Source: Phytohabitans houttuyneae (GTDB lineage Bacteria > Actinomycetota > Actinomycetes > Mycobacteriales > Micromonosporaceae). From it: a stretch of 64,000 nt of DNA. Both the position numbers and the translations under genes were made by a program. Position 1 is the first letter of the stretch. Every line of letters begins with the position of its first letter. Below, piece by piece: positions 1-64,000 of this stretch. A model generated the notes under the pieces. That model saw only the letters and a program-made list of their open reading frames with translations, ran no database searches and had not been told where the DNA came from. Location: assembly GCF_011764425.1 (NCBI RefSeq), contig NZ_BLPF01000004.1, forward strand, positions 186,001-250,000, written 5' to 3'.

Positions 1-2
1 TG

Positions 3-353
3 ATGTGGCAGGCGTTCGAGTCGTTCGAGACCGAAGCCGAGAAGATGATCAACGAGGCGTTGACCATGGGCGAGTTCGAGAAGATCGTCGCCGACCTGTG
101 GCCCCTCGCGGACGACGCCTCCGACGCGGCGAAGAACAACGCCAAGCAGCGCACCGCCACGCTGCGGTACCTGATCCGGGACGCGGACACCCAGAAGGCG
201 ATCAAGGGCACCCGGTGGGCCGGCTACCAGGCCATCACCGAGTACCTCGACCACTTCGCCCCGGCCAAGACCGACACCGTCCGCGCCACCCGGGCGCTGA
301 CTGGTGCCGGCGCCGACATCAAGGCCCGCGCGTTCGAGCTGCTGGCAGTCTGA
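3..353 (+). CDS. DUF932-type phage/plasmid protein, C-terminal part (5' truncated by window)
   Basis: Only the last ~116 residues are visible, open to the left edge, so the first Met is probably internal. The C-terminal pattern TRWAGYQAITEYLDHFAP followed by an ALTGAG..IKARAFELL tail resembles the end of DUF932/TIGR03299 phage-plasmid-like proteins, which are common beside replication and transfer genes of mobile elements. Their biochemical role is unknown. The next gene starts 2 nt after the stop, so it heads (or lies inside) the plus-strand run that follows. The family call is from memory of the motif and the N-terminal domain cannot be checked. Confidence 0.6.
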   Translation: MWQAFESFETEAEKMINEALTMGEFEKIVADLWPLADDASDAAKNNAKQRTATLRYLIRDADTQKAIKGTRWAGYQAITEYLDHFAPAKTDTVRATRALTGAGADIKARAFELLAV

Positions 354-354
354 G

Positions 355-978
355 ATGGCCAGACACGAGAGCCGGCGCGCCAGCACGGCGCCCGGCCCCG
401 GCGCCGGGGAGCACCCCGCCGCCGGGACCGCACCAGTACCGACCGAGCCCGCCGTCGCGCCGACCGTGACGGCGACGCACCCTCCAGCGATCACCGTCGA
501 GGCGTTGATCGCGCTGGCCAACGAGGTGTGCGGCCTGTACGCACGGGCCGAGGTCGCCCGCGCGATGGCCGGCCACGCGGCCAGCGAGGCCGAACATGCC
601 ACCTTGACCGCCCACGCCGGGCAATGGGACGACCTGGTCAACGACCGATGGACGGCGCTGGTTGCCGCGATCCAGACGGCGTTGCCGGACGCGGCCCGCA
701 TCGAGCCGTTTATGCCGGTCCGGCCGCTGGGCAACGGCCACGTCGAGCTGCACGCCCACGACACCTCGGCCCGCCGCCTGGTCGTGCTGCTGTCCGGTGT
801 GCAAGCGCTCGCCGTGGGCGCGCACTTGACCGCGTACGGGGCGGTCAGCCTCGACCGCACCGGCCAGAAACTCGACCGCGGCCTGCCGTCCGCGAGACCG
901 GCGCCGCCGTTCACCACGGCCGCGACCACGCCGGCCGCACCGACCGATCCCGCTGAACCGACGGCCGCCCAGCCGTGA
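355..978 (+). CDS. hypothetical protein, mobile-element type
   Basis: 207 aa from ATG 355, directly behind the stop of the DUF932-type gene (TGAG-ATG). The N-terminal ~45 residues are Pro/Ala/Thr-rich and probably disordered. Residues ~45-180 form a compact Ala-rich alpha/beta-looking body (WDDLVNDRWTALVAAIQTAL, HVELHAHDTSARRLVVLLSG), and a Pro/Ala tail follows. No signal peptide, membrane segment or catalytic motif is seen. I do not recognise the family. Strong GC3 bias and tight spacing support a real gene co-transcribed with its neighbours. Confidence 0.65.
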   Translation: MARHESRRASTAPGPGAGEHPAAGTAPVPTEPAVAPTVTATHPPAITVEALIALANEVCGLYARAEVARAMAGHAASEAEHATLTAHAGQWDDLVNDRWTALVAAIQTALPDAARIEPFMPVRPLGNGHVELHAHDTSARRLVVLLSGVQALAVGAHLTAYGAVSLDRTGQKLDRGLPSARPAPPFTTAATTPAAPTDPAEPTAAQP

Positions 979-1059
979 CCGCCGCCTCGTAGGCCGCGCC
1001 GGGGATTTCGTCCCCCGGCTCCCCGGCAACCCCTTTCGAGACACGCTTTGGAGCACCGG

Positions 1060-1572
1060 ATGAATCCCGATCGACTGTTCGACCTCGCCGCCGAGTTCGC
1101 ACAGGCCACCGGCAACGCCGAACGCCACAACGCCTACGCGGCCTGCGCCACCGGCGACGAACACACCGAACACACCAAGAAAGCCTCCACCTGGACTGCC
1201 CTGGCCGCCCGCCGACGCGAGGAACTCCGCACCGCGCTACGTGACGCCACGCACGGCGCGGTGCGGGCCGTGCCCGACCACGAGCTACCCGTCGCCACCT
1301 GGCGACGAGGCCGAATCGAGGTCCGCGCCGTCACCACCGACGGCACCCGCGCCGTGCGGGTGCGGTACACCCCGGGGCAGGCCCTGGAAACCGGAGCCGC
1401 GCTGATCGCCTGCGCGGCCATCACGGACGAACGGATCGGCGGCACGCTCACCCGCACCCTCGCCGCCCTCCCATCCCACCTCCACACCCCGCCCACCCAA
1501 ACCGAGCCCATCGGCGAGGAACCGACCACCGCAAAGCCCACCGGCGCCGGGAGGGAAGGCAGGGATGCGTAG
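1060..1572 (+). CDS. hypothetical protein
   Basis: 170 aa from ATG 1060; a TTG four codons upstream is possible. The first ~80 residues are charged and helical (MNPDRLFDLAAEFAQATGN, RRREELRTALRDATHG). The centre looks beta-rich (VATWRRGRIEVRAVTTDGTRAVRVRYTPG), and the tail is Pro/Thr-rich. There is no recognisable domain. Its 3' end overlaps the next gene by 8 nt, which implies translational coupling within the left-hand operon. Confidence 0.65.
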   Translation: MNPDRLFDLAAEFAQATGNAERHNAYAACATGDEHTEHTKKASTWTALAARRREELRTALRDATHGAVRAVPDHELPVATWRRGRIEVRAVTTDGTRAVRVRYTPGQALETGAALIACAAITDERIGGTLTRTLAALPSHLHTPPTQTEPIGEEPTTAKPTGAGREGRDA

Positions 1573-2107
1573 CCTTCCGCGAGGCTGGCGCGGGCCGCGC
1601 CCGTACCCCCGGCTCGACCTGACCGGCGTCCGCCTCCCCGACCTCGTCCTCGTCGGTACCGAAGGCCGCGCGGCCATGCTGAAAACGGCGCGGGAGCACG
1701 GCTACCGGCACCGCACCGTGACCCCGGCGTTGACCCGCTTCAGCCGGGTGTACGTCATCCAGCTCGGCGGCAACCCGCAGGCCGGCACCGTCGTGCTCGC
1801 CACCAAAGACGGCCGGGAAGTGGTCGTGAAGCTGCCGGTCGACGTGCGGTTCCGCATCGTGCCCGTCACCCGCACCGAGACGATGCTCGCCGCCATCGCG
1901 GCCGACTACCCGTCCGGCACCCCGACCGCCGCGCTGGCCGAGGCGTTGTCCGCCGTGCTGCACGTGTGCGACCGGCAGTACGCCACCGGCCAGAGCGTCA
2001 TACCGGTCCAGGTGATCACCGAGGCCCTCGCCACGCCGCTCAACGCCCTGCTGCGCCCGTGGGACGACGAGGCGGACACCGCCGCGGCCGAGCCCACCGC
2101 CTCATGA
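1565..2107 (+). CDS. hypothetical protein
   Basis: 180 aa starting inside the end of the previous gene, with GGGAGGGAAGGC just upstream as a purine-rich ribosome site. Contains a basic, Pro-rich N terminus, then an alternating hydrophobic segment (FSRVYVIQLGGNPQAGTVVL, REVVVKLPVDVRFRIVPV) and a helical C-terminal half. Not recognised. Position and bias suit the small-protein cargo of an actinobacterial plasmid or integrative element. Confidence 0.65.
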   Translation: MRSLPRGWRGPRPYPRLDLTGVRLPDLVLVGTEGRAAMLKTAREHGYRHRTVTPALTRFSRVYVIQLGGNPQAGTVVLATKDGREVVVKLPVDVRFRIVPVTRTETMLAAIAADYPSGTPTAALAEALSAVLHVCDRQYATGQSVIPVQVITEALATPLNALLRPWDDEADTAAAEPTAS

Positions 2108-2120
2108 AGGAGACCTGCTG

Positions 2121-2642
2121 ATGCTTGCTTCCCCACCGCACCCCGACGAGCCGATCACCGCCGTCTGCGCGGCCACCTACTACGCCGACCTGATCCCGGC
2201 CTTCGCGTTCGTGTTCCGCGTGAACAGCACCGGCACCCGGTTCACCGTCTACGCCACCGAGCAACACCGCTGGCTGATCAACAGCACCTACACGCTGACC
2301 ATCTCCGAACACAACTCCAAACCGGACCGTGTGCCGCTGTGGCTGTCCACCGACGAGGCCGCGTTCCTGCGCCACTGCCTCGGCCTGCTCGGGCAGCGCT
2401 GGCAGGACGCGATCACCGAAGCCGAGGCCGGCGCGCAACACCCGGCGACCGGCGAGCAGGCGAGCCCGGGGCACGTGAACGTCGAGCCCACCCCGGCCGG
2501 CTACCAAGCGATCGCCGGACGGTTCCGCAACGAGCTACACCGGGTCCAGGACCTGGTGCGCCGCCTCGACCAACTCCAGCCCACCACCACACCGGACACC
2601 GGGACGGACACGGCGACCGACGCGGATGCGGATGACTCATGA
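2121..2642 (+). CDS. hypothetical protein
   Basis: 173 aa from ATG 2121, preceded by AAGGAG at good distance (atgAAGGAGacctgctgATG). The N-terminal ~115 residues look like a compact alpha/beta domain (YYADLIPAFAFVFRVNSTGT, FLRHCLGLLGQRWQDAITEA). The C-terminal part has a helical ELHRVQDLVRRLDQLQ stretch, probably a short coiled coil, then an acidic Thr/Asp tail. Overlaps the next gene by 4 nt (ATGA). Function unknown. Confidence 0.7.
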   Translation: MLASPPHPDEPITAVCAATYYADLIPAFAFVFRVNSTGTRFTVYATEQHRWLINSTYTLTISEHNSKPDRVPLWLSTDEAAFLRHCLGLLGQRWQDAITEAEAGAQHPATGEQASPGHVNVEPTPAGYQAIAGRFRNELHRVQDLVRRLDQLQPTTTPDTGTDTATDADADDS

Positions 2643-3379
2643 CCGCCGACGACCCCGCACGCATGCTCACCCGCCAGGTCCGGGAGTTGACCGTCAGACG
2701 AGCACGGCTGCGCCGCCGCCGCGCCGAGGTCCCAGGCAATCCATCGCAGGTCCGCTACCTGGACGCGGCGATCCGCCGGCTCGACGACGAGATCGACCAC
2801 CGGCGGGACCACCGGGCCATCGTCGCCTCCACCGGCAACTACCAGCCGTGGAGCCACCACCACTTCCGTCTCGGGGACTTCGCCCGCATCGGCGGCGCCT
2901 GGTACCCGGTGCTGCACGCCGGCTGGACGGCGCTGACCGTGCCACCACTGGACCTGCTCGGCGAACGCCGCTACAACCCCAACCCGGAACAGGGAGTCGA
3001 CACGGGCAGCGTCGCCTACGTCCGGGTGTACGGGCGCCGCCGAGGCAGCCGGGTCCTGCATACCCCGCCGCCGCCCGAAGGCACAACGTGTACCTGCCGC
3101 GTCACGATCCCGACCTTCAATCCGGAGTTCGTGCCCGAACGGGAGGCCGGCCCGTGCACGCAGCCGCCGGTGGCGCGGCTGACCATCCGGCACGACGGCA
3201 CCGCCTGCGGCTGCCACGGCATATGCCTGCTACCCGATGCCGACTCCGCCGACGCCGACTCCGCGTTGCGTGCGCCCTGGGTCGAGGTCGTCCTGCTCTG
3301 CGACGCCCACACCCACGAGCACACCGCCACCAACGGCGCGACCGAAACGGCCGCGATCACCTTCGAGGACCTGACCTGA
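2639..3379 (+). CDS. hypothetical protein with basic coiled-coil N terminus and Cys-rich C terminus
   Basis: 246 aa, ATGA-coupled to the gene upstream. Residues ~8-60 are a highly charged helix (RQVRELTVRRARLRRRRAEV, IRRLDDEIDHRRDHR). The middle has a folded stretch (HHHFRLGDFARIGGAWYPVL). The C-terminal third carries CTCRV and CGCHGIC plus a later Cys-Asp-Ala-His, which could bind a metal. Not recognised; possibly a nucleic-acid-associated element protein, but that is inference. Confidence 0.65.
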   Translation: MTADDPARMLTRQVRELTVRRARLRRRRAEVPGNPSQVRYLDAAIRRLDDEIDHRRDHRAIVASTGNYQPWSHHHFRLGDFARIGGAWYPVLHAGWTALTVPPLDLLGERRYNPNPEQGVDTGSVAYVRVYGRRRGSRVLHTPPPPEGTTCTCRVTIPTFNPEFVPEREAGPCTQPPVARLTIRHDGTACGCHGICLLPDADSADADSALRAPWVEVVLLCDAHTHEHTATNGATETAAITFEDLT

Positions 3380-3445
3380 ACACATCTGGCCGGATGCACC
3401 GAGAACCGGCCCACCCCCTAACCCGCTGACCGAGTGGAGTCCACA

Positions 3446-3859
3446 ATGGATCTGAATGACACCGCGCGGCTGCGCCAGCCCCGCGACGCCGTGGAGTGCC
3501 GCCTTGGCACCGTCACCGACATCACCTACGCGCCGCACTCCGCCTACATCCGGCGGCTGCGCCTGCGGTTCCCGACCGGCGACGAACGCACCTACACCAC
3601 CGACGAGATCACCCCGGCAACGCGCGACGACGACCGAGCCGCCCTGGAAACCGCGTTCATCGACGCGTGCGCCGTACTGCGGCACGCCTGCCGCATCGCG
3701 CACGACTACGACGAGGCGCTCAGTACCGACATCATCGGGCTCCTGCTGGCCCTCTACGAGGCGGCCCGGACCCGGATCGGTCTCACCCTCGACCCCGCAC
3801 GCCTGCCCGAGTACGGCGACCACCCGCACGCTGACGCCCCGCCGCAGGGGCAGCCATGA
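3446..3859 (+). CDS. hypothetical protein
   Basis: 137 aa. I place the start at ATG 3446 because GGAG lies ~8 nt upstream; a GTG at 3434 is the in-frame alternative. Acidic, with a beta-like N-terminal half (DAVECRLGTVTDITYAPHSA, IRRLRLRFPTGDERTYTTDE) and helical C-terminal half. No known motif. The stop overlaps the next start by 4 nt (ATGA). Confidence 0.65.
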   Translation: MDLNDTARLRQPRDAVECRLGTVTDITYAPHSAYIRRLRLRFPTGDERTYTTDEITPATRDDDRAALETAFIDACAVLRHACRIAHDYDEALSTDIIGLLLALYEAARTRIGLTLDPARLPEYGDHPHADAPPQGQP

Positions 3860-4470
3860 CCACCACCCCAAACCCCGCCGAGCCGCCGTCGGTCGAGGTG
3901 ATGTACTGCCGGCGCTGCCGCCGGGCGGTCAACACCCGCACCGGGCCGAGCGGCGTCACCTACGTGCACGCGGTCGAGGTACGCGGCGAAACCGTCGATC
4001 ACCGCCCTGACCCGGCACCGGTCACCGAGATCAGCGATCCGCTGATCGAGTGTGACTTCTGCTCCGCACCGGACGCCGCGTGGATCTACCGGTGCGCCGA
4101 CCAACGCACCGACGTCCGTAGAGTCACCGCCCGAGTGGTCGACGCCGCCGACTACCAGGCCCGGCACCACGCGGCGCGGACCCGCCGCACCGAAACCGAA
4201 CACGGCATCACGCAGGCATGGGGCGAGCGATGGTCGGCCTGCGCCGGCTGCGCGGACCTGATCGAGGCGCGGGACCTGTACGGGCTGATCCGCCGGGTGG
4301 TCGAGGCGATGCCAGCCAAGCTCACCCGAGGCAACCGCCTCGTCCGGGTCCGCGGCCACCTGCACGACACCTACACGGCCGTTTTCGACACCCTCGCCCC
4401 CGGCCGAGGCCGCATCGAGCCCGGCCACCCGCTCGGCGTGTGGCCCGCACCACCGGAAGGTGCACCATGA
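3856..4470 (+). CDS. zinc-ribbon-like hypothetical protein
   Basis: 204 aa, ATGA-coupled on both sides. Two Cys pairs, MYCRRCRR near residue 17 and ECDFCSAPD near residue 71, plus a later CAGC pair, resemble zinc-ribbon knuckles. The remainder is helical (DLYGLIRRVVEAMPAKL). Not assigned to a family. The knuckles suggest nucleic-acid or protein binding, which is inference only. Confidence 0.65.
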   Translation: MTTTPNPAEPPSVEVMYCRRCRRAVNTRTGPSGVTYVHAVEVRGETVDHRPDPAPVTEISDPLIECDFCSAPDAAWIYRCADQRTDVRRVTARVVDAADYQARHHAARTRRTETEHGITQAWGERWSACAGCADLIEARDLYGLIRRVVEAMPAKLTRGNRLVRVRGHLHDTYTAVFDTLAPGRGRIEPGHPLGVWPAPPEGAP

Positions 4471-4865
4471 CCGCGCCGAAGCGACCCGACCAGCGGGGTC
4501 CGGCGTACACGCATGTGAAGGCGGTCCACCATGCCGGTCCGGTGTGTGGGGCCGACGACGGGCCGGTCACCCGGGTGACTGAGGACCCGCACCTCGTCAC
4601 GTGTCCCGACTGTCCGGACCTGGCGTGGATCGAGGCCCTGCCGGACGACGCGACCGCCGGTGACCCTCGGGTGATCGAGTTGCTGCGCGAAGCGAAGCGG
4701 GGTGCGTTCCGCAAGATCGACGGTGTGGTGGTGGACGCCACCACCGCCGCCGCGATCCTGACCGTGTACGACGCGTTGAAACCGGCCACCCGGGCGAAGC
4801 TCGTCGCGCTGCGCATCGACCGGATGGCGGCCGTGGCGTGGCGGTTGCTGCGCCCGCACGTGTAA
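4467..4865 (+). CDS. hypothetical protein with Cys motif
   Basis: 132 aa, overlapping the preceding stop by 4 nt. An early VCGADDG and a VTCPDCPDLAWIEAL segment supply three cysteines. The C-terminal half is a helical bundle-like region (IELLREAKRGAFRKIDGVVV, AAAILTVYDALKPATRAKLV). Similar small proteins are common in Micromonosporaceae mobile regions, but I cannot name this one. It is the last gene of the tightly coupled run; 260 nt separate it from the next start. Confidence 0.65.
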   Translation: MTAPKRPDQRGPAYTHVKAVHHAGPVCGADDGPVTRVTEDPHLVTCPDCPDLAWIEALPDDATAGDPRVIELLREAKRGAFRKIDGVVVDATTAAAILTVYDALKPATRAKLVALRIDRMAAVAWRLLRPHV

Positions 4866-5126
4866 CACCGGAGCTGTGTGGAGCAGGGGCCGGGGCGGTG
4901 GCCGGCGGGTCACACCCGAGGGTGCGCGCAAGCCCCCCTTGCCACCTCGCCCGCCTTCCGGGTCACCCGCGGACCGCAACGAAGCCGCACGTCCCGGAGC
5001 CGGGCGTGTGGCCGATCCTACGGCGAGACGAGTTCCTGCACGCCGCTACGCGGCCGAGGGCCGGACAACGGGGCGGGGCGGCACGTCAGCCGCGCAGCGG
5101 CGCCGACCTTCGGAGAGGATGTCTGC

Positions 5127-5885
5127 GTGGCCAGACGCACCATCGACGGACGGACCGCCCTGGACCGGTCCGGCGTGGCCGCGCACCTGCGCGTCGCGTA
5201 CACGACGGTCAACAACTGGCACCGCCACCGCACCCGATTCGGCTTCCCCGACGGGTTCACCTACGACGGTGCGGAGTGGTTCTGGCTCAACGACATCGAC
5301 CGCTTCCACACCGCACACCTGAAGGCCAAACGCGCCGAGCTGACCAAGGTCGACCGACGCGGGCGGCCCGACGACCTCGTCGGCTCCGGGACAGCGGCGA
5401 AGATCCTGGGCTACCGCTCGTACCGCAACCTGCCCGACACCCTCTACAACCAGCCCGACCGCATCCAACAGCTAGCCGACGGGCGCGTCCGCCGCCTATG
5501 GTTTCGGCGCACAGTATGGGCGGTCGCGGACGCCCGCACCGGCCGCCAGTCCACCGGCCGCACCCCCGGCACCACCGGCGCCCGCAAACCCCACCCCTAC
5601 GCCGACGACCCCCGCCTCCAAGCCGCCCTCGCACTCCTGACCGAAGTGGGCACCAGCGGCCAGAACCGGCGCGGCCTCGGCGTCGAACTCGCCCGGCGGC
5701 TCGGTGTCGGCGAACGCACCGCGCAACGCCTCCTGACACAGGCCCGCCTCGTCGCCGATGGACCGCCAGACAACACGCCACAGGCTACCGCCCCGCCAAC
5801 CGGCACCGCCCATCCCACACCCACCGCACACACGGCTACAGCACGGTCCCGCCGCATGCCCGGCCAACCGGGCGCCCGACCGTAG
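5127..5885 (+). CDS. helix-turn-helix DNA-binding protein of a mobile element
   Basis: 252 aa from GTG 5127, with GGAGAGG ~7 nt upstream. The N terminus (LDRSGVAAHLRVAYTTVNNW, then FPDGFTYDGAEWFWLNDIDR) is a MerR/excisionase-like winged-helix pattern. A second similar segment follows (GTAAKILGYRSYRNLPDTLY), and a third HTH lies near residues 170-210 (GVELARRLGVGERTAQRLLT). The tail is Pro/Thr-rich. This multi-HTH layout suits a replication or transfer regulator of an actinobacterial plasmid or ICE. No nuclease or primase motif is seen. Confidence 0.65.
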   Translation: MARRTIDGRTALDRSGVAAHLRVAYTTVNNWHRHRTRFGFPDGFTYDGAEWFWLNDIDRFHTAHLKAKRAELTKVDRRGRPDDLVGSGTAAKILGYRSYRNLPDTLYNQPDRIQQLADGRVRRLWFRRTVWAVADARTGRQSTGRTPGTTGARKPHPYADDPRLQAALALLTEVGTSGQNRRGLGVELARRLGVGERTAQRLLTQARLVADGPPDNTPQATAPPTGTAHPTPTAHTATARSRRMPGQPGARP

Positions 5886-6151
5886 GCGCTGGCGGCGGGG
5901 CCGGATTTTCTGTGACTACCAGCGATAAGTGACGGGTGGGGCGCCGACATCCGGGGACGCGGGCACTGGCCGCCAGCGAAGGTTGGCGAGCTTTGCCAGC
6001 CGTGGTTGGCGAGGATCGCTGAAATCAAGCTGGAGGTGACGGGATCGCTGCCGGCGACATGCGGTCGGGCTCATACGGGAGGTCGCTGAGGCAGATCACG
6101 CGATACCGGGAACGCCGACTAGCGTCTTATGCGGTTTTCGGTCCGATACGC
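5886..6151 (+). other. non-coding stretch with possible IS-end-like sequence
   Basis: No supported gene. Around 5908-5935 the text tgtgactaccagcgataag followed by tgacggg loosely resembles the repeats at 7.7 and 11.77 kb (GTGAC...AGTGAC), so an old insertion-sequence end is possible but weak. Confidence 0.25.
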
Positions 6152-6182
6152 AAAAAAAAGCCCGATGCGTCCGCAACGGGCT
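6152..6182 (-). terminator. rho-independent terminator (minus strand)
   Basis: On the minus strand a GC stem (AGCCCG ... CGGGCT, loop ~12 nt) is followed by eight Ts, an unusually classical terminator for such a high-GC genome. It lies 6 nt downstream of the minus-strand gene ending at 6188, which supports that gene. Confidence 0.8.
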
Positions 6183-6187
6183 CGTGC

Positions 6188-6451
6188 TCAGAGCTGGCAG
6201 GACGAAACGTCGTGCCGTCTCTCCCACACGTGACTGCTATCCAGTTCGTGGTGCACAAGCCAGCCGACTCCTCCGCTGATGGCGCCCCACAGGGCTGCCT
6301 TCACCAGAAACCATCCAACTGACCTGCTGACTCGGGCGACACGGGAAAGCCGGTCGCGTTGCTCCTCACTCCCACCACCAGTGATGTTGTCACTGAGCGG
6401 CGGTACATCAATTCGGTACGGGCGACCAACGTGCTGATCGTTTCCGTCCAT
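6188..6451 (-). CDS. small single-span membrane protein
   Basis: 87 aa when started at the ATG of MDGNDQHVG. A hydrophilic N-terminal half carries SEEQRDRLSRVARVSRS. It is followed by one hydrophobic segment at residues ~46-66 (VGWFLVKAALWGAISGGVGW) and a short His-rich tail. No clear Shine-Dalgarno is seen, but the terminator directly downstream and the membrane segment favour a real gene. Function unknown. Confidence 0.55.
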   Translation of the reverse strand: MDGNDQHVGRPYRIDVPPLSDNITGGGSEEQRDRLSRVARVSRSVGWFLVKAALWGAISGGVGWLVHHELDSSHVWERRHDVSSCQL

Positions 6452-6741
6452 GGGATGGCTGCACTCGGATTTCCTCGTCAACGGCACTTGCCGTGAGGTC
6501 CCGGGCACAGCCCCCGAGCCTTTCGAGAGCCGATTTAGCTGGCCCCAGGACCCGAGTGGTGCGGCAAGTGATCCGTTGAGGACGGCACATGCCTTGGTGC
6601 GATTCAGGTTGTACAGACAGCATAGCTCACCAAACCACCACCGCCCGGCAGGTCGCCCACGCCGGCGCCACCTGGAGCCGGTACGCACCCGGCGACCACA
6701 ACACCTGACCGTCGCCGTCGACTTAGGAAGGGCTGCTGACC

Positions 6742-6897
6742 ATGACCAGCACGTCGAACACCGAGGACGCCAACGCCGAGGTCGGCGAGCGGCGCTGGCT
6801 GACCCGCGGCGGCGGTGGCATCGGCACGGCCAGCCTTGCCCAGCCTGCTCACCTCCACCCTCGGCGCGGCCGCCGCGGTGCTCGGCGTCGCCGCCAC
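6742..6897 (+). pseudogene. MFS transporter remnant (N-terminal fragment)
   Basis: A good ribosome site (GAAGGG) precedes ATG 6742. The reading frame starts MTSTSNTEDANAEVGERRWL then TRGGGGIGTASL. In another frame it continues as PSLLTSTLGAAAAVLGVAAT, ending at a TAG near 6899. Together these resemble the first membrane helix region of actinobacterial MFS transporters (WLTRG..GIG.ASL....HE....LLPSLLTSTLGA..A.LG). The piece between them is missing and nothing of the other helices follows, so this is a deleted, truncated relic. Confidence 0.5.
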
Positions 6898-7145
6898 TAG
6901 CCGCACAGCCGCCATCCGCAACGTAGCCCGGCCACCGGCCGAAACTTGCACCGCCGGACGAACCCGTGCACCCACCTGCGCCGCAGCGATCTCCTCGCCC
7001 CACCAGCGCATTCGTCGCCCGAATGGGCTAGCCCGTTCGTGCAGGCGGTGCAGCCGCGCGCGACCAAATCCCGTCTCGCTCGTTGCTACGCAAGGGACGG
7101 AAAGGCGCACCAGGGTGCGCCTCGTCTGCTTGCTGGGGGGAGGAG

Positions 7146-7304
7146 GTGAAGAACGTGGACAACTGGGCGGCGGTCGCCATCACTGAGTCAGCCCGGGTGG
7201 TTCGGCACGCGCTTGGGAGCTGGGGCCGAACCACCCGGCTCTGTGTCCTGGCCTTGGCATTGGCCTTGGCCGTGGCTGCCGTGGTGACCGCAGCGCACAG
7301 ATAG
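7146..7304 (+). CDS. small membrane protein
   Basis: 52 aa from GTG 7146, with a very strong purine tract (GGGGGGAGGAG) overlapping the start context. The first ~28 residues are polar (VKNVDNWAAVAITESARVVR), then one hydrophobic helix LCVLALALALAVAAVVTAA runs to the C terminus. A long hairpin follows 15 nt after the stop. No homolog is recognised; it resembles the many tail-anchored small proteins of actinomycetes. Confidence 0.6.
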   Translation: MKNVDNWAAVAITESARVVRHALGSWGRTTRLCVLALALALAVAAVVTAAHR

Positions 7305-7319
7305 GACCGCAATGCGGAA

Positions 7320-7360
7320 CGAGCCAGGGAGTCAAAAGTTACGGGCGACTCCCTGGCTCG
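7320..7360 (+). terminator. 14-bp inverted-repeat terminator hairpin
   Basis: CGAGCCAGGGAGTC and its exact reverse complement are separated by 13 nt, just after the stop of the small membrane gene. There is no T-run, as is usual for actinobacterial terminators. The stem is perfect over 14 bp. Confidence 0.7.
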
Positions 7361-7683
7361 CCGTGCCGAAATTTCGCCATTGAAGATGGCCGGTTGCCGC
7401 TGGTCACGAAGCGCAACGGCCCGAGCCGCAGGCTCAGCGATCTCGCACCAATGGAATACGCGCGCCTACCGGTCTACTCGCCCTCTCGCTGCGGCTCAAC
7501 GTGCAAGTACGGCCCGGCAGCTAGACATCTACTTTCGCACCCGTCGGGCGCCACCTCGACCGCCGACACCCTCCGCCCTCACCTCGGCCAGCTCAGCAAA
7601 GGCCTCGACGCTCTCCTCGGGTGCCTGGCCGATGAAATCGACGCCGCCGCGCTGAAACGCCCGTAGGAGGTCCCACCCGCCGC

Positions 7684-7815
7684 TGTGACTTTCAGCCGTA
7701 CTTGTCACCAGCGGGCGGCGATGAGCTGTAGTCGCGGATGATGTTGTCAGCGGTGGTTGTCACCGGGATTCAGGGATAACTGTCACCAATCGACGTTTTC
7801 AAGGTTGTTGTCACC
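7684..7815. repeat. IS-end-like repeat array, left side of the EACC1/caspase module
   Basis: TGTCACC occurs at about 7703, 7758, 7781 and 7809. The first unit (CTGTGACTTTCAGCC...TTGTCACC), read in reverse, resembles the sequence at 11765 (GGTGACAGTCATCGCTGAAA). Multiple terminal repeats of this kind are typical of IS21-family ends, but no transposase is present. The same 7.3-8.1 kb stretch shows no gene I can support; a 90-codon frame at 7394-7666 is unconvincing. Confidence 0.4.
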
Positions 7816-8166
7816 GCCTCGACGCGTCGCGTCGCATCTACGGCAGCGATCCGCTTCGATGTTGTGGTGGCGCCGATCGAGCAGGGCGTAGCTGCGTCTG
7901 ATCAGGTCGTGACCGTCAGTCCCGCCGGGCTGTGGTCGGATCGTTTGCTCCTGGGATGAGCTGGCGGTGTTGTGCGATGGGCTGGCCGACGTCCGCGGCG
8001 AACTGGACCTGGCGGCGGACTGGCCTCGCCGGTGGACGGCGGCGATAGCTGGCCGCCATCGACGGTCGTGACGGAACCCGTCCTTGGGTCGGATGGTTCC
8101 CAGCGCTTTTGACCGCAACTCCCAGTGTTGATTGGCCGGTTGTGGGGTGTAGGCGTAGGGGCTGCT

Positions 8167-10982
8167 TCACAGCCTGGAGATGTTCCACAGGAGCACGCTG
8201 CTGTCCTGGCCGAGGCCTGCGAGGGCCGCGAGAGTGCTGCCGTCTGGGCTGAACGTTAATTGGAACGCGACGAATGCTTGTCCAGTCAGGGGTTCGCCGA
8301 TCTGTCGCCAGTCGCTGGTGTCCCACAGCCGTAGTGCGCCGGACATAGCGATGGTGGCGATGCTGCGCCCGTCAGGGCTGAACGCCACGCCATGCGTTGC
8401 TGCGCCGCCGTGTCCGACGAAGAGTTGGCCGATCTGCCGGCGGCTTGCCACGTCCCACAGATGTACTGTGCTGTTGTCGTCGAGCGTTGCGAGGGTATGA
8501 CCGTTTGGGCTGAACGCTACACCTGTGATGCGCTCACCGAGGCTGGCAACGGGCTTGCCCTTTCGCCGGCTGCTGGTGTCCCACAACTGGGCGGCCTGGT
8601 TGTTGGCGGTGGCAAGGGTGCGACCGTCCGGGCTGAACGCGACGTCCCATACGTAGCCGCTATGGCCGGTGAGAGGTTTGGCAATCCTGGTTTCCAGGTC
8701 CCACAGCAGTGTCTTGTCCGAGCCGGCGGTGGCGAGGGTGCGCCCGTCGGGGCTGAACGCGACGCTGTTGACGATGTCGGTGTGGCCGGTCAGGGGGTGT
8801 CCGATCGGCCGGCGGGTGGCGAAATCCCACAGACGCACGGTCTTGTCTCTGCCGGCGGTGGCGAGGGTGCGTCCGTCGGGGCTGAACGCCACGCCACAGA
8901 CCTCGTCGGTGTGGCCGGTCAGGGGGTGGCCCAGCTGCTGGCGGGTGGCGAGATCCCATAGGCGCACGATCTTGTCTGGGCCTGCGGTGGCGAGGATGTG
9001 ACCGTCGGGGCTGAACGCCATATCTTCCACGGGTCCGGTGTCAACGGGAGGCGTTATTTGTTGACCGGTGGCGATGTCCCGTAGTTCGGCCATACCGCCG
9101 ATGTCCGCGGTAGCGAGGGTCCGCCCGTCCGGGCTGAACGCTACGCCGAGGCAGAAGCCAGCGGACAGTTCGCGAAGCTGTCGTTTGCCTGCGATGTCCC
9201 ACAGTCGAACTACTCCGCTGCCGAGATCACTTATCGCGAGGGTACGTCCGTCGGGACTGAGAACCCCGGGTGTCTCGTGTTCTGGACTACGGGTGGCGGG
9301 TTGGTCGATCTGCCGGTGGCTGATGGTGTCCCAGATTCGGATCGTGCCGTCGGTGCTGGTGGTGACGAGGGTGCGCCCGTCCGGGCTGAACGCGACGCTG
9401 AAAACGGCATCTGTGTGACCGGTGAGTGGCTGGCCGAGCTGTTGGTGGGTGGCGGTGTCCCAGAGCCGCACGGTCTTGTCGTCTCCTGCGGTGGCGAGAG
9501 TGTGTCCGTCTGGGCTGAACGCCACGCCTAGGACATCGCCGGTATGACCGGCGAGAGGACGACCGATTGGTTGGCGGGTGGTGATGTCCCAAAGCCGCAC
9601 CACGCCATTCTCACCAGCGACGGCCAGGGTTCTCCCATCGGGCGCCGACGCTAGACCGCTGACCGCGCCGCCGCCGCCGCCGACGCCGGCGCCGGCGTCG
9701 GCGAACGGTCCGCCGAGCTGTCGGCTGGTGGCGACATCCCATAGCTGTACGCCGCGGGACCCGCCAGTTGCGAGAACGCGCCCGTCTGGGGTGAACGCCA
9801 GACCAGGGCCGAGCTGATAGTCCGGGCCGACCGGAAGCAACGACGGTCCGCTGAGGAGGTTCGTCGACGCGGACGGAGTTGTGGCGGGACGGTCCGGGAC
9901 CTCGCCGGGGGAGGCCGCCGGCGAAGGTTGGCTGTGGGTCGGTGTCGTCCGCGGGTGACCGACGAGGCCGGGTGGGTTGACACGGACTGATATCCGCACG
10001 GTGTGGATCTCGCCGCTGCGTATTTCGCGTACGTTGATGTTGGCACGGTTGGAGCCGACCCGGGGGCCAGGGTCACGACGAACGAGGTGTTGCTGCTGTC
10101 GATGCTGATCCAATCGGCGGCGCATTCGGCTAGCCAGTTCGAGGTGCCGTGCACCTCGATGTGCTCGGGCGGCAGGGTTTCGTCCGGCCGTACGTCGGTG
10201 ATGTCGATGCGGTAGGCGGACAGCCGGAACCCGCTGGCGGTGTGCGGTCTGCGACCGACTGCGACCGGGCGTCGGGCGATCAGGATGTCGCCGTCGCCGT
10301 CGAAGCGACGCTGCGGGATGACCGGTCCTTCGACGGTCATCTGCCGATGGACGTAACGGTAGAGGTCGGAGACAGAGATGTGGTCCGCGTCAGGAATGCC
10401 GGCTGCGCCGCGGATACCGTGCAGCAGGTGGGCGGTGAATCGGCTCAGGCCGCTGGCGTGGTCTGCGTCTCGGGTGCGGTCTCGGGGGCGGCCAGCAGCC
10501 ATGATGTATCGGCCTCGGCCGGCAAGTTCGGCGACCATGTCGCCGGTCTTGAACGCGCCGCTGTAGCAGCAATCGAGCACGATAACGATCGCGGCCGCTG
10601 GGCAGTACCGCATCATCCGGTCGACCGTCTCGGCGTTCACCGTGGTGGCGAGCTTGCGGTCGGTGCGGGTGTTGCGGCCGCAGAGTAGGAGTGACCCGTT
10701 GTCGTAGGCGGTCAGGCCGTGTCCGCTGTAGTAGATCAGCAGCATCTCGTCGCGGGTGGCTGCGGCGAAGAGTTGTTCGAGTGAGGCCGCGATGTCGTGG
10801 GAGTCCCGTTCGGTCAGCACTGACACGTCGGGCGGGGTGAATAGGCCGGTGACGGGGTCGGTGAGCGCCTCAGCTAACCGGGACACGTCGTTGAGTGGCC
10901 CCTTGAGGTCCGGGAGATTGGCCGGGTCGCTGGGATAATGCCAGTTCCCGATGAGTAGCGCCCGGTAGCGTCGCTGGCTCAT
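8167..10982 (-). CDS. caspase (peptidase C14) - WD40 repeat effector, frameshifted
   Basis: Starts at ATG 10982, overlapping the EACC1 stop by 4 nt, with AGAAGG upstream. Residues 1-~240 are a caspase-like domain with the catalytic dyad visible: His88 in LIYYSGHG and Cys138/139 in IVLDCCYSG. A linker follows, then about 13-14 WD40 repeats with the recurring pattern GHT..V..VAFSPDGRTLATAG.D.TVRLWD, forming one or two beta-propellers. The frame changes once near 10059-10066, within a C5/G3 run; one extra base restores a continuous ~938-residue protein. Known for the family: such proteases pair with EACC1 in actinobacterial conflict systems. Here the WD40 propeller would be the sensor and the protease the effector; that assignment is inference. 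Confidence 0.8.
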
Positions 10983-11368
10983 TGGTCGCCTTCTCGCACC
11001 TGGATCGCCTGGGCCAGCTTCGCGAACGTCGCGTCGTCGACGGCCGTGCCTTGTACGACGATCCGCTCCCGCCGTCCGTCGATGGTCCACGCCACCTCGA
11101 TGCGGCGGGTGCGATCACGTGACAGCCACGCCTTCCAGCACTGCACTGCGGCCGTGAACGCCTGCGCCGAGCCCAACGCCAGGATCACGGCCTCTACCGC
11201 GCCCTTGTCACCCGTCGCCGGAATAGACTCGCGCCTCACGCCACCGGTCTCCCTGGCGAGGTCGGCCAGAAGGTCTAGCTCCTGCGTGATCCACCGCTCA
11301 TCGTCCGCGTCGAACCGGTCGCTGTGCATGGACAACATCAGCTCGACCGCATCTGGGCCTTCACTCAT
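10979..11368 (-). CDS. EACC1-like effector-associated constant component
   Basis: 129 aa from ATG 11368. It has the EACC1 pattern as I recall it: DDERWITQELDLLADLA near the N terminus, KGAVEAVILALGSAQAF in the middle, WKAWLSRDRTRRIEVAW, and a C-terminal RIVVQGTAVDDATFAKL. EACC1 proteins are described as the constant partner of variable effectors in NTP-dependent conflict systems (Kaur, Burroughs, Iyer and Aravind). Here the variable partner is the caspase-WD40 protein, coupled by an ATGA overlap. No catalytic residues are apparent, so an adaptor role is likely. Confidence 0.7.
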   Translation of the reverse strand: MSEGPDAVELMLSMHSDRFDADDERWITQELDLLADLARETGGVRRESIPATGDKGAVEAVILALGSAQAFTAAVQCWKAWLSRDRTRRIEVAWTIDGRRERIVVQGTAVDDATFAKLAQAIQVREGDQ

Positions 11369-12058
11369 GGGTTTCGTCCTCCGGCGACGTTCATGACACC
11401 CGACCGAGGCCCACATTCTCGCCGCCACTCGCGTCGGTGTGCCATCCTCCCGTTGCGAATCGTAGATGTCCGTCCGAAACTCGACAGAACTGGCACATCT
11501 TCAGGATCGTGTTGAAACCGGCGAGGGTGGCCAACGTGATCACGATGACAGGCGCCACCGCAGCGAGTTGGATCCTGAGCCACTTGGCGGCGGGTGCCGC
11601 CGGTCGGAGCATATTGTCACCGGCCGCTCCCGCCAGCCGATTTCATGATTTCGGCTCAGGCCGAGGCGCTCTGAACTGCGGGAAAGTTAGCGACACGTCG
11701 ATCGAGCTGCCTGGCCTGCCAACTGCCGCTGACAGGACATGTGCTCAATGGCCAACGCAGCGTTGGTGACAGTCATCGCTGAAAAGTGACAACTACGGTT
11801 GACCGTCACAGCCGCCCAGCAACTCTTGGTGCCCGGAGGCGCCAACGGCCCGGTGCGCCATCTATCGCTTGCAGCCGCCACCTAACGCTGGCAGTCACAA
11901 TTTCGCCGTAGAAACCTCGACCGAACCGTCCGGATCGGCTTGATCGGTCCGTGGAGGTAGGCGCCAATGTTTACGACGGCAGCACCCGTGGGGCCGGCCG
12001 TTTCTTGGGAGCCGAAAACCGGTGCACCACCACCAGATCGGCGGAAGGAGTGTCCACA
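11369..12058. other. intergenic stretch without supported genes
   Basis: About 690 nt upstream of EACC1. Minus-strand promoter elements for EACC1 must lie here but I cannot pin them down. The right-hand IS-end-like repeat is at 11765-11793. Short frames in this stretch lack codon bias. Confidence 0.4.
11765..11793. repeat. IS-end-like repeat, right side of the EACC1/caspase module
   Basis: GGTGACAGTCATCGCTGAAA followed by AGTGACAAC. It resembles the reverse complement of the unit at 7684-7710, so the two are arranged as inverted ends around the ~4 kb module. IS21-like ends are suggested; no transposase gene is seen. Confidence 0.4.
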
Positions 12059-12124
12059 GTGGCACATCTGCTCGAACTCCTCACGATCAGGTTCAGGCGT
12101 CGGCGTGTCGAGGCGCTGCCGTGA
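12059..12124 (+). CDS. possible 21-residue basic peptide
   Basis: AAGGAG lies 8 nt upstream of GTG 12059, giving VAHLLELLTIRFRRRRVEAL plus one residue before TGA. The amphipathic Leu-rich then Arg-rich composition and well-placed ribosome site suggest a real mini-gene or leader peptide for the gene starting ~20 nt downstream. No conservation data are available. Confidence 0.3.
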   Translation: MAHLLELLTIRFRRRRVEALP

Positions 12125-12141
12125 CCGCCGGAGGGGATGCC

Positions 12142-12693
12142 GTGGGCGTTCACCGGTTCGGATTGATCCTCGACCGCCCGCCGGACCGCTCGCAGGCCGC
12201 CTTGGTGGTGGACACCCATCCGGATCTCGACGTGCGCCCCTCCCAACAGCACGTGACCGTGCGGCGCCGCAGCTCCAGCCTGGCCGCCGCCGTCGTGTCG
12301 GCCATCGTTGACCTGGAAGCGTTCGACCTCAACCCGGTCCGGGTGCGCGCCGATGACTGGGTCACCCTCGCTGACATCGGCGAGCGGATCGGCCGGTCCC
12401 GGGAGATGGTCCGCCAGTGGTCGACCGGCCAGCAGGGACCGGGAGGCTTCCCGCCACCGGTCAATCCGGGCCGGGACACCAAGTTCTACTCCTGGACCGA
12501 GGTCGCACTCTGGCATCGCGCCCACCGGGACTTCTACCTGCCCCGCCCGGACGGCCTGCTGGTGGTGGCGAACCTGCTCCTACAAGCCAAGCGACTCGTG
12601 CCGCTCGTGCGCGACAAGCAAACCCTGACCGGCCTGCTCAGCCCTACCAGGAAGGCCATGGCGTCCAGCCGCCACGCGCAAGGGAAGGACTGA
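12142..12693 (+). CDS. helix-turn-helix DNA-binding protein
   Basis: 183 aa from GTG 12142, chosen because GGAGGGG ends ~7 nt upstream; GTG 12121 is an alternative. Residues ~70-130 contain WVTLADIGERIGRSREMVRQ, then a loop and KFYSWTEVALWHRAH, a MerR/excisionase-like winged HTH. The N-terminal ~65 residues form a separate small domain (RFGLILDRPPDRSQAALVVD). Likely a transcriptional regulator or element-associated DNA-binding protein. A plus-strand run of small genes follows. Confidence 0.65.
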   Translation: MGVHRFGLILDRPPDRSQAALVVDTHPDLDVRPSQQHVTVRRRSSSLAAAVVSAIVDLEAFDLNPVRVRADDWVTLADIGERIGRSREMVRQWSTGQQGPGGFPPPVNPGRDTKFYSWTEVALWHRAHRDFYLPRPDGLLVVANLLLQAKRLVPLVRDKQTLTGLLSPTRKAMASSRHAQGKD

Positions 12694-12700
12694 CCACGCG

Positions 12701-13078
12701 ATGAAGGCAGAGGTGTACCACAACGTTGCGGTCGACGACGGCGGGCGTCATCTCGGACTCCTCGATGGCTACCTGCCGGGGCATCCGGTGACGCTCGTGT
12801 TCTCCACCCAGATCCCGGAGTGTAACGACCTGGACGCGTGTGAGCAGCTCTACCGGCTACTCAACGTCGGTCACGACCCGGACTTCGGCGAGCCCGACCC
12901 CCGCGCCACGCAGTACCGGGCACGCGGCAACCGGTCGCTGTCCATGGGCGATGTCGCCTGCATCGACGGACGCTGCTACGCCTGCGCCCGCTTCGGCTGG
13001 CAACGACTGGACCACGAACCGTCGATCGTGCACGTGACCGGCATAGCCGGCACGACCCCGATCGGCGAGCAGGGCTAA
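12701..13078 (+). CDS. hypothetical protein, plasmid/ICE type
   Basis: 125 aa. The C-terminal half has ATQYRARGNRSLSMGDVACI followed by GRCYACARFGWQRL. This 'GNRSLSVGDV' pattern recurs in small proteins on actinobacterial conjugative elements, as far as I recall. No enzymatic motif. It sits 7 nt after the HTH gene, so the two are probably co-transcribed. Confidence 0.6.
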   Translation: MKAEVYHNVAVDDGGRHLGLLDGYLPGHPVTLVFSTQIPECNDLDACEQLYRLLNVGHDPDFGEPDPRATQYRARGNRSLSMGDVACIDGRCYACARFGWQRLDHEPSIVHVTGIAGTTPIGEQG

Positions 13079-13168
13079 CCCGCGCACGGCGAACAGCGCC
13101 AACCACCCATCCACAGTGGAGCGTGCCCCGATGCCGGCGCGCCAACGTTTCAAGAGAGGGAGCAGAAG

Positions 13169-13531
13169 ATGGCCGTGCAGACGCTGGAGGAGTTCATCGC
13201 CACCTATGGCAACCCAGACAAGCCGCCGCCGGTGTTCGAGCCTGGTCCCGAGGCGGCGCAGTGGCCCACGATTCTGGTCAAGGCTGGCGACAAGGCCGCC
13301 ATCGTGCAGTTCATGAACGTCGGCGCCGACAGCGACGGCCAGCACCTGTGCATCGACGTGCACGCCTTCGTCGCCGGACGGACAGCGCGGGCCAGCGTGT
13401 TCGGCATGGAGTCCGGGCGGCGCCTGGAAGGCTTCGCCGACACCGACGCCGCCGGGACCTCGCACGGCGTGCCGGCGGCCCGCCTCGTCGCCGTGCTCAT
13501 CGGCGCGCAGACCGAAACCGGCGGGCAGTGA
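13169..13531 (+). CDS. hypothetical protein
   Basis: 120 aa from ATG 13169, with GAGAGGGAG upstream. Acidic, alpha/beta-like, with AAQWPTILVKAGDKAAIVQF and QHLCIDVHAFVAGRTARASV. No motif recognised. The next gene starts 1 nt after its stop. Confidence 0.6.
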   Translation: MAVQTLEEFIATYGNPDKPPPVFEPGPEAAQWPTILVKAGDKAAIVQFMNVGADSDGQHLCIDVHAFVAGRTARASVFGMESGRRLEGFADTDAAGTSHGVPAARLVAVLIGAQTETGGQ

Positions 13532-13532
13532 C

Positions 13533-14012
13533 ATGGCCGACCTGACCCGCCTGCACGAGCAGATCACCACCGTCGAGCGGCAACTCGCCGCCATGAGAAG
13601 TCAATCGGCCGAGGGCACCAGCACGCGGCGCATGGCCGCCCGGCGGGCCGAGGTCGCCAAGCAGCAGCGCTACCTCGACGGGCTCCGCGAAGCGCTCACG
13701 CTCCTCACCACCGGCGAGGCGAACCAGGCGGTCATCGAGATATCCGCGCATCCGTCGACCTGGGCTACCGTGCTCCGGCTGGCCATCACCGGCAAGACGG
13801 CCGATCAGACCACCATCGGGCGCGGCGTGAACAGCGGCACCATCCGGCTCAGCGAGGCCGCGGCATGGAGCGCCGACAACAACCGCGCCATCGAGCCGAT
13901 CATCCAGGCCGTGCAGGCGGCCTGCCAGGCCAAACCCCACTGGCGGCGCTGGTTCCCGGACGCGCTGTTCAACAACCTCGCCGGCGCGAGCGAGCGTGCA
14001 GCCGACAGCTGA
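13533..14012 (+). CDS. coiled-coil hypothetical protein
   Basis: 159 aa. Residues 1-~65 are a charged heptad-like helix (LTRLHEQITTVERQLAAMRS, RRAEVAKQQRYLDGLREALT). The remainder is a small folded region (WATVLRLAITGKTADQTTIG, KPHWRRWFPDALFNNLAG). Not recognised. It ends the 12.1-14.0 kb run; the following ~430 nt up to the STAS gene hold no supported gene. Confidence 0.6.
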   Translation: MADLTRLHEQITTVERQLAAMRSQSAEGTSTRRMAARRAEVAKQQRYLDGLREALTLLTTGEANQAVIEISAHPSTWATVLRLAITGKTADQTTIGRGVNSGTIRLSEAAAWSADNNRAIEPIIQAVQAACQAKPHWRRWFPDALFNNLAGASERAADS

Positions 14013-14443
14013 CAACACCTGGTGCGACCACCGCCACCGCGCCCCGAGCCGAAGGGCGGACGCCGGCACTGCGATGGACGGGTCGACCAGATGGGGTCGT
14101 CGGAGCGCTCCTGGCCGACGGGGGGCAGCGCAGGAATGCTCCGACGACTCCCACAATGGATGGTGATACCTCCCCGAGGCGGGAGGACACAACACCCGAT
14201 CACCCGTACCGGCCGGTCCGCCACGACACCGGCTGCACGGTACCGGCCAGCGTACCGACACCGGCCCCACCACGCCTCAGACGACCGGACGGGGACCGGT
14301 ACACCACACGTCCGCCACCCGACCGGGTCGATACGTGTGCGGGATAAGCTCGGCGACAACCCGACTCCGCGCCCGGCGACCGCTTGCGCCGTGCGGCCTG
14401 GGAACACCCCAACCGTCTCGGACCTTCGCCCTGCGCCGCCGCA

Positions 14444-14467
14444 GTCGCCCGACTAGAGTCGGGCGAC
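14444..14467 (+). promoter_or_regulatory. 24-bp perfect palindrome containing a leaderless -10 element
   Basis: An 11-bp arm GTCGCCCGACT, a 2-nt centre AG, and the exact complementary arm end immediately before ATG 14468. TAGAGT (14454-14459) inside it fits a TANNNT -10 box 8 nt before the start codon, and no ribosome site is present. A leaderless transcript whose promoter overlaps an operator is the simplest reading (inference). Confidence 0.55.
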
Positions 14468-14800
14468 ATGCACACCCCTGGTCGGTTGGCGTGCCGGGTC
14501 GAGGAACACGGCGACACCATCCATCTGATCGCGATGGGCGACCTGGATCACGACACCCGCGACACGTTCGAGGCCGCCGTCCAAGCCGTGCTGACCAAGC
14601 AGCCGGGCACCGTCGTGTTGGACCTGACCGCCGTGCCGTTCCTGTCATCCGAGGGTGTCAGTGCCCTGATCGACGCAGACCGCCGTGCCACCGACACCGG
14701 CGTCACGCTCACCATCACACCGAGTCCGTTCCTACGGCGCCGCCTCGACATGTTCGGCCTCACCGGCGTACTCACCCTGACCCCCGACACACTCATCTAA
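14468..14800 (+). CDS. STAS-domain anti-sigma factor antagonist
   Basis: 110 aa, one STAS domain. HLIAMGDLDHDTRDTFEAAV and GTVVLDLTAVPFLSSEGVSA are the strand-helix core, with the Ser-Ser-Glu-Gly loop where SpoIIAA-type antagonists carry the phosphorylated serine. Such proteins bind anti-sigma factors and free sigma factors when dephosphorylated. No anti-sigma kinase or sigma gene is adjacent, so its partner is elsewhere. The start is set by ATG directly after the palindrome. Confidence 0.8.
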   Translation: MHTPGRLACRVEEHGDTIHLIAMGDLDHDTRDTFEAAVQAVLTKQPGTVVLDLTAVPFLSSEGVSALIDADRRATDTGVTLTITPSPFLRRRLDMFGLTGVLTLTPDTLI

Positions 14801-14813
14801 AGGCAGAGGCTCC

Positions 14814-14960
14814 ATGCGGCAGCCCACCGACGATGACCTCCATGCCACGCGGCGTCACGCGACAGTGCGCCTGACCCCGCAGCCTCGGCAATCCGCCGAC
14901 TGGGCCGTGCAACGGCTGCCCACCAGCCGGAGCGAGCGCGGACGGCGATTCGGCGCATAG
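14814..14960 (+). CDS. possible small basic protein
   Basis: 48 aa, beginning MRQPTDDDLHATRRHATVRL. Starts 13 nt after the STAS stop with AGAGG upstream. Low complexity in Arg and Gln, no motif. Distance and ribosome site are its only support. Confidence 0.3.
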   Translation: MRQPTDDDLHATRRHATVRLTPQPRQSADWAVQRLPTSRSERGRRFGA

Positions 14961-15022
14961 CACGCGCACGAAGGGCGCCGCCGGTCACGCTGACCGGCGG
15001 CGCCGCACCCCCCTTTGTGGAA

Positions 15023-15196
15023 TCAGTCGTCGTCTTCGTCGCGGTCCTCGTGTGCGGCGGAGACCGCAGGGACTTCGAGCAGGTAGTGCAGGGCGCCGTT
15101 GATGTCGGTGTCTCGGCTGGCGGCGGTGCGGGCTAGCACGTCGTACGCCTCGTCACTGATTTCGATCTGCCGGGTCGCGGGTGTCGGGTTGGTCAT
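15023..15196 (-). CDS. ribbon-helix-helix-like small protein
   Basis: 57 aa from ATG 15196, with GGAGGA 5 nt upstream. TRQIEISDEAYDVLARTAAS followed by a helix and an Asp/Glu-rich tail resembles a ribbon-helix-helix fold, as in antitoxins and plasmid copy-control repressors. No toxin is adjacent. The DNA-binding role is inferred. Confidence 0.55.
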   Translation of the reverse strand: MTNPTPATRQIEISDEAYDVLARTAASRDTDINGALHYLLEVPAVSAAHEDRDEDDD

Positions 15197-15339
15197 CGCG
15201 GTCCTCCATGGGCCGGTCCGGGTCATGCCCGGGGGGATTCCCGGGCACCCGCGCCTATCCATGCCCACCTCCGCGCGCCGATCAAGCCGGGCCCGGCCGG
15301 CACACCGCCGGCCGGCTGTGGAGGCGCCCGGCGTGCCCG

Positions 15340-15723
15340 TCAGTGTGGAGTGGTCGTGGTGGATGCCCGGTCGGTGGTGTCGGCGGCGCGCAGCAGCGCG
15401 GCGGCGAAGGCGCGGGCCTGGTCCGGGCTGAGGCTCAGCTGGAGCGGGAAGTCGGTGGGGACGGTGACCTCCACGTAGGGGCGTTCGAGGTCGGCTGGGT
15501 CGGTGCCGATCCAGCCTGGTGCCTTGTCCCAGAACGCGGTCCGTACGGACGTCTCGACCAGCGCGCATCCTTCGTCGTACATGGGCACTGTTTCGGCCGG
15601 TCCCCGGTGCAGCAGGGCGCGGTGCGGTTCGGTGTCGTAGTGGCGGCAGTCCACGCACCAGGGCGGGCAGTGCGCCGGGTGCGGCGCCCGCGCCGCAGCC
15701 GGCGGCAGCGTCAACTTGTCCAC
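15340..15723 (-). CDS. DUF6907-like protein
   Basis: 127 aa from GTG 15723, preferred because GAGGAGG lies ~8 nt upstream. CPPWCVDCRHYD near the N terminus, a central acidic stretch, then PYVEVTVPTDFPLQLSLSPD and a helix RAFAAALLRAADTTD match what I recall of DUF6907, an actinobacterial family of unknown function found in mobile regions. The Cys-rich motif may bind zinc. Confidence 0.6.
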   Translation of the reverse strand: MDKLTLPPAAARAPHPAHCPPWCVDCRHYDTEPHRALLHRGPAETVPMYDEGCALVETSVRTAFWDKAPGWIGTDPADLERPYVEVTVPTDFPLQLSLSPDQARAFAAALLRAADTTDRASTTTTPH

Positions 15724-15771
15724 GGGCGGCCTCCTCAAAGTTGCGAGCCGGATGGGGGCTGCGTCACAACG

Positions 15772-17106
15772 TTAGACCGGTGTGGTGGGGCGGGAACCGT
15801 TGGCTGAGCGCGTCTCCTGGCGTAGCGCGGCCAGCAGCTCGGACACGCGGTTGTTGCGGATGGAGTGGCCGTTGCGGCGCAGCCGGTGGGCCAGGGCGTC
15901 CCGGCTGACCGTGTGACCTTCGCGGGCCAGCTCGTCACGGGCGGCCCGCGCAGCCGGTAGCAATGGCACGAGGTCCGCATCCAGTTCCGCGCCCTGGTCC
16001 GGCTCGTGTCCCACGTCGTCGTACTCGTCGTCGGGGTCGGTTTCGTCGTTGTTGGCGTCAACATCGTTCCTGTCGGGTTCGGCGCTGAGAACGTCGTCCC
16101 GGTCGGCAACCGTTTCCGGGTCCGCCACACGGCGGCCGTCGTGATCAGATGCGTTCTCCGGCTCGGGCGACGCGGCCGGCGAGGCATCACCGCCGGTGAT
16201 CGGCGTCAGCTCGGTCGGCTCGCCCGGTGCTGACTGGCCCGATGGTGGCCCGGTCGATGCGGGCGCCGGTGCGGTGATGGCCGGTGCCAGCCGGTCTGCC
16301 CACGCACCGTAGTTCACCAGGGCTGCGAGTTCGCCGGCGAGCCGGTCCAGGTCGAGAGTGCGGACGGCGATCTCGGCCATGCCCGGGTCACGCTGGTCGG
16401 CGCGGATCACCTCCTCGACGGCGTTGGCGATGGCGGGGCGCCGTTGCTCGGCGCGGATCGCCAGTTCGGCGGCCCGCAACGATTCGAACAACCCCAACGG
16501 CCGCCACCTGCCGCTGTCGACGTCAACGCGGCCTTCGCGGGCCAGTTCCGCGGCTCGGGCGGTCCAGACCGGATGACGCATCCGCCGCCACAGTCCGTAG
16601 TCCGGGGCGGTGTCGGCGAGTTTCCCCGCCGCGCGTAGCGCGTCTCGGCGGCGCGCGGCCGAGTGCAGCAGCCACAGCGCGTATGCCGAGCCGGACAGCA
16701 CCCCGAACCCGGCCGACCAGTACAGGTGCGGCCAGTGCCCGGCTACCAGGATGCCGACCGCCACCATGGCGACGACGGTGGAGAAAGTCCGGAACCCGTA
16801 GGCCCGTTCGCCGAGTCGCATCCGCTGGTCGGCCATCGCGGAAAGAGTCATGGCCAGCAGCTCCAGACACAGGGCAAAGGGCAATACCGCCGCAACCCTC
16901 GCTATCGCCGGCACGCCCGGTGGCCAAGGTGCGTGGGTAACCGCGACCCAGGTCTGGCCGATCACCGCACCGGTCGCGGCCACGGCGTAGAACCAGTACG
17001 CCAACCGTGCCGGCGACCAACTCGGCCCCGCCTCGGCGGGCGGCATCGGCACGGCGGCAGCTTCCCGACCGTGCGGCTTGCTCGTCGTCTGGGACACAGC
17101 CGTCAC
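15772..17106 (-). CDS. multi-pass membrane protein with C-terminal HTH-like tail
   Basis: 444 aa. Four hydrophobic segments lie in residues ~30-150 (RLAYWFYAVAATGAVIGQTW; AAVLPFALCLELLAMTLSAM; VVAMVAVGILVAGHW; GVLSGSAYALWLL). They resemble the N-terminal part of SpdB/DUF2637-type spread proteins. A charged cytosolic region and an Asp/Glu/Pro-rich linker follow. The end reads RDALAHRLRRNGHSIRNNRV, a helix-turn-helix-like element. Coupled by a GTGA overlap to a 25-residue ORF that itself overlaps the LysM-BTAD gene. A role in transfer or pilus regulation is inference. Confidence 0.6.
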   Translation of the reverse strand: MTAVSQTTSKPHGREAAAVPMPPAEAGPSWSPARLAYWFYAVAATGAVIGQTWVAVTHAPWPPGVPAIARVAAVLPFALCLELLAMTLSAMADQRMRLGERAYGFRTFSTVVAMVAVGILVAGHWPHLYWSAGFGVLSGSAYALWLLHSAARRRDALRAAGKLADTAPDYGLWRRMRHPVWTARAAELAREGRVDVDSGRWRPLGLFESLRAAELAIRAEQRRPAIANAVEEVIRADQRDPGMAEIAVRTLDLDRLAGELAALVNYGAWADRLAPAITAPAPASTGPPSGQSAPGEPTELTPITGGDASPAASPEPENASDHDGRRVADPETVADRDDVLSAEPDRNDVDANNDETDPDDEYDDVGHEPDQGAELDADLVPLLPAARAARDELAREGHTVSRDALAHRLRRNGHSIRNNRVSELLAALRQETRSANGSRPTTPV

Positions 17107-17180
17107 CCCCGCTCGGCGCCCTGGTCAGTGACGGCCGCGAGCCGCAGCCGGTCCTCGCAGCGCAGCCGGGCCGGGTTCAT
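17103..17180 (-). CDS. 25-residue coupling mini-ORF
   Basis: MNPARLRCEDRLRLAAVTDQ plus five residues. Its ATG overlaps the LysM-BTAD stop (ATGA) and its TGA overlaps the start of the following membrane protein (GTGA). It therefore bridges an otherwise 70-nt gap and would let ribosomes pass from one gene to the next. Composition is unremarkable; the precise double overlap is the evidence. Confidence 0.4.
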   Translation of the reverse strand: MNPARLRCEDRLRLAAVTDQGAERG

Positions 17181-20074
17181 GGCCGCGCTCCGCTGATCGG
17201 GGCGGCAGGCCGGAGTTGGCGTTCGGCGACGCGGCGGGTCGCCTGGGACGGTTCGGCGTCGCCCAGGTCGGCCAGGCGCTCCTCCAAGCGGCGTAAGGTT
17301 CGCCGCACGGCGTCGGGCCTCTGTTGGCGGCCGTGGATGCGCATGATCCGCTGGTACAGCTCCTCGTTGACCGGGTCCAGCTCGACCGCCTGTTCCAGGG
17401 CGGCGACGGCCTGGTCCGGGTGGTCGGCCTCGAGGATTTCGGCGATGCGCGCGTACACGGACAGGATTTGGTGCCGGTAGGTGGTGGCGTAGTCGACAGC
17501 CCAGGTGTGGTCGCGGCCGTCGGCGAAGTCCCCGCCGTACAAGTCGGCGGCCTGCCGCAGCGCGGCGAGGGCCGCCGTGTCGTCCTCGGCGGTGTTCGCC
17601 TTGTCGATGGCGGTGAGCATCTGCCACAGGTCCACGGCCACGGTTTCGGGGTCGAGGCGGTACCGGCCGGTGGTTTGGTCGTAAACGACGAACATCGGTT
17701 CGTCGCGACCGGTCGACGTACGTAGCACTCGCCGGGTGGTGGTGATGTCGGTGCGGACCCGTTTCACGGCGATGTCTTTGTCGGTGTTGGGGTGCAGGGC
17801 GGCGGCGAGCTGGTCCAGGGTGCGCCCGGCCGGGTGCGCGGCCAGTAGGGCAAGGGCGGTGTAGGAGCCGCTGCGCATCCCGGTGGCGATCGGCCCGGTG
17901 TCGGTGGCGACGGTGACCGGGCCGAGCAACCGCAGCCGGACCAGGGCGGAGCCGTCGCCCGGCTGGACGGGCACCGGTTCGGCCGGCTCGGTGGGTGCCG
18001 CGGCTGGTGCCGGCTTGGTGGGCGGGTCGTCGACGTCGGTGCCGGGCTCCGGGCGGGCCAGGGCGTCGGTGAGCATGCCGAGCACACTGGCGAGGTCGGC
18101 CGCGCCGATGGTGGACAGCCGCACGACCGGGCTCGGCTCCTCGCTCGTGGCGGCGCCGTCGGGGTCGACGTCGACGGTGGGGAAGCCGTCCAGGGCGCCG
18201 AGGATGACCGGGTGCAGGTCCAGGGCGGCGCGGTGGGCGGCGACTGCCCGGAGCCGGGCGGCGTGCCGGTCGGTGGCCTCGACGAGCAGCACGTACGGCG
18301 GTTGTATCTCGGCGTGGTCGGTGCGGGCGTTGAGGTCGGTGATGGTGTCGGCGTCGAAGGTGTCCAGCAGCCGCCTGCGGCCGATCATCTCTTCCTCGGC
18401 ATGCGTCACGGCGGCGGCGGTGTCGGCGAGCACGATGAGCCGCTCTCCGTCGAAGGCGGTGCCGTCGGGGTCTAGGCCCACGGCCGGCGCACCTTCGGGT
18501 AGCAGCCGGGATAGCAGGTCGGCGGTGGTCACCACGACTGGGCGGGCGTCGACGGTGTCGGTTGTGCCGGTGGACAGAGCGGCGGCGAGCAGGGCACGGG
18601 CGGCCGGGACGGCGCCGTCGCCGTGCAGGGCGAGGCCGGTGCCGGGAAGGTCGAACAGGCTTACCTCGGCGCCGTTGGCGTCGAGGCCGATCGGGGCCGG
18701 CGGCGCCGGTTCGGCGGGCCGGTGCTCGGTGTTGGTGCCGAGGTGGCGGCTGCCGATCGTGTCGACGCGGGCGAGGGACGGCGGCACCGGGGCCGGCTGC
18801 GGTGCGGTGCTCACTGGTGCGGGGAAGGTGAGCCGGGCGCGGCGGCGTCGTTGTAGGCGCAGCATGGCGGCGACGGCGGCGATGGTGGCGGCTAGGCCGA
18901 GGCTGACCCATCCCTCGGCGGGCAGCGTGATCCCGGTGTCGGTGTCGTCGGCGTACGGCTGGGCATCCGCCTCGCCGGTCGTGGCGCCCGGCGAATCGGC
19001 GTCTGTGGGCGTGGCCGACGTGGATGGGCTCGACGCCGGGCCGCTGGGCGCCGGCGTACTCGACGCCGAGGTGCTCGGCGCGGCCGTGTTGGGCGCCGGC
19101 GTGGCGCTGGCCGGTGGGGTGGACGGCGGAGTTGACGGGGCGGCGCTCGGGCCACCGCCCGGTGCCGGCTCGGTAGCTCCGGACCCGCCGGGCGCGGGGT
19201 TACTCGGTGGTGGATCGGCCGGGGCAGGGCCGGCCGGTGCCGGTGCGGACTGGCGGGCGGGTAGCGCGAGTACCCACCCCACATGGATCTCGTCGGGGTC
19301 GGTGAGGGCGTAGCCGTTGGCCTGCACGTGCCCCCGGTTGAGCTTGTAGATCTCCCGCCACCGGAAGGGGTCGCCGAGCTTGCGCTCGGCGATGTCCCAC
19401 AGGTTGTCGCCCTTGGCTACGTGGTGGATGCCGCCGGGGGCGTCGCGCGCCCACGCGGGAACGTCCGGGTCGCCAGCATCGGTGGTGACCACGGTGATGC
19501 GGGTGATGAGGTCGGCGGACACGGTAACCGCTGACCGTGGGCCGGCGTTGGTGATGACGTACCCGGCGGGCAACGCGTTCGGCGCAGCGGGGGCGACGGC
19601 GACGGCCGGGTTGCGGGCGGCGGCGTCAGCTGTCCCAGTGGTAGTGCCGGTGACCGTGCGGGCGGCGTCGAACAGCACCGCGCCGACGATCGCACCGACG
19701 AGGACGGCGGCGACCCACTGGATCGGGCCACGCCGCCCCGCCGGTGCGTAGGGCAGGCCCTGCCGGGCGGCCGAGACTGGGGCGGACGCCTCGATGATTT
19801 CAATGGCGGTGTCGCGCAGGAACTGCAACCACAGCACCCAGCCGATCGAGGCCAGCAGCCCGACAATCATCTGATCCGACCACGGGCTCGTGACCGCGCC
19901 GTACAGGTCGGTCAGGCCGGGGAACGCGCCGGCATGGGGCCAGCCGATCCAATCAAGCGGCCAGCCCGCCGAGGCGACCAGCAGCCAGGGCACCCCGACA
20001 GCGAAGCCCGCAAGCACGCCGAACGCCAGCAGGGCGCGCACTAGCCGGGCGAGGAAGGCGACAGCGCGGAACAT
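17177..20074 (-). CDS. LysM and BTAD domain membrane protein of the Tad locus
   Basis: 965 aa. Three N-terminal hydrophobic helices (residues ~8-33, 68-90, 118-140) are followed by a LysM domain at ~217-275 (HHVAKGDNLWDIAERKLGDP...REIYKLNRG) and a ~100-residue Pro/Ala/Ser linker. A fourth helix (WVSLGLAATIAAVAAML) then leads into a large cytosolic region. Residues ~715-950 are an OmpR-type winged helix plus a bacterial transcriptional activator domain (SARP/AfsR-like): RLRLLGPVTVATDTGPIATG ... YGGDFADGRDHTWAVDY ... TPR-like end. A LysM outside the membrane joined to a BTAD inside suggests signalling from the cell wall to transcription. Located next to the pilus genes, it is a plausible regulator of them (inference). 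Confidence 0.85.
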   Translation of the reverse strand: MFRAVAFLARLVRALLAFGVLAGFAVGVPWLLVASAGWPLDWIGWPHAGAFPGLTDLYGAVTSPWSDQMIVGLLASIGWVLWLQFLRDTAIEIIEASAPVSAARQGLPYAPAGRRGPIQWVAAVLVGAIVGAVLFDAARTVTGTTTGTADAAARNPAVAVAPAAPNALPAGYVITNAGPRSAVTVSADLITRITVVTTDAGDPDVPAWARDAPGGIHHVAKGDNLWDIAERKLGDPFRWREIYKLNRGHVQANGYALTDPDEIHVGWVLALPARQSAPAPAGPAPADPPPSNPAPGGSGATEPAPGGGPSAAPSTPPSTPPASATPAPNTAAPSTSASSTPAPSGPASSPSTSATPTDADSPGATTGEADAQPYADDTDTGITLPAEGWVSLGLAATIAAVAAMLRLQRRRRARLTFPAPVSTAPQPAPVPPSLARVDTIGSRHLGTNTEHRPAEPAPPAPIGLDANGAEVSLFDLPGTGLALHGDGAVPAARALLAAALSTGTTDTVDARPVVVTTADLLSRLLPEGAPAVGLDPDGTAFDGERLIVLADTAAAVTHAEEEMIGRRRLLDTFDADTITDLNARTDHAEIQPPYVLLVEATDRHAARLRAVAAHRAALDLHPVILGALDGFPTVDVDPDGAATSEEPSPVVRLSTIGAADLASVLGMLTDALARPEPGTDVDDPPTKPAPAAAPTEPAEPVPVQPGDGSALVRLRLLGPVTVATDTGPIATGMRSGSYTALALLAAHPAGRTLDQLAAALHPNTDKDIAVKRVRTDITTTRRVLRTSTGRDEPMFVVYDQTTGRYRLDPETVAVDLWQMLTAIDKANTAEDDTAALAALRQAADLYGGDFADGRDHTWAVDYATTYRHQILSVYARIAEILEADHPDQAVAALEQAVELDPVNEELYQRIMRIHGRQQRPDAVRRTLRRLEERLADLGDAEPSQATRRVAERQLRPAAPISGARP

Positions 20075-20104
20075 GGCGCGGGTACTCCTCTCCAGACGCT
20101 CGGG

Positions 20105-20602
20105 TCAGGTGGTGGGACCGGTGACGCCCTGCACAGCGGTCGCCGTGGCCGAGGCCGACACGGCGAGCTGCCGCACACCGACGATCTGCAGCAGCTGCGT
20201 GTCGCTGGTCCGCCGCACCGTCACGGTGACGGTCGTTACGGTGGCGGTGGCCTCGCCTTCGACGCCGGCCGAGGTCAGCCACGCCCGCGCCGCCGAGGCG
20301 GCGCGGTCCGGGTCGAGCTCGGCGACGTTGCTGGTGCGGTACTTGTACAGATCCAGTTCCTGCGCCCCGGCCCGCGCCGCCGCCTGCGCGATGTCCAGAG
20401 CGCGGACCTTCTCCGACAACGCCAGCCCGGCGTCAAGGACCAGCCCGGCCACCGCGAGCAGCGCAATCGTGATAAGCACCGCGAAGGGGGTCACCTGACC
20501 GGCGTCACCGCCGGTACGCTCGCGCAGCCTTCGCCACGCCCAGCCGGTCCGCGACCGGAGGACGCGGGCTATCGACCAACGTTGGCCCGCGTGGCGGCTC
20601 AT
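20105..20602 (-). CDS. TadG-like pilus assembly protein
   Basis: 165 aa from the ATG of MSRHAGQRWS. Residues ~30-65 hold the TadE/TadG-type prepilin-like segment GGDAGQVTPFAVLITIALLA followed by a hydrophobic helix. A short periplasmic-side domain with beta-rich ATATVTTVTVTVRR follows. It is far shorter than proteobacterial TadG, as usual in actinobacteria. ATGA overlap with the gene upstream places it in the pilus operon. Confidence 0.75.
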   Translation of the reverse strand: MSRHAGQRWSIARVLRSRTGWAWRRLRERTGGDAGQVTPFAVLITIALLAVAGLVLDAGLALSEKVRALDIAQAAARAGAQELDLYKYRTSNVAELDPDRAASAARAWLTSAGVEGEATATVTTVTVTVRRTSDTQLLQIVGVRQLAVSASATATAVQGVTGPTT

Positions 20603-20901
20603 GAGACGGACCCGACCACGACTATGACGAGGGCGGCGGCGAGCACGAGCGCGGCGACCGCTGTCCACAGCACTTGCGGTGGGGGCGGTCCAGGCGTAGC
20701 TGCTAATGCCCCGGCCAAGTCGAACAGAGCGCGCTGTGTCTGCGGATCGTCGTTGAGGAGCGCCCGGTAGTCTTCGCCCCACTTGGGATCATCGACGCTG
20801 GCGGCGACATCGGCGAGATACGCGGCAAACCTGGCCTCAGCCTCAGCGCTAGCCGGGACGGCCGGCGGCTCGGGAACAGTGGAAGTCATCGTCGGCTCCA
20901 T
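20599..20901 (-). CDS. small tail-anchored membrane protein of the pilus operon
   Basis: 100 aa; MTSTVPEP four codons in is an alternative start. An acidic soluble N-terminal part carries RFAAYLADVAASVDDPKWGE. It ends in a hydrophobic helix (VLWTAVAALVLAAALVIVVV). No known domain. Lying between TadE-like and TadG-like genes with 4-nt and 0-nt spacing, it is likely a pilus accessory protein. Confidence 0.65.
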   Translation of the reverse strand: MEPTMTSTVPEPPAVPASAEAEARFAAYLADVAASVDDPKWGEDYRALLNDDPQTQRALFDLAGALAATPGPPPPQVLWTAVAALVLAAALVIVVVGSVS

Positions 20902-21438
20902 TCACACAAACGCAGGGCCGTGGTGACGATCAGTTGATGCGGCTGGGCGGCCAGACCGGTCAGCATTCGCCAATCCGAGAGCTACGCCGCGCCATGCGTC
21001 GACAGGCGAGGTCGCCGATGCCTGCACCGTCCGGGAGCCGGGGACGGACAGCAATGCGAGATCGGCTAGCGGGACCGTGCACGAGACAGTGACGGTGACC
21101 GCGCCGCCGGGGCGTAGCCCGCCGGTCGAAACGGTGACGGTGACCTGTCGGCAGGTGACACCTCGGGCGGCGAGGGTGTCCCGGGCAGTGCGGTCGGCCT
21201 CCACGCGGGCGGCAGCCTCGCTGCGGGCGATGGAGGCGGACCGGGCCGCGGCGCTGGCAGCGGCCTGCAGGTCGATCTGCGCGGACACCAGCCGTCCACA
21301 CAGGACGACGAGCATCAGCACGGCGACGAGCAGCGGGGTGACCAGCACCGCTTCGGCAGTGCTGGACCCCGCGTCACCAGCGGCGGTCAGGCGCCGCAGC
21401 CGGCCAGTCAGCCCAGCGCGTACTCGTGCCAGCATCAC
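20902..21438 (-). CDS. TadE-like pseudopilin
   Basis: 178 aa. After a basic N terminus, GDAGSSTAEAVLVTPLLVAV is a TadE-type prepilin-like sequence: a small residue, then S-T-A-E and a hydrophobic helix with Glu near +5. A periplasmic domain with two cysteines (GVTCRQVTVTV, TVTVSCTVPLADL) follows and may form a disulfide. Overlaps the second TadE gene by 4 nt. Confidence 0.8.
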   Translation of the reverse strand: MMLARVRAGLTGRLRRLTAAGDAGSSTAEAVLVTPLLVAVLMLVVLCGRLVSAQIDLQAAASAAARSASIARSEAAARVEADRTARDTLAARGVTCRQVTVTVSTGGLRPGGAVTVTVSCTVPLADLALLSVPGSRTVQASATSPVDAWRGVALGLANADRSGRPAASTDRHHGPAFV

Positions 21439-21935
21439 TGCGTCCCTTCGGTTCCGGTCGCGGTGTCGGGCACGAACCGTTCCACCGGCCGGACCACGAC
21501 GGCGCGAACCGTCCAGTTGATCCCGGGGACCACGGTGGCGGCGGTCCCGACGATCTCGACGCGAACCTCGGTGGCGGTGCGGGTGACCGATACCGACGGG
21601 TTCTTGAGCACGCCGTCACCGATCGCGGCGAGGGTCTGTCCGCCCGCGTCGTGGCCGGCGGCGGCGCTTGATTGGTAGGCGGCGGCAGCGTTCGCGGCAC
21701 GGGTCGCGGCGGCCTGGGCGACGTGCGTGGCGTGCCACGCCACCCCTGCTTGGAAGACGAACATGACGATGAGCAGCAGCAGCGGCATGGCGATGACCAG
21801 CTCGGCCGTGGCCGTGCCGGAGTCGGGGCGGGCGGTCAGGCGCGGCCAGCGGGCGCGCAGCCGCCTGGCCACGCCGAGCGCTGGGGAGGGTGGGCGCTCG
21901 ACGCGGTGACTTGGGGACGCGCTTGTCACAATCAT
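21435..21935 (-). CDS. TadE-like pseudopilin
   Basis: 166 aa. SGTATAELVIAMPLLLLIVM is the TadE-type motif and membrane helix at residues ~40-65. The extracellular part is Ala-rich, then beta-like (VTRTATEVRVEIVGTAATVV). Minor pilins of this type are thought to assemble the Flp pilus tip or base. The tandem TadE-TadE arrangement with ATGA overlap is typical of actinobacterial tad loci. Confidence 0.8.
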   Translation of the reverse strand: MIVTSASPSHRVERPPSPALGVARRLRARWPRLTARPDSGTATAELVIAMPLLLLIVMFVFQAGVAWHATHVAQAAATRAANAAAAYQSSAAAGHDAGGQTLAAIGDGVLKNPSVSVTRTATEVRVEIVGTAATVVPGINWTVRAVVVRPVERFVPDTATGTEGTQ

Positions 21936-21941
21936 TGACGG

Positions 21942-22130
21942 TCACAAATTGATGCTGTTGGCCTTGCCGATGACCTTGAGCGCGATGATGCCGACGACCA
22001 CCACGGCCAGGCTCACCAGCAGCGCGGTGACCAGGACGGCCTCGGTGGAGTAGCCGGCGTCCTTGGTGTCGCGGACCGCTTGCCAGCGGTGCCGCAGTTC
22101 GGCGGCCAGGTAGGCGAGGAGAGCGGACAT
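21942..22130 (-). CDS. Flp-type pilin (small membrane prepilin)
   Basis: 62 aa from the ATG of MSALLAYLAAE, with GGAGG 8 nt upstream. Residues ~29-55 (DAGYSTEAVLVTALLVSLAV) carry the Gly...Thr-Glu processing pattern of Flp/class III prepilins, followed by the hydrophobic helix and a short tail. It is probably the structural pilin: the smallest protein of the locus, placed between TadC and TadE. Cleavage would need a TadV-type peptidase, which is not in this window. Confidence 0.7.
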   Translation of the reverse strand: MSALLAYLAAELRHRWQAVRDTKDAGYSTEAVLVTALLVSLAVVVVGIIALKVIGKANSINL

Positions 22131-22205
22131 GGCGGTGTTCCTCCAATGCGGTTCGCCCGGCGCGAGAAGAGTCGGGTCTTTCGGATTCGTGAACTCGCGG
22201 CACAC

Positions 22206-23101
22206 CTACAGCCCGCCGAGTACGGCGGCCAGTGCGGGATAACCGAGGAAGATCAAGAAGCCGGCGAACAAGGCGACGATGGGCATGGCCATGCGTTCGG
22301 TGGCGGCGTTGGCTTCGCCTTCGGCGTCGGTGAGCCGCCGTTCCCGCATGGATACCGCTCGGGATCGCAGCGAGGCGCGTACTTTGGCGCCTTCGGTGCC
22401 GGCTAGCCCGACGGTGGCGGCGAGTTGGACCAGCTCGGGCACCGCAATACGCCGGCCGAGGATCGCGAGGATGTCCCACGGCGGTACGCGGGCCAGTCGG
22501 GCCTCGGCCAGGGCGTAGCGCAGTTCGGTGTAGGCGGGCCCGGACCCTACTTTGGCGGCCTCGTCGAGGGCCTGGTCAACCCCGGAGCCGGCGGCCAGGC
22601 TGATGACCACGAGGTCCAGGAACGAGCTGAGCGCGTCGCGGAACGCGGCCCGGTACTTGGCCGCCTCGCTGCGCACCGACAGTTCCGGGGCCAGGAACCC
22701 GGCCGCACCGAGCACCAGCGACCCGCCGACGGGCAGTCCGAGTCCGGGGTGGACATCCGCGAGGTAGAACAGGGTCGCGGCCGCTGGGGGAGCAGCAGCC
22801 CGAAGACGGCGGCGGTTGCCTGCTCGGCCAGGTGCACCTCGACCGGCTTGTCCAGCGTGCCTAGGTCCCGCCGGGTACTGGCGGTGGGTAGCCCGACCCG
22901 GCGTAGCCACTTCACCGCCGGTCGACCCCACCGCGCCGCCCAGCCATGGACCTGTTCAGCCTCGACGGCGGGCAGTGGGGTGAGCCCGTACGGGGCGTCC
23001 AGGGCCTTGTCCAGGCGCGGCGGGCGCGGGAACAGGCCCACCACGATCAGCCAAAGCCCCACGCCAGTGCCGGCCCCGAGCAGCAACACCAGACCGGTCA
23101 C
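22206..23101 (-). CDS. tadC: TadC, type II secretion system F-domain protein, frameshifted
   Basis: The 5' part (MTGLVLLLGAGTGVGLWLIV ... QATAAVFGLLLP) and the 3' part (ATLFYLADVHPGLGLPVGGS ... FLIFLGYPALAAVLGGL) are in different frames. They join seamlessly if the G5 run at 22786-22790 had one more base, giving ~298 aa. The 3' part has the T2SSF core (SSFLDLVVISLAAGSGVDQA ... ELVQLAATVGLAGTEGAKVR) with membrane helices at the end. TadC pairs with TadB as the inner-membrane platform of the Flp pilus. ATGA overlap with tadB. Confidence 0.8.
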
Positions 23102-24006
23102 GACGGCACCACCTCCGGCTCGTCGGCCGAGTCGCCGACCCCGGCCAAGATGCGAGTGATGTCACGGTCGCGCATGAGCACGGTCAGCCACCAAAACGCC
23201 AGACCGAAGCAGGCTCCGGCAACCAGCAGCACCAGCTGCCCGGTCGGGGTGTCGAACGGGCGTAGGTAGCCCCGGTTGAGCAGGGCGAGCAGGCCGGCCA
23301 TGGCGAGGGTGGTTCCGACGATCACCCGGGCGGAGGTGCGGTTGCGGCGGCGGCCGGCGGCGACCCGTTGCCGGGAGGCCACCTTCGCCCGCGCGGAGGC
23401 GGCCAGCTCACCCAGCACCTCACCGAGCTGCCCGGCACTGCCCCGCGCCGCCATCAGCAGCCCGGCGACGACAAGGTCGGCAGTGGGGTCACCCAACTCG
23501 GTGGCGAACGCCTGCAACGCGTCCCGCAGCCGCCACCCGCGTTGCAGCCGGACGGCGAGCCGGGTCACCTCGTCACGGATCGGCTCCGGCGCTTCGATCG
23601 CGGAGGCCATCAGCGACTGCTCCAGCCCGGAGGCGCCGGACAGGTTGTCCCGCAACGCCTCGGTCCACACCGCGACGGCATCGACCCGGGCAACCCGCCG
23701 GGCATGGCCCCCGTCCGGGCCGATGATCTGCGGCAGCACCCAGGCCGCGACGGCGGACAGGGCAGCGGCCACCGGCCAGCGGGTCACCACACCCACCAGC
23801 ACGCCAACCGCCAGACATCCGGCCAGCCGGCGCCGGTCGACCGGCCCACGGGCCGAGGTGAACCTCGACCACCACGAGGACGACTCATCCACGCCCGGCG
23901 GGTCCGGGTCGCGTCCGGTCAGCCCGACCGCGACCAGCAGCAAACCAAGCCCGGTGCCCAGCCCGAGCAGCGCCGCGACAGGCAACGTCAACACCATGCC
24001 AGCCAC
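23098..24006 (-). CDS. tadB: TadB, type II secretion system F-domain protein
   Basis: 302 aa (or 299 from Met4). N-terminal helices (MVLTLPVAALLGLGTGLGLL; LAVGVLVGVVTRW; ALSAVAAWVLPQI) precede the T2SSF domain at residues ~110-235 (WTEALRDNLSGASGLEQSLM ... GGLRDALQAFA-like ... LGEVLGELAASARAKVASRQ). Two C-terminal helices finish it. Forms the membrane platform on which the ATPase acts. Overlaps tadC by 4 nt and follows tadA by 28 nt. Confidence 0.85.
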   Translation of the reverse strand: MAGMVLTLPVAALLGLGTGLGLLLVAVGLTGRDPDPPGVDESSSWWSRFTSARGPVDRRRLAGCLAVGVLVGVVTRWPVAAALSAVAAWVLPQIIGPDGGHARRVARVDAVAVWTEALRDNLSGASGLEQSLMASAIEAPEPIRDEVTRLAVRLQRGWRLRDALQAFATELGDPTADLVVAGLLMAARGSAGQLGEVLGELAASARAKVASRQRVAAGRRRNRTSARVIVGTTLAMAGLLALLNRGYLRPFDTPTGQLVLLVAGACFGLAFWWLTVLMRDRDITRILAGVGDSADEPEVVPS

Positions 24007-24034
24007 CCCCGGCCGTGCGAGCGAGCCGGGCCTG

Positions 24035-25477
24035 TCATTGCTGGCCCCACGTCGTCGTGGTGTCCCACCAGCCCTGCCGGCGTTGCAGCAGCCCCGGGTC
24101 GAAGCCGTGGTAGACCAGCTTCTCCATCAGGCCGGTGGACGGCGGCGCCCCGGGCACCGCCCGCCCATCCGGTCCAGGCCGGAAGACCTCGTTCGAGGCG
24201 ACCTGCAGGCCGTCCGCGTCGACGACCTCGCGGACGCTGGTAACGAACCGCCGCCCGTCGAGGGTGAGCCGAAGCTGGATGACCAAATGCAAACCTTCGG
24301 CGATGTGCAGGTTCGTCGTCGCCTGCTCCAACCGTTCGGGACTTTGCGCGGCGTACAGGGCGAGCTTGCGGAACACGCCGACGCTGGACGAGGCGTGGAT
24401 CGTCGACATCGAGCCGTCGTTGCCCTGCGACATAGCGTTCAACAACGGGATCACTTCGTCACCGCGGACCTCGCCCACGAACACCCGCGACGGCGACATC
24501 CGCAGCCCGTTACGGAACAGCATCGCCATCGTCACGGCACCTTCGCCTTCGACGTTCGCGTCCCGGGCCTGCATCGCGACCACGTTCGGGTGACGCTGCT
24601 TGTCCGCGTCGAAGCCGAGCTCGTAGGTATCCTCGATCGTGACCAGCCGCTCGTATGGCGGGATGGCGGAGGCGAGCCCGCGCAGGAACGTGGTCTTGCC
24701 GGCATTGGTCGGCCCACCCGCGACCATGTTCAACCGAGCCGCCACCGCCGCCCGTAGAAACTCGGCCAGGGCGGCGTCGATCGCGCCGAGCTGGAGTAGC
24801 TCGGGCAGGGTCATGGTCATGAACCGGTGCCGCCGGATCGACAGCGAGGGCCGCCTGGTCACGTCCATCACCGCGTTCAACCTGGACCCGTCCGGCAGCT
24901 GCAAGTTCAACATCGGTGCGGCACGGTCCCAGCGCCGCTCCTCATTACCAGTCCGCGCCGCCAGCACACGAACCAGCTCGACCATTTCCTCGTCGGAGTC
25001 GGCGATCGGGGCGACGCGTTGCTCCTGGTTGCCGGTGAAGGTGACGAAGACCTGGTCGCAGCCGTTGGCGACGATGCCCTCCACGTCTGGGCTGTTCAGC
25101 CACGGCTGCAAGCCACCGGCGCCCAGCAGCGTGTTGGTGACCGTGCGGGAGATGCGGGACTCGACCTGAGGATGCAGTCGCGCCCGGCCGCCGTCCATTT
25201 CGTCGGTGCCATACACGTCGAGCGCCTCGGTGACCAGGCGGCGGGTCAGCGCGTCCCGCTCCTGCGTGGGCATAGGCGTGCCGGTGGCGGTCTCGTGGGC
25301 GCGGGTGGCGCGGGTCAGCTGCTTGGCCACATCCTGGCGGATGCGGCGGACCAACGCCGCCTCGCCGCTTGGGTCGATGTCGCCGGTGGCCGAGTCGGGG
25401 TAGCCGTCCGGTCGGTGACCGTTGACCGTGCGCAGGCTTGCCTTGGCGACCGGGAACGCGGCGAACGGCTGGCTCAT
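24035..25477 (-). CDS. tadA: TadA/CpaF pilus assembly ATPase
   Basis: 480 aa from the ATG overlapping the previous stop (ATGA). CpaF-type secretion ATPase: N-terminal domain with LLGAGGLQPWLNSPDVEGIV, Walker A AGGPTNAGKTTFLR at ~253-266, Asp box LVTIEDTYELGF, Walker B RVFVGEVRGDEV, and the His box SMSTIHASSSVGV. Drives pilin extrusion through TadB/TadC. All catalytic motifs are intact. Confidence 0.9.
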   Translation of the reverse strand: MSQPFAAFPVAKASLRTVNGHRPDGYPDSATGDIDPSGEAALVRRIRQDVAKQLTRATRAHETATGTPMPTQERDALTRRLVTEALDVYGTDEMDGGRARLHPQVESRISRTVTNTLLGAGGLQPWLNSPDVEGIVANGCDQVFVTFTGNQEQRVAPIADSDEEMVELVRVLAARTGNEERRWDRAAPMLNLQLPDGSRLNAVMDVTRRPSLSIRRHRFMTMTLPELLQLGAIDAALAEFLRAAVAARLNMVAGGPTNAGKTTFLRGLASAIPPYERLVTIEDTYELGFDADKQRHPNVVAMQARDANVEGEGAVTMAMLFRNGLRMSPSRVFVGEVRGDEVIPLLNAMSQGNDGSMSTIHASSSVGVFRKLALYAAQSPERLEQATTNLHIAEGLHLVIQLRLTLDGRRFVTSVREVVDADGLQVASNEVFRPGPDGRAVPGAPPSTGLMEKLVYHGFDPGLLQRRQGWWDTTTTWGQQ

Positions 25478-26286
25478 CGGCGGGCCTCCGTCCTCGAGCG
25501 CGGGTCTTGACGGGCCGCGGTGCGCAGGAGCGGCGCCAGGTCGCCCAGCAGTCGATCCACGGCGACCAGCAGCGGCAGACGCCGCCACCGGCGCCCTGGG
25601 GCGAGGTCACCGTCGAGGACGCCGGCCGCCCGCCGATCGTGCGGCAGCGGCCCGGTGACCATCAGCAGCTCAGGGTCACGTGCCAGTTCGTCAGCCACGT
25701 AGCGGGTCAGCCAGTCTGCGACCTCATTGGCCGAGTACGCCCCGCCCGGGGTCAACGCGACCACCAGCCGGCCGACGGTCAGGTCAACCAGGTCGGCCAG
25801 TTGCTCCCTGAGGTGGGCCAGTTCGTCGGCGCGGGGGCGGGCCAGCACCATCACTACGTCTGAGGCGGCCAGCAGCGGCCGGGCCGGCGAGCCGGCATCC
25901 AGCCGGCCGCAGTCGGCCACGACCAGGCGGTCCGGCGGATTGAGGGCGGCCTGGCCAGGTCGGGTCAGCTCCGGTAGCGCGGCCCGGGTCTGCGCCCCAC
26001 CGGCCGGGGCGACCACCACCTCCACCGCCTGGTCGCGCACGTGCAACTGCTGCGCGCCGGCGGTGAACACTTCGCTGGTGCCTGCCTTCGGGCCGCGTGC
26101 GGCGGCGGCGAGGTCGACCACGCTCGGCCGCGCGGTCAGCCGGTGGCGGTGCATCAGGTCACCACCGGATGGGTCACACTCCACCAACACCGGGCGGGCC
26201 TGTGCCGGCGCGGCGAGGGCGGCGGCGAGTGCGGTGGTGGTGGCTCCGCCGTGTCCTTTGACGTAGGTGATCGTCAACAGCGCCAT
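25474..26286 (-). CDS. CpaE/TadZ-like MinD/ParA-family protein
   Basis: 270 aa. MALLTITYVKGHGGATTTAL is a divergent deviant Walker A: the signature Lys before Thr is replaced by Ala (GHGGATTT instead of GG.GKTT), though an early Lys remains. LVECDPSGGDLMHRH and RLVVADCGRLDAG match ParA-type switch regions. TadZ/CpaE proteins place the pilus machine at its site, and atypical Walker A motifs are common among them. Operon position between CpaB and TadA supports this. Confidence 0.75.
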   Translation of the reverse strand: MALLTITYVKGHGGATTTALAAALAAPAQARPVLVECDPSGGDLMHRHRLTARPSVVDLAAAARGPKAGTSEVFTAGAQQLHVRDQAVEVVVAPAGGAQTRAALPELTRPGQAALNPPDRLVVADCGRLDAGSPARPLLAASDVVMVLARPRADELAHLREQLADLVDLTVGRLVVALTPGGAYSANEVADWLTRYVADELARDPELLMVTGPLPHDRRAAGVLDGDLAPGRRWRRLPLLVAVDRLLGDLAPLLRTAARQDPRSRTEARR

Positions 26287-26289
26287 CTG

Positions 26290-27000
26290 TTAGCTCCCGT
26301 CCGGTGCGGCCTGCATCAGCACCACCGCACCCGCCGACGCGGCCGCAAGCCGGGCACCGTCCGAGGCGTCCAACAGCAGCGTGATCACCGTGGCGCCCTG
26401 CCCATCCCCGGTCAGGTCCACGCCGAGCACTACAGCTGGCAGCCGGGCTGGTGGCGTCGAGTTGCTGGCGCCGCCGCCTGGGGCGCTGTTGCTCGATGGG
26501 TTGGCCGCCACGTACACGGCGACTCGGGCGCCCGCGGCTAGCCCTTGCGGATACTGGCCCGGCTTGAGCGCCACCGAGGCGGTCACCTTCCCCGACGGTG
26601 GGAAGGCCGCATCGCCCATCAGCGCTGGAGTCAGCAGGGTGCCGGGGAGCAGCGGCACCACAGCGGTACGGCCGATCACCTGGCTAGCCTGCGCGGCCGG
26701 GATCAGCGGCACGTTCGGATCGCGGGCGGCCGACACCTGCCTTAAGTCAGCGGTAGTGAATGCTTGCCCCGCCGCGACCGGCCGCGCTACCGCGAGCACC
26801 TGGATACGGTCACCCAGCTGGACCGCGCCGTAGGCATAGGCCAGCACGCACACGATGACCAGGAGCCCACCGAGCGCGATGAACGGCATCCGGCGACGGC
26901 GCCTCGCCGCTCGCCACGGTCCCCGTCCGGCGCGCGGTGGCGCCACCGGTGGGCGTTCGTCAAGGTCTGATTTTGGGCGCACGGAACCTAGCGCCATCAC
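26290..27000 (-). CDS. CpaB-like SAF-domain pilus assembly protein
   Basis: 236 aa. Short basic cytosolic start, one membrane helix (MPFIALGGLLVIVCVLAYAY), then a SAF domain (VLAVARPVAAGQAFTTADLR ... IGRTAVVPLLPGTLLTPALM) and a C-terminal domain. CpaB/RcpC proteins sit in the envelope and guide pilus secretion. The start is likely the second Met or the first; 3 nt separate it from the CpaE-like gene. Confidence 0.8.
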   Translation of the reverse strand: MMALGSVRPKSDLDERPPVAPPRAGRGPWRAARRRRRMPFIALGGLLVIVCVLAYAYGAVQLGDRIQVLAVARPVAAGQAFTTADLRQVSAARDPNVPLIPAAQASQVIGRTAVVPLLPGTLLTPALMGDAAFPPSGKVTASVALKPGQYPQGLAAGARVAVYVAANPSSNSAPGGGASNSTPPARLPAVVLGVDLTGDGQGATVITLLLDASDGARLAAASAGAVVLMQAAPDGS

Positions 27001-27040
27001 CGTTCCCTTCGTCCTGGCGCCTCTACGCGAGCTTGATCGG

Positions 27041-27949
27041 TTAGCTGATGACCGCCTGCGACTCCTGCACCGGCACCCGGATCGAGCCGGTAGTGGTCAA
27101 GCCGGGAATGGTCCCGGACTGGCCCGCGCCGGCCCAGGTCACCTCCCACGCGATGGTCACGGTGACCGTGAACCTGTTGCCCGGCGTGCCTACAGACGAA
27201 CGCCGATACGCGTAGCCGCAGTCCGGCGAAGACGCCGCCGGATCCGTGCCCGGCCTCCACACGGTGCCGGGACCGTGACAGACCACCGAGCCACCATCGC
27301 CCATGGACCACGTCGCCTTCACCGGCCGCGCGGTCGCGGTCACCGAGACCCCAGGCACGGACGCCGTCGCCGACCGCTCGCTCCACGACGACCGGTCCAG
27401 CGCCAACCAGATCGGCAGATTCACTAGCTGATCACCCGGAGGGTTCAACTCGATAACCACATTCGGTAGATCCAGTCGCGCCCGCGCCTGCCGCGCCAGC
27501 ACCTCCGGCGAGACCACCGGCGGCGCGCCCGCAATCCACACCGGACCACCAAGGCCAACGGTGGCAGTGCCGTCCGTGCCGTAGCACGTGCGCTGGTACC
27601 AGCCACCCTCACCACCAGGCTGTCCGCCCAGCGCCGCGATGGTGCCGGCCGAAAGGTCGGCCGGCTTGTAGTAACAGCCGTCACCGCCGGCCAAGGCCCC
27701 GTCACGCTGGCACGGGATCACTTGACCCGATGGGTTGCGGCACTTCCCCTCGCCACCTCGACCGCCCTTGCCGCCACGCGTGCTGCCATCACCACCGGTG
27801 GTACCAGCGGTAACCTCGCATCCGGGCTTATGCGGATTCTGCGCGCAAGTTGCGTGCCCGAAGCCGTCTGCGTGTGCCGCCGTCGGCGATACGAGACCCA
27901 GGCCGCCGAGAATCAGGATCGCAGCGGTGTACCGGATGGCCCTCAACAT
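27041..27949 (-). CDS. secreted protein of the pilus operon
   Basis: 302 aa with a clear signal peptide (MLRAIRYTAAILILGGLGLV ... TAAHA). Then a Gly/Cys-rich segment (GGDGSTRGGKGGRGGEGKC; GGDGCYYKP) and an Ig-like beta-rich C-terminal half (FTVTVTIAWEVTWAGAGQSG). Six or more cysteines suggest disulfides. Homologous proteins accompany actinobacterial tad loci and are often mis-named ATP/GTP-binding; no P-loop is present. It overlaps the lipoprotein gene by 7 nt. Confidence 0.7.
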   Translation of the reverse strand: MLRAIRYTAAILILGGLGLVSPTAAHADGFGHATCAQNPHKPGCEVTAGTTGGDGSTRGGKGGRGGEGKCRNPSGQVIPCQRDGALAGGDGCYYKPADLSAGTIAALGGQPGGEGGWYQRTCYGTDGTATVGLGGPVWIAGAPPVVSPEVLARQARARLDLPNVVIELNPPGDQLVNLPIWLALDRSSWSERSATASVPGVSVTATARPVKATWSMGDGGSVVCHGPGTVWRPGTDPAASSPDCGYAYRRSSVGTPGNRFTVTVTIAWEVTWAGAGQSGTIPGLTTTGSIRVPVQESQAVIS

Positions 27950-28488
27950 GATCCGATCGCCCCTGCATCAAACTTGTTGACCTTCCACGTGTTGCCGACA
28001 AGCCTCACCGAAGCGGTGATACGCCGGCGGCCTCGCGGATCCTCCTTGATCAGTTCCCCGGTCGACTTCTTGTGCGTGGTCCAGTTAGTGGAGTCTCCGC
28101 AGTCGACCACGTCCACCTGGGTGGGGTTGTCCGATGGAGACACCGACTCGACGCGTGGGGTCGTCACCGGCGCGCCGCGCGTTACGACGCCCGTCTCCCG
28201 GTAGGTCACCAAGGCTCCGACGATCCCGCGGAGCGCGTCACCGTCGGCGTACTGCCGCAGCTCCGGAGCGTCCGGGTCGGGGACTTCGCCTGCCTTCGCC
28301 ATGGCCTGCCACATCGCGTTGTAGGCCGCGATCGCTTTCGCCTCCGCCGTAGCCCTCGGCGAAGTCGACGTCACCGCAGGCTGCGGCGACGGGCTGGTCG
28401 CTCCATCAGGAGACTCGTCCGAGCCACAACCCGCTGCGGCCAGAACGAGCCCCACCGCGAGGTTGGCGATTACTGCGTGTCGGTACAC
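27943..28488 (-). CDS. lipoprotein of the pilus operon
   Basis: 181 aa. The N-terminal LAVGLVLAAAGCGSDESPDG is a lipobox (Ala-Ala-Gly-Cys), followed by a Ser/Pro/Thr-rich spacer. A small folded domain with a Cys pair follows (VDVVDCGDSTNWTTHKKSTG ... FDAGAIGSC). It is probably the first gene of the minus-strand tad transcript, whose promoter would lie in the 28.5-28.75 kb region with repeats. Confidence 0.75.
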   Translation of the reverse strand: MYRHAVIANLAVGLVLAAAGCGSDESPDGATSPSPQPAVTSTSPRATAEAKAIAAYNAMWQAMAKAGEVPDPDAPELRQYADGDALRGIVGALVTYRETGVVTRGAPVTTPRVESVSPSDNPTQVDVVDCGDSTNWTTHKKSTGELIKEDPRGRRRITASVRLVGNTWKVNKFDAGAIGSC

Positions 28489-28611
28489 CGGCCGCTTCCT
28501 CCCCGATCCTGAACGGCATCGCCAGACGCCCCACTACGCCTCGTACGCCACGAGCCGGGCGACGGTCTGACCTCGTTCTTAGCACCGCACCCCCGACTTC
28601 CTTCTAGAGCC

Positions 28612-28669
28612 GTACGTCACCGAAGGGCGTAGGGGTACGTCCCTCGGACCGGATTGACGTACGTCCCTC
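28612..28669. promoter_or_regulatory. three GTACGTC direct repeats at ~24-bp spacing
   Basis: GTACGTC occurs at about 28612, 28635 and 28659; the last two extend to GTACGTCCCTC. They sit between the divergent tad transcript and the winged-helix gene at 28807. The regular spacing is just over two helical turns, suggesting cooperative regulator binding or an iteron-like array. An inverted repeat GTGTC-N8-GACAC lies downstream at ~28727-28744. Confidence 0.5.
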
Positions 28670-28806
28670 ACGTACTCATCCACACATGACCGCAGGGCGC
28701 AAACCCGCGCAATTCGGGACGGCCAAGTGTCAACTAACCGACACAACGGGCGGGCTTGATCACCGATAAACTGCCACGAAAAGTGGTCGCGAGAAAGGCC
28801 ACCGCG

Positions 28807-29187
28807 ATGAGCGACCACAGGGCACCCAGTGATCACCTCTTGGGGCTACTCGGCCAGAAGGCCGCCCACGAGATCGTTCGACTCTTGGGCGCGGCCCACG
28901 GGCCACTTCCGTTCGGAGTCATCATGGATCGCGTTCCGAACGCCACCCGACTGCTCCGCTCTCTCGCCATTGAAGGGTTCGTTCGCCGACAGGGCACCTG
29001 GGACCTTCCGGCGTCCAACGACACACTGTTCGAGTTGACGACCCGGGGCCGCGAGTTGATCGAGCAGCTTGACCGGCTAGAGACCTGGGCCCGCGAACGC
29101 GCCACGCGACAGACAAGCCGACCCGGCCCGCATTCGCCTTGGCGAATCCCACCTCCACAAAATGCGGATGTCGAGAATACGGAATAA
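28807..29187 (+). CDS. winged-helix transcriptional regulator (HxlR/ArsR-like)
   Basis: 126 aa from ATG 28807, with GAGAAAGG upstream; an in-frame GTG/ATG further up is less likely. LLGQKAAHEIVRLLGAAHGP followed by LPFGVIMDRVPNATRLLRSL and FVRRQGTWDLP forms the helix-turn-helix and wing. A C-terminal helix IEQLDRLETWARERA may dimerise. It probably acts on the repeats just upstream and thus on the divergent tad operon (inference). Confidence 0.7.
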   Translation: MSDHRAPSDHLLGLLGQKAAHEIVRLLGAAHGPLPFGVIMDRVPNATRLLRSLAIEGFVRRQGTWDLPASNDTLFELTTRGRELIEQLDRLETWARERATRQTSRPGPHSPWRIPPPQNADVENTE

Positions 29188-29346
29188 CTGATCCATCTGG
29201 TTCAAATGGTAAAGATTGGGTCTTTCCGTTTGCGTCTGTCAGATCGGACAACTTGGATGGAATCCATTTGGTGACTGTTTGCAAATTGCAATACACTGGC
29301 CTCGATCGCCGTGGCGACGCGGCTCGGTCGGGGGAGGTGAGCTGCG
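29188..29346 (+). promoter_or_regulatory. AT-rich promoter region of the second winged-helix gene
   Basis: This 160-nt stretch is visibly AT-richer than anything nearby (e.g. ttgcaaattgcaatacactg) and contains the repeated motif ATCCAT(C/T)TGG at ~29192 and ~29261. Low melting energy and repeats fit a regulated promoter; GGGAGGTGA precedes the TTG start at 29347. Confidence 0.4.
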
Positions 29347-29658
29347 TTGCCAGAGATCTGGGACGAACTTCAGGCCATATACCGCCGAAAGCGTGCGCAG
29401 CACGTCCTCTTCGCGTTGGAGCGTGGTCCACGGCGCTACACCGACATCCAGACCGACGTCACCATGGCCACCGGTAAGGCCCTACACTCCCACACCCTCA
29501 GCGACACCCTGAAGTGGCTGCAAGAGCACGACTACATCGAGCACCACCAGTACGACGACAACGCCGACTACCGGCTCACCACCAACGGCCAAGACCTCGT
29601 TCGCATCCTCGGCGAGATCAACAGGATGTACCGACGCCGCCGGACTCGCGACGACTGA
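29347..29658 (+). CDS. HxlR-family winged-helix regulator
   Basis: 103 aa from TTG 29347, with GGGAGG ~7 nt upstream. The fold is compact: AQHVLFALERGPRRYTDIQT, HSHTLSDTLKWLQEHDYIEH and DDNADYRLTTNGQDLVRIL match HxlR helices H2-H4, wing and C-terminal helix. It lacks the usual HxlR cysteine. It and the 28807 regulator are related in layout and may have arisen by duplication. Confidence 0.75.
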   Translation: MPEIWDELQAIYRRKRAQHVLFALERGPRRYTDIQTDVTMATGKALHSHTLSDTLKWLQEHDYIEHHQYDDNADYRLTTNGQDLVRILGEINRMYRRRRTRDD

Positions 29659-29712
29659 CGCCGGGGTCAATGTCGTTGCGGGTCGTCTGGCCAGCGCGCC
29701 CGCCACGGTGTG

Positions 29713-30297
29713 CTACGCCACCGGCCTACGAGGTGTGGAGGGGATCATGGCGGCGTTGGGGCGACTGGGCGACGTGAGCGGCAGCACGAGCAGATCCATG
29801 GCCGGTCCCCACGACAGGTGAGAGCGGCCGACCTGGCGCCAGCCCGCGCGTTCGTACATGCTGCGCGCGGTAGACCGCGGGTCCGACGCCAAGACGGCCC
29901 AAGGTTCTGGCCGGTCGGCGAGTAGCAGCCGGATAAGTGACCGCCCCACGCCTGTGATGCGGTTTGCCGGACGCACCATCCATTCCATCACCGCGAACTT
30001 CGCTGCATCTCGCACCTCGGCCGGCGGCTCGTCGTCGGTGTTCTTCCACCAGCGGCCGGCGGCCATCGTCACGCCATACGCCGCCCCTGCCAGGTGCTCG
30101 TTGACGAATGCGGCCGCGAGCGTAAATCCGTCAGCGTCGAGGTCACCGGGGACCGTTTCGGCGAACTCGGCAACCTGCTCGGGCCCTTCCTCGTACGGCG
30201 GCTCGGCGTATACGACGGCGTACAGGTCGACGAGTTGAGGCAACCACAATCGGGCCTTCTCACCGTCGAGGAGTGCGTACGTCAGGTCCACGCACAT
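29713..30297 (-). CDS. GNAT family N-acetyltransferase
   Basis: 194 aa from ATG 30297, with GGAGG upstream, 4 nt after the XRE-TPR stop. GNAT pattern: LAGAAYGVTMAAGRWW (beta4), KFAVMEWMVRPANRITGVGR (beta4/motif A region), the acetyl-CoA loop as NRITGVGRSLIRLLL in place of Q/RxxGxG/A, and ARSMYERAGWRQVG near the end. Substrate unknown. It forms a pair with the upstream XRE-TPR regulator, and the pair is duplicated next door (31593-33448). Confidence 0.8.
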   Translation of the reverse strand: MCVDLTYALLDGEKARLWLPQLVDLYAVVYAEPPYEEGPEQVAEFAETVPGDLDADGFTLAAAFVNEHLAGAAYGVTMAAGRWWKNTDDEPPAEVRDAAKFAVMEWMVRPANRITGVGRSLIRLLLADRPEPWAVLASDPRSTARSMYERAGWRQVGRSHLSWGPAMDLLVLPLTSPSRPNAAMIPSTPRRPVA

Positions 30298-30301
30298 CAG
30301 C

Positions 30302-31536
30302 TTAGATGCCTCCGCCTTGGACCAGCCGAGCCCGAAAGTCCTCGGCCTCCGGGCGCCCTCGCTCGACGGCCGGGACTGCGGCCATCACCCTGTGGGCGAC
30401 CTCTTGCAGGACGGCGTTGTGCTGGTCGGCGGGGAGCTGATCGAGCATGTCGGCGGCATGGCGTAAGCCGCCCGGGATGTCGCCGCCCTTGATGAGGCAG
30501 GCCGCCTGGTGCAGCCCCACCTGCGTACGCAGCCGGGCTTGGCTGGTCGGATACAGAGTGAGCGCTCGCTCCTGTGCCTTGGCAGCCTCTGCCAGCTCAC
30601 CCGTAAGCGTGTGGACGTACGACTGGGTGTGGCGTAGCCGGTGCTCTGGCCACCCGAACAGCGACTCCACGTCGTCGGCATCCTCGGCCGGCATCCCTTC
30701 GGTGGCCTCCTCGACCAGGCGCACGGCGGCGGTTGCCTCGGCGTGGCGGCCGGCGATCGCCAGGGCCTGGGCGCGGCCAGCGTACAGACCGGCGACTGCG
30801 GCGGTGGCTCGGCTACCCACCATGGACACCGCCTCGTCAGCCAAACTGAGGATTTGCGGCAACGGTCGGCGCTCGTAACCGCCGCTGGTGACCGCCCATG
30901 ATCGGGCCAGGATTCGGGTGTCGGTGTGGCGTGAGTCGTCGGCGTACCGACGGGCTGTCCGCCACCAGCGGCGAGCAAGTCCAACCTGCGCCGTGGCCAC
31001 GAGCGACATTGCCATGAGCACCGACAACTGCGCGGCGACCCGGTATAGGTCGACACTCGGCCGCACTGCGACGAGGTGCTGCAGGACGGTCAGGTCGGTG
31101 CTGAGCTGGTCGATCAGCTCTGCTTGTGACGTGGTGTAGAAGTCGTGGGCAAAGTCGTCGGCGATCGCCGCCCAGTCGCCGGCGTCCGCGTCGATCGCTT
31201 GTCCCAGGCCATGCCGGAGTGCTTCGAGGGCAACCGCCGGTGTCGCGGTGCCGAAGGCGAGTCCGGTCATCGCACCGAGGACGGTGCGGCGCCGCATCGC
31301 GTCTTCCTCCCTAACCCGCATGTTCTTGCCCGCGCTGGCGCGGAAGCGGGCAAGTAGCTTACCTCCGGCGCCGAGCGCCTCGTCAAGGTATCCGACGGAC
31401 TCCTCGGACAGCCCGCCGTGGCCGCGTTCGACGCGGCCGATGTTCGAGTAATCCACCCCGGACAGGTCGCCCAGGCCCGTAGCGACAGCCGGCGTTGTTC
31501 TCGGAGGCGCCGGAGCATCTGCCCAAAGCCTTCCAC
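30302..31536 (-). CDS. XRE-TPR transcriptional regulator, frameshifted copy
   Basis: Start GTG 31536 (MEGFGQMLRRLREQRRLSLR), matching its intact paralog at 33448. The frame shifts near 31470-31478; one added base gives RALGDLSGVDYSNIGRVERG, which aligns to the paralog without gaps. Full length is ~411 aa: an N-terminal XRE helix-turn-helix (residues 1-70), then helical TPR-like repeats (LVATAQVGLARRWWRTARRY ... LTLYPTSQARLRTQVGLHQA). Likely a ligand-responsive regulator of its own promoter and the GNAT gene. Whether the break is real or an assembly error is open. Confidence 0.75.
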
Positions 31537-31564
31537 CTACGTCGTCTCCCGATGGGTAGTCAGC

Positions 31565-31585
31565 TGTGGTGCCACAACGTGGCAC
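31565..31585. promoter_or_regulatory. putative operator upstream of XRE-TPR copy 1
   Basis: TGTGGTGCCACAACGTGGCA is an imperfect palindrome (GTGCCAC/GTGGCAC) ~30 nt upstream of the regulator start. It is closely matched by the element at 33478 upstream of the paralog, with a further shared CTCCCGATGG nearby. Conservation across the duplicated pairs is the evidence. Confidence 0.55.
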
Positions 31586-31592
31586 GAGCAGA

Positions 31593-32147
31593 TCAAGATG
31601 TTGCCGTCGAATTGAGGGGTAGGACCAGGGCGTGCATCCATGGCCCGTCGTCGGCCGGCTGGACGTTGACAGCGTGCTGCCAGCCCCAGTGTTCGTAGAT
31701 GCGGCGTGCGTGGGCGTCGGGCTCGGACAACAGGGTGGCCAGCGGCTCCGAGCGCTCGGCCAGCAGCTCTCGCATGAGAGAGCTGCTGATCCCCTGCCCG
31801 CGCCATTCCTTGGCCACCACTAGCTCGATGACGGCGAACTTCGGTGGGGCCATCACCTCGGGTGATGGTGGCGGTTCTGTGCGGCCGCCCCACCAGCGGC
31901 CGGCGTCGAAGGTGAACCCGAAGCTGAATCCGACCAACTCACCGCCGGCTCGTGCGGTGATGAGCTCGAATCCCGGCGCCGTCTTCTGGCGGTGTGTGCG
32001 GTCGAGGAACCGGTCCCTGCTAAACAGTGGGCCGCCGTTGTACGGCGGTTCGCTGTAGACGACCTCGTACAACACGGCAATGTCGGCGAGCATGGCGTCG
32101 ACGTCGGCTCCGCCGTGGCGGGTAAGGACAACACCGTCGGCGGTCAC
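31593..32147 (-). CDS. GNAT family N-acetyltransferase (second copy)
   Basis: 184 aa from GTG 32147, whose GTGA overlaps the stop of the XRE-TPR gene upstream. GVVLTRHGGADVDAMLADIA is followed by a GNAT core: GELVGFSFGFTFDAGRWWGG, KFAVIELVVAKEWRGQGISS (acetyl-CoA loop RGQGIS) and ARRIYEHWGWQHAVNVQ. It is paralogous to the protein at 29713 (shared YEVVYSEPPYNGG / YAVVYAEPPYEEG). The acetyl-CoA loop here is canonical, unlike the other copy. Confidence 0.85.
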   Translation of the reverse strand: MTADGVVLTRHGGADVDAMLADIAVLYEVVYSEPPYNGGPLFSRDRFLDRTHRQKTAPGFELITARAGGELVGFSFGFTFDAGRWWGGRTEPPPSPEVMAPPKFAVIELVVAKEWRGQGISSSLMRELLAERSEPLATLLSEPDAHARRIYEHWGWQHAVNVQPADDGPWMHALVLPLNSTATS

Positions 32148-33448
32148 TGTGCCGCCGTCCCGGCGGGCAGCGCCAGTATCTCGCGGAGGCCGGCGACAGT
32201 GGGCCTCGTGCGCTCTGAGCTGGGGACAGCGTTGTACACCTTGTGGCCCACGCCGAGCACCATAGCCGTGCGGTGTTCGGGAGGCACGGCATCGATGACC
32301 GCGAGGGCGTGGTTGGCGCCATCGTCCAGGTGTCCGTCGAGGACGAGGCACCTGGCGGTGTGCAGTTGCACTTGGGCCCGGGCTCGTACCCGCCCGATCG
32401 GGTAAAGCGTAAGCGCGCTCTCCTGGGCGGCCCGTGCCGGGGCGGTATCCCCGAGGTAAGTGTGGACATAGCTCGTGGAGTGCCACATCCGAGTCTCGGG
32501 GTACCCGTATATCGTGCCTTGGTCTTGAGTGACGTCGCCGGGCAGGCGTTCGTACAGGTCGGCCAGTTGGCTGACGGCGGTGCGGGCCTCATCGGCGCGG
32601 CCGAACAGCGCGAGGGTCTGCGCCTGCGCGCCGAGCGCTTCGCCACTGCCGGAGTATGCGGTCGTGCCGCCGATCGCGAGGGCCTCACCGGCGCGTGCCA
32701 GCGCAGCTCGGAGCGGACGGTGGTCGTACAAGGCGTGCATCGCGTCGTGGCCCCGAACCCAAATGCGGACGGCGGGGTCGCGGGAGGCGTCTGCTGTCTG
32801 GCGGGCCGCTCGCCACCACAGCCGGGATTGCTGGAACTCGCCCACGTTGACGAGGCTCATCGCCATGACTGCGGCGAGCAGGGCAGCACTACGGGACAGC
32901 CCCTTGTGCACGATGTCTTCCTCGTCCGGGACCAGGTTCAGTTCGCCTTGGAGGTCGGCCAGCTCAGCTGCCAGGTTGCGGATCAGGGCCGCGGGCTGCT
33001 CGGTGAAGTACGCGACGCCGTAGTCGTGTGCGATTTGCTCCCACTCGTCTACATCCAGGTCTCCCGGCTCACGGCCCGTCACGGAGGAGACCAGCCCATG
33101 TCGGATGGCGTTGAGCGCCGGGCCAGCAGTCCCTGCGGCGAGCGCAGTGACGGCTTGCTGGATGAGGATGCGACGCCGCACCAAATCCTCCGGGTCGTGT
33201 CGTGCGCCGCGTTGTGCCGGTCCGCGGCGGCCCTCGTGTCCTGAACTGGCACGGTACGCCTCTACCAGCTCTCCGTCGGCTCGTAGGGCGCTGTCGAGGT
33301 AGGTGACCGACTGCTCCGACAGCCCGCCCTGCCCCTTTTCTGCCCTGCCGATATTCGAGTGGTCGACGCCGGAAAGGCTCGCAAGCTTGCGCAGCGAGAT
33401 GCCGCGTTCCTCGCGTAGCCGGTGCAGCATCTTCCCGAAGTCTTCCAC
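32144..33448 (-). CDS. XRE-TPR transcriptional regulator
   Basis: 434 aa from GTG 33448, with GGGAGG upstream. N-terminal HTH: MLHRLREERGISLRKLASLS, GVDHSNIGRAEKGQGGLSEQ. Residues ~90-430 are TPR-like helical repeats (ALLAAVMAMSLVNVGEFQQS; ARAAQESALTLYPIGRVRAR). It is the intact paralog of 30302-31536 and also followed by a GNAT gene. Regulators of this type in actinomycetes control differentiation or small operons; the target here is likely its own palindrome at 33478. Confidence 0.8.
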   Translation of the reverse strand: MEDFGKMLHRLREERGISLRKLASLSGVDHSNIGRAEKGQGGLSEQSVTYLDSALRADGELVEAYRASSGHEGRRGPAQRGARHDPEDLVRRRILIQQAVTALAAGTAGPALNAIRHGLVSSVTGREPGDLDVDEWEQIAHDYGVAYFTEQPAALIRNLAAELADLQGELNLVPDEEDIVHKGLSRSAALLAAVMAMSLVNVGEFQQSRLWWRAARQTADASRDPAVRIWVRGHDAMHALYDHRPLRAALARAGEALAIGGTTAYSGSGEALGAQAQTLALFGRADEARTAVSQLADLYERLPGDVTQDQGTIYGYPETRMWHSTSYVHTYLGDTAPARAAQESALTLYPIGRVRARAQVQLHTARCLVLDGHLDDGANHALAVIDAVPPEHRTAMVLGVGHKVYNAVPSSERTRPTVAGLREILALPAGTAAQ

Positions 33449-33477
33449 CGACGTCGCCTCCCGATGGCGTGGTCAGG

Positions 33478-33500
33478 TGTGGTGCCACGTGGTGCCACAC
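33478..33500. promoter_or_regulatory. putative operator upstream of XRE-TPR copy 2
   Basis: TGTGGTGCCACGTGGTGCCA followed by CAC: a near-perfect palindrome centred on CACGTG, ~30 nt upstream of the regulator start. It mirrors the site at 31565. Autoregulation is inferred. Confidence 0.55.
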
Positions 33501-33759
33501 GCACCCTCTGTCAAACGCGTGATGCGCATGTGACGCTACGCACGTCTCGCGGCGAGGGAAAGTCCACAACAGAGGGCTTTGTCCCGGCGCGGGATATCCA
33601 GAACCGGCGTGGCGGCCACCTCCTCGCGGGCCACCACGCCTCCAGTGCCGGCGCGGTGCCTCGAACGGCCTCCTGTCGCCGGCCTGGCCAGGCCGGACCC
33701 GGCGACGCTCCCACCTTGCGTTGGGTCTGATGGTTGCCCCGAGCAAGCGGAGGTGAGAA

Positions 33760-34878
33760 ATGGTGGTGAGCCGTTGGCGGAGTCTGCACTTCAGTGACCC
33801 CCGCTCGGCGATCGGCGCGGACGGGCGGGCGACTGCATACCCGCACCGCAGCGGTGCCTACCCGCCTCCCGAAGCGACCTCGCCCGCTGCATCGGCATAC
33901 CTGACCACCGGCACCGAAGAGGCGCTCGACTGGACGGACACCGACGCGGCTCCGGACTGCGATGCGGCCACCGCCGGTAACGGGGATGGGGGTCCTGAGG
34001 TGGACAACCCAAAACGGGATCATCTGGCGCCGGGCGTGTTGCTGCCGCATCCGCCGGTGGCGGCGACCGACTTGTCGCGCCCGAGTGCGGCCCGCGTCTA
34101 TGACTACTTTTTGGGCGGCTCTCACAACTTCCGGGTGGACCGTCAGCTCGCCGAGCAGGTGCTTGCCGTGGCGCCGTGGGTCCAGGATGTCACGCACGCC
34201 AATCGCCGGTTCCTCCGGCGGCTGGTGCAGTACTTGGTCACCGAGGCCGGCGTCACCCAGTTCCTCGACATCGGCTCGGGCATCCCAACGGTGGGCAACG
34301 TTCACGAGATCGCGCAGCAGTCGGCGCCGGGCGCCCGGGTTGTCTACGTGGACGTTGATCAGGTGGCCGTGGCGTACAGCCGGGCGCTGCTCGAAGGCAA
34401 CGACCAGACGTTGGTGGTACAGGCGGATCTGCGCGACGTGGGGGTGGTGCTGGCCGAGGCTGGGAAGTTGCTCGATTTCTCGCAGCCGGTCGCGGTGTTG
34501 ATGGTGAGCGTGCTGCTGTTCCTGGCCGATGATCAGGGATCGTATGAGCTGGTGCAGCGGTATGTCGAGCCGTTGGCCGCTGGCAGCTTCCTGGGTATTT
34601 CGCACGTCACCGATGAACACGTTACGGGGGCGTTGCGCGAGCAGACCGAGGCCGTGACGGCCGCCTACGCGGCTGCCGGTACGCCGGTCGTCGCTCGCAC
34701 CCATGAACAGATTGCAGCGTTCTTCGCCGGCTTGGAGCTCGTGGAGCCCGAGGTCGTCGCCTTGGACGACTGGCGGGCCGGCGCCGATGTCCAGACGAGC
34801 GATCCGGCAATCGCCACGCTCAGCCTGGGCGGTCTAGCCCGCAAACCTGGTCGTAGCGTCCGGTCGGAAGGAGCTTGA
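33760..34878 (+). CDS. SAM-dependent methyltransferase, PF04672 family
   Basis: 372 aa from ATG 33760, with GGAGG 7 nt upstream; the first ~85 residues look unstructured, so a start near 34000 is possible. Core signature: PSAARVYDYFLGGSHNFRVD, then FLDIGSGIPTVGNVHEIAQQ (SAM-binding motif I) and VVYVDVDQVAVAYSRALLEG. The family is abundant in actinomycetes and its substrates are mostly unknown. Followed by an XRE gene with a 1-nt overlap. Confidence 0.85.
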   Translation: MVVSRWRSLHFSDPRSAIGADGRATAYPHRSGAYPPPEATSPAASAYLTTGTEEALDWTDTDAAPDCDAATAGNGDGGPEVDNPKRDHLAPGVLLPHPPVAATDLSRPSAARVYDYFLGGSHNFRVDRQLAEQVLAVAPWVQDVTHANRRFLRRLVQYLVTEAGVTQFLDIGSGIPTVGNVHEIAQQSAPGARVVYVDVDQVAVAYSRALLEGNDQTLVVQADLRDVGVVLAEAGKLLDFSQPVAVLMVSVLLFLADDQGSYELVQRYVEPLAAGSFLGISHVTDEHVTGALREQTEAVTAAYAAAGTPVVARTHEQIAAFFAGLELVEPEVVALDDWRAGADVQTSDPAIATLSLGGLARKPGRSVRSEGA

Positions 34879-35309
34879 TGAGGAGCCGTTCGATGCTCAC
34901 CAAGCGGATGCCGCTCATCGCTGCGGCGCCGTCCCACAACCAGCACGTAACTGCCGAAGACTCCAGCAGCTTGGCCCGGGGGACGGCGGGTAGACCAGCC
35001 TGGTCCATTGAGGACGGTCGCCGTGGAGCGCCAGCGGTAGTGCTGCATTGGACTGGGCGCGAGTCGAAGGCAATGCGCCTGGCGATGCGGCTCAACCAGC
35101 GGGCGTTTGGTGCCCTGCTTGGCGTGTCACTGCCGACGGTGGCGCGGTGGGAGTTGGGCCGGGCCGCCGTGAGCCCCTACGGCCAGAAGGCCTTGGACGC
35201 GCAGCTACGTGACACAGCGGACGATGTGATCGAGCGCTTCGAGGGCCTCCTCAAGGAGACCGATGCGGCCATCACGGCGCACGGTTCCGGGAAGGGCCGC
35301 CGTGTTTGA
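34878..35309 (+). CDS. XRE-family helix-turn-helix protein
   Basis: 143 aa from ATG 34878 (TGATG overlap with the methyltransferase stop; GAAGGAG upstream). The first ~65 residues are low complexity. Residues ~70-110 hold AMRLNQRAFGALLGVSLPTV ARWELGR, a clear XRE helix-turn-helix, then a helical tail. Likely regulates its own operon. Confidence 0.75.
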   Translation: MRSRSMLTKRMPLIAAAPSHNQHVTAEDSSSLARGTAGRPAWSIEDGRRGAPAVVLHWTGRESKAMRLAMRLNQRAFGALLGVSLPTVARWELGRAAVSPYGQKALDAQLRDTADDVIERFEGLLKETDAAITAHGSGKGRRV

Positions 35310-35628
35310 CGCCACGCACGTCTTCGGGGCCGTCCTCAAATGCCTGGACTGCGCCGAAGCCTGGCCCTGCCCCGGCTACCAAGACCTGGTCTGTTCCGTG
35401 TTCGACGACGACATGGACCTCGTGGCCGAGTTCATGCGCTTCTTCCTGCCGGATGCCAACCGGGTGCTAGGCGGCCTGTCACAGGGGGCTGTGCAGGAAC
35501 GGGTGGTCGGCTGGTGCGAGAAGCGGCGCCTGCGGCCCGCAGCCCTTGGCCCGCCACGGCCCCCGGCTGGCGCCCTTCTGACCGCGCGCAGCTCACGAAG
35601 CCTCGTGGCCGCGAAGGGGGCCGCCTAA
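35302..35628 (+). CDS. hypothetical Cys-containing protein
   Basis: 108 aa from GTG 35302, overlapping the preceding stop by 8 nt. CLDCAEAWPCPGYQDLVCSV supplies four cysteines near the N terminus, followed by an acidic helix (MDLVAEFMRFFLPDANRVLG) and a basic low-complexity tail. No family recognised; translationally coupled to the XRE gene. Confidence 0.55.
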   Translation: MFDATHVFGAVLKCLDCAEAWPCPGYQDLVCSVFDDDMDLVAEFMRFFLPDANRVLGGLSQGAVQERVVGWCEKRRLRPAALGPPRPPAGALLTARSSRSLVAAKGAA

Positions 35629-35664
35629 TGATCCCCACACCGTAGGCACGTCGTTCCCTCGAAG

Positions 35665-35771
35665 CGTCCCCTGTCGTCGGTGACGGGTACTCGTCGCGCG
35701 AAACACCAAACCCGGCGGCAGGGGACGTGAAGCCCCGGCGCCATACCGACCTCAGCCTCTGTGGCGCCGGG
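35665..35771 (+). promoter_or_regulatory. two tandem long hairpins (terminator or structured leader)
   Basis: First stem: CGTCCCCTG (35665-35673) pairs with CAGGGGACG (35719-35727), extendable to ~15 bp with G-U pairs. Second stem: CCCGGCGCCA pairs with TGGCGCCGGG (35762-35771) around an ~18-nt loop. They lie between the XRE operon and the lipoprotein start at 35870. No known riboswitch consensus is recognised. They could end the upstream operon or form a structured 5' leader. Confidence 0.55.
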
Positions 35772-35869
35772 TGCGGAAGTGGGGAGGCCGGCGCGTGCGC
35801 CGCCTCGCCAGCTGGCCCCCGGCCTCCTCACTTCCCTCGCCCCTCAACGAACGATGCTTGGAGGAACCG

Positions 35870-36991
35870 GTGAAACCACGCTTCACCCGCAGGCTACTCG
35901 CCCTGGCCTTGGCGGTCGTGGTCGCCGTGAGCGCAGGCGCTTGCGGCAAGGATGAACCGGCGACCGGAACGGTCGTCGGGCAGCTGGTCAAGGTCACCTA
36001 CCTGACTAGCTTCGGCAATCTGGGCCGGGACAGCTTCGCTCGGGTGGCCGAGCGCAAGGGCTTCTTCCGGGAAGCCGGCCTGGCCGTCACCATCCAGAAC
36101 GGCACCGGCACGGACGGCGTGATCAAGGTCGGCACCGGTAAGGCCGACTTCGCCGCGGTGGATTTCGCCGGCGGCACGCTTCAGGTGGCCAAGGGCGACC
36201 TGGACGTGCGGGCGGTGGCGCTGATCCACACCAAGACGTTGGCCGCCATCATGGCCAAGAAGTCGAAGAACATCACCACCCCGAAGGCCCTCGAAGGTCA
36301 GATGATCGCTGATTTCCCGGCCTCGGTGGTGAAGCTGCTGTTCCCGGCCTACGCCCAGCTGGCCAAGGTCGAGGCCAGGAAGGTCCGCTTCCAGGACACC
36401 GACCCGAAGACGCTGATCTCGGCCATCAACGCGCCCGATATCGACGCCATCAGCCAGTTCGTGGTCGGCAAGCCAACCGTCGAAGCGGTAGCCGGGTCCG
36501 ACGTCACGATGATCCCGTACTCGGACTATCTCACCGACCTGCCTGGCAACGCGCTTTGGTCCAGCGGTCGGCTGCTGCGCGAAAACCCCGATCGAGTGGC
36601 CCGCTTCCGGGCGGCGCTGATGAAGGGCTTGGCCTACACCATCGAGCACCCGGACGAGGCCGGGACCATCCTGCACGAGGCCGACCAGACGGTAAGCGCC
36701 AAGCTGGCCGCTGGCGAGGTGCGGCTAATGGCCTCCTACGTCGGCTGGCAACAGCACAACGACCCCGGGCAGCGTGAAACCGCGCTGGCCAAACTCGGCT
36801 ACATCGACCAAGACCGGATCGCCCGCACCATCGCTATCCTGCAAGGCGCCGGTGCTATCGATGCCGGGTTGGTGCCGGACCGCCTGACGATGTGGGGCCT
36901 GCCGCCGAGCCCGCCACCGCAGTTCGTGACACCGCCGCCGACGACCGCTTCCACTGGGCCTACTCCGGGCACGAAGGGTCCAACACCGTGA
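35870..36991 (+). CDS. NMT1/SsuA-like substrate-binding lipoprotein
   Basis: 373 aa from GTG 35870, set by GGAGG 5 nt upstream. LLALALAVVVAVSAGACGKD is a lipobox signal peptide. The mature part follows the NMT1/THI5-SsuA periplasmic-binding pattern: VTYLTSFGNLGRDSFARVAE, AERKGFFREAGLAVTIQNGT, and GKADFAAVDFAGGTLQVAKG. Such proteins feed ABC importers of thiamine precursors, sulfonates or nitrate-like ligands. No permease or ATPase is nearby; instead the next genes are two small proteins and a trypsin-like protease. Ligand unknown. Confidence 0.8.
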   Translation: MKPRFTRRLLALALAVVVAVSAGACGKDEPATGTVVGQLVKVTYLTSFGNLGRDSFARVAERKGFFREAGLAVTIQNGTGTDGVIKVGTGKADFAAVDFAGGTLQVAKGDLDVRAVALIHTKTLAAIMAKKSKNITTPKALEGQMIADFPASVVKLLFPAYAQLAKVEARKVRFQDTDPKTLISAINAPDIDAISQFVVGKPTVEAVAGSDVTMIPYSDYLTDLPGNALWSSGRLLRENPDRVARFRAALMKGLAYTIEHPDEAGTILHEADQTVSAKLAAGEVRLMASYVGWQQHNDPGQRETALAKLGYIDQDRIARTIAILQGAGAIDAGLVPDRLTMWGLPPSPPPQFVTPPPTTASTGPTPGTKGPTP

Positions 36992-37191
36992 CGGCCGCCG
37001 GGCTCGTCGATGCACCGCGCCCTGGCTGGTCCGGCTGGCTGGCGCCGTTCACCGCCGCCCTCGCCACGGCGGCCGTCATCTGGGGCGTGCAGGCGCTGGT
37101 GGTGCCGGCCCGCCAAGCGCCGATCGGTAGCCCTGCGGCGGTAGCACCCGATGCGCCCCTGCCCCGGAGCACAGCAGGCGCTATCCCATGA
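36988..37191 (+). CDS. small membrane protein
   Basis: 67 aa from GTG 36988, overlapping the lipoprotein stop (GTGA). One membrane segment (LAPFTAALATAAVIWGVQAL) sits between a short polar start and a Pro/Ala tail. Coupling to the binding protein suggests a shared role at the membrane. Not recognised. Confidence 0.6.
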   Translation: MTAAGLVDAPRPGWSGWLAPFTAALATAAVIWGVQALVVPARQAPIGSPAAVAPDAPLPRSTAGAIP

Positions 37192-37448
37192 CGAGCCGCC
37201 GCCACTGGCTGGACCTGCTAACACCGCCTGCGCCCGTCAACGCGTGTACCGGCCCAGCGGTGCCGGAGCTGCCGGAGATGGCGTTTTGGGCCAGCTGGTG
37301 GGCGACCCGTAAGGCGTGGCCGGGCGTCCTTTCACACCAACTGGCTGCCCAACCAGAACAGGAAAGCACTCCGGCTTTCCGAAGGACGCCCGGCCACCCT
37401 CAAGAACTTGCCGCCCAGACGGCGGCGAGCGCCTGGCCACAGCCGTGA
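37188..37448 (+). CDS. hypothetical protein
   Basis: 86 aa from ATG 37188, overlapping the preceding stop (ATGA). Trp-rich (MAFWASWWATRKAWPGVL) with a Gln/Ala-rich tail; no motif. Kept as a gene because of the exact 4-nt overlap and position inside the operon. Confidence 0.45.
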   Translation: MTSRRHWLDLLTPPAPVNACTGPAVPELPEMAFWASWWATRKAWPGVLSHQLAAQPEQESTPAFRRTPGHPQELAAQTAASAWPQP

Positions 37449-37486
37449 CCAGACGACCCAACCCCTTTACCCCCCAAAGGATTGAC

Positions 37487-38455
37487 GTGACGAGAACCAG
37501 AAGCCGCGTACTCGCTGCGGCAGCCGTGGCACTGGCGATGCTGATGGTTGGCACCGCCACCCCCGCCACGGCGGCCACTGGCGACCCGGACGGCCCGGTG
37601 ACGCCCATGATCGTGGGCGGGCAGCCGGCCAGCCAGGTGTACCGCGGAGTCGGCTCGCTCCAGTACCAGAACAAGGACAACCCGACCTTCCACGAGTGCG
37701 AGGTCAACCTCTGGGTACCGCCAGAGGTGGCTGCGCGTGCGGGCAGTCGGCCGGTTCTGGCGCGGCACGCGGTGACGAACGCCCACTGCGTCACCGAATA
37801 CCCCACCGCGACGCTGGAAGACCCGCGCAGCTTCCACATGCGGTTCAACAGCAACGACCGGCTGGCCGGTGGCATCGAGACCGGTGCTTGGAAGAGCAAG
37901 GTGTACCCCACCTGGTCCTGGGGCGCGAATCCACCCGGAACGGTGCAGGGCGACATCGCGGTGCTGTGGCTGACCAAGCCGGTCTACACCATCCCGTCGA
38001 TCCTGCCGCCGTACCCACTCAAGCGGGTACCGATGGGCCCAGCTCGCATCCTCGGCTGGGGCTACACGGCCTACCCATGGGATCAGCCGGACGCGCCCCG
38101 CCAACTGTCCGAACTGACCACGTCCATCGTGGACTCGTCGTACTGCGCGGCAGCGGCGATCGACGCTGGCGAGGTCTGTGTGGCCGACCTTAACCATCCG
38201 GACCGGGCTGCCTGCTTCGGTGACTCCGGCGGCCCGGTCATGGTGAAGGTGCCGCACACGCGCTCGTCCTGGTACCTGATCGGCACCGCCTCCCGGGAAA
38301 CGGCCGTGGCCTGCGCCGGCCCGGTCGTTTACACCTCGATCCTGTACTACCGCGACTGGATCAACCAGACCATCAACGGCACCTACAAGCCCCTCGGGGT
38401 GTCATTGCCGACCGATCCGATCAAGCCGCCGGACTACCACTGGGCCGGCCGCTAA
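37487..38455 (+). CDS. secreted trypsin-like serine protease
   Basis: 322 aa from GTG 37487 (AAAGGA upstream). Signal peptide VLAAAAVALAMLMVGTATPA. S1 protease core with the whole triad visible: His100 in AVTNAHCV, Asp156 in QGDIAVLWL, Ser247 in CFGDSGGPVM. The mature N terminus is near MIVGGQPASQ, so it may be activated by cleavage before IVGG. Exported protease of unknown target; it follows the binding-lipoprotein genes and is followed by a strong hairpin. Confidence 0.9.
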   Translation: MTRTRSRVLAAAAVALAMLMVGTATPATAATGDPDGPVTPMIVGGQPASQVYRGVGSLQYQNKDNPTFHECEVNLWVPPEVAARAGSRPVLARHAVTNAHCVTEYPTATLEDPRSFHMRFNSNDRLAGGIETGAWKSKVYPTWSWGANPPGTVQGDIAVLWLTKPVYTIPSILPPYPLKRVPMGPARILGWGYTAYPWDQPDAPRQLSELTTSIVDSSYCAAAAIDAGEVCVADLNHPDRAACFGDSGGPVMVKVPHTRSSWYLIGTASRETAVACAGPVVYTSILYYRDWINQTINGTYKPLGVSLPTDPIKPPDYHWAGR

Positions 38456-38479
38456 GCACCCTCACCCGCTCGTAAATCC

Positions 38480-38540
38480 GGTTCTGGCTCCGGCGGCACG
38501 GCACGGGAGTTGGGCGGCTCCCGCCGCCGGGGCCAGAACC
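38480..38540 (+). terminator. 18-bp inverted-repeat hairpin after the protease gene
   Basis: GGTTCTGGCTCCGGCGGC (38480-38497) pairs with GCCGCCGGGGCCAGAACC (38523-38540) with only one G-U pair. No T-run. Likely a terminator for the protease transcript or a leader hairpin for the small gene at 38579. Confidence 0.7.
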
Positions 38541-38578
38541 CCTCGAACCTGTAACTGCTAGGCGGGGAGGCAACCGTG

Positions 38579-38767
38579 ATGGCACCCAAGGCTCGCGGCA
38601 GTTCGCCGCCGCTGGTCCGGGAGGACGAGTTGGTGCGGCTGCGGCACGTCTGGGTCGTGTTCGTGCTGACCCATGGCACCCATCCGGCCATCAAGCAGAC
38701 GGTCCTGGAAGCGGCGGCCCAGGCCGGTCGCCGGGTGCCGGGACCTCGGAAGGCATTGGAAGGCTGA
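38579..38767 (+). CDS. small hypothetical protein
   Basis: 62 aa from ATG 38579 (GTG 38576 directly before it is also possible), preceded by GGGGAGG. A basic start, then LVRLRHVWVVFVLTHGTHPA, a mildly hydrophobic helix, and a basic tail. Its stop overlaps the next start (TGATG). Unknown; perhaps a partner of the DNA glycosylase that follows. Confidence 0.5.
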   Translation: MAPKARGSSPPLVREDELVRLRHVWVVFVLTHGTHPAIKQTVLEAAAQAGRRVPGPRKALEG

Positions 38768-39579
38768 TGGACGGCGTCGACTACGTGATGAGCGAGCACC
38801 CCGGCTGGATACCAGCGCGGGACGGCGCGGCCCGGCTGCGGGTGCTGCCGATGGCCGACGGTGGCCGCTGGCTCGTCCAAGCCACCGACGAATCCTTCGC
38901 TCTACACGAGCTGGCAGCCAGCGCCGCCAAGCCGGCCGTGGACGTGTTCCGGCTGCCGCCAGAGGCGATCCGGGAGATGCCGCAGCTGGCCGGGGCCTTG
39001 GCTGGGCTCGGCGCGGTCGGCCGGTTCCGGACCAGCGATCTGTGGGAGGCGATCGGTACGGCCACCATCCGGCAGATGCACAAGGCCAGCCATGGTGCGA
39101 GGCTGTACCGCCAGTTCTGCCAAGCGCACGGCGAGCGGCTCGAGTTGCCCACCGGGGAAACCTGCTGGCTGTTTCCGACACCCGAGATCGTCCTGGGCCT
39201 CAAGCCCAAACACTTCGAAGCCGTCCGCTTGGGCACCAAGCGGGGGGTGCTGCGGGATGCCGCCACCGCCTACCGCCGCCACCACACCGACTGGCAGACA
39301 CTGCCGCCGCTACGCCTGGTCGAGGAGCTGCGCCGCATTCCCCGCGTCGGTCAGTGGACCGCTCACGCGGCGGTCAGCGACTTCAGCAACGACTGGGCGC
39401 TCTACCCCGGCGGCGACCAAACCCTGCGCACCTGGGCCCGCCGAGCCGCACCCGACTACGACTGGCCCACCAGCGAACGCGCCTTCCACAACTTCTGGCG
39501 CATGCTCACCCGCACCCACCTCGGCGTCGTCACCGCCCTGACCCTGGCCTGGGGCAACCGCCATGCCACCGACGGCTGA
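38767..39579 (+). CDS. HhH-GPD DNA glycosylase, AlkA-like
   Basis: 270 aa. Residues ~85-125 (FRTSDLWEAIGTATIRQMHK) match the start of the AlkA/OGG-type helical core. The helix-hairpin-helix is LVEELRRIPRVGQWTAHAAV at ~184-203, followed by the catalytic Asp (YPGGDQTLR, Asp217). These enzymes excise damaged or modified bases. It lacks the Cys cluster of EndoIII-type relatives. Being 2 kb upstream of a 7-deazaguanine operon, it may act on an unusual base, but that is speculation. Confidence 0.8.
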   Translation: MDGVDYVMSEHPGWIPARDGAARLRVLPMADGGRWLVQATDESFALHELAASAAKPAVDVFRLPPEAIREMPQLAGALAGLGAVGRFRTSDLWEAIGTATIRQMHKASHGARLYRQFCQAHGERLELPTGETCWLFPTPEIVLGLKPKHFEAVRLGTKRGVLRDAATAYRRHHTDWQTLPPLRLVEELRRIPRVGQWTAHAAVSDFSNDWALYPGGDQTLRTWARRAAPDYDWPTSERAFHNFWRMLTRTHLGVVTALTLAWGNRHATDG

Positions 39580-39913
39580 CCCCTCAAACGGCCGGTGGAA
39601 TGGCCACAGCGTCCTCGCCCTGCGGACTGCCGCTGGCATGCCGGGCCGGGACTTCGCCCGCACCCTCGGACTGAGCTGGCCCTACCTCAAGTCCTGGGAA
39701 AACGACCCCGCCGCCGTCATCGGCACCATAGCCGAAGCCGCCCTGGACACGTTCCTCACCCACACCGACAAGCAAACCCGGGCCGCCTTTCACGCCCTGC
39801 TCGCCCAGACCGGCTGCCCCTGCCACCCCCAAGCCGAAGCCAGCCACAGCCCCGCACCGCAGGTCTTCGCACCGACCATCCTGCCTACCGGAAGGAGCCA
39901 CCAGACACCATGA
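39563..39913 (+). CDS. XRE-like helix-turn-helix protein
   Basis: 116 aa, overlapping the glycosylase end by 17 nt. VLALRTAAGMPGRDFARTLG then LSWPYLKSWENDPAAVIGTI is an XRE-type HTH with the usual spacing. The C-terminal part is helical with two cysteines (TGCPCHPQ). It overlaps the MurC-like gene by 4 nt (ATGA), so it is co-translated and may regulate the downstream genes. Confidence 0.7.
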   Translation: MPPTADPSNGRWNGHSVLALRTAAGMPGRDFARTLGLSWPYLKSWENDPAAVIGTIAEAALDTFLTHTDKQTRAAFHALLAQTGCPCHPQAEASHSPAPQVFAPTILPTGRSHQTP

Positions 39914-41355
39914 CCAGCACCGTCCACCACGACCCGCTACACAACCGTGGCCCGATCAACCTGCACCGGCCGCACTTCGTCGGCATCGGCGAGCCCGCCA
40001 TGGCGGCACTGGCCCACATCTGCGCACAGCGCGGCTCCCTGGTCACCGGCTCACACCACACCGACAACCCCGCCCTGGCCGCGCTGCGGGCCGCGCACTG
40101 CCGCATCGAGCTCGTCCCGGACGCGATCCACGTGCACACCGCCACCTGCGTCGTCTACAGCACCGCCGCCGCCGACAGCCTCCCGGTGCACTCCGCGCGC
40201 GCCGCCGGCATCCCCGTCGTCCACCACGCTCAGGTCCTGGCCGCCCTCGTCGACGGCCGTCACCTCCTGGCCGTCGCCGGCACCCACGGCAAGAGCGTTA
40301 CCACCGGCATCCTCGCCCAGGCGCTGACCAAACTGGGCGCCGACCCCACCTACGCCATCGCCGCCGACCTGGACGCCCCCGGCTCCGGCGGCCACCACGG
40401 CACCGGCCGCCTCATGGTGGCCGAGACCGACGAATCCGACCGCTCCTTCCAACACTTACACCCCGACCTGGCCGTCATCACCGGCATCCACCACGACCAC
40501 CCCGACACCTACACAGACCTGGCCGACCACATCGACGCGCACACCGCCTTCGCCGCCAACATCCGCCCCGGCGGCATCCTGATCGTCAACGCCGACAACC
40601 CCGCCACCCTGGAAGTCGCCGGCCGCCTACGCGAGCAGAACCAACCCGTCACCATCGCCTCCTACGGCAAAGCCGACCACGCCACCGTCCGCATCCTCGG
40701 CATGCGCCGCACCGACCGGACCATGCGGGTCGACGTGCGCCGCGGCGACCAAGAGGTCGAGTTCGCCCTGGCTACACCGTCCATCGTGCACGCTCACGAC
40801 GCGGTGGCCGCGCTCGCAGCCCTGGCCGAGCTGGACTATCCGCTGGACGAAGCATTCGTCGCGGTGTCCGCGTTCACCGGCGTCGACCGCCGCTTCACCG
40901 AACTCGGCGAAGGCGGCGGCCGGCTCGTCATCGACAGCTACGCCGCCCACCCCGACCAAATCAGCGCCGACCTGGACACCGCCGACGCCCTCGCCGGCAA
41001 CCACAACGTCCTGGTCGTCTTCCAACCCTCCGGTGAGCGGGTCGCCGCGTTCGCCGACCAGATCGCCGGCGCCGTCACCGCCGGCGCCGACAAGATCGTC
41101 CTGCTGGACATCCACGGCCATCCGGCCCCCGGCTCCGGCGTCACCCGGCAGACCGTGGCGGACGCCATCAGCGCGGCGGGCGGCACCAGCTACCACGCCG
41201 CACCCGGCGGCCTGATCGACCTGGTCACCACACTCACCGAGCCCGGCGACATCGTCGTGACCATGGGCACCGGCGACGTCACCCACCACGCCCACGCCAT
41301 CCTCAACCACCTACGCCAACGCACCACCCTCGGCCGAGTAGGCGCGCCGATCTGA
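39910..41355 (+). CDS. MurC-like Mur ligase paralog
   Basis: 481 aa. Mur ligase architecture: N-terminal Rossmann domain (HFVGIGEPAMAALAHICAQR), ATP loop AVAGTHGKSVTTG at ~121-133 (Lys128 kept, the usual Thr after it is Ser), VAETDESDRSF, IHHDHPDTY, and the C-terminal domain (VIDSYAAHPDQISADL; VVFQPSGERVAAF). In true MurC these last read DDYAHHP and FQPHRYTRT, so the substrate-side residues have changed. The housekeeping gene would sit in the dcw cluster, so this is a specialised paralog, possibly joining an amino acid to an unusual sugar or nucleoside acid (inference). Confidence 0.75.
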   Translation: MTSTVHHDPLHNRGPINLHRPHFVGIGEPAMAALAHICAQRGSLVTGSHHTDNPALAALRAAHCRIELVPDAIHVHTATCVVYSTAAADSLPVHSARAAGIPVVHHAQVLAALVDGRHLLAVAGTHGKSVTTGILAQALTKLGADPTYAIAADLDAPGSGGHHGTGRLMVAETDESDRSFQHLHPDLAVITGIHHDHPDTYTDLADHIDAHTAFAANIRPGGILIVNADNPATLEVAGRLREQNQPVTIASYGKADHATVRILGMRRTDRTMRVDVRRGDQEVEFALATPSIVHAHDAVAALAALAELDYPLDEAFVAVSAFTGVDRRFTELGEGGGRLVIDSYAAHPDQISADLDTADALAGNHNVLVVFQPSGERVAAFADQIAGAVTAGADKIVLLDIHGHPAPGSGVTRQTVADAISAAGGTSYHAAPGGLIDLVTTLTEPGDIVVTMGTGDVTHHAHAILNHLRQRTTLGRVGAPI

Positions 41356-41757
41356 CCCGATACGGCGCGAAGAACGAGGCCCGGCGGGCGCCCTCGCAGG
41401 CCGGGTCCGGCTCGCATTCCGCCATCGGGCCGCTGGCCGTGGAACGTCGTACGGCTAAACGGCTTCCCGAAGCACGGGTGGTCCGCTCGCCCTTGCACCT
41501 CCGTTCGACCCAATCGGCAACCACCGGAGGCATGATGGCCACGCAAACGACCGCTCGGCCGATGCACGAACGGTCCGTGCCGGCCGCCGGCCGGACAGCG
41601 TCCTTTGTGGATACTCCTTCGAAGCTTGTCGCGAATCACACCCATGGCCTTCCCCTGAGCACCGCACAGAGCCCCTTGGCCTGCGGCCTCAGACGTGAAC
41701 CCGTAACGGACTTCGCAGCGCCACAGCGCTCGGATCTTCACCGGAGGAGCCCCCAAG
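41356..41757 (+). other. intergenic leader of the preQ0 operon
   Basis: 402 nt. Immediately after the MurC-like stop is a GC-rich hairpin region (GGCCCGGCGGGC ... GCAGGCCGGG) that may terminate transcription. A frame from ATG 41532 has GGAGG upstream but runs 150 nt into folE out of frame, so I do not accept it as a gene. The folE ribosome site (CCGGAGGAGC) is at ~41741. No preQ1-riboswitch pattern is recognised. Confidence 0.45.
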
Positions 41758-42366
41758 ATGACCATCACCACCGGAACCGGCGAACGTACGCCCTCGCCGG
41801 CCTCCAATGCGGACACCGACGTCTTCGCCGCAGTGGCCGCCGCAGAGTCGCTACTGTCCGCGCTCGGCCTCAACGGCGATACCGAACACACGCTGCGGAC
41901 GGCTGAACGCATGGTCGCGTCCTACCGCGACCTGTTGACCCCGAGACCGTTTGAGGCCACCACCTTCTCCAACCACGAGCTGCATCGAGACTTGGTTATC
42001 AGCCGGTCGGTGCCGTTCACATCGCTGTGCGCACACCACGTACTGCCGTTCATCGGTACCGCGACAGTCGGCTACCGGCCCGGGACGCGGCTGCTGGGCT
42101 TGTCGAAGCTGGCCCGGGTGGTGGAGATGTTCGCGTGTCGCCTGCAGGTTCAGGAGGACATGACCCAGCAGATCGCCGGCTGGCTGGACGAAACGGTGCC
42201 CGACCACGGCGGCGCCGGTGTCGTCATCACCGCCGAGCATCTCTGTATGACCATCCGGGGCGCGGAAGCTCGCGGCGCGTCAACGGTCACCACCGCCTGG
42301 CGCGGTGAACTCGCCCGCGACGCCGCGCTGCGAGCGGAATTCCTCAGCCTGGCAACGGACCGGTGA
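41758..42366 (+). CDS. folE: GTP cyclohydrolase I (preQ0 pathway)
   Basis: 202 aa. Converts GTP to 7,8-dihydroneopterin triphosphate, the first step of 7-deazaguanine synthesis. Zinc and catalytic residues are visible: SLCAHHVLPFIGTATVGYRP, LLGLSKLARVVEMFACRLQV and ITAEHLCMTIRGAEARGAS. The usual SxCEHH reads SLCAHH here. It is the first gene of the operon, with queC overlapping its stop by 4 nt (GTGA), which marks it as the pathway-dedicated copy and not the folate copy. Confidence 0.9.
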   Translation: MTITTGTGERTPSPASNADTDVFAAVAAAESLLSALGLNGDTEHTLRTAERMVASYRDLLTPRPFEATTFSNHELHRDLVISRSVPFTSLCAHHVLPFIGTATVGYRPGTRLLGLSKLARVVEMFACRLQVQEDMTQQIAGWLDETVPDHGGAGVVITAEHLCMTIRGAEARGASTVTTAWRGELARDAALRAEFLSLATDR

Positions 42367-43091
42367 CGACGATGACGAACCTCCAGCACCTCGTGAACCC
42401 GAAGGTCACCCACGCCGTAACGATCATTTCCGGCGGTCTGGACAGCACAGTCCTAGCCCACCTCCTACACCGCGGCGGGGCCAAACTGACGCTGCTGTCC
42501 TTCGACTACGGCCAGCGACACCGCACGGAGCTGGCCTACGCCCGCCGTACCGCCGAGGCTCTGGACGCGGAGCACCATGTGGTCGACCTGACTGGGCTGC
42601 TCGCTCTGCTGACCGGCTCGGCGTTGACCGACAGCAGTGTGGACGTCCCGGATGGGCACTACACCGATGCGGCGATGCGGGTAACAGTCGTGCCGAACCG
42701 CAACGCCATCATGCTCGACGTAGCGGTGGCCCGAGCTGTCTCTGTCGGCGCCGACGCGGTGGTGTTCGGTGCGCACGCCGGTGACCATCCGATCTACCCC
42801 GACTGCCGGCCCGTGTTCCTGCGCGCGTTCGAGCAGATGGCGGTGACGGCGAACGAAGGCTTTGCCCATCCGCGGTTTCGGGTGTTGGCCCCGTTCATCG
42901 ACCTGGCCAAGTCCGACATCGCCGCGATCGGTGCGCAGCTCGGGGTGCCGTTCGCGGATACCTGGTCCTGCTACAAGGGCGGCGCGGTGCATTGCGGCAC
43001 CTGCGGGACGTGCGTGGAACGCCGGGAGGCGTTCGAGGTGGCTGGGGTCGCCGACCCGACCATATACAGCCCGGCTGCGGAGGTGAGGTAG
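42363..43091 (+). CDS. queC: 7-cyano-7-deazaguanine synthase QueC
   Basis: 242 aa (GTG 42363, or ATG 42372). ATP-dependent conversion of 7-carboxy-7-deazaguanine to preQ0. PP-loop SGGLDST at residues 23-29, FDYGQRHRTEL, and the zinc site SCYKGGAVHCGTCGTCVERR near the C terminus, all intact. The next start lies 0 nt after its stop. Confidence 0.95.
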   Translation: MTTMTNLQHLVNPKVTHAVTIISGGLDSTVLAHLLHRGGAKLTLLSFDYGQRHRTELAYARRTAEALDAEHHVVDLTGLLALLTGSALTDSSVDVPDGHYTDAAMRVTVVPNRNAIMLDVAVARAVSVGADAVVFGAHAGDHPIYPDCRPVFLRAFEQMAVTANEGFAHPRFRVLAPFIDLAKSDIAAIGAQLGVPFADTWSCYKGGAVHCGTCGTCVERREAFEVAGVADPTIYSPAAEVR

Positions 43092-43469
43092 ATGTACCGG
43101 ATCGGTAAGCGGTTCCGGTTCGAGGCCGCGCATTCGCTGCCCGGCCTGCCGGACGGCCATAAGTGCGCCCGATCGCACGGGCACAGCTACAGCGTCGAGA
43201 TTACCCTCACGACGGAGGACCTGCACGGCCCGGGGTTCGTGGTCGACTTCGCCGATCTGGCCGGCCTTGGCGCGTATCTGGACGGTTCCTTCGATCACCG
43301 TGACCTGGACACGGTGCTCGACGTCCCGGCGACCAGCGAGAACCTGGCCCGGCACCTGTACTGCTGGTGCGTGGAACATCTTGACCTGCCCGCCGGCGTC
43401 CGTATCGAGACGGTGCGCGTCTCGGAGACAGCGTCCACGTTCGCCGAGTACGCGCCGGCCATGCCATGA
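43092..43469 (+). CDS. queD: 6-carboxytetrahydropterin synthase QueD
   Basis: 125 aa. FRFEAAHSLPGLPDGHKCAR and SHGHSYSVEITL provide the three zinc histidines and the catalytic Cys. VVDFADLAGLGAYL, the FDHRDLD loop and ETASTFAEYAP complete the family pattern. Makes CPH4 from dihydroneopterin triphosphate. Overlaps queE by 4 nt. Confidence 0.95.
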   Translation: MYRIGKRFRFEAAHSLPGLPDGHKCARSHGHSYSVEITLTTEDLHGPGFVVDFADLAGLGAYLDGSFDHRDLDTVLDVPATSENLARHLYCWCVEHLDLPAGVRIETVRVSETASTFAEYAPAMP

Positions 43470-44182
43470 CTGCGGCGACCGCCTCGGGTCCGCCGTTGCT
43501 GGTCGCGGAGGTGTTTGGCCCAACGTTGCAGGGCGAGGGGCCGAGCTGCGGCCAGCAGGCGTTGTTTGTGCGGTTGTCGCGCTGCAACCTGTCCTGCCCC
43601 AGCTGCGACACCCCCTACACCTGGGATCGGTCGCGGTTCGACCTTCGCCAGCACACCGAGCGGCGTACGGCGGCATCGCTGATCTCCTGGGCGCTGGCCT
43701 ACCCGACCCCGCTGGTGGTGATCAGCGGCGGCGAGCCCCTACTCCAGCAGGACCGCATCCTGCCAATCGTGGCCGCGTGGACGGCGGCGGGACGACGCGT
43801 CGAGATCGAAACGAACGGCACCGTCAGCCCATCGCCGGAGCTTGTGGACCAGGTCGCGGCGTTCAACGTCTCCCCGAAACTGGCGGCCTTCGCCGCCGAC
43901 CGTGACGTCGACCGTCGGATCAACCCGGCCGCCCTGGCGGCGCTGGCCGCGTCCGGGAAATCGGTGTTCAAGTTCGTGGCCGGCAGCATCGGCGATCTCG
44001 ACGAGATCGGCGACCTCGTCACGCGGTTCGGGCTGGCCCCGGTGTGGGTGATGCCCGAAGGCATCACCAGCGAGGTCATCGTGGCCCGGATGCGGGACCT
44101 GGCCGATGCGGTGGTGGCCCGGGGCTGGAACCTGACCACGCGCCTGCATGTGCTGCTGTGGGAGGACACCCGTGGCCGCTGA
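43466..44182 (+). CDS. queE: 7-carboxy-7-deazaguanine synthase QueE (radical SAM)
   Basis: 238 aa. LQGEGPSCGQQALFVRLSRC starts the radical SAM domain; the iron-sulfur motif is CNLSCPSCDTPYTWD (Cys-X3-Cys-X2-Cys). VISGGEPLLQQDRILPIVAA and ETNGTVSP follow, as in QueE. Turns CPH4 into CDG. The reverse-transcriptase gene starts inside its 3' end, so the two are translationally linked. Confidence 0.95.
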   Translation: MTAATASGPPLLVAEVFGPTLQGEGPSCGQQALFVRLSRCNLSCPSCDTPYTWDRSRFDLRQHTERRTAASLISWALAYPTPLVVISGGEPLLQQDRILPIVAAWTAAGRRVEIETNGTVSPSPELVDQVAAFNVSPKLAAFAADRDVDRRINPAALAALAASGKSVFKFVAGSIGDLDEIGDLVTRFGLAPVWVMPEGITSEVIVARMRDLADAVVARGWNLTTRLHVLLWEDTRGR

Positions 44183-45131
44183 CACCGGATCGCCAGGTGG
44201 GCTTGGACGGGGCCGTCGTTCCCGCCGTACCGAGCCGCGCGTGTCGGGAAGCGGCCCTACGGGCGTGATGCGTAGCGGGATCGTTCCTGCCGTCCAAGCA
44301 ACCTCGACGATAGTGCATCCGCCGCCGGCCGCGCACTCCCTGATGCCGTACCTCGTGGACGTCCGGCATCTGATGGCCGCCGCGCGGCTGTGCATGCGTC
44401 GCGCGTCGGCGCCCGGCGTGGACGGGCTCACCTGGGCCGGCTACCGCCAGGGCCTACGCGACCGCCTCGCCGTCCTCGCCGGACAGCTCCGGTCAGGCGA
44501 ATGGACACCGGATCCGCTGCGGGAGGTTGCCATCACTGCGTTCACCGGGAAGGTGTTCACGGCGGCGATACCCACGGTGCAGGACCGCATCGTGCACCGC
44601 GCGATGCGGCTGGCTCTTGATCCGATCCTCGAACAGCGGGTGTTGCGCGACTGGGTGTCGGCGTACCGGCCCGGCCGCAACCGGATCACCGCACTACGCC
44701 AAGCCGACGTCCACATCGGTGCCGGACGAGCGTGGCTCGCGGACATCGACGTCGCCGGAGCATCGGCCGGCGGCAACGTCGGGCAGTTCGTGGACTGGCT
44801 CGCCGCCTACGTCACGGACGGGACGTTCCTGGCGGTGTTCCGCCGTGCCCTGCTCGGGTTGCCCACACCGCTGGTGCCCGGCAGTGGACTGTGGCCGGTG
44901 CTGTTCCACCTGCGACTGTCGCAGGCCGACGCGGTCCTCGACGGCCGACCGCTGGTGCGGTTCGCCGACAACTACATCGCCTTTACCACCAGCCGAGCCG
45001 AAGCCGTCGAAGCGTTCGACGCGATCACCGCCGCGCTCGCACTTGTGGACCTGGAACCGAATGCACGCAAGAGCAGCATCCGGCCACCGCACCTGGCCAA
45101 CCCGGAAGACCTCTTCCTCATCGACGGCTGA
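44172..45131 (+). CDS. divergent group-II-intron-like reverse transcriptase
   Basis: 319 aa from GTG 44172, chosen because GGAGGA lies 8 nt upstream; it overlaps queE by 11 nt. RT blocks in order: RRASAPGVDGLTW (RT1, IDG-type), AITAFTGKVFTAAIPTVQDR IVHRAM (RT2, GK.R.L.IPTV.DRI), WVSAYRPGRN, motif A LADIDVAGAS (Asp191 kept, the FFD tail lost), GLPTPLVPGSGLWPVLFHLR (motif B position), motif C VRFADNYIAF (residues 264-267, usual YADD now FADN). No maturase X or endonuclease domain. The loss of the second motif C Asp and of FFD questions ordinary DNA synthesis, although GDN occurs in active negative-strand RNA polymerases. Placement within a preQ0 operon is the oddity. Confidence 0.8.
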   Translation: MAADTGSPGGLGRGRRSRRTEPRVSGSGPTGVMRSGIVPAVQATSTIVHPPPAAHSLMPYLVDVRHLMAAARLCMRRASAPGVDGLTWAGYRQGLRDRLAVLAGQLRSGEWTPDPLREVAITAFTGKVFTAAIPTVQDRIVHRAMRLALDPILEQRVLRDWVSAYRPGRNRITALRQADVHIGAGRAWLADIDVAGASAGGNVGQFVDWLAAYVTDGTFLAVFRRALLGLPTPLVPGSGLWPVLFHLRLSQADAVLDGRPLVRFADNYIAFTTSRAEAVEAFDAITAALALVDLEPNARKSSIRPPHLANPEDLFLIDG

Positions 45132-45147
45132 AAGGAGGCGTTGCCCC

Positions 45148-45720
45148 ATGCCCGACTCCACGGCCGAGACGGTCCACTGGGTGTTGGTTCCCGGCGGCAT
45201 CTGCCGCTACGGCGACGCCGCCAAGCCCCGCGTCGTGGCTGACCTGCTCGTCGCACGGACTCCGCTGACGGCGCGTCAAACCAGTCACGACGATCGCGCC
45301 GCCCTCCCGGTCACCGGCGTCGACCATGCCGAGGCCGTCCGTCTGGCGGCCGAGGTCGGCGGCCGGCTGCCCACGTCGGTGGAGTGGGAATGGATCGCCG
45401 CCGGGTCAGAACGCCGCCCGTACCCGTGGGGCGAGGCGCCTTGGACACCCGAGCGGGCCGTACTGACCGCTGAGGGCAGCACGCTGTACGGACCGCAACC
45501 GGTCGGCCAGCATCCCGCCGGAGCCACCCCGGACGGGGTGCTCGACCTCGCCGGCAACGTCTGGGAATGGACTGCCAGCCAGGTCATGGGAGGCGGATAC
45601 ATCATCCGCGGCGGCTCCTACGCCTCCAAGCCGCTGTACGCCCGGACCACGTTCCTCAACGCCGCACCCGCGCAGCGGCGCAGCCCCGGCATCTCCGTAC
45701 GACCGGTGAGAACAGCATGA
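45148..45720 (+). CDS. minimal FGE-sulfatase (C-type-lectin-fold) domain protein
   Basis: 190 aa from ATG 45148, with AAAGGAGG upstream. FGE/SUMF1 pattern: HWVLVPGG, LPVTGVDHAEAVRLAAEVGG, RLPTSVEWEWIAAGSERRPY PWGE, GVLDLAGNVWEWTAS, GGGYIIRGGSYAS and a C-terminal ISVRPV. It is shorter than true FGE, and only one Cys (residue 19) is present. The C-terminal Cys pair needed to oxidise sulfatase Cys is absent, so formylglycine formation is unlikely. A binding or scaffold role is more likely; target proteins of diversity-generating retroelements use this fold and also lie beside an RT. Confidence 0.85.
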   Translation: MPDSTAETVHWVLVPGGICRYGDAAKPRVVADLLVARTPLTARQTSHDDRAALPVTGVDHAEAVRLAAEVGGRLPTSVEWEWIAAGSERRPYPWGEAPWTPERAVLTAEGSTLYGPQPVGQHPAGATPDGVLDLAGNVWEWTASQVMGGGYIIRGGSYASKPLYARTTFLNAAPAQRRSPGISVRPVRTA

Positions 45721-46214
45721 GCAGACAACACATCGAACCGGTCACCCCAGCGAATCCGACTCAGACCGATCCCGCCCGGCAGCTGGTCATCGTCGGCTGC
45801 TCGGCCGAGAAGACCGCCACCCGCGAACCCCTGCCGGCGCTCGAACTCTACGACGGTGGATGTGTCCCGCCGCTGCGCGCACGCCTAGGCCGCCTACCCC
45901 GGCTCCGCGCCCGCGTACGGTTCCTGTCCGCCCAACACGGCCTGATCACCGCCGACACCCCACTGCACACCTATGACCGGCCCCTCGATGCGGCCCGCGC
46001 CGCCGAGCTGCGCCCACCGGTGTGGGCTCGGCTACGGGCGCAGCTGCGGGAGACCGGCATGCCCACCGACATCCTCGTCATCGCCGAACCGCTGTACCTC
46101 GTCCTCATCGCCGATCTACTCGCGGCGCCCGAACGGCCCCGCGTGCACTGGATCCCCGACCACGCCCACGGCTGGCCACACGCAGCCGCCGTCCTCGACC
46201 GTTGGAAGTGGTAG
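45717..46214 (+). CDS. DUF6884-like protein
   Basis: 165 aa, ATGA-coupled to the FGE-like gene. LVIVGCSAEKT near residue 24, ALELYDGGCVPPLRARL, RVRFLSAQHGLITADTPLHT and YDRPL match the DUF6884/YaaA-like pattern (GCS..K, SA.HGL..PD, YD..L). These occur in phage and mobile regions; the biochemical function is unknown. The ordered Cys, Lys, His and Asp residues could form a nucleotide- or base-binding site. Its place after the preQ0 genes makes a 7-deazaguanine-handling role conceivable (inference). Confidence 0.65.
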   Translation: MSRQHIEPVTPANPTQTDPARQLVIVGCSAEKTATREPLPALELYDGGCVPPLRARLGRLPRLRARVRFLSAQHGLITADTPLHTYDRPLDAARAAELRPPVWARLRAQLRETGMPTDILVIAEPLYLVLIADLLAAPERPRVHWIPDHAHGWPHAAAVLDRWKW

Positions 46215-46217
46215 CCC

Positions 46218-47249
46218 ATGGCCAACACCCTGGCGCAGGCCATCGCCGCGCAAGACAACGACCACACCACCATCACCCGCGACTTCCACAAGCGCACCGG
46301 GCTGGACTGGCACGCGCCCACCCCCGCACGTCTCGCGGACGGCAGCCGGCTCAGCGTCGTCATCCCCACCCACAACAACGCCCACAGCCTGCCAGCGGTC
46401 CTCGACGCCCTCGCCGCACAGACCGCCGCCGACGTCGAGGTGATCGTCATCGACGACGCGTCCACCGACACCACACCACAGATCATCCAGGAGCACCCGG
46501 CCGTCGATCTGGCGCTCCGACTTGCCCACAATGTTGGTGGTCCAGCCGCCCGCAACGTCGGCGCGCACCTTGCCGGAGCAGACACCCTCGTTCACATGGA
46601 CGCGGACATGGTCCTGCCAAACCACGTCCTGGCCGACATCGCCGCCCGAGCCCGGCCCGACGTCGTCCTGGTCGGCTTCCGACACAACCTCGCGCACCAG
46701 CTCGGCGACGACAACCGTCCGGTCATCCCCGCCGAAGAACCGGACCTGGAAGCCGACCACCGGGTGCGGTGGAACGCGCCAGCCGGCGTGCCGATGTTCT
46801 ACTCAGGCCAGGTCTACGACCACGCCTTCGTCGGCCGCCCGCTCGATGACACCCAAGATTTCATCGACCTGGGCAACGGGCGCACCTACCACGACTGGGA
46901 CCTGCCGCGCATGGTCGTGACCGCGCTCGTCGCCGTGCCCCACGCCGCGTTCACGGCCGTCGGTGGCTTCCACCCCGGTTTCAGCGCCGACGGGTGGGGC
47001 TGCGATGACACCTACCTTGGGGCCGCGCTCATCGGCCACGGCTGCAAAGTCGTCCCGCTCCGGCAGGCCGGAGGCTGGCACCTCGACCCGCCCGACGCTG
47101 ACGCCGCGTGGAAAGCCAAGTTCGCGACCCTGCCAACCCGGGTCACGCTGTTGCGGCACCTGCTGACCCAACCCGCGCCCACAGCCGAGCAGGAAGACCT
47201 CACCCGGCGGGCCATGGCCCTGATCGAAGAGGCGGCCACGCTGACATGA
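46218..47249 (+). CDS. family 2 glycosyltransferase
   Basis: 343 aa. GT-A fold: LSVVIPTHNNAHSLPAVLDA, VEVIVIDDASTDTTPQIIQE, HNVGGPAARNVGAHLAGADT, the metal site HMDADMVLP, and GGFHPGFSADGWGCDDTYLG, which supplies the acceptor-base Asp pair. Transfers a sugar from a nucleotide sugar to an unknown acceptor. Its stop overlaps the radical SAM start (ATGA). Confidence 0.85.
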   Translation: MANTLAQAIAAQDNDHTTITRDFHKRTGLDWHAPTPARLADGSRLSVVIPTHNNAHSLPAVLDALAAQTAADVEVIVIDDASTDTTPQIIQEHPAVDLALRLAHNVGGPAARNVGAHLAGADTLVHMDADMVLPNHVLADIAARARPDVVLVGFRHNLAHQLGDDNRPVIPAEEPDLEADHRVRWNAPAGVPMFYSGQVYDHAFVGRPLDDTQDFIDLGNGRTYHDWDLPRMVVTALVAVPHAAFTAVGGFHPGFSADGWGCDDTYLGAALIGHGCKVVPLRQAGGWHLDPPDADAAWKAKFATLPTRVTLLRHLLTQPAPTAEQEDLTRRAMALIEEAATLT

Positions 47250-48177
47250 GACGCACCTTCGCCTCCCACCGCTACCTGGTCCACGACCCAGCCACCGGGA
47301 TGACCCACCGCGCCCCCGACCCGCAGCCCACCGGCCGCATCATCCTGGACGACACGATCGTCGCGTCCTGGCCCGTCCCGGCGGCGGCCGACCTTGACCG
47401 GCACACGCCGGCGAGTGTCTGCTGGTCGCCGATCGTGCGATGCAACCTGCACTGCCCCAGTGCCTCGATGACACCACCGTGCCCGAACTCTCCGCCATGG
47501 AACGGCACCGGATCGCCGGCGTACTCGCCGAAGTTGAGCTGCTCGGCGTCGACATTTCCGGCGGCGAGCCGCTGCTGCTACGCGACCTGACCACCCTCGC
47601 ATCGACCATCCGCGACGGTGGGCGCAGCGTCGTCTCGGTGACCACCAACGGCTGGCACCTCGCCCGCCGCGCACCAGAGCTGGCCCGGTGCCTCGACGCG
47701 ATCCGGATCAGTCTCGACGGCCCCGACCCGGCACGCCATGACGCCATCCGAGGCGCGGGCAGTTTCGCCCGAGCCACCGACGGTATCCGCGCCGCGGTCG
47801 CCGAGGGCATCCCCGTGCAGATCCAAACCGTGCTCATGCACCGCACCGCCGAGACCCTGCAAGACCTGGTCGACCTGGCACACGGCATCGGCGCGAATGG
47901 TTTCACCGCCCTGCAGATGCTGCCCATCGGAGCCAGCGCCGCCCTCTCCACCGAAATGCTCACCGATGAGCAAGCCAGGCGAGTGTTCGCCGCGCTGCGG
48001 GTGCCGCCCGGCCTGCGGGTCAGACTGCGCACCCGCGACGCCGCCGGCAACTTCACCGTCATCCGCGCCGACGGCCGAGTGTGGCGCAACACCATCAGCG
48101 CACTGAGCATCGGCGGCCTCCATCCACTGCGCGGCGCCACCGATCTCATCCTGACCAGCAGGGACGGCACCGCATGA
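47246..48177 (+). CDS. radical SAM/SPASM-like enzyme, frameshifted
   Basis: Starts at ATG 47246. The frame breaks exactly in the iron-sulfur motif. The 5' frame reads CWSPIVRCNLHCP and then fails; the 3' frame reads QCLDDTTVPELSAMERHRIA. Adding one C to the C4 run near 47454-47457 gives RCNLHCPQCLDD (Cys-X3-Cys-X2-Cys) and a ~310-aa protein. VDISGGEPLLLRDL, VTTNGWHL and RISLDGPDPARHDAIRG are classical radical SAM strands. The C-terminal part lacks an obvious Cys-rich SPASM cluster. Substrate unknown; position suggests modification of the deazaguanine or sugar product. Confidence 0.8.
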
Positions 48178-48749
48178 CCGACGCCCCCGGCATCGCATCG
48201 AGGCGGTTCCGTCACGAGCGGCTCCTGGTCATGACCCTGCCCGCCTACGAGCACGCCGTCCGCCTGCTCGCCGCTGCCGCCGAGGCCCGGTTCGCGCCGG
48301 TCAGCGCGGTCGTCGCCATCGCTAACGGCGGTCTGGTCCCGGCCGGCGGTATCAGCGGTGTTCTCGACGTCCCGAACTATCGGCTCACCGCCCAACACAA
48401 CCCGACCGACGCGATCTACACCGAAGCCACCGGCCACGTCACCTGCGACCTGAGTCCCCTGGCCGCAGCGCTGGGCGGCCAGCAACTCGGCGGCACCGTG
48501 CTCCTCGTCGACGACATCTGCGGCAGCGGCGCAACCTTCACCGCCGTGCAGTCGGCGCTGCATCCCCACCTGCAACTGGAGACGGTCGTGCGCACCGTCG
48601 CGCTGTGCCGCAACGCCGGCACCAGCCTCGACCCGGACCTGTGGGTGTGGACGGTGGACGACTGGGTGTGCTTTCCCTGGGAGCCACCGTCGCGTACCGA
48701 AGCCGCGGTCGAGGAGTTGCCCATCCTCGAGCGGGTGGAACCAGCATGA
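48174..48749 (+). CDS. purine-type phosphoribosyltransferase
   Basis: 191 aa, ATGA-coupled. VVAIANGGLVPAGGISGVL is the pyrophosphate loop, TVLLVDDICGSGATF (108-122) the PRPP loop, and the end VWTVDDWVCFPWEPP resembles xanthine/hypoxanthine PRTases. Such enzymes join a base to ribose-5-phosphate. Beside a preQ0 pathway the base may be a 7-deazaguanine, as in toyocamycin-type clusters, which also encode a PRTase (established for that pathway; inference here). Confidence 0.8.
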   Translation: MTDAPGIASRRFRHERLLVMTLPAYEHAVRLLAAAAEARFAPVSAVVAIANGGLVPAGGISGVLDVPNYRLTAQHNPTDAIYTEATGHVTCDLSPLAAALGGQQLGGTVLLVDDICGSGATFTAVQSALHPHLQLETVVRTVALCRNAGTSLDPDLWVWTVDDWVCFPWEPPSRTEAAVEELPILERVEPA

Positions 48750-49845
48750 GCACCGTCGCGTTCGTCCTGGTGTCCTGGCGCCCGGACGTCCCCGCCGGCA
48801 TGGAGCGCGCCGTCGCCGCGCACGCCGCAGCTCTGACCAAGGCCGGGCACAAGGCCGTCATCGTGACCGCCGACCCTGCGGCGCCGCGCACCTACCGGGC
48901 CGCGACCGTCACCACGATCACCGCGCTGTGCGGCACGTTCCCCTGCGACGACACCACCCTGCGTACCGCAATCCACCACGGCACGGACGCACTGCGGCGG
49001 GAGCTGGTCACCGTCTTCGCCCGCGAACGAGTCGACGTCGCCGTCTACGTCGACGCGCTCTGGGGCTGGGCAGCATCATGCCCCACCGCCCGCAGACACG
49101 AAACGTCCTCGCGGCCCACGTCATGGGCCACGACACCGATCTCCGCGCCGCACTAGCCCTTGAACCAGCGGCGGTCATCGTTCCGTCCGCGACGGTCCTG
49201 GCGCAGGCCACCGAACGCGGCTACGACAGCTCCACCTGGAAGATCGTCCCCAACACGCTGCTCACCGAGCCCGAACCGCAGCCGCAACGCGTCCGCGACC
49301 ACCTGCACCAGCACGGCCCCATCCGCGTCCTCGCCAGGCTCGGCCCGGAGAAGGGTGTGGCCGCGCTGCTCGCACCCCGCAACCGGCTCGACCGGCCCAT
49401 CGAGGTCGCCCTGGCCAAGGCCCCGTTCGAGGCCACTGCCGGCAGCCAAGACGAACTGCTCCGCAAATGTCAGGCGCTTGCCGCCGACACGCCCGGCGTC
49501 GCCATCCAACCGGGCCTGAACTGGGACGACGTCCTGGCCTGGCTCGGCGGCGCGAGCCTGGTCATCGTGCCTTCCCACGCCGAGACCTTCGGCCTCGTCG
49601 CGCTGGAAGCCATGGCCGCGGGCACGCCGGTCGTCGCGCACGACGTCGGGAACCTGCCCGCCCTCATCGGCGATGGCGGGATACTCGTGCCACACCACCA
49701 CGGCGCGACGGGGCTGTGGCGCGCCTCCCGAGAACTGCTCAGCGACGCGGTAACCTACCGGCGAACCTCACGGGCCGCGTACTACCGCTCGCGGGACTAT
49801 TGGCCCGCCCTTGTCGCTAACCAACTGTTAAAGGTGGTGAGCTGA
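48746..49845 (+). CDS. family 4 glycosyltransferase, frameshifted
   Basis: Start ATG 48746 (ATGA overlap). The 5' frame (STVAFVLVSWRPDVPAGMER ... VDVAVYVDALWG) and the 3' frame (LGSIMPHRPQTRNVLAAHVM ... VVS) join if the G4 run at 49062-49065 had one more G, giving ~366 aa. GT-B features: N-terminal AGMERAVAAHAAALTKAGHK and the C-terminal SLVIVPSHAETFGLVALEAM AAGTPVVAHDVGNLPALIGD (E-x7-E). MshA-like enzymes of this class pair with PIG-L deacetylases; a PIG-L gene is two genes downstream. A rare TTA codon lies near the 3' end (49828). Confidence 0.8.
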
Positions 49846-50717
49846 TGGGCGGATCTGTCCTGCCCTCCGCACCCAACACACCCGCGCTGCTGCTCGTGGA
49901 CGGCCACAACCTGCTCTGGGGCGCCACGTTCGGCTTTCCTGCCGAAATCCGCTCCCGGGACAAGACCCGCCTCCTGACCGGCCTGTTCGGGTTCTTCGCC
50001 CTCCTCCGCGTCGCCATCCGCGAAGACCTACCCGAACCGCCCGAAGTCATCGTGGTCTTCGACGGCCAATACGGCGGCAGCGACCGCCAAACCATCGACC
50101 CGTCCTACAAGGCCCAACGCCCCACCGACGCCGCCGCGCTCGCCCCCATCCAGTTCCTACCCGACGTCAAACGCGGCCTCACCCACTGCGGCATCACCTG
50201 GACCGAACTCGACCACGCCGAAGCCGACGACGTCATCGCCGCCCTCGTCCACACCACCCCGCCACCGCGGCCAATCCTGCTCATGTCCCGAGACCGCGAC
50301 TACTACCAACTCGTCACCGACCGCGTCAGCGTCCTCAACACCAAAATGCGCTCCGGCCACCGCCACATCGGCCCCGCCGACGTCTACGCCCGCTACCAAG
50401 TCACCCCAACCCAATGGGCCGACTACCGCGCCCTGACCGGAGACCCCGCCGACAACATCCCCGGCGTACGAGGCATCGGCGCCAAAACCGCCGCCACCCT
50501 CCTCGCCGACGGACTCACCCTCGACCACCTCGACAAATCAGGCCGACTCGATACCGGCCGAGGCCAAGCCGTCCGCGAACAGTTCGAGCTCGCACTCAAA
50601 TGGCGCGACATGATCCGCCTCGACCACACCATCGCCGTACCCGTAACCCCCACGGGACAAGTCAGCCCGCTGCTGCCGCGCCCAGCCGACGTCATCGAAG
50701 CCCTCGACCTATGGTGA
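49845..50717 (+). CDS. 5'-3' exonuclease / FEN family nuclease
   Basis: 290 aa, TGATG overlap with the GT4 stop. It resembles the N-terminal nuclease domain of DNA polymerase I standing alone: LLLVDGHNLLW, VIVVFDGQYGG, LDHAEADDVIAALV, LLMSRDRDYYQLV, and the helix-hairpin-helix LTGDPADNIPGVRGIGAKTA. All carboxylates for the two-metal site are present. Cuts 5' flaps or RNA/DNA ends. A structure-specific nuclease in this operon argues for a nucleic-acid role for at least part of it. Confidence 0.85.
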   Translation: MGGSVLPSAPNTPALLLVDGHNLLWGATFGFPAEIRSRDKTRLLTGLFGFFALLRVAIREDLPEPPEVIVVFDGQYGGSDRQTIDPSYKAQRPTDAAALAPIQFLPDVKRGLTHCGITWTELDHAEADDVIAALVHTTPPPRPILLMSRDRDYYQLVTDRVSVLNTKMRSGHRHIGPADVYARYQVTPTQWADYRALTGDPADNIPGVRGIGAKTAATLLADGLTLDHLDKSGRLDTGRGQAVREQFELALKWRDMIRLDHTIAVPVTPTGQVSPLLPRPADVIEALDLW

Positions 50718-51328
50718 CCTCATCCATCCTGTTGACCGTGATGGCCCACCCCGACGACGCGGAACTCTGGGCCGGCGGCGCCATCGCACGCCACGTCCAA
50801 ACCGGCGGGTCGGCGACAGTCGCCGTCACGAAACACGACCCGATCCGGGCCAGCGAGGCCACCAACGGCGCACAGATCCTCGGCGCTGACATTTACCTCG
50901 ACGACGAACTCACGCCTGCCACCATCAGCACGCTGCTGACCGAAGTCCGACCGGACATCGTCATCACCCACTCGACCGACGACATCCACCCCGAACACCG
51001 GCAATGCGCCGAACGCGTCCTCGCCGCGCTACCCGACATCGTCATCACCACCGGACACCCAAGTCGGGTCTACCACTGCGACAGCTACAACAACCTCGAC
51101 CAACACGGCAAACCGCTGCACCTGCCCACCATCATCGACATCACCGATCAATGGCCAACCAAGACCGCCGCTCTGAAAGCCCACACATCACAACCGATCG
51201 TCAACCACTTCGGGCCAATGTCCGAAACCCTGTCGCGACTCCACGGCATGCGAATCGGCACCACGCACGCCGAAGCCTTTCGCCCCCTGCCCGTCCTCGG
51301 CCGCCTGCCGGCCACCGAAAGTCTCTGA
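50711..51328 (+). CDS. PIG-L family deacetylase
   Basis: 205 aa from ATG 50711, overlapping the nuclease by 7 nt. LTVMAHPDDAELWAGGAIAR is the zinc motif AHPDD, and ITHSTDDIHPEHR gives the third zinc ligand and catalytic region. ASEATNGAQILGADIYLDD is the family's R..E....LG helix variant. Removes N-acetyl groups from GlcNAc-type sugars (MshB, LmbE family). With the GT4 it suggests glycosylation by GlcNAc followed by deacetylation. Last gene of the coupled run. Confidence 0.85.
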   Translation: MVTSSILLTVMAHPDDAELWAGGAIARHVQTGGSATVAVTKHDPIRASEATNGAQILGADIYLDDELTPATISTLLTEVRPDIVITHSTDDIHPEHRQCAERVLAALPDIVITTGHPSRVYHCDSYNNLDQHGKPLHLPTIIDITDQWPTKTAALKAHTSQPIVNHFGPMSETLSRLHGMRIGTTHAEAFRPLPVLGRLPATESL

Positions 51329-51917
51329 CGACCCGGCGGACCCGAACCTGCCTCACCGGACGCCAGGCCGAAGCCCCACTCCTCGACGCGGGCATCGTCA
51401 CCAACCGCAACGCGATGCCCGTGACTCCAACGGCGCCTGCGTCTCGCGCCAACGGGGATGCTGAGCGCCAGAAGCCTTCCGGCTACTTACTGGGAGGTGT
51501 GGCTCATGGTGCGTTGGAGAGGCCCGCTCCTGCAACGGGCGAGCGGACTGCCGACGCTGTTGAACCGGCGGCCGCATCCGACCCCAGAGGGCATTGGGGG
51601 AGGTCATGGCCGCTCGTTGCGTGGTGGTGCCAACGGATAGGTCGCTTCGATGATCAGCGTCCCCGCTGGCACTGCACAGTTCTGTGACGTGCCGCCTCAA
51701 CGACTTACTTGACCTGGGTCTTTCTGGTCGTTGACCTCGACTTCCGCGCCTTCGGTACTGCGCAGGTTGGTGCCCTGGCCGGCGTGGGTTCCCGAGTTCA
51801 TCAGCGGTCGCCTACGTCCTGCAGCCCCAGCGACACCACTCATTCGATCATCGCGGACGAGGAATGAAAGTCATACCGAGGTGGCGTACATGGGCTGAGG
51901 ACTGGACTTCGTTTGGG
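51329..51917. other. intergenic stretch downstream of the preQ0/RT operon
   Basis: About 590 nt with no confident gene. A minus-strand frame at 51697-51801 could encode a 34-residue hydrophilic peptide (MNSGTHAGQGTNLRSTEGAE...) with good GC3 over its first 25 codons but no clear ribosome site. Frames on the plus strand up to 51687 are low complexity and unsupported. Confidence 0.4.
51697..51801 (-). CDS. possible 34-residue peptide
   Basis: Begins MNSGTHAGQGTNLRSTEGAE, is acidic and continues to a TGA at 51697. GC-rich third positions suggest selection, but the ribosome site is weak. It has no signal peptide or Cys. Listed as a candidate only. Confidence 0.25.
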   Translation of the reverse strand: MNSGTHAGQGTNLRSTEGAEVEVNDQKDPGQVSR

Positions 51918-52496
51918 TCATTCGCTGGGAATCGGGCTGCCGATCCGGACTTGATTGTCGTCCGGATCGACGAGGGTGAAGTCTCGCAGGCCGTACGCTC
52001 GGTCGGCGACGTCCCCGACGCCGGTGACGGCGTGCTCGTGTAGCCGCTTCCAGAGTGCGAGCGCGTCCACGACGAGGACAAGGCACTGACCCGCGGTCGC
52101 GGTGTCCTGCAGGGCGAAGTGGAGTTCAGCATCGCCGCTACCGAGCACGAGATAGTGCTCAGACCGTTCTTCCTCCTTGAATCCGACCGTGGCGAAAAAC
52201 GCAGCGGTGCGGTCCAGGTCGGTGCTGGGCAGGATTGGGATAGTGCCGTGCACGGCCGCCTGGCCGGTTGTCCGTGGTCGGCGCAGAAGTGAGCGGAATC
52301 GGCGAAGCGCAGCGGGGATCTGCGATAGTGCTGACAAGGGGCCGGCGCGGCGGGCCGCCCAGAGGGCGCACGGCGCGCAGATGAAGACGCCGGGTGTCTG
52401 ACCGAGTTCAGCGAGTCGGTCGGCTGTTCGCTGTCGGCCGCAGCATCCGCAACGGCGAAGACCGGTGTGCTGGGACGTCTCGGCGACCTGTGTCAT
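51918..52496 (-). CDS. VOC-family protein with N-terminal zinc-finger-like motif
   Basis: 192 aa from the ATG overlapping the upstream stop (ATGA). Residues 15-45 carry CGCCGRQR and FICAPCALW, a four-Cys zinc-knuckle like ClpX-type fingers. Residues ~84-190 are a VOC/glyoxalase half: TIPILPSTDLDRTAAFFATV, YLVLGSGDAELHFALQ, and the end FTLVDPDDNQVRIGSPIP. Bleomycin-resistance-type binding proteins share this fold. The Cys finger is also found in the Clp-N gene upstream, hinting at a shared partner. Confidence 0.7.
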   Translation of the reverse strand: MTQVAETSQHTGLRRCGCCGRQRTADRLAELGQTPGVFICAPCALWAARRAGPLSALSQIPAALRRFRSLLRRPRTTGQAAVHGTIPILPSTDLDRTAAFFATVGFKEEERSEHYLVLGSGDAELHFALQDTATAGQCLVLVVDALALWKRLHEHAVTGVGDVADRAYGLRDFTLVDPDDNQVRIGSPIPSE

Positions 52497-52816
52497 CGCC
52501 CGGTCCTCTCCGTGAGTCTGGCGACCAGGGCGGCGAGCGTAGGCACACCGGAAAGTCCGTTTTCGGTCGGGTAGATGCGGCAGGTCAACGAGCCGGTGGA
52601 TGCTGGCGGGCCGAACAAGTCCACGTCGTCGACCATGAACGTTGGTGATCCGCCGAAGCCCACCTCGGCGGCCTCCTCCGCAGTTTCGACGGCATGGAAG
52701 TGGACCGTGACATCGTCGCGTCCGATCGTATCGAGCGCCATCCGCATGCGGCGTCCAGCGTCGGCCCAGTTCGGGCAGTCGGCGAAGTACAAGACCGAGA
52801 CCTGCATGGCGCTCAT
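52493..52816 (-). CDS. thioredoxin-fold protein
   Basis: 107 aa (or 104 from the second Met). QVSVLYFADCPNWADAGRRM is the start of a thioredoxin-like fold with a single Cys in place of CxxC. FGGSPTFMVDDVDLFG contains the cis-Pro loop, and a second Cys lies at SLTCRIYPT. Known relatives sit beside mercury or organic-acid resistance genes. Overlaps the VOC gene by 4 nt. A redox or binding role is likely. Confidence 0.65.
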   Translation of the reverse strand: MSAMQVSVLYFADCPNWADAGRRMRMALDTIGRDDVTVHFHAVETAEEAAEVGFGGSPTFMVDDVDLFGPPASTGSLTCRIYPTENGLSGVPTLAALVARLTERTGR

Positions 52817-52994
52817 ACTCCACCTCATCGGCGACGACGAACAGGTCGTACACGCTGACCGGTGTCGCGGCGACGGACATGCGTGGATTGGTGCCTCCGT
52901 CTGGTCATTGGTCCTTGATCGACATGCGGGTGTTGCCGTCGATCGCGTCGAGGCCAGCGATGCGACCGGTGCTGGCCAGCGGCAGTCGATCGGT

Positions 52995-53882
52995 TCAGAG
53001 TGCGGGTTGCCGGCTTTCGAGGATCTCGCGCGCCAACGCGACGCATGCGCCGCAGATGGCGACACCGGGGCCGTTGACGAGTTGGTCGACGTCAGAAGTG
53101 GTTCGGCCGCAGAAGGAACAACCTTGCCTCGCCGGTGGGCGGCGTTTCCACCACCGGGCCGGTCGGGTTGGGTTGACGGTGATGTGGCACTGCAACTCGC
53201 CTTTGATGGCCGCGATGTCGACGCGGAGGTCATTGAGGACGCGCCGGGCGCGGCTTCCTGGGTCGAGTGCGAGCATCGCGAGGAGGTGTTCCGTGCGCAC
53301 CTCGGGTGGCGCGTTGTCGGATGCGTTGGCTGCTGCGTTGTGCGCGGCGGCATCGAGCGCGCAGGTTGCCTCGGTCGACATCGGCGGTATTTGGTCGCCC
53401 GGCGTGTCGGCGGGTGGGCCGAAGAGCCGGTGTGACGAGTCTCGGATCGCGTCGGCGTGCACGCCGAGGCGTTCGAGGATGGCTGCGGCGACGCCTTCGG
53501 CCAGTAAGCCGGCCAGCAGGTGCTGGGTGCCGATCTCTGCGGAGCCGTCGGTGCGGGCTTCGTGGCCGGCTTGGTCGAGGCAGGTCTGTAGACGGGGTGC
53601 GAGTCGGGCGGAGAAGGGCAGCACACTGGTCGGGGCGGGAGCGGCGAAACGCTGCCGGGCGGCCTGCTTGGACACGCCGAGCCGGGCGCCGATGTCGGTC
53701 CATGACATGCCGGTGCCGCGAGCGTGGGTGACGAAGTGATCCAGCAACCGGTCGGCGTCCGCAGCTTGATCGGCGCTGATCGCGGCGGCGGCGTCCAGCA
53801 GCCCGGCCGCGTCGGCGCTGGCGGTGCGGTGGTGGACCTGTGCGACTAGCTGGTCGAAGCCCATCGGCGACTCGCTGGCCAT
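52995..53882 (-). CDS. HTH - Clp N-domain - zinc-finger protein
   Basis: 295 aa from ATG 53882. Residues ~58-78 are a helix-turn-helix (GMSWTDIGARLGVSKQAARQ). Residues ~90-225 hold two Clp N-like repeats (GTQHLLAGLLAEGVAAAILE; RTEHLLAMLALDPGSRARRV). The C terminus has a ClpX-type zinc finger (CSFCGRTTSDVDQLVNGPGV ... CGAC). No AAA+ domain, so it is not a Clp ATPase but a regulator or adaptor that may sense Clp substrates. Two identical palindromes abut its start, arguing for autoregulation. Confidence 0.75.
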   Translation of the reverse strand: MASESPMGFDQLVAQVHHRTASADAAGLLDAAAAISADQAADADRLLDHFVTHARGTGMSWTDIGARLGVSKQAARQRFAAPAPTSVLPFSARLAPRLQTCLDQAGHEARTDGSAEIGTQHLLAGLLAEGVAAAILERLGVHADAIRDSSHRLFGPPADTPGDQIPPMSTEATCALDAAAHNAAANASDNAPPEVRTEHLLAMLALDPGSRARRVLNDLRVDIAAIKGELQCHITVNPTRPARWWKRRPPARQGCSFCGRTTSDVDQLVNGPGVAICGACVALAREILESRQPAL

Positions 53883-53884
53883 AT

Positions 53885-53930
53885 GACAACGTTACGTTGT
53901 CTCACAGCCGGAAGACAACGTTATGTTGTC
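53885..53930. promoter_or_regulatory. double palindromic operator between divergent genes
   Basis: GACAACGTTACGTTGTC (53885-53901) and GACAACGTTATGTTGTC (53914-53930): two near-identical 17-bp palindromes, 29 bp apart. The first ends 3 bp from the HTH-Clp start. They are likely binding sites for that HTH protein, controlling both it and the plus-strand gene at 53968. Confidence 0.75.
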
Positions 53931-53954
53931 GACGCATCCTGCTCGCGCCAGCCT

Positions 53955-53960
53955 TAGGGT
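53955..53960 (+). promoter_or_regulatory. -10 box of a leaderless promoter
   Basis: TAGGGT seven nt before ATG 53968 with no ribosome site: a TANNNT -10 placed for a leaderless transcript, 25 bp from the nearest palindrome. Confidence 0.45.
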
Positions 53961-53967
53961 GTGCGAT

Positions 53968-54375
53968 ATGGATGGCGACACCGATGTGATGGTCCTCGAC
54001 ACCGAGGAGCCGCTGGCAGTCGGATCCGGAGCGGATCGGTGGCGATGGCGCAAGATCGACGAGAACGTGCGGCCACTGCCTCAAGGCGGCGCTGGGAGAC
54101 ATCGGGCGGGGCATGGCGGGTGGAGATCGAGAAAAGGCACCGACTCGTACCGGCTGACGCACGGCGAGAACGTCGTCTGCGCGGTGGACTTGGATCGCGG
54201 GTCCGACACCGCCTGGGCTAGGTTCATCTTCGAGTTCGCCGTCGCCCTGGCCATCATCCGATACATCCGACTGATGTGGGTCTTCGACGGCATCCTGGCG
54301 ATCGCGGATAAGGATCTCAGCGACCCGGGCCGCCCAGCTCCATCGCCGCTTACGGACCGGTGGAGCAAGAACTAG
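53968..54375 (+). CDS. hypothetical membrane-associated protein
   Basis: 135 aa from ATG 53968. An acidic start (MDGDTDVMVLDTEEPLAVGS), a basic central part, then one hydrophobic region (ARFIFEFAVALAIIRYIRLM) and a polar tail. Divergent from the HTH-Clp gene and probably under the same double palindrome. Not recognised. Confidence 0.5.
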   Translation: MDGDTDVMVLDTEEPLAVGSGADRWRWRKIDENVRPLPQGGAGRHRAGHGGWRSRKGTDSYRLTHGENVVCAVDLDRGSDTAWARFIFEFAVALAIIRYIRLMWVFDGILAIADKDLSDPGRPAPSPLTDRWSKN

Positions 54376-54430
54376 GAATCAAGAAGGGGCGCTGCGGCGC
54401 CGTCGGCGCACCCCAGGCAGAGGCCCAGCG

Positions 54431-55018
54431 TCAGCACGACGGCGCCGCCGTGGGCAGGTCGAGGTAGAGCGCCGGGATCCACGCGGTGGCCTCGCCCAAG
54501 GCCCGGCCTGGCATCCGAACTTGGGCCCACGAGGACGCAGCAACATGCAGCGTGCTGTCGGTGTATGGCCGCCCGGCGGGCTCTATGCAGGAGACGCTCA
54601 CTTGGTCGCCCTCTAGGTATCCGATGATCGGTTGGTCGCCGCGAGCGTCCGGATTGGGGTAGCCGTAGACGCCGTTGTGCCGCTGCGTTGCGGCGTCGAA
54701 TGTGTTGATCACGGTGCCGTTGCCTGAGGGGGAGGTGCTGTATCGGCCTGATGGGTTCTCTCCCTGTAGGGCCGGGCCGGGCGTATCGCTGGTGATGTAT
54801 ACGCCAGCTGCGAGGCAGGCGGCCATCAGGGTCGTGATTGAGGTCAGTCGCGCTGCCCGCTGGACGCCGCGGGCCTCGATCTTGGCTGCTGCTACAGTCG
54901 CTTGAGCCTGGATCTGTGCCGCGCGGATTGTTGCCTCAGCGGCCAGCAGCGCATCGCCGGCGGGGGTGGTCTGATCATCGGCCACATATGAAGAGTAGAC
55001 GACGGAACAGTTTTGCAT
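54431..55018 (-). CDS. membrane protein with helical N terminus
   Basis: About 195 aa from ATG 55018; GTG 54985 is an alternative and neither has a clear ribosome site. Residues ~20-58 are an Ala/Gln-rich coiled-coil-like helix (ATIRAAQIQAQATVAAAKIE). One membrane segment follows (LTSITTLMAACLAAGVYIT), then an extracellular domain (GYLEGDQVSVSCIEPAG ... SSWAQVRMPG) resembling a small SH3-like fold. Unknown function. Confidence 0.5.
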   Translation of the reverse strand: MQNCSVVYSSYVADDQTTPAGDALLAAEATIRAAQIQAQATVAAAKIEARGVQRAARLTSITTLMAACLAAGVYITSDTPGPALQGENPSGRYSTSPSGNGTVINTFDAATQRHNGVYGYPNPDARGDQPIIGYLEGDQVSVSCIEPAGRPYTDSTLHVAASSWAQVRMPGRALGEATAWIPALYLDLPTAAPSC

Positions 55019-55726
55019 CTGCCGCCGCGTAAGCGTTTGAGCCTGGAAGTAGAGGTTCCGCGATTCGTCACGCGGGAACCTCGGCTGGTCACCGAGGGCT
55101 GGCGCATACCACCTCGCACCGGGCCCGGAGTGCTCCCTGGAGGCGCGCAGGTCCGAATCCCCGCTGTTCGACTCTGCTGGGTCGCTGGAGTGCTTCAGGC
55201 TGGCGAAGAAATCCCTGGTCAGTACCCAGACGCGGGGCAGGCGCGCAGGTGTGGAGTGGAGGCGGGTCCCGTCCAACATGGGAACGCGCCGCAGCCAGCA
55301 ACGATCCGAACGTTCGTGGTGCTAGACGGCACCTGGCCGCTGCCGCCACACAGTACCTGACTTGCTGTTGTCTAGTTCGCGGGCTGTCTTCCCGCCTGTC
55401 GACCAGGGTGACAGGCGGAAGACAGCGCCGTCCTCGCCCCGCCCCAGCGTCGGCTGACGCGCTCGGCAGCGATGGGAACGGGTACCCGGACATGGGTCGA
55501 CAGTGCACGACCGATCTTGCTCCGTGACTGCCGTCCCCGCAGCGACACGCGTGGGTTTCTGTTGCTATTGCACGACAAAGCGGTCGATTGCACACAAGGT
55601 GGGCGTCGCCTCGATCGATGAGCGGTTTGTATCCGTTCGCCAGACTTTAAGCCTCTTTCGGACGACAGGTCATACCTGCGGGGCACTGCTGTCGATCTTG
55701 CGCTAGGAGCCGTCTTCGTTGTTCGC
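55019..55726. other. intergenic stretch without supported genes
   Basis: About 700 nt. Long frames on either strand lack codon bias and plausible starts. The 3' end holds the promoter of the toxin-antitoxin pair. Confidence 0.4.
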
Positions 55727-55732
55727 TAGGAT
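55727..55732 (+). promoter_or_regulatory. -10 box of a leaderless promoter for the TA pair
   Basis: TAGGAT lies 6 nt before ATG 55739, with no usable ribosome site; a TANNNT element at this distance fits leaderless transcription. Confidence 0.4.
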
Positions 55733-55738
55733 GGTTTC

Positions 55739-56101
55739 ATGGAGGGTGCGGCAACCTGGGCGCTTGCGGGGTCGACCGCGCTCCTTGCGGTCTCGCTCAT
55801 CGCGATTAGTTGGCAGATCTTTTTCTCGTTCAAAACGCTTGACGGATCCCGTACGGAAACCCGGGCAGAGGTATTGCTCGCACTTAGGACGCTCGCACGC
55901 GCGCGTGTAGGGGCGACAATAACCGGCAAGGCCGACGACGGCGATTCTGGGGCAGTGCTGCTAGTCCTTGAAGAGGATTATGCCGGCTTGGAAGAAACGG
56001 CCTACTTGCTTAGCGACACAGCCAACGCCGCGCACCTGTTGCGTTCGATTGAGCAGTTGGAGCTGGGCGAGGGCAAGGTCCGGGACTTGATCGAAGAATG
56101 A
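55739..56101 (+). CDS. YefM-like antitoxin with N-terminal membrane segment
   Basis: 120 aa. Residues ~6-32 are hydrophobic (ATWALAGSTALLAVSLIAIS WQIFF). Residues ~70-120 match the C-terminal half of YefM/Phd antitoxins: SGAVLLVLEEDYAGLEETAY, LLSDTANAAHLLRSIEQLEL. The normal YefM N-terminal DNA-binding fold is not recognisable, so the toxin-neutralising tail seems to have been joined to a membrane anchor. Overlaps the toxin by 4 nt (ATGA). Confidence 0.65.
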   Translation: MEGAATWALAGSTALLAVSLIAISWQIFFSFKTLDGSRTETRAEVLLALRTLARARVGATITGKADDGDSGAVLLVLEEDYAGLEETAYLLSDTANAAHLLRSIEQLELGEGKVRDLIEE

Positions 56102-56358
56102 GCTACATCTGGAGCGATGACGCTTGGAGCGACTATGTCGATTGGCAGAAGCTCGATGCCGCAAAGGTTGCGAAGATCAACGATCTTCTCAAGGACATCC
56201 GCCGGAACCCGCATAGTGGTATTGGCAAGCCGGAGCCCCTTAAACACAGCCTAAAAGGCTACTGGTCCCGCCGCATCGACCGCGAGCATCGATTGGTTTA
56301 CAAAGTGGCGGACGGGGACATTCACATCGCATCGTGCCGGTTTCACTATAAGGACTAG
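56098..56358 (+). CDS. yoeB: YoeB/Txe family mRNA interferase toxin
   Basis: 86 aa. IWSDDAWSDYVDWQKLDAAK, VAKINDLLKDIRRNPHSGIG, KPEPLKHSLKGYWSRRIDRE and HRLVYKVADGDIHIASCRFH follow YoeB along its entire length, with the catalytic Arg (SRRID), the His-Arg (EHRLVY) and the C-terminal His/Tyr (FHYKD). YoeB cleaves mRNA at the ribosome. Intact and normal length; its antitoxin upstream is unusual. Confidence 0.9.
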   Translation: MSYIWSDDAWSDYVDWQKLDAAKVAKINDLLKDIRRNPHSGIGKPEPLKHSLKGYWSRRIDREHRLVYKVADGDIHIASCRFHYKD

Positions 56359-56581
56359 TCTTGCATCGCTTGCGCGGTCCGGCAAGGAGATCCGACGGTT
56401 TCCGGCCTCGACAAGAAGTGGGGCTTCAGGGCGAGCCGGATCGGGCAACCACATGTCCGTGTCGAAGGACATCGAGGTTGGGAAGATGCGTTCACCGATT
56501 CCGACTAAGCGAGGTCCTCAACCCGGGCGGTGAGGGTTTCGGCCTCACTGCGGTCGGACAACTCCTCCAGCGCCAAGAGCA

Positions 56582-57067
56582 TTATTGTGAGTTCTCTACA
56601 GGCATCCCGAGCCCGGAGCACGCCAAAGCGATACGGGCCAACCCGATGACGGGAGCGCCATCCTCGATTGCCACGGCGAGTGCGTAGGTCGCGGGAACGC
56701 GTCCGTCGCGAGCCGCTCGCTGCTGGATGCGACCCTGCCCGGTCGCGTAGTCGTCAAAGTGCTCCAACACGTCGCGCGCGTTTACGACGTCCGGCAACCG
56801 ATGCCGAAAGTCGGCCACGGCCTGCCGCCTTGCCACCTCTTGCGGCGATCCCTGGACCGTGTTCGCAACCCAGTCGGCGGCCCGGACAAGGTTGCGCAGG
56901 CTCAGCATCAGCAGGAGAGCATCCGCGGATCGCTGAGGCCTCGTTTGGTGATCGGCAAGGAGCCGCTGGGTACACGTCAGGGCTGCCATCGACCAGGCAA
57001 GCAAACCCGAAACAGGCGACTCCAGCGGGTCCAGGATCCTCACGAAGCCCGAGCGTAGTGCGGTCAT
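56582..57067 (-). CDS. hypothetical helical protein
   Basis: 161 aa from the ATG of MTALRSGFVR. Mostly helical with MLSLRNLVRAADWVANTVQG and LPDVVNARDVLEHFDDYATG. No membrane or signal segment, no known catalytic motif. Homologous proteins of unknown function are, I believe, scattered in actinomycetes. The regions on both sides (56359-56581, 57068-57538) hold no supported genes. Confidence 0.5.
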   Translation of the reverse strand: MTALRSGFVRILDPLESPVSGLLAWSMAALTCTQRLLADHQTRPQRSADALLLMLSLRNLVRAADWVANTVQGSPQEVARRQAVADFRHRLPDVVNARDVLEHFDDYATGQGRIQQRAARDGRVPATYALAVAIEDGAPVIGLARIALACSGLGMPVENSQ

Positions 57068-57538
57068 CGCGGCAGGGGAACCCGGTAACGGATGGTACAA
57101 ACATCTCCGGGTCGCAGGCCCGCTGCCTGCGACCTGACGCCCATGGCTGGGGTTATCGTTGGCGGTTAGCAAATCGCGCGCCAGAACGGTACTCAGACCG
57201 GCATCCAGCGGTCCCGCAATCGGCAATCCTGACTGGCCGCCTCGAACGTGTCGCATCCCGTGCGCATGGGTACATGATCAGCGGCACCGAAACCGCAGCG
57301 ACGCGCGGAGGTGCTGTGGTGAATGCGGTGCCTGGGCGTCGAAGCAAGGTCAGCCGCAGGTCGGTGGCTGCCTCCTTTGCCCGAACGTCGGCCGCCGCTA
57401 CTGGCGGAACAACCGGGCAGACGGGTTGCCGTACGAGCCCGTGAAACCGCTCAACTAGCGCGGCTGACGATGCCCGGTTGGTTGCGGAGGCTGGGTGCTG
57501 CGCTCCTTTCGGAGCGCCGCGTACGAGGATGCTCTGAG

Positions 57539-58090
57539 TCACGGGGAGGCGTGCCGCGGTCGCTTGGTGTCGAACAGGTCCGTGTTCACCAACGTCTGGT
57601 CCCAGCCTGACCACGCTGCAAGAACAATCCGCTCGACGAGCCGGCCGCAGAAGACAGGCACGCTTACGAGCGCGACCCGATCGTGAGAGGTGTCGATGGC
57701 GAACGTGAAACGATCGTCCGTCAGGAGAACCTTTCGGTTGCCGGTGTTGCTCCCTGGCTTCGGCGGTCCGTAGCCGTGCAGCAACGAGCAGCGCAGCGCG
57801 TAGATCAGTCTTGCGTCTGCCGGGTCGATGCGGTGGCTCGTTAGGAGGCTCTCCCAGCGTTGGCCCACTAGCTCGTTGCGGTTGGTGAGCGTGTCGAGGA
57901 CGGTCATTGCGATGCTGAGCCCGATCCAAGACTCGTTTCCGGGACCCGCGCCGGTGGTCTCGTCTCGGCGATTGGCGGTACGCATGTCGCGGAGCGCCAG
58001 GACCAGCGTCGGATAGACGTTCGTCTCGTTCAGGTCGCAGCGGAGCATTTCCGGCGGGTCGTTGCGCCCGTCGTCAAGGGCTGTCGTCAC
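57539..58090 (-). CDS. hypothetical protein
   Basis: About 183 aa if started at GTG 58090; the frame is open further up to 58321 but that part is Arg/Pro/Ala-rich and unlikely to be translated. Contains YPTLVLALRDMRTANRRDET, IGLSIAMTVLDTLTNRNELV and a C-terminal FTFAIDTSHDRVALVSVPVF. GC3 bias is moderate. Not recognised. Confidence 0.4.
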   Translation of the reverse strand: MTTALDDGRNDPPEMLRCDLNETNVYPTLVLALRDMRTANRRDETTGAGPGNESWIGLSIAMTVLDTLTNRNELVGQRWESLLTSHRIDPADARLIYALRCSLLHGYGPPKPGSNTGNRKVLLTDDRFTFAIDTSHDRVALVSVPVFCGRLVERIVLAAWSGWDQTLVNTDLFDTKRPRHASP

Positions 58091-58501
58091 GGTCCGTGAC
58101 CGTACACGATTTGCAGATGCTTCGAAGACACCTGGCCCGCGGCCTGCAGATCCCGCCCCTTGGCCCTCTGCGGCGGGGGGCCGGTCCAGGACGCTCGTCC
58201 GGGCCACGAGCACGATTCGTGACGTCGGTCGGCGGTCGCACGTAGCCGCCGGACCAGCGAGGACCGATGCCAGCACTGGACGCGGCCCGCTGGGGCCGCC
58301 GTTTGGATGCTGAGCCTTCATGCATGTCTGAGCCGGTCATCGTAAAAATCTTGGGCTGGTTGTAGACGCTCGTCCGCTCCAGCCCCTCTATGTATATGCA
58401 CGGTCGCACGTCGCAGCCCGTCTCCATCGCACTCTCGCGAGGGGAGGCGGGCTTCTCTGCTGGTTGAAGGCTTACAACCAACAGAGAGGGAGGCCTCACC
58501 G
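58091..58501. other. intergenic stretch
   Basis: About 410 nt with no convincing gene. It carries the promoter and the GGGAGG ribosome site of the small gene at 58502. Confidence 0.35.
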
Positions 58502-58681
58502 ATGCCAGACGGCAGCTTGAGCCCGAGCGCGCCACGCTCAAAGGACGGAGCTGCGCCGCCGACCTGGCGCGGCAGCACCGCAGCGACGATGATGATGATC
58601 GTGCTCTATTGGGCTACTGAGGCAGGTGTCCAGCACCGAAGGGTCGCCGTTTGCCATGCGTCGCGGCAACGCCCATTCTGA
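58502..58681 (+). CDS. possible small protein
   Basis: 59 aa from ATG 58502, with GAGGGAGG ~8 nt upstream. Ser/Pro/Ala-rich start, then TMMMIVLYWATEAGVQHRRV with a short hydrophobic stretch. Supported only by the ribosome site. Confidence 0.35.
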   Translation: MPDGSLSPSAPRSKDGAAPPTWRGSTAATMMMIVLYWATEAGVQHRRVAVCHASRQRPF

Positions 58682-58884
58682 GTTCATGGAGTCGTGGCAA
58701 CAACTCCACTATAGAATATTTCTACCACGGGAGCGTTGCCCCGTTTCGTTTTCGAAAAGGACTTTCTGCCGGTGTTGCATCCATCCGCTTCATCCGACAT
58801 GAGCCGGCGTCATCGGCGTCCTTGCGAGCCTCACACAGGCCCTTTGAGATGTTTCGGAGCTCTGCGGCCATTGGCCGGGTGCTC

Positions 58885-59283
58885 TTACCCGCGGCGGAAG
58901 GCGCACACGATTGTGGTGATTAGGCCGGTTAGCGTGGCTGGCACGGACAGCATCGCCGTCCCGAACGGCAGGATGTTCGCCGGCAGCAGCAGCGCCGGGA
59001 GGATCCCGGCCACGATCGGTATGGGGATCAGTGTCACCGCCCACCACGGCGCCCGAGCCACGCCTGCTGCGGTCGCGGCGAGGGTAAGCAGGCCGGCGGC
59101 GGCGAGCAACCACAGCCCGCCCCTGGCTTCGTCAGCGATTGCTTCGTCGGTGTTCTCGATGTGAAACCGAAGAATCAGCCCGTATCCGACGGCGACCAGG
59201 CCGGCGATCCCGACCGACACCGCGACCGCGGCGCCTGTCTGCGGGACGGTCCGCGACATTCCAGGCCGGTTCTGGTGACCCAT
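58885..59283 (-). CDS. four-helix membrane protein
   Basis: 132 aa from ATG 59283, with AGGAG 5 nt upstream. Four hydrophobic segments: AAVAVSVGIAGLVAVGYGLI, GLWLLAAAGLLTLAATAAGV, WAVTLIPIPIVAGILPALLL and LSVPATLTGLITTIVCAFR. No family recognised. It follows the SGNH-VWA gene after an intergenic hairpin, so it has its own transcript or a processed one. Confidence 0.6.
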   Translation of the reverse strand: MGHQNRPGMSRTVPQTGAAVAVSVGIAGLVAVGYGLILRFHIENTDEAIADEARGGLWLLAAAGLLTLAATAAGVARAPWWAVTLIPIPIVAGILPALLLPANILPFGTAMLSVPATLTGLITTIVCAFRRG

Positions 59284-59311
59284 ACGACTCCTATAACTCT
59301 CGGCCGGTCCC

Positions 59312-59356
59312 GGTGAGGGCCGGGAACCCGAGTACCCCGAGTTCCCGGCCCTCACC
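59312..59356 (-). terminator. 16-bp perfect inverted-repeat terminator
   Basis: GGTGAGGGCCGGGAAC (59312-59327) pairs perfectly with GTTCCCGGCCCTCACC (59341-59356) across a 13-nt loop, 8 nt after the stop of the SGNH-VWA gene. A strong terminator hairpin without T-run. Confidence 0.75.
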
Positions 59357-59364
59357 AGGCGGAG

Positions 59365-62097
59365 CTACCTCGTCTTGATCACGAATCCGAAACCGGTTCG
59401 CTTGGACCCGAATTGGCCGATCGTGACTTTGCCGTTGTCGTAGATGGTTCCCTTTCCACGGTAGGTGTGTACGTGCCGTCCGTCCTTGGCGGTGATCGTC
59501 GCGGTGTACGACCGGCCGTCCCGGACGACGTTGAAGACCAGTTCGACGTTCCGGCCGGGGCGCGCCTTCACGGTGACGGTCCCGGTTATCGACTGGACGG
59601 TGTTGCGGGCGCGGGTGACGGTCACCTTCCCTACGGTGACGTCGCCGCTGACCACGAGGCAGTCCCGGCCACCGGCGACGAACACGATCCGCTGGTTGGT
59701 CGGCTGGGGAGCGACGGTGAGGGTGACCGTCGCCGGTGCCGATGTCGCTGCGGCGCTGTCGGTGACCGTGTAGGTGAACGTGTCGGTGCCGGTGTAGCCC
59801 TTCCTCGGGGTGTATGTGAACGATCCGTCCGAGGCGAGGGTCAGCGTCCCGTTCCGGGGTGCGGTGGCGGTATTCGCGGTGAGGGTGTCGCCGGTGTCGG
59901 CGTCGGTGTCGTTGGCGAGGACACCGGGCGCGGGCACGGTCAGCGCGGTGCCGGTTTCGGTGGTGAACGCGTCCGCGACCGCGGCGGGTGTGCTGTTGGC
60001 GGTCTCGGCGACGAACACGCCCTCCTGGTCGGTGGTGGGGATCCCGGAGGTGGTGTCGCACAGGTCGCCGGTGCCGTCGGTGTCCCGGTCCTCTTGGCCT
60101 GGGTTCGCGGCGGCCGGGCAGTTGTCGACCTGGTCTTGGACACCGTCGCCGTCCTGGTCGACCAGGATCGGCGCGGTCGCGGTCGCGGTCTTCCCACTGG
60201 TCGAGGTGACGTCGACGGTGACCAGTCCCTCGTACCCGGCCGAGTACGTGTGCGTGAACTCGGGGGTGGTGGTGGTGGCGTCAGTGGTTCCGTCGCTGTC
60301 GACGTCCCATTTGTAGGTGAGGGTACCGCCGGCGGGGTCGTACGAGCCGGCGGCGGTGAACCTGACCGGCTTCCCGATCGCGGCGTTGTAGCTGTCCCCG
60401 ATTGTGGCGAACGGGACCGCCAGCGAGGTTTCGACGATGTCGTCGATCGCGGCGGAGACGTCCTCACCGTCGACAGCCGCGACGACCTTACCGCCCGTGC
60501 CGGCAGCGACTTCGGCGAGCGCGGCGTCGGTGTTGCCGACGACGTTGACGACGGCCGGGTCAACGGCGAGAGCGGCGGCGACGATGTCGGCAGCTCTCAG
60601 GTTCGACACCGGCTCCGGGTTGTGGGCCGGCGCGTCGGTGAACACGATGATCTGCTTCTTGACGCCGGACCGCCACGGCTGCTTGATCGCGGTGTCGAGG
60701 CCGGAGTACGCCGATTCGGGGTAGTCGCCGCCACCGGCGGCTTCGAGGTTCCCGACGGCGGTCTTAACCGCGGCGGCGTCGCTGGTGAACGCCTGGTCGA
60801 GGCGGGACGGGTAGTCCTCTGGGTCGCCGGTGTATCCGGGCTGGTCCCGATAGGAGACGACCGCGAGCCGGTACGCGGACGTGCCGGCCGCGAGCCGGTC
60901 GACGACCGCGTTGATCCGGTTCTTGACCGCGGTGATCGTGCCTCCCATCGACCCGGTGGTGTCGATGACGAAGATCAGGTCGAGGGCCTGCGCCGTCGCG
61001 ACCGGGGTTCCTGCTGCGGTACCGAATCCGTCGGCCAGGATGTTCGCGTACTGCTGGTGCCCCTGCGGGTTCGGGTGGTACCACGTGTCGGTGCTGATCG
61101 TCTGGAATGGCTCAACGAACCACGAGTCCGGGTTCGCGTGACCTGCGCGGGGGTCCGGCTGGTGGCTGTCGAACAGTCCCAGCGCCTGCGGCAGGTGGGT
61201 GACGAAGTCAGCACCTACCTCGGCCTCGGCGGCGGCGACCGCCGCGGCCTGAACCTCAGCGCCTTTCGCCCCGAGGAGGCGGACCTTGCTGGCCGCGTCG
61301 TAGGTGTCGGTGACGGTCCCGAAAAGGTTCTTGTACTTGAGGACGAACGGGACGTCGCCGACCAGCTGCGGGTAGCCGAGCAGGACGACTTTGGCGTCGG
61401 GCCGTAGTCGTTCCCGGCGTAGGTCGACGAGGATCTTCTTGAGGCGTTCCCGGACTCCGTCAGCGCCGGTGTCGTCCATCAGGGCGTTGGCATAGTTGAC
61501 CCTGCTGCGGCAGTCGCCGGGGTTACGGTCGCCGACGATGAAGCATTCCTGGACGATGTTGCTGAAGCGGACATCATTTCCACCGAAGGTGAACAGGACA
61601 AGGTCGGTGCTGGCGGTCACCGAATCCCGCTGCGGCCGCAGTTTCGTGTTGCAGATGGACGTCGTCCCGTTGGTGATGACGGTCTTCACGATCTCGTCGG
61701 CGGTGGCGGTGTGGCAGCGGGCGAACTCGGGGCGGTTGCCGAGGTCGCGCTCGCTCCAGTAGTTCGCGGTGACGCCGCCGGAGCAAGCCCGGTCGGTCAC
61801 GTCGGCGGATAGGCCCTGGGCTTGCAGCCAGGCGACGTACCGTTCGCTCCAGTTGCTGCTGCTGCGGTAGCAGGCCGTCGGCCCGTAGTAGTTGCCGGCA
61901 CCGTTGCCTGCGGAGAAGCTGTCGCCAATCACGACGACGTTGACGTGGCTGTCCGGAGCCGCCGCAGCAGCTGCTGCTGACGCGTCCGGCTGGCCGGAGG
62001 GTGCGATGGACAGCGTGGCGGCGAGGACCGCCGTCAGGATGGAAGCGGTGAATGCCCCCAGCCGCCTGGTGCGGCCTTTCGGTGGGCGGATGAGCAC
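59365..62097 (-). CDS. secreted multidomain SGNH hydrolase - VWA - PKD - TSP3 - Ig-like protein
   Basis: 910 aa from GTG 62097, set by AAGGAGT upstream. Signal peptide (LGAFTASILTAVLAATLSIA). Residues ~50-330 are an SGNH hydrolase: VVVIGDSFSAGNG (Ser), LFTFGGNDVRF (Asn), DTWYHPNPQGHQQY (Asp/His). Residues ~340-530 are a von Willebrand A domain with MIDAS VIDTTGSMGG. A PKD-like domain (AAGSYDPAGGTLTYKWDVDS), thrombospondin type 3 calcium repeats (DQDGDGVQDQVDNCP), a cadherin/VCBS-like Ig domain (APGVLANDTDADTGDTLTAN) and a beta-rich C-terminal domain follow. No sortase motif. Likely a calcium-dependent extracellular esterase that binds surfaces or matrix. Confidence 0.85.
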   Translation of the reverse strand: MLIRPPKGRTRRLGAFTASILTAVLAATLSIAPSGQPDASAAAAAAAPDSHVNVVVIGDSFSAGNGAGNYYGPTACYRSSSNWSERYVAWLQAQGLSADVTDRACSGGVTANYWSERDLGNRPEFARCHTATADEIVKTVITNGTTSICNTKLRPQRDSVTASTDLVLFTFGGNDVRFSNIVQECFIVGDRNPGDCRSRVNYANALMDDTGADGVRERLKKILVDLRRERLRPDAKVVLLGYPQLVGDVPFVLKYKNLFGTVTDTYDAASKVRLLGAKGAEVQAAAVAAAEAEVGADFVTHLPQALGLFDSHQPDPRAGHANPDSWFVEPFQTISTDTWYHPNPQGHQQYANILADGFGTAAGTPVATAQALDLIFVIDTTGSMGGTITAVKNRINAVVDRLAAGTSAYRLAVVSYRDQPGYTGDPEDYPSRLDQAFTSDAAAVKTAVGNLEAAGGGDYPESAYSGLDTAIKQPWRSGVKKQIIVFTDAPAHNPEPVSNLRAADIVAAALAVDPAVVNVVGNTDAALAEVAAGTGGKVVAAVDGEDVSAAIDDIVETSLAVPFATIGDSYNAAIGKPVRFTAAGSYDPAGGTLTYKWDVDSDGTTDATTTTPEFTHTYSAGYEGLVTVDVTSTSGKTATATAPILVDQDGDGVQDQVDNCPAAANPGQEDRDTDGTGDLCDTTSGIPTTDQEGVFVAETANSTPAAVADAFTTETGTALTVPAPGVLANDTDADTGDTLTANTATAPRNGTLTLASDGSFTYTPRKGYTGTDTFTYTVTDSAAATSAPATVTLTVAPQPTNQRIVFVAGGRDCLVVSGDVTVGKVTVTRARNTVQSITGTVTVKARPGRNVELVFNVVRDGRSYTATITAKDGRHVHTYRGKGTIYDNGKVTIGQFGSKRTGFGFVIKTR

Positions 62098-62963
62098 AGG
62101 CGCACTCCTTCGGCGTGGATATTTGGCGTTTCTTCGTACTGTCCGCCTCATCCGGCCCCGTGGGAATGTTGAGGGCGGCATTCTGCCTGCGCGGCTGTTC
62201 GTTTCGCTAAACGGCTTAACCAATTCGGTGACCGACTGTCCGCTATTTGACTCATGCGTCAAGGCCGCTTCGGTCGCCTTTCGGGGTAACTCATACTCTT
62301 CTGGGACGCAACTCACCGAAAAAAGCATTGAGCGCATTCACCGGGCGCTCTCAGGCTTCGATCTTTGACGCCCGGGCTCGTTGACATTTATGCTTTCGCG
62401 GTCGTTCGTTCGATCTTGTCGACGTTTGTGACCCTGGTGCCAAGGCGCTCACAAACGACGAGGTCGAAAGCGTCAACATCTACTGATCGCGTGCACACAC
62501 TTTCGGCAGGTCTGTGCGCGTGGCACCGGCTCGGCGCGACGTCCGGCCACCGCCGCGCTCGGGATCACTGCCAAGGCCGCGGTGAGGTTGTCGCCGTAGT
62601 CGGCAACGCAGCGGGCGGTGTGAAATCCGGGCATCGGCCCCGGCGTCCCCGTCGCAATGGCGGTGATCCCGGGCCGCACGTGGTGGGTCTGGTGGTGTGA
62701 CGCCCGAGGTGCCCGACCTTACGGACAAACTCGGCGCACCGTGTGTCCGCCACCCAGCCGAGCGTGCCAGCCGATCATCCGTCGCCGCGTCAGATGATCG
62801 GTCCGTAAGATGCGCTGATCCCTTCAGAGCATCGGTCGAGGTCGGCGAAGTTTGGATATAACCCTCGACACGGCACGTCCATGATCTGACACTATTGGCC
62901 GTCCATCGCAACGTGAGAGCGGATACCGTACATCTTCGAGTTCGGACTGTCCTCGGTGCGGCG
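62098..62963. other. intergenic stretch with promoters and a structured element
   Basis: About 870 nt. The left end holds the upstream region of the SGNH-VWA gene, including the inverted pair TTGAC/GTCAA near 62248. A nested inverted-repeat element occupies 62380-62477. Frames beyond this lack codon bias. Confidence 0.4.
62380..62477. repeat. nested inverted-repeat element
   Basis: Three nested complementary arm pairs: GTTGAC/GTCAAC (62380 and 62472), TTCGA/TCGAA (62409 and 62464), and TCGACGTTTGTGA/TCACAAACGACGA (62419-62431 and 62449-62461, one mismatch), around a 17-nt loop. This could be a structured RNA, a cruciform, a recombinase site or a terminator. Confidence 0.5.
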
Positions 62964-63647
62964 ATGAAAGGGGGCGTGGTGGGAGACCTCACGGTCCCGG
63001 TAGTACTAATTATCCTAGGCGGCGTCTGCCTATTGATCGCACTTTCAGGCGGCGGCTTTGGGGGCACGATCTCTATACCGACGTTGGGTACGGCTCCGCG
63101 CGTGGTTGCTGGCGTGTTGGCCTCAGTGTTGCTCGGCGGGGGGATCCTTCTTTATGTCTGGGAGAAGCGCAAGGACGATCCGCGGCCGGACCCGACGCCC
63201 ACGCAGTCGATCGCACCCTCGGTACACCCCACACCATCGAAATCCCCATCCGTTTCGGAAACGCCTAGCCACGAACCAGTAAGATACGACAAAGACTTCG
63301 TCGTCCAATACATCGACAACACCGGGCACATCGACCTTGACGAGCCACGCTCATGGAATGGCGACATGGACGAAAATCAAGGCGTGGTCGACATAGCCGT
63401 AACGCCGGGCAAGGTTGCTTCGGAAAACTTCGCCAAAATCGCCCTGTCCGAAGCGGGTGGCAAGGCGGCATGCCTGGACGCTATCAGCCAGGAAGCACCG
63501 AAAGAGATCAGTATGGGCCAGGTGCAGGATGACGAAGGGTTCTGCGCGATTTCAGATCACGGGCTCGTAGCGTACGTAAAATTCCTCGATCTCGTGGCCG
63601 GCAACGGTGACCACGCAATAAGGATTCGTGTAACGGCGTACGGCTAA
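62964..63647 (+). CDS. membrane-anchored hypothetical protein
   Basis: About 227 aa from ATG 62964 (GTG 62979 possible). Two hydrophobic helices (LTVPVVLIILGGVCLLIALS; VVAGVLASVLLGGGILLYVW) precede a Pro/Thr/Ser-rich spacer (PDPTPTQSIAPSVHPTPSKS) and an extracellular domain of ~110 residues with two Cys (AACLDAISQ; GFCAISDHG). Layout resembles actinobacterial surface sensors. Not recognised. Confidence 0.6.
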   Translation: MKGGVVGDLTVPVVLIILGGVCLLIALSGGGFGGTISIPTLGTAPRVVAGVLASVLLGGGILLYVWEKRKDDPRPDPTPTQSIAPSVHPTPSKSPSVSETPSHEPVRYDKDFVVQYIDNTGHIDLDEPRSWNGDMDENQGVVDIAVTPGKVASENFAKIALSEAGGKAACLDAISQEAPKEISMGQVQDDEGFCAISDHGLVAYVKFLDLVAGNGDHAIRIRVTAYG

Positions 63648-63900
63648 CGTCTGCGCGAACTGGTGCGATGGCTAGGCGCAACCATGCAAGATCAGCCGTG
63701 CGGCGGCACCCCCGATTGGGCCGAGGTCGGGCAGGCAGTCGAATCGGTGTTGAATGTCGTACGCCAAGGGGCCACCAGTGACGATCACGAGCGACGCATT
63801 GTGACTTGAACTTGACCGCTACGTTGAGGTCGGACGACAGGAGGCAGCTCGCTGGCAAATGATCAGCAACCTGTTGAGCCCAAGGGAGGAGAAGACAACG

Positions 63901-64000
63901 ATGGTCCCTGGCACCGTGCTCCACTCGTGCGCGGGACTACGCACGGGTATCGCTTGCCGAGGTCTCCTCTTGTCGGCATTCGTGTTGATCTTCATCGCGG
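63901..64000 (+). CDS. start of a protein with N-terminal hydrophobic segment (cut by window end)
   Basis: ATG 63901 follows GGAGGAG at ~9 nt. The visible 33 residues (MVPGTVLHSCAGLRTGIACR then GLLLSAFVLIFIA) look like a signal peptide or membrane anchor. Open to the right edge; nothing more can be said. The 250 nt before it contain no supported gene. Confidence 0.45.
   Translation, partial: MVPGTVLHSCAGLRTGIACRGLLLSAFVLIFIA

Follow-up and report, generated by a model that had tools for sequence, protein, structure and literature searches.

The 13-gene operon at 41758-51328 of the window, the whole stretch of 64,000 nucleotides analysed here, is a conserved system of many soil actinomycetes and not a chance adjacency of genes. 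We read it as a mobile pathway whose product, formed via the PRTase, would be a glycosylated 7-deazaguanine nucleotide, with an RT-fold protein, a hairpin element and a FEN-type nuclease as an associated nucleic-acid module, a reading that in our judgement falls a little short of probable. All genes lie on the + strand in the nearly gapless order folE-queC-queD-queE-RT-FGE-DUF6884-GT2-rSAM-PRTase-GT4-FEN-PIG-L (Table 1). Profile matches confirmed the genes and coordinates of the tightly coupled 13-gene operon described in the original prediction, and the 12 junctions, read from the sequence, measure in gene order -4, 0, -4, -11, +16, -4, +3, -4, -4, -4, -1 and -7 nt; the clusters of relatives have junctions as tight as these, the seeming gaps ahead of rSAM and GT4 there being due to partial query pieces. 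The CX3CX2C motif of QueE was present in 24 of 25 aligned rows. In the window assembly rSAM and GT4 are not single open frames, each showing a 1-nt gap (near 47458 and near 49066, respectively) relative to the closest relative, L032, in which both are single frames and the rSAM protein matches PF04055 at 3e-16. These one-base deletions represent either sequencing error or decay. Neither they nor the hairpin and the altered RT active site described below had been noted in the original prediction. Upstream of the first operon gene conservation is merely local; MurC, the small gene preceding it and the gene at 38767-39579 had no match in 12 relative loci and are excluded from the system.

Table 1. 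Genes and hairpin element of the operon, with positions in the window, best profile matches (E-values) and occurrence among the related loci.
Feature	Product	Position	Strand	Match	Loci
folE	GTP cyclohydrolase I, preQ0 step 1	41758..42366	+	PF01227 7.5e-51	19/32
queC	7-cyano-7-deazaguanine synthase	42363..43091	+	PF06508 3.3e-63	30/32
queD	CPH4 synthase (QueD/PTPS)	43092..43469	+	PF01242 5e-28	25/32
queE	7-carboxy-7-deazaguanine synthase, radical SAM	43466..44182	+	PF04055 2.4e-9	25/32
RT	RT-fold protein	44172..45131	+	RVT_1 3.4e-7; TIGR04416 9.9e-28, under its cut-off	
Hairpin	Element with stems P1, P2, P3, inside N-terminal RT frame	44202..44298	+ (as listed)	covariance-model match 44195-44319, 113.5 bits	
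FGE	FGE/SUMF1-fold protein	45148..45720	+	PF03781 (FGE-sulfatase) 2e-22	
DUF6884	DUF6884 protein	45717..46214	+	PF21818 3.2e-7	
GT2	GT2 glycosyltransferase, type I clusters	46218..47249	+	PF00535 1.8e-21	22/23 type I
rSAM	Radical SAM enzyme, type I clusters	47246..48177	+	PF04055 7.4e-15 on downstream piece	
PRTase	PRTase	48174..48749	+	PF00156 5.7e-12; xanthine-PRTase-like 1.5e-7, under cut-off	31/32
GT4	GT4 glycosyltransferase, MshA-like	48746..49845	+	PF00534 8e-18; GT4-conflict 7.2e-10; MshA 1.1e-17, under cut-off	
FEN	FEN-type 5'-nuclease, Pol I 5'-nuclease domain	49845..50717	+	PF02739 8.7e-28 (N); PF01367 1.9e-16 (C)	
PIG-L	PIG-L deacetylase, BshB/MshB-like	50711..51328	+	PF02585 1.9e-13; BshB1 8.7e-15, under cut-off	

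The core gene set was found again in 31 other loci (32 with the window's own), and one more, L123, was recovered via the hairpin. The related clusters come from six actinomycete families and show two architectures, type I (n=23) carrying GT2 and rSAM and type II (n=9) carrying WbqC and a second GT4, which is the co-occurrence across genera that had been proposed as support for a system. In a sample of 250 genomes the RT clade (bits falling from 212 to 71), the FGE orthologs (bits from 123 to 72) and the hairpin each occurred in 12 genomes, and these were the identical 12. DUF6884 was found in the same genomes and in one distant singleton, G249, where no other cluster gene was present within the 20 kb taken around DUF6884 and the hairpin scores at chance level. 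A hairpin search of 394 genomes of the class matched four including the window's own; the other three have the cluster, L123 being new. In neither sample was a hairpin seen outside a cluster. Searching in the reverse direction, with FGE, the hairpin and DUF6884 as queries, revealed no ortholog in any cluster without the RT, and by these three queries the contrary case, que genes standing mostly without RT, FGE and FEN, was not borne out. Pairwise distances of the RT correlated best with those of FEN (r 0.94), next with FGE and GT4 (0.91), a comparison made among cluster genes only. That the genes are neighbours by chance, or mere passengers of a mobile element, is extremely improbable: although the clusters seem mobile, with 20.9 kb being 99.99-100% identical among records of two Amycolatopsis species and one Prauserella, the same genes recur in two reshuffled architectures, are linked one-to-one in the 250 genomes and diverge in a correlated manner.

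Judged by such sequence comparisons, the clusters look mobile and their distribution patchy. An Embleya megaplasmid carries a cluster (among the best 20 of 2452 plasmid matches), and in the plasmid and phage collections every best place for the RT was less than 60% identical. For the Embleya locus the search yielded no PRTase, and in L034 Val replaces Asp191 in the conservation alignment. Phage origin was rejected, as no RT relatives were found in viral contigs and 19 viral contigs with the 18-nt hairpin motif gave zero covariance-model matches.

The make-up of the operon is matched by none of the systems compared. Dpd islands (DpdA-K) also have preQ0 genes and, going by the domain assigned to DpdC in PMC11888242, a DUF6884-domain protein, whereas the operon lacks DpdA and DpdB and has the PRTase, glycosyltransferases, PIG-L, RT, FEN and hairpin. 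A Dpd system was rejected for the operon, since there is no DpdA within it. The absence of TGT and DpdA noted in the original prediction holds for the operon, which contains neither, but not for the genome, in which a separate Dpd island lies ~66 kb beyond the window. This island has its own queC, queD and queE, suggesting that the que genes of the operon supply preQ0 to the operon alone. Among the cluster genomes, TGT exceeded the cut-off in one of 12, and a DpdA relative was found in one of 15 (one query, E 1e-5, which very divergent forms may escape), namely the window's own, in the separate island.

In terms of gene presence only, FolE, QueC, QueD and QueE together with the PRTase constitute the gene set of a toyocamycin-type 7-deazapurine nucleoside cluster. 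The PRPP-dependent nucleotide step of the toyocamycin/sangivamycin (toy) and tubercidin (tub) clusters is the analogue of the PRTase step proposed for the operon. These clusters have preQ0-pathway genes in common with the operon (available part of PMC12648386); in contrast to them, the operon has no adenylosuccinate-type gene among its 13 and adds GT2/GT4, PIG-L, FGE, RT, FEN and the hairpin. The huimycin (hui) cluster of Kutzneria albida combines preQ0 genes with a glycosyltransferase proposed to add GlcNAc, and its gene table, in the part of PMC7439116 available, holds a regulator, a methyltransferase and one glycosyltransferase and, unlike the operon, no PRTase, PIG-L, RT or FEN. The cluster is not described in the titles and abstracts of the literature matches listed, which give partial coverage, and is not mentioned in the portions available of two bacterial RT surveys and one QueC family survey.

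The RT looks like a thumbless, domesticated group II-intron RT and appears to be new. Its match to group II intron RTs reached E 3.5e-40, and the AF2 model (pLDDT 81.9) aligned with the GsI-IIC RT at a TM of 0.73 and 26% identity. It shares the fingers-palm fold and sequence ancestry with group II intron RTs (GsI-IIC, E. rectale, R. intestinalis), but it has no thumb or maturase domain, ending just past motif D, with the profile match and model stopping short of the thumb, and its motif C reads DN instead of DD in 32 of 32 copies. Alignment position 267 is N in all 32 clade RTs and D in all 26 covering rows of the 29 outgroup RTs. Furthermore, the motif-A Phe, motif-B Gln and fingers Lys were lost in the clade (32 copies versus 29 other RTs), and at the fingers positions counted in the 32 copies L031 alone keeps the Arg. 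Loss of these residues and of the thumb makes processive DNA synthesis doubtful, and a canonical reverse transcriptase was rejected on the absence of DD from motif C in every copy. The gene is under purifying selection (dN/dS 0.16-0.38 in 10 pairs). Residues 1-49, which the hairpin overlaps, are disordered in the AF2 model, the folded core starting from ~44334. A group II intron was likewise rejected, given the missing maturase/thumb domain and the lack of any Rfam match to group II intron RNA at gathering cut-offs in the window and four loci. Retrons, DRT/UG systems and diversity-generating retroelements (DGR) also link an RT to a conserved structured element; here, in contrast, the element precedes FGE in type II clusters and motif C is not DD.

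As the RT adjoins an FGE fold, and DGRs commonly target FGE-sulfatase domains (PMC8934634), the pair could be taken for a DGR or its relic, with the FGE-fold protein as the variable protein. We consider this scarcely credible and rejected it: of the 46 repeat families, the 20 listed include no template/variable repeat pair (TR/VR) at the 3' end of FGE, the C-terminal region of the FGE-fold protein is conserved, and DGR RTs rank far below group II RTs as matches to the operon RT. No Cys or His of the FGE-fold protein reaches 93% conservation in the alignment, so that a formylglycine-generating function appears unlikely from its sequence; its nearest folds are the biosynthesis proteins CalU17 and ToxD. 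The DUF6884 protein retains the CxxxK and LSAxxG motifs, and PADLOC at E 0.001 gave no DpdC match for it despite the PF21818 match with both motifs. In the parts of the sources available, DpdC was assigned the DUF6884 Pfam domain (PMC11888242) and PF03883 (PMC12839542).

A covarying hairpin of ~97 nt was located in 32 of 33 loci; in the remaining one the region is cut by a contig end. It lies within an open frame and precedes the RT in type I clusters and FGE in type II. Since all nine type II clusters carry it ahead of FGE and not of the RT, simple RT self-regulation fails to cover all clusters. Among its 29 pairs 14 show two-sided change; 92.4% of the cells pair versus 36.4-50.9% in slid controls, and compensatory change amounts to 112 two-sided cells with a score of 0.370 versus 14-30 cells and 0.060-0.130 in these controls. 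Two of five shuffle measures (n=500) did not stand out, namely pairs with two-sided change (14 versus 12.5, reached by 39/500 shuffles) and pair types (36 versus 36.9, reached by 390/500). Six members folded singly gave z values of -1.6, +0.6, -1.7, -3.6, -2.9 and +0.3. The same pairs scored 92.4% on the + strand versus 88.0% on the - strand; whole-alignment and mean single-sequence energies favour +, whereas the group consensus favours - in three of four groups. The hairpin family appears to be new and absent from Rfam: known RNA families were ruled out by the lack of a match at gathering cut-offs in the window and four loci and by a relaxed search of 44120-44400, in which a single miRNA family and a single sRNA family matched, far below cut-off and on the opposite strand. 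Mean entropies by codon position were 0.70/0.92/1.02 bits in the hairpin versus 0.83/0.70/1.19 in the RT core, so the second codon position is not the best conserved in the hairpin, and L053 retains the hairpin though the frame is partly shifted; both observations argue against mere peptide conservation. The element sits at a start region and shares the reading frame of the gene that follows, and in 25 of 26 cases its length (88, 91, 94, 97 or 103) leaves a remainder of 1 on division by 3, which makes it likely that it is translated through.

FolE, QueD, QueE and QueC make preQ0 by established chemistry. In the pathway proposed here a nucleotide would arise from preQ0 and PRPP through the PRTase, bypassing base exchange of the TGT type, and the DUF6884 protein, by its relation to the DpdC/YaaA family, may act on the 7-cyano group or recognise the base in nucleic acid. 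GT4 would add an amino sugar to be deacetylated by PIG-L, as in mycothiol and bacillithiol synthesis, while GT2 with rSAM (type I) or WbqC with the second GT4 (type II) would yield two product variants. The putatively domesticated RT, which no longer seems to resemble an ordinary DNA polymerase, most likely binds the hairpin, by analogy with group II RTs that bind intron RNA near their own start. In FEN the acidic residues are conserved (alignment over 31 loci) and both domains retained, as expected for a true nuclease, and together with the RT it may perform one nucleic-acid step, the building, handling or releasing of the nucleotide on nucleic acid.

The original prediction, whose interpretation is partly supported, offered two models, a pyrrolopyrimidine glycoside and a nucleic-acid modification or defence system. 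We consider it rather unlikely that the operon is purely a nucleoside cluster for an ordinary pyrrolopyrimidine glycoside, in which the RT fold has taken on the role of a scaffold or small-molecule enzyme, FEN protects the producer itself and the hairpin controls the next gene in cis. Two tailoring sets round one core, frequent in natural-product families, fit such a cluster, as do the kinship of the FGE-fold protein to CalU17 and ToxD, the RT active site altered at motif-A, motif-B, motif-C and fingers positions and the in-frame location of the hairpin at the start region; however, no transporter or regulator was found among the 13 Pfam-scanned genes, the nuclease is intact in its acidic residues and domains, and the hairpin stayed confined to clusters in the samples searched. 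Unlikely, too, is a nucleic-acid modification or defence system, in which RT and FEN build the preQ0 nucleotide into DNA or RNA (in a patch resembling nick translation, or by attachment to the hairpin RNA) for subsequent glycosylation, marking self or blocking phages. In its favour, the RT, FEN and a DUF6884 (DpdC/YaaA-type) protein share one operon of patchy and mobile distribution, no DpdA relative was found in 14 of 15 cluster genomes, so that a different entry route would be required, and according to PMC6884629 some deazaguanine phages may make modified dGTP for their own polymerase. Nevertheless, the RT has neither a thumb nor the motif-A Phe, motif-B Gln and fingers Lys, no restriction effector was recognised in the operon, and PADLOC, scanning 10 of the 13 proteins, gave only RT matches of a generic kind, weak ones to Cas1-RT and UG17, and viperin-like radical SAM matches, with no complete defence system. 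A more specific form of the pathway with a nucleic-acid module, which we regard as quite improbable, would make the hairpin a carrier RNA that is held by the domesticated RT and receives the preQ0 nucleotide, with rSAM, the glycosyltransferases and the deacetylase modifying it there and FEN releasing the finished nucleotide. Loss of the motif-A Phe would then let the RT fold take ribonucleotides or bulky nucleotides, and the system, if so built, would be the RNA counterpart of natural products assembled on a carrier peptide.

The operon links a 7-deazaguanine pathway with an RT fold, a Pol I-type nuclease and a covarying hairpin family absent from Rfam; for this pathway no tRNA-queuosine- or Dpd-type transglycosylase was detected in most hosts examined. 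A small nucleotide as the product would imply an unusual assembly, and a nucleic-acid mark would imply a new route for deazaguanine entry. Either way, an RT with an altered active site is kept in an apparently biosynthetic operon.

The operon for which the original prediction had joined preQ0 genes to a reverse transcriptase (RT), an FGE-fold protein (FGE) and a FEN nuclease recurs as a gene cluster in other genomes. In the window (G000:C4:186001-250000 of the 11.3-Mb P. houttuyneae genome), intergenic junctions within the operon range from -11 to +16 nt. Judged against the nearest relative locus, L032, where each gene is one uninterrupted frame, the radical SAM (rSAM) and GT4 genes are disrupted in the window assembly by 1-nt gaps near 47458 and 49066, respectively, reflecting either assembly error or early decay. 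Ahead of the operon lies a MurC-like ligase (TIGR01082, 1.5e-82, under the family cut-off), preceded by a small gene and a 270-aa gene; none of the three had a match when 12 relative loci were tested. Type II/IV secretion ATPase and T2SSF genes are also found upstream, and similar secretion-type genes were seen by eye in the flanks of several Pseudonocardiaceae loci.

Coordinates and composition of the cluster and associated features (window positions unless a locus or contig is named)
Feature	Location	Strand	Content
13-gene operon	41758-51328	+	folE, queC, queD, queE, RT, FGE-fold, DUF6884, GT2, radical SAM, PRTase, GT4, FEN-type nuclease, PIG-L
Hairpin	44202-44298		conserved element at the nucleotide level
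MurC-like ligase and two preceding genes	38767-41355		
Secretion genes	23098-25588		type II/IV secretion ATPase, T2SSF
Dpd-type island (L128)	G000:C4, from about 311600		DpdB 1.8e-97, DpdA 4.3e-187
DpdA	G000:C4, 316150-317385		within the Dpd-type island
Type I cluster (23 loci)			in order: (folE) queC (queD queE) RT FGE DUF6884 GT2 rSAM PRTase GT4 FEN PIG-L
Type II cluster (9 loci)			order varies: que genes, DUF6884, PRTase, PIG-L, WbqC, FGE, GT4, RT, second GT4, FEN
2-deoxyribosyltransferase-like gene	L031, 18174-18674		PF05014, 5.1e-18
Partial cassette	L042, 305-3505	opposite	queC-GT2-rSAM-PRTase
Exoribonuclease	L042, 6317-6874		Rv2179c-like, 3'-5'
Extra genes	L034, 6906-8045; L033, 7660-8241		transposase-like by eye

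Within the same family, 70 of 250 genomes gave an RT match at E 1e-5, and 12 of these carry a distinct RT clade scoring from 700 down to 212 bits, with the next match at 71. When the 11 other clade genomes and a match on an Embleya megaplasmid (L031) were compared, the gene set was found in 12/12 loci, with gaps in the Embleya locus. A scan of an 84,980-species collection with the RT alignment, which uses two short peptide patterns and thus sets a lower bound, yielded 22 loci (3 from genomes already found), all with the cluster and at least two clipped by contig ends. Their hosts belong to the Micromonosporaceae, Thermomonosporaceae, Streptosporangiaceae, Nocardiopsidaceae, Pseudonocardiaceae and Streptomycetaceae (placement checked for one genus per family), together with an unplaced MAG. 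Of 396 genomes sampled across the phylum, the RT profile matched 24 at E 1e-30, and only the window's own RT reached a clade-level score (497 bits versus 107-150).

The other components follow the RT closely. FGE-domain matches occurred in 200 of the same 250 genomes; the FGE ortholog group is separate (422 to 123 bits, next 72) and is confined to exactly the 12 RT-clade genomes. DUF6884 was found in these 12 and as one distant singleton, around which no other cluster gene was present within the 20 kb taken. A model of the conserved hairpin element described below likewise matched exactly the 12 genomes, and among 394 genomes drawn from the class it had four matches, the window's own and three others that all carry the cluster (L050 and L063, previously found, and L123, an additional type I locus without folE). 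Protein distances of the RT correlated with those of FEN (r 0.94), FGE and GT4 (both 0.91), PIG-L (0.89), DUF6884 (0.86), PRTase (0.84), QueC (0.76), QueE (0.75) and QueD (0.69), a comparison made within the cluster, with no outside control gene. The RT gene is under selection, with dN/dS of 0.16-0.38 over ten pairs, and neighbouring genes are alike.

The merged table comprises 32 loci, all with the RT by construction. FGE, DUF6884, GT4 and a PIG-L protein are encoded in 32/32, PRTase and FEN in 31/32 each, QueC in 30/32, QueD and QueE in 25/32 each and FolE in 19/32. The loci fall into two architectures. Type I has rSAM in 23/23 and GT2 in 22/23 loci; type II has PRTase, folE and FEN each in 8/9, the contig ending in one case for FEN. 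WbqC and the second GT4 are present in 9/9 type II and 0/23 type I loci. One type II locus, L042, additionally has GT2 and rSAM within a second partial cassette, and in the same locus an exoribonuclease gene adjoins FEN. Wherever queE and the RT gene are adjacent, they overlap by 11 nt (14/14 loci). We also noted that 20.9 kb around the cluster is 99.99-100% identical among L056, L057 and L060, from records labelled Amycolatopsis tucumanensis, A. echigonensis and Prauserella flavalba, implying either recent transfer or mislabelled assemblies.

As for the fate of preQ0, a TGT above cut-off was found in 1/12 family cluster genomes (one in G120, none in the window's genome), and a DpdA relative in 1/15 cluster genomes, the window's own, and in 10/180 genomes of the family sample, the window's genome included. 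Thus a known transglycosylase was not detected in most cluster hosts examined. The DpdA of P. houttuyneae lies in a Dpd-type island about 66 kb past the window end; this island carries a second queC, queE, queD set separate from that of the operon, and is therefore self-supplied in this host. The PRTase is the sole entry into a nucleotide visible in the operon. It was not found in the Embleya cluster, where a nucleoside 2-deoxyribosyltransferase-like gene directly after FEN is possibly a replacement entry step.

Sequence and structural modelling identify the RT as the fingers and palm of a group II-intron RT: it matches PDB 5hhj at E 3.5e-40, and its predicted structure (mean pLDDT 81.9) superposes on the GsI-IIC RT with TM 0.73 and rmsd 2.2. 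The thumb is absent, and motif B is shortened by about 11 residues on its upstream side. We compared 32 clade copies with 29 other RTs, group II-like by similarity and some partial. Motif-A Asp193 is present in 32/32 and 29/29, respectively, and Lys300 in 32/32 and in 26/26 covering the position. Five residues past Asp193, the clade has S, T or A (32/32) and the other RTs F (28/29). The motif-B Gln is kept in 0/32 clade copies (Q in 24/29 and E in 3/29 other RTs), the second motif-C Asp is N in 32/32 (D in all 26 others covering it), the fingers Lys is kept in 0/32 (K in 26/29, R in 3/29) and the fingers Arg in 1/32 (L031) versus 29/29. In polymerases, the motif-A Phe serves as steric gate and the triphosphate is contacted by the fingers residues; activity as an ordinary DNA polymerase is unlikely. 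Asp191 is kept in 31/32 copies, the exception being Val in L034. In L034 and L033, closely related loci of one genus, extra genes break up the cluster; because of the Val, besides the interrupting genes, the L034 cluster may be decaying.

FEN keeps D19, D73, E126, D128, D129, D150, D152, D200 and D203 in 31/31 copies, which we take to be the metal-binding acids. The DUF6884 protein retains CxxxK and LSAxxG, the motifs that Pfam names for this family (PMC11701544). GATOR-GC assigns the DUF6884 domain to DpdC (PMC11888242); for DpdC, the enzyme that converts dPreQ0 to dADG by hydrolysis, a BREX survey cites PF03883 (PMC12839542). PADLOC made no DpdC call for our DUF6884 protein. In FGE no Cys or His is conserved at the 93% level, and the proteins closest to it in predicted fold are CalU17 (calicheamicin) and ToxD (toxoflavin). 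Both GT4 and PIG-L are similar to enzymes of mycothiol/bacillithiol synthesis, with scores under the family cut-offs. A small-molecule cluster with repurposed parts is a serious rival to the most likely reading of this gene set, given below.

In the window, the N-terminal ~49 residues of the RT frame are predicted to be disordered, and in type II clusters the matching stretch lies ahead of FGE instead of RT. At the nucleotide level it contains a ~97-nt hairpin with stems P1, P2 and P3, present in 32/33 loci (those of the merged table and L123), the exception, L047, beginning inside the RT gene. From 26 sequences, RNAalifold derived 29 pairs, 14 with two-sided change; 92.4% of cells were paired versus 36.4-50.9% in slid controls, with a covariation score of 0.370 versus 0.060-0.130. 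None of 500 shuffles reached the score, the paired percentage or the two-sided cells; the pairs with two-sided change and the pair types do not stand out, being reached by 39/500 and 390/500 shuffles, respectively. Out of six members folded singly, two were clearly better than shuffles. The model recovers L034, L036 and L039, left out of its building but close to sequences used, and 22 searched sources held one copy each in 20 and none in L043 (outside the cluster) and L047. Rfam gave no match for the hairpin. It is probably also translated, since it lies within an open frame that has a possible start codon ahead of the hairpin and runs into RT (17/17) or FGE (9/9), and 25/26 copies have a length of 1 mod 3; in L053 it is retained despite a shift of part of the frame. 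The active form may be plus-strand RNA, minus-strand RNA or single-stranded DNA.

In group II introns, the RT binds the intron RNA close to its own start codon, an analogy for the RT and the hairpin. Together with FEN, and possibly DUF6884, these two would constitute a nucleic-acid module, and a modification or defence system, as the original prediction had also proposed, is, like the small-molecule cluster, a serious rival to the most likely reading. The proposed module sets this cluster apart from toyocamycin- and tubercidin-type clusters (PMC12648386) and from the huimycin-type cluster (PMC7439116), as far as the available portions of these reports describe them. Overall, the most likely reading is a cluster that combines this module with synthesis of a glycosylated 7-deazaguanine nucleotide, of which there would be two chemical variants.
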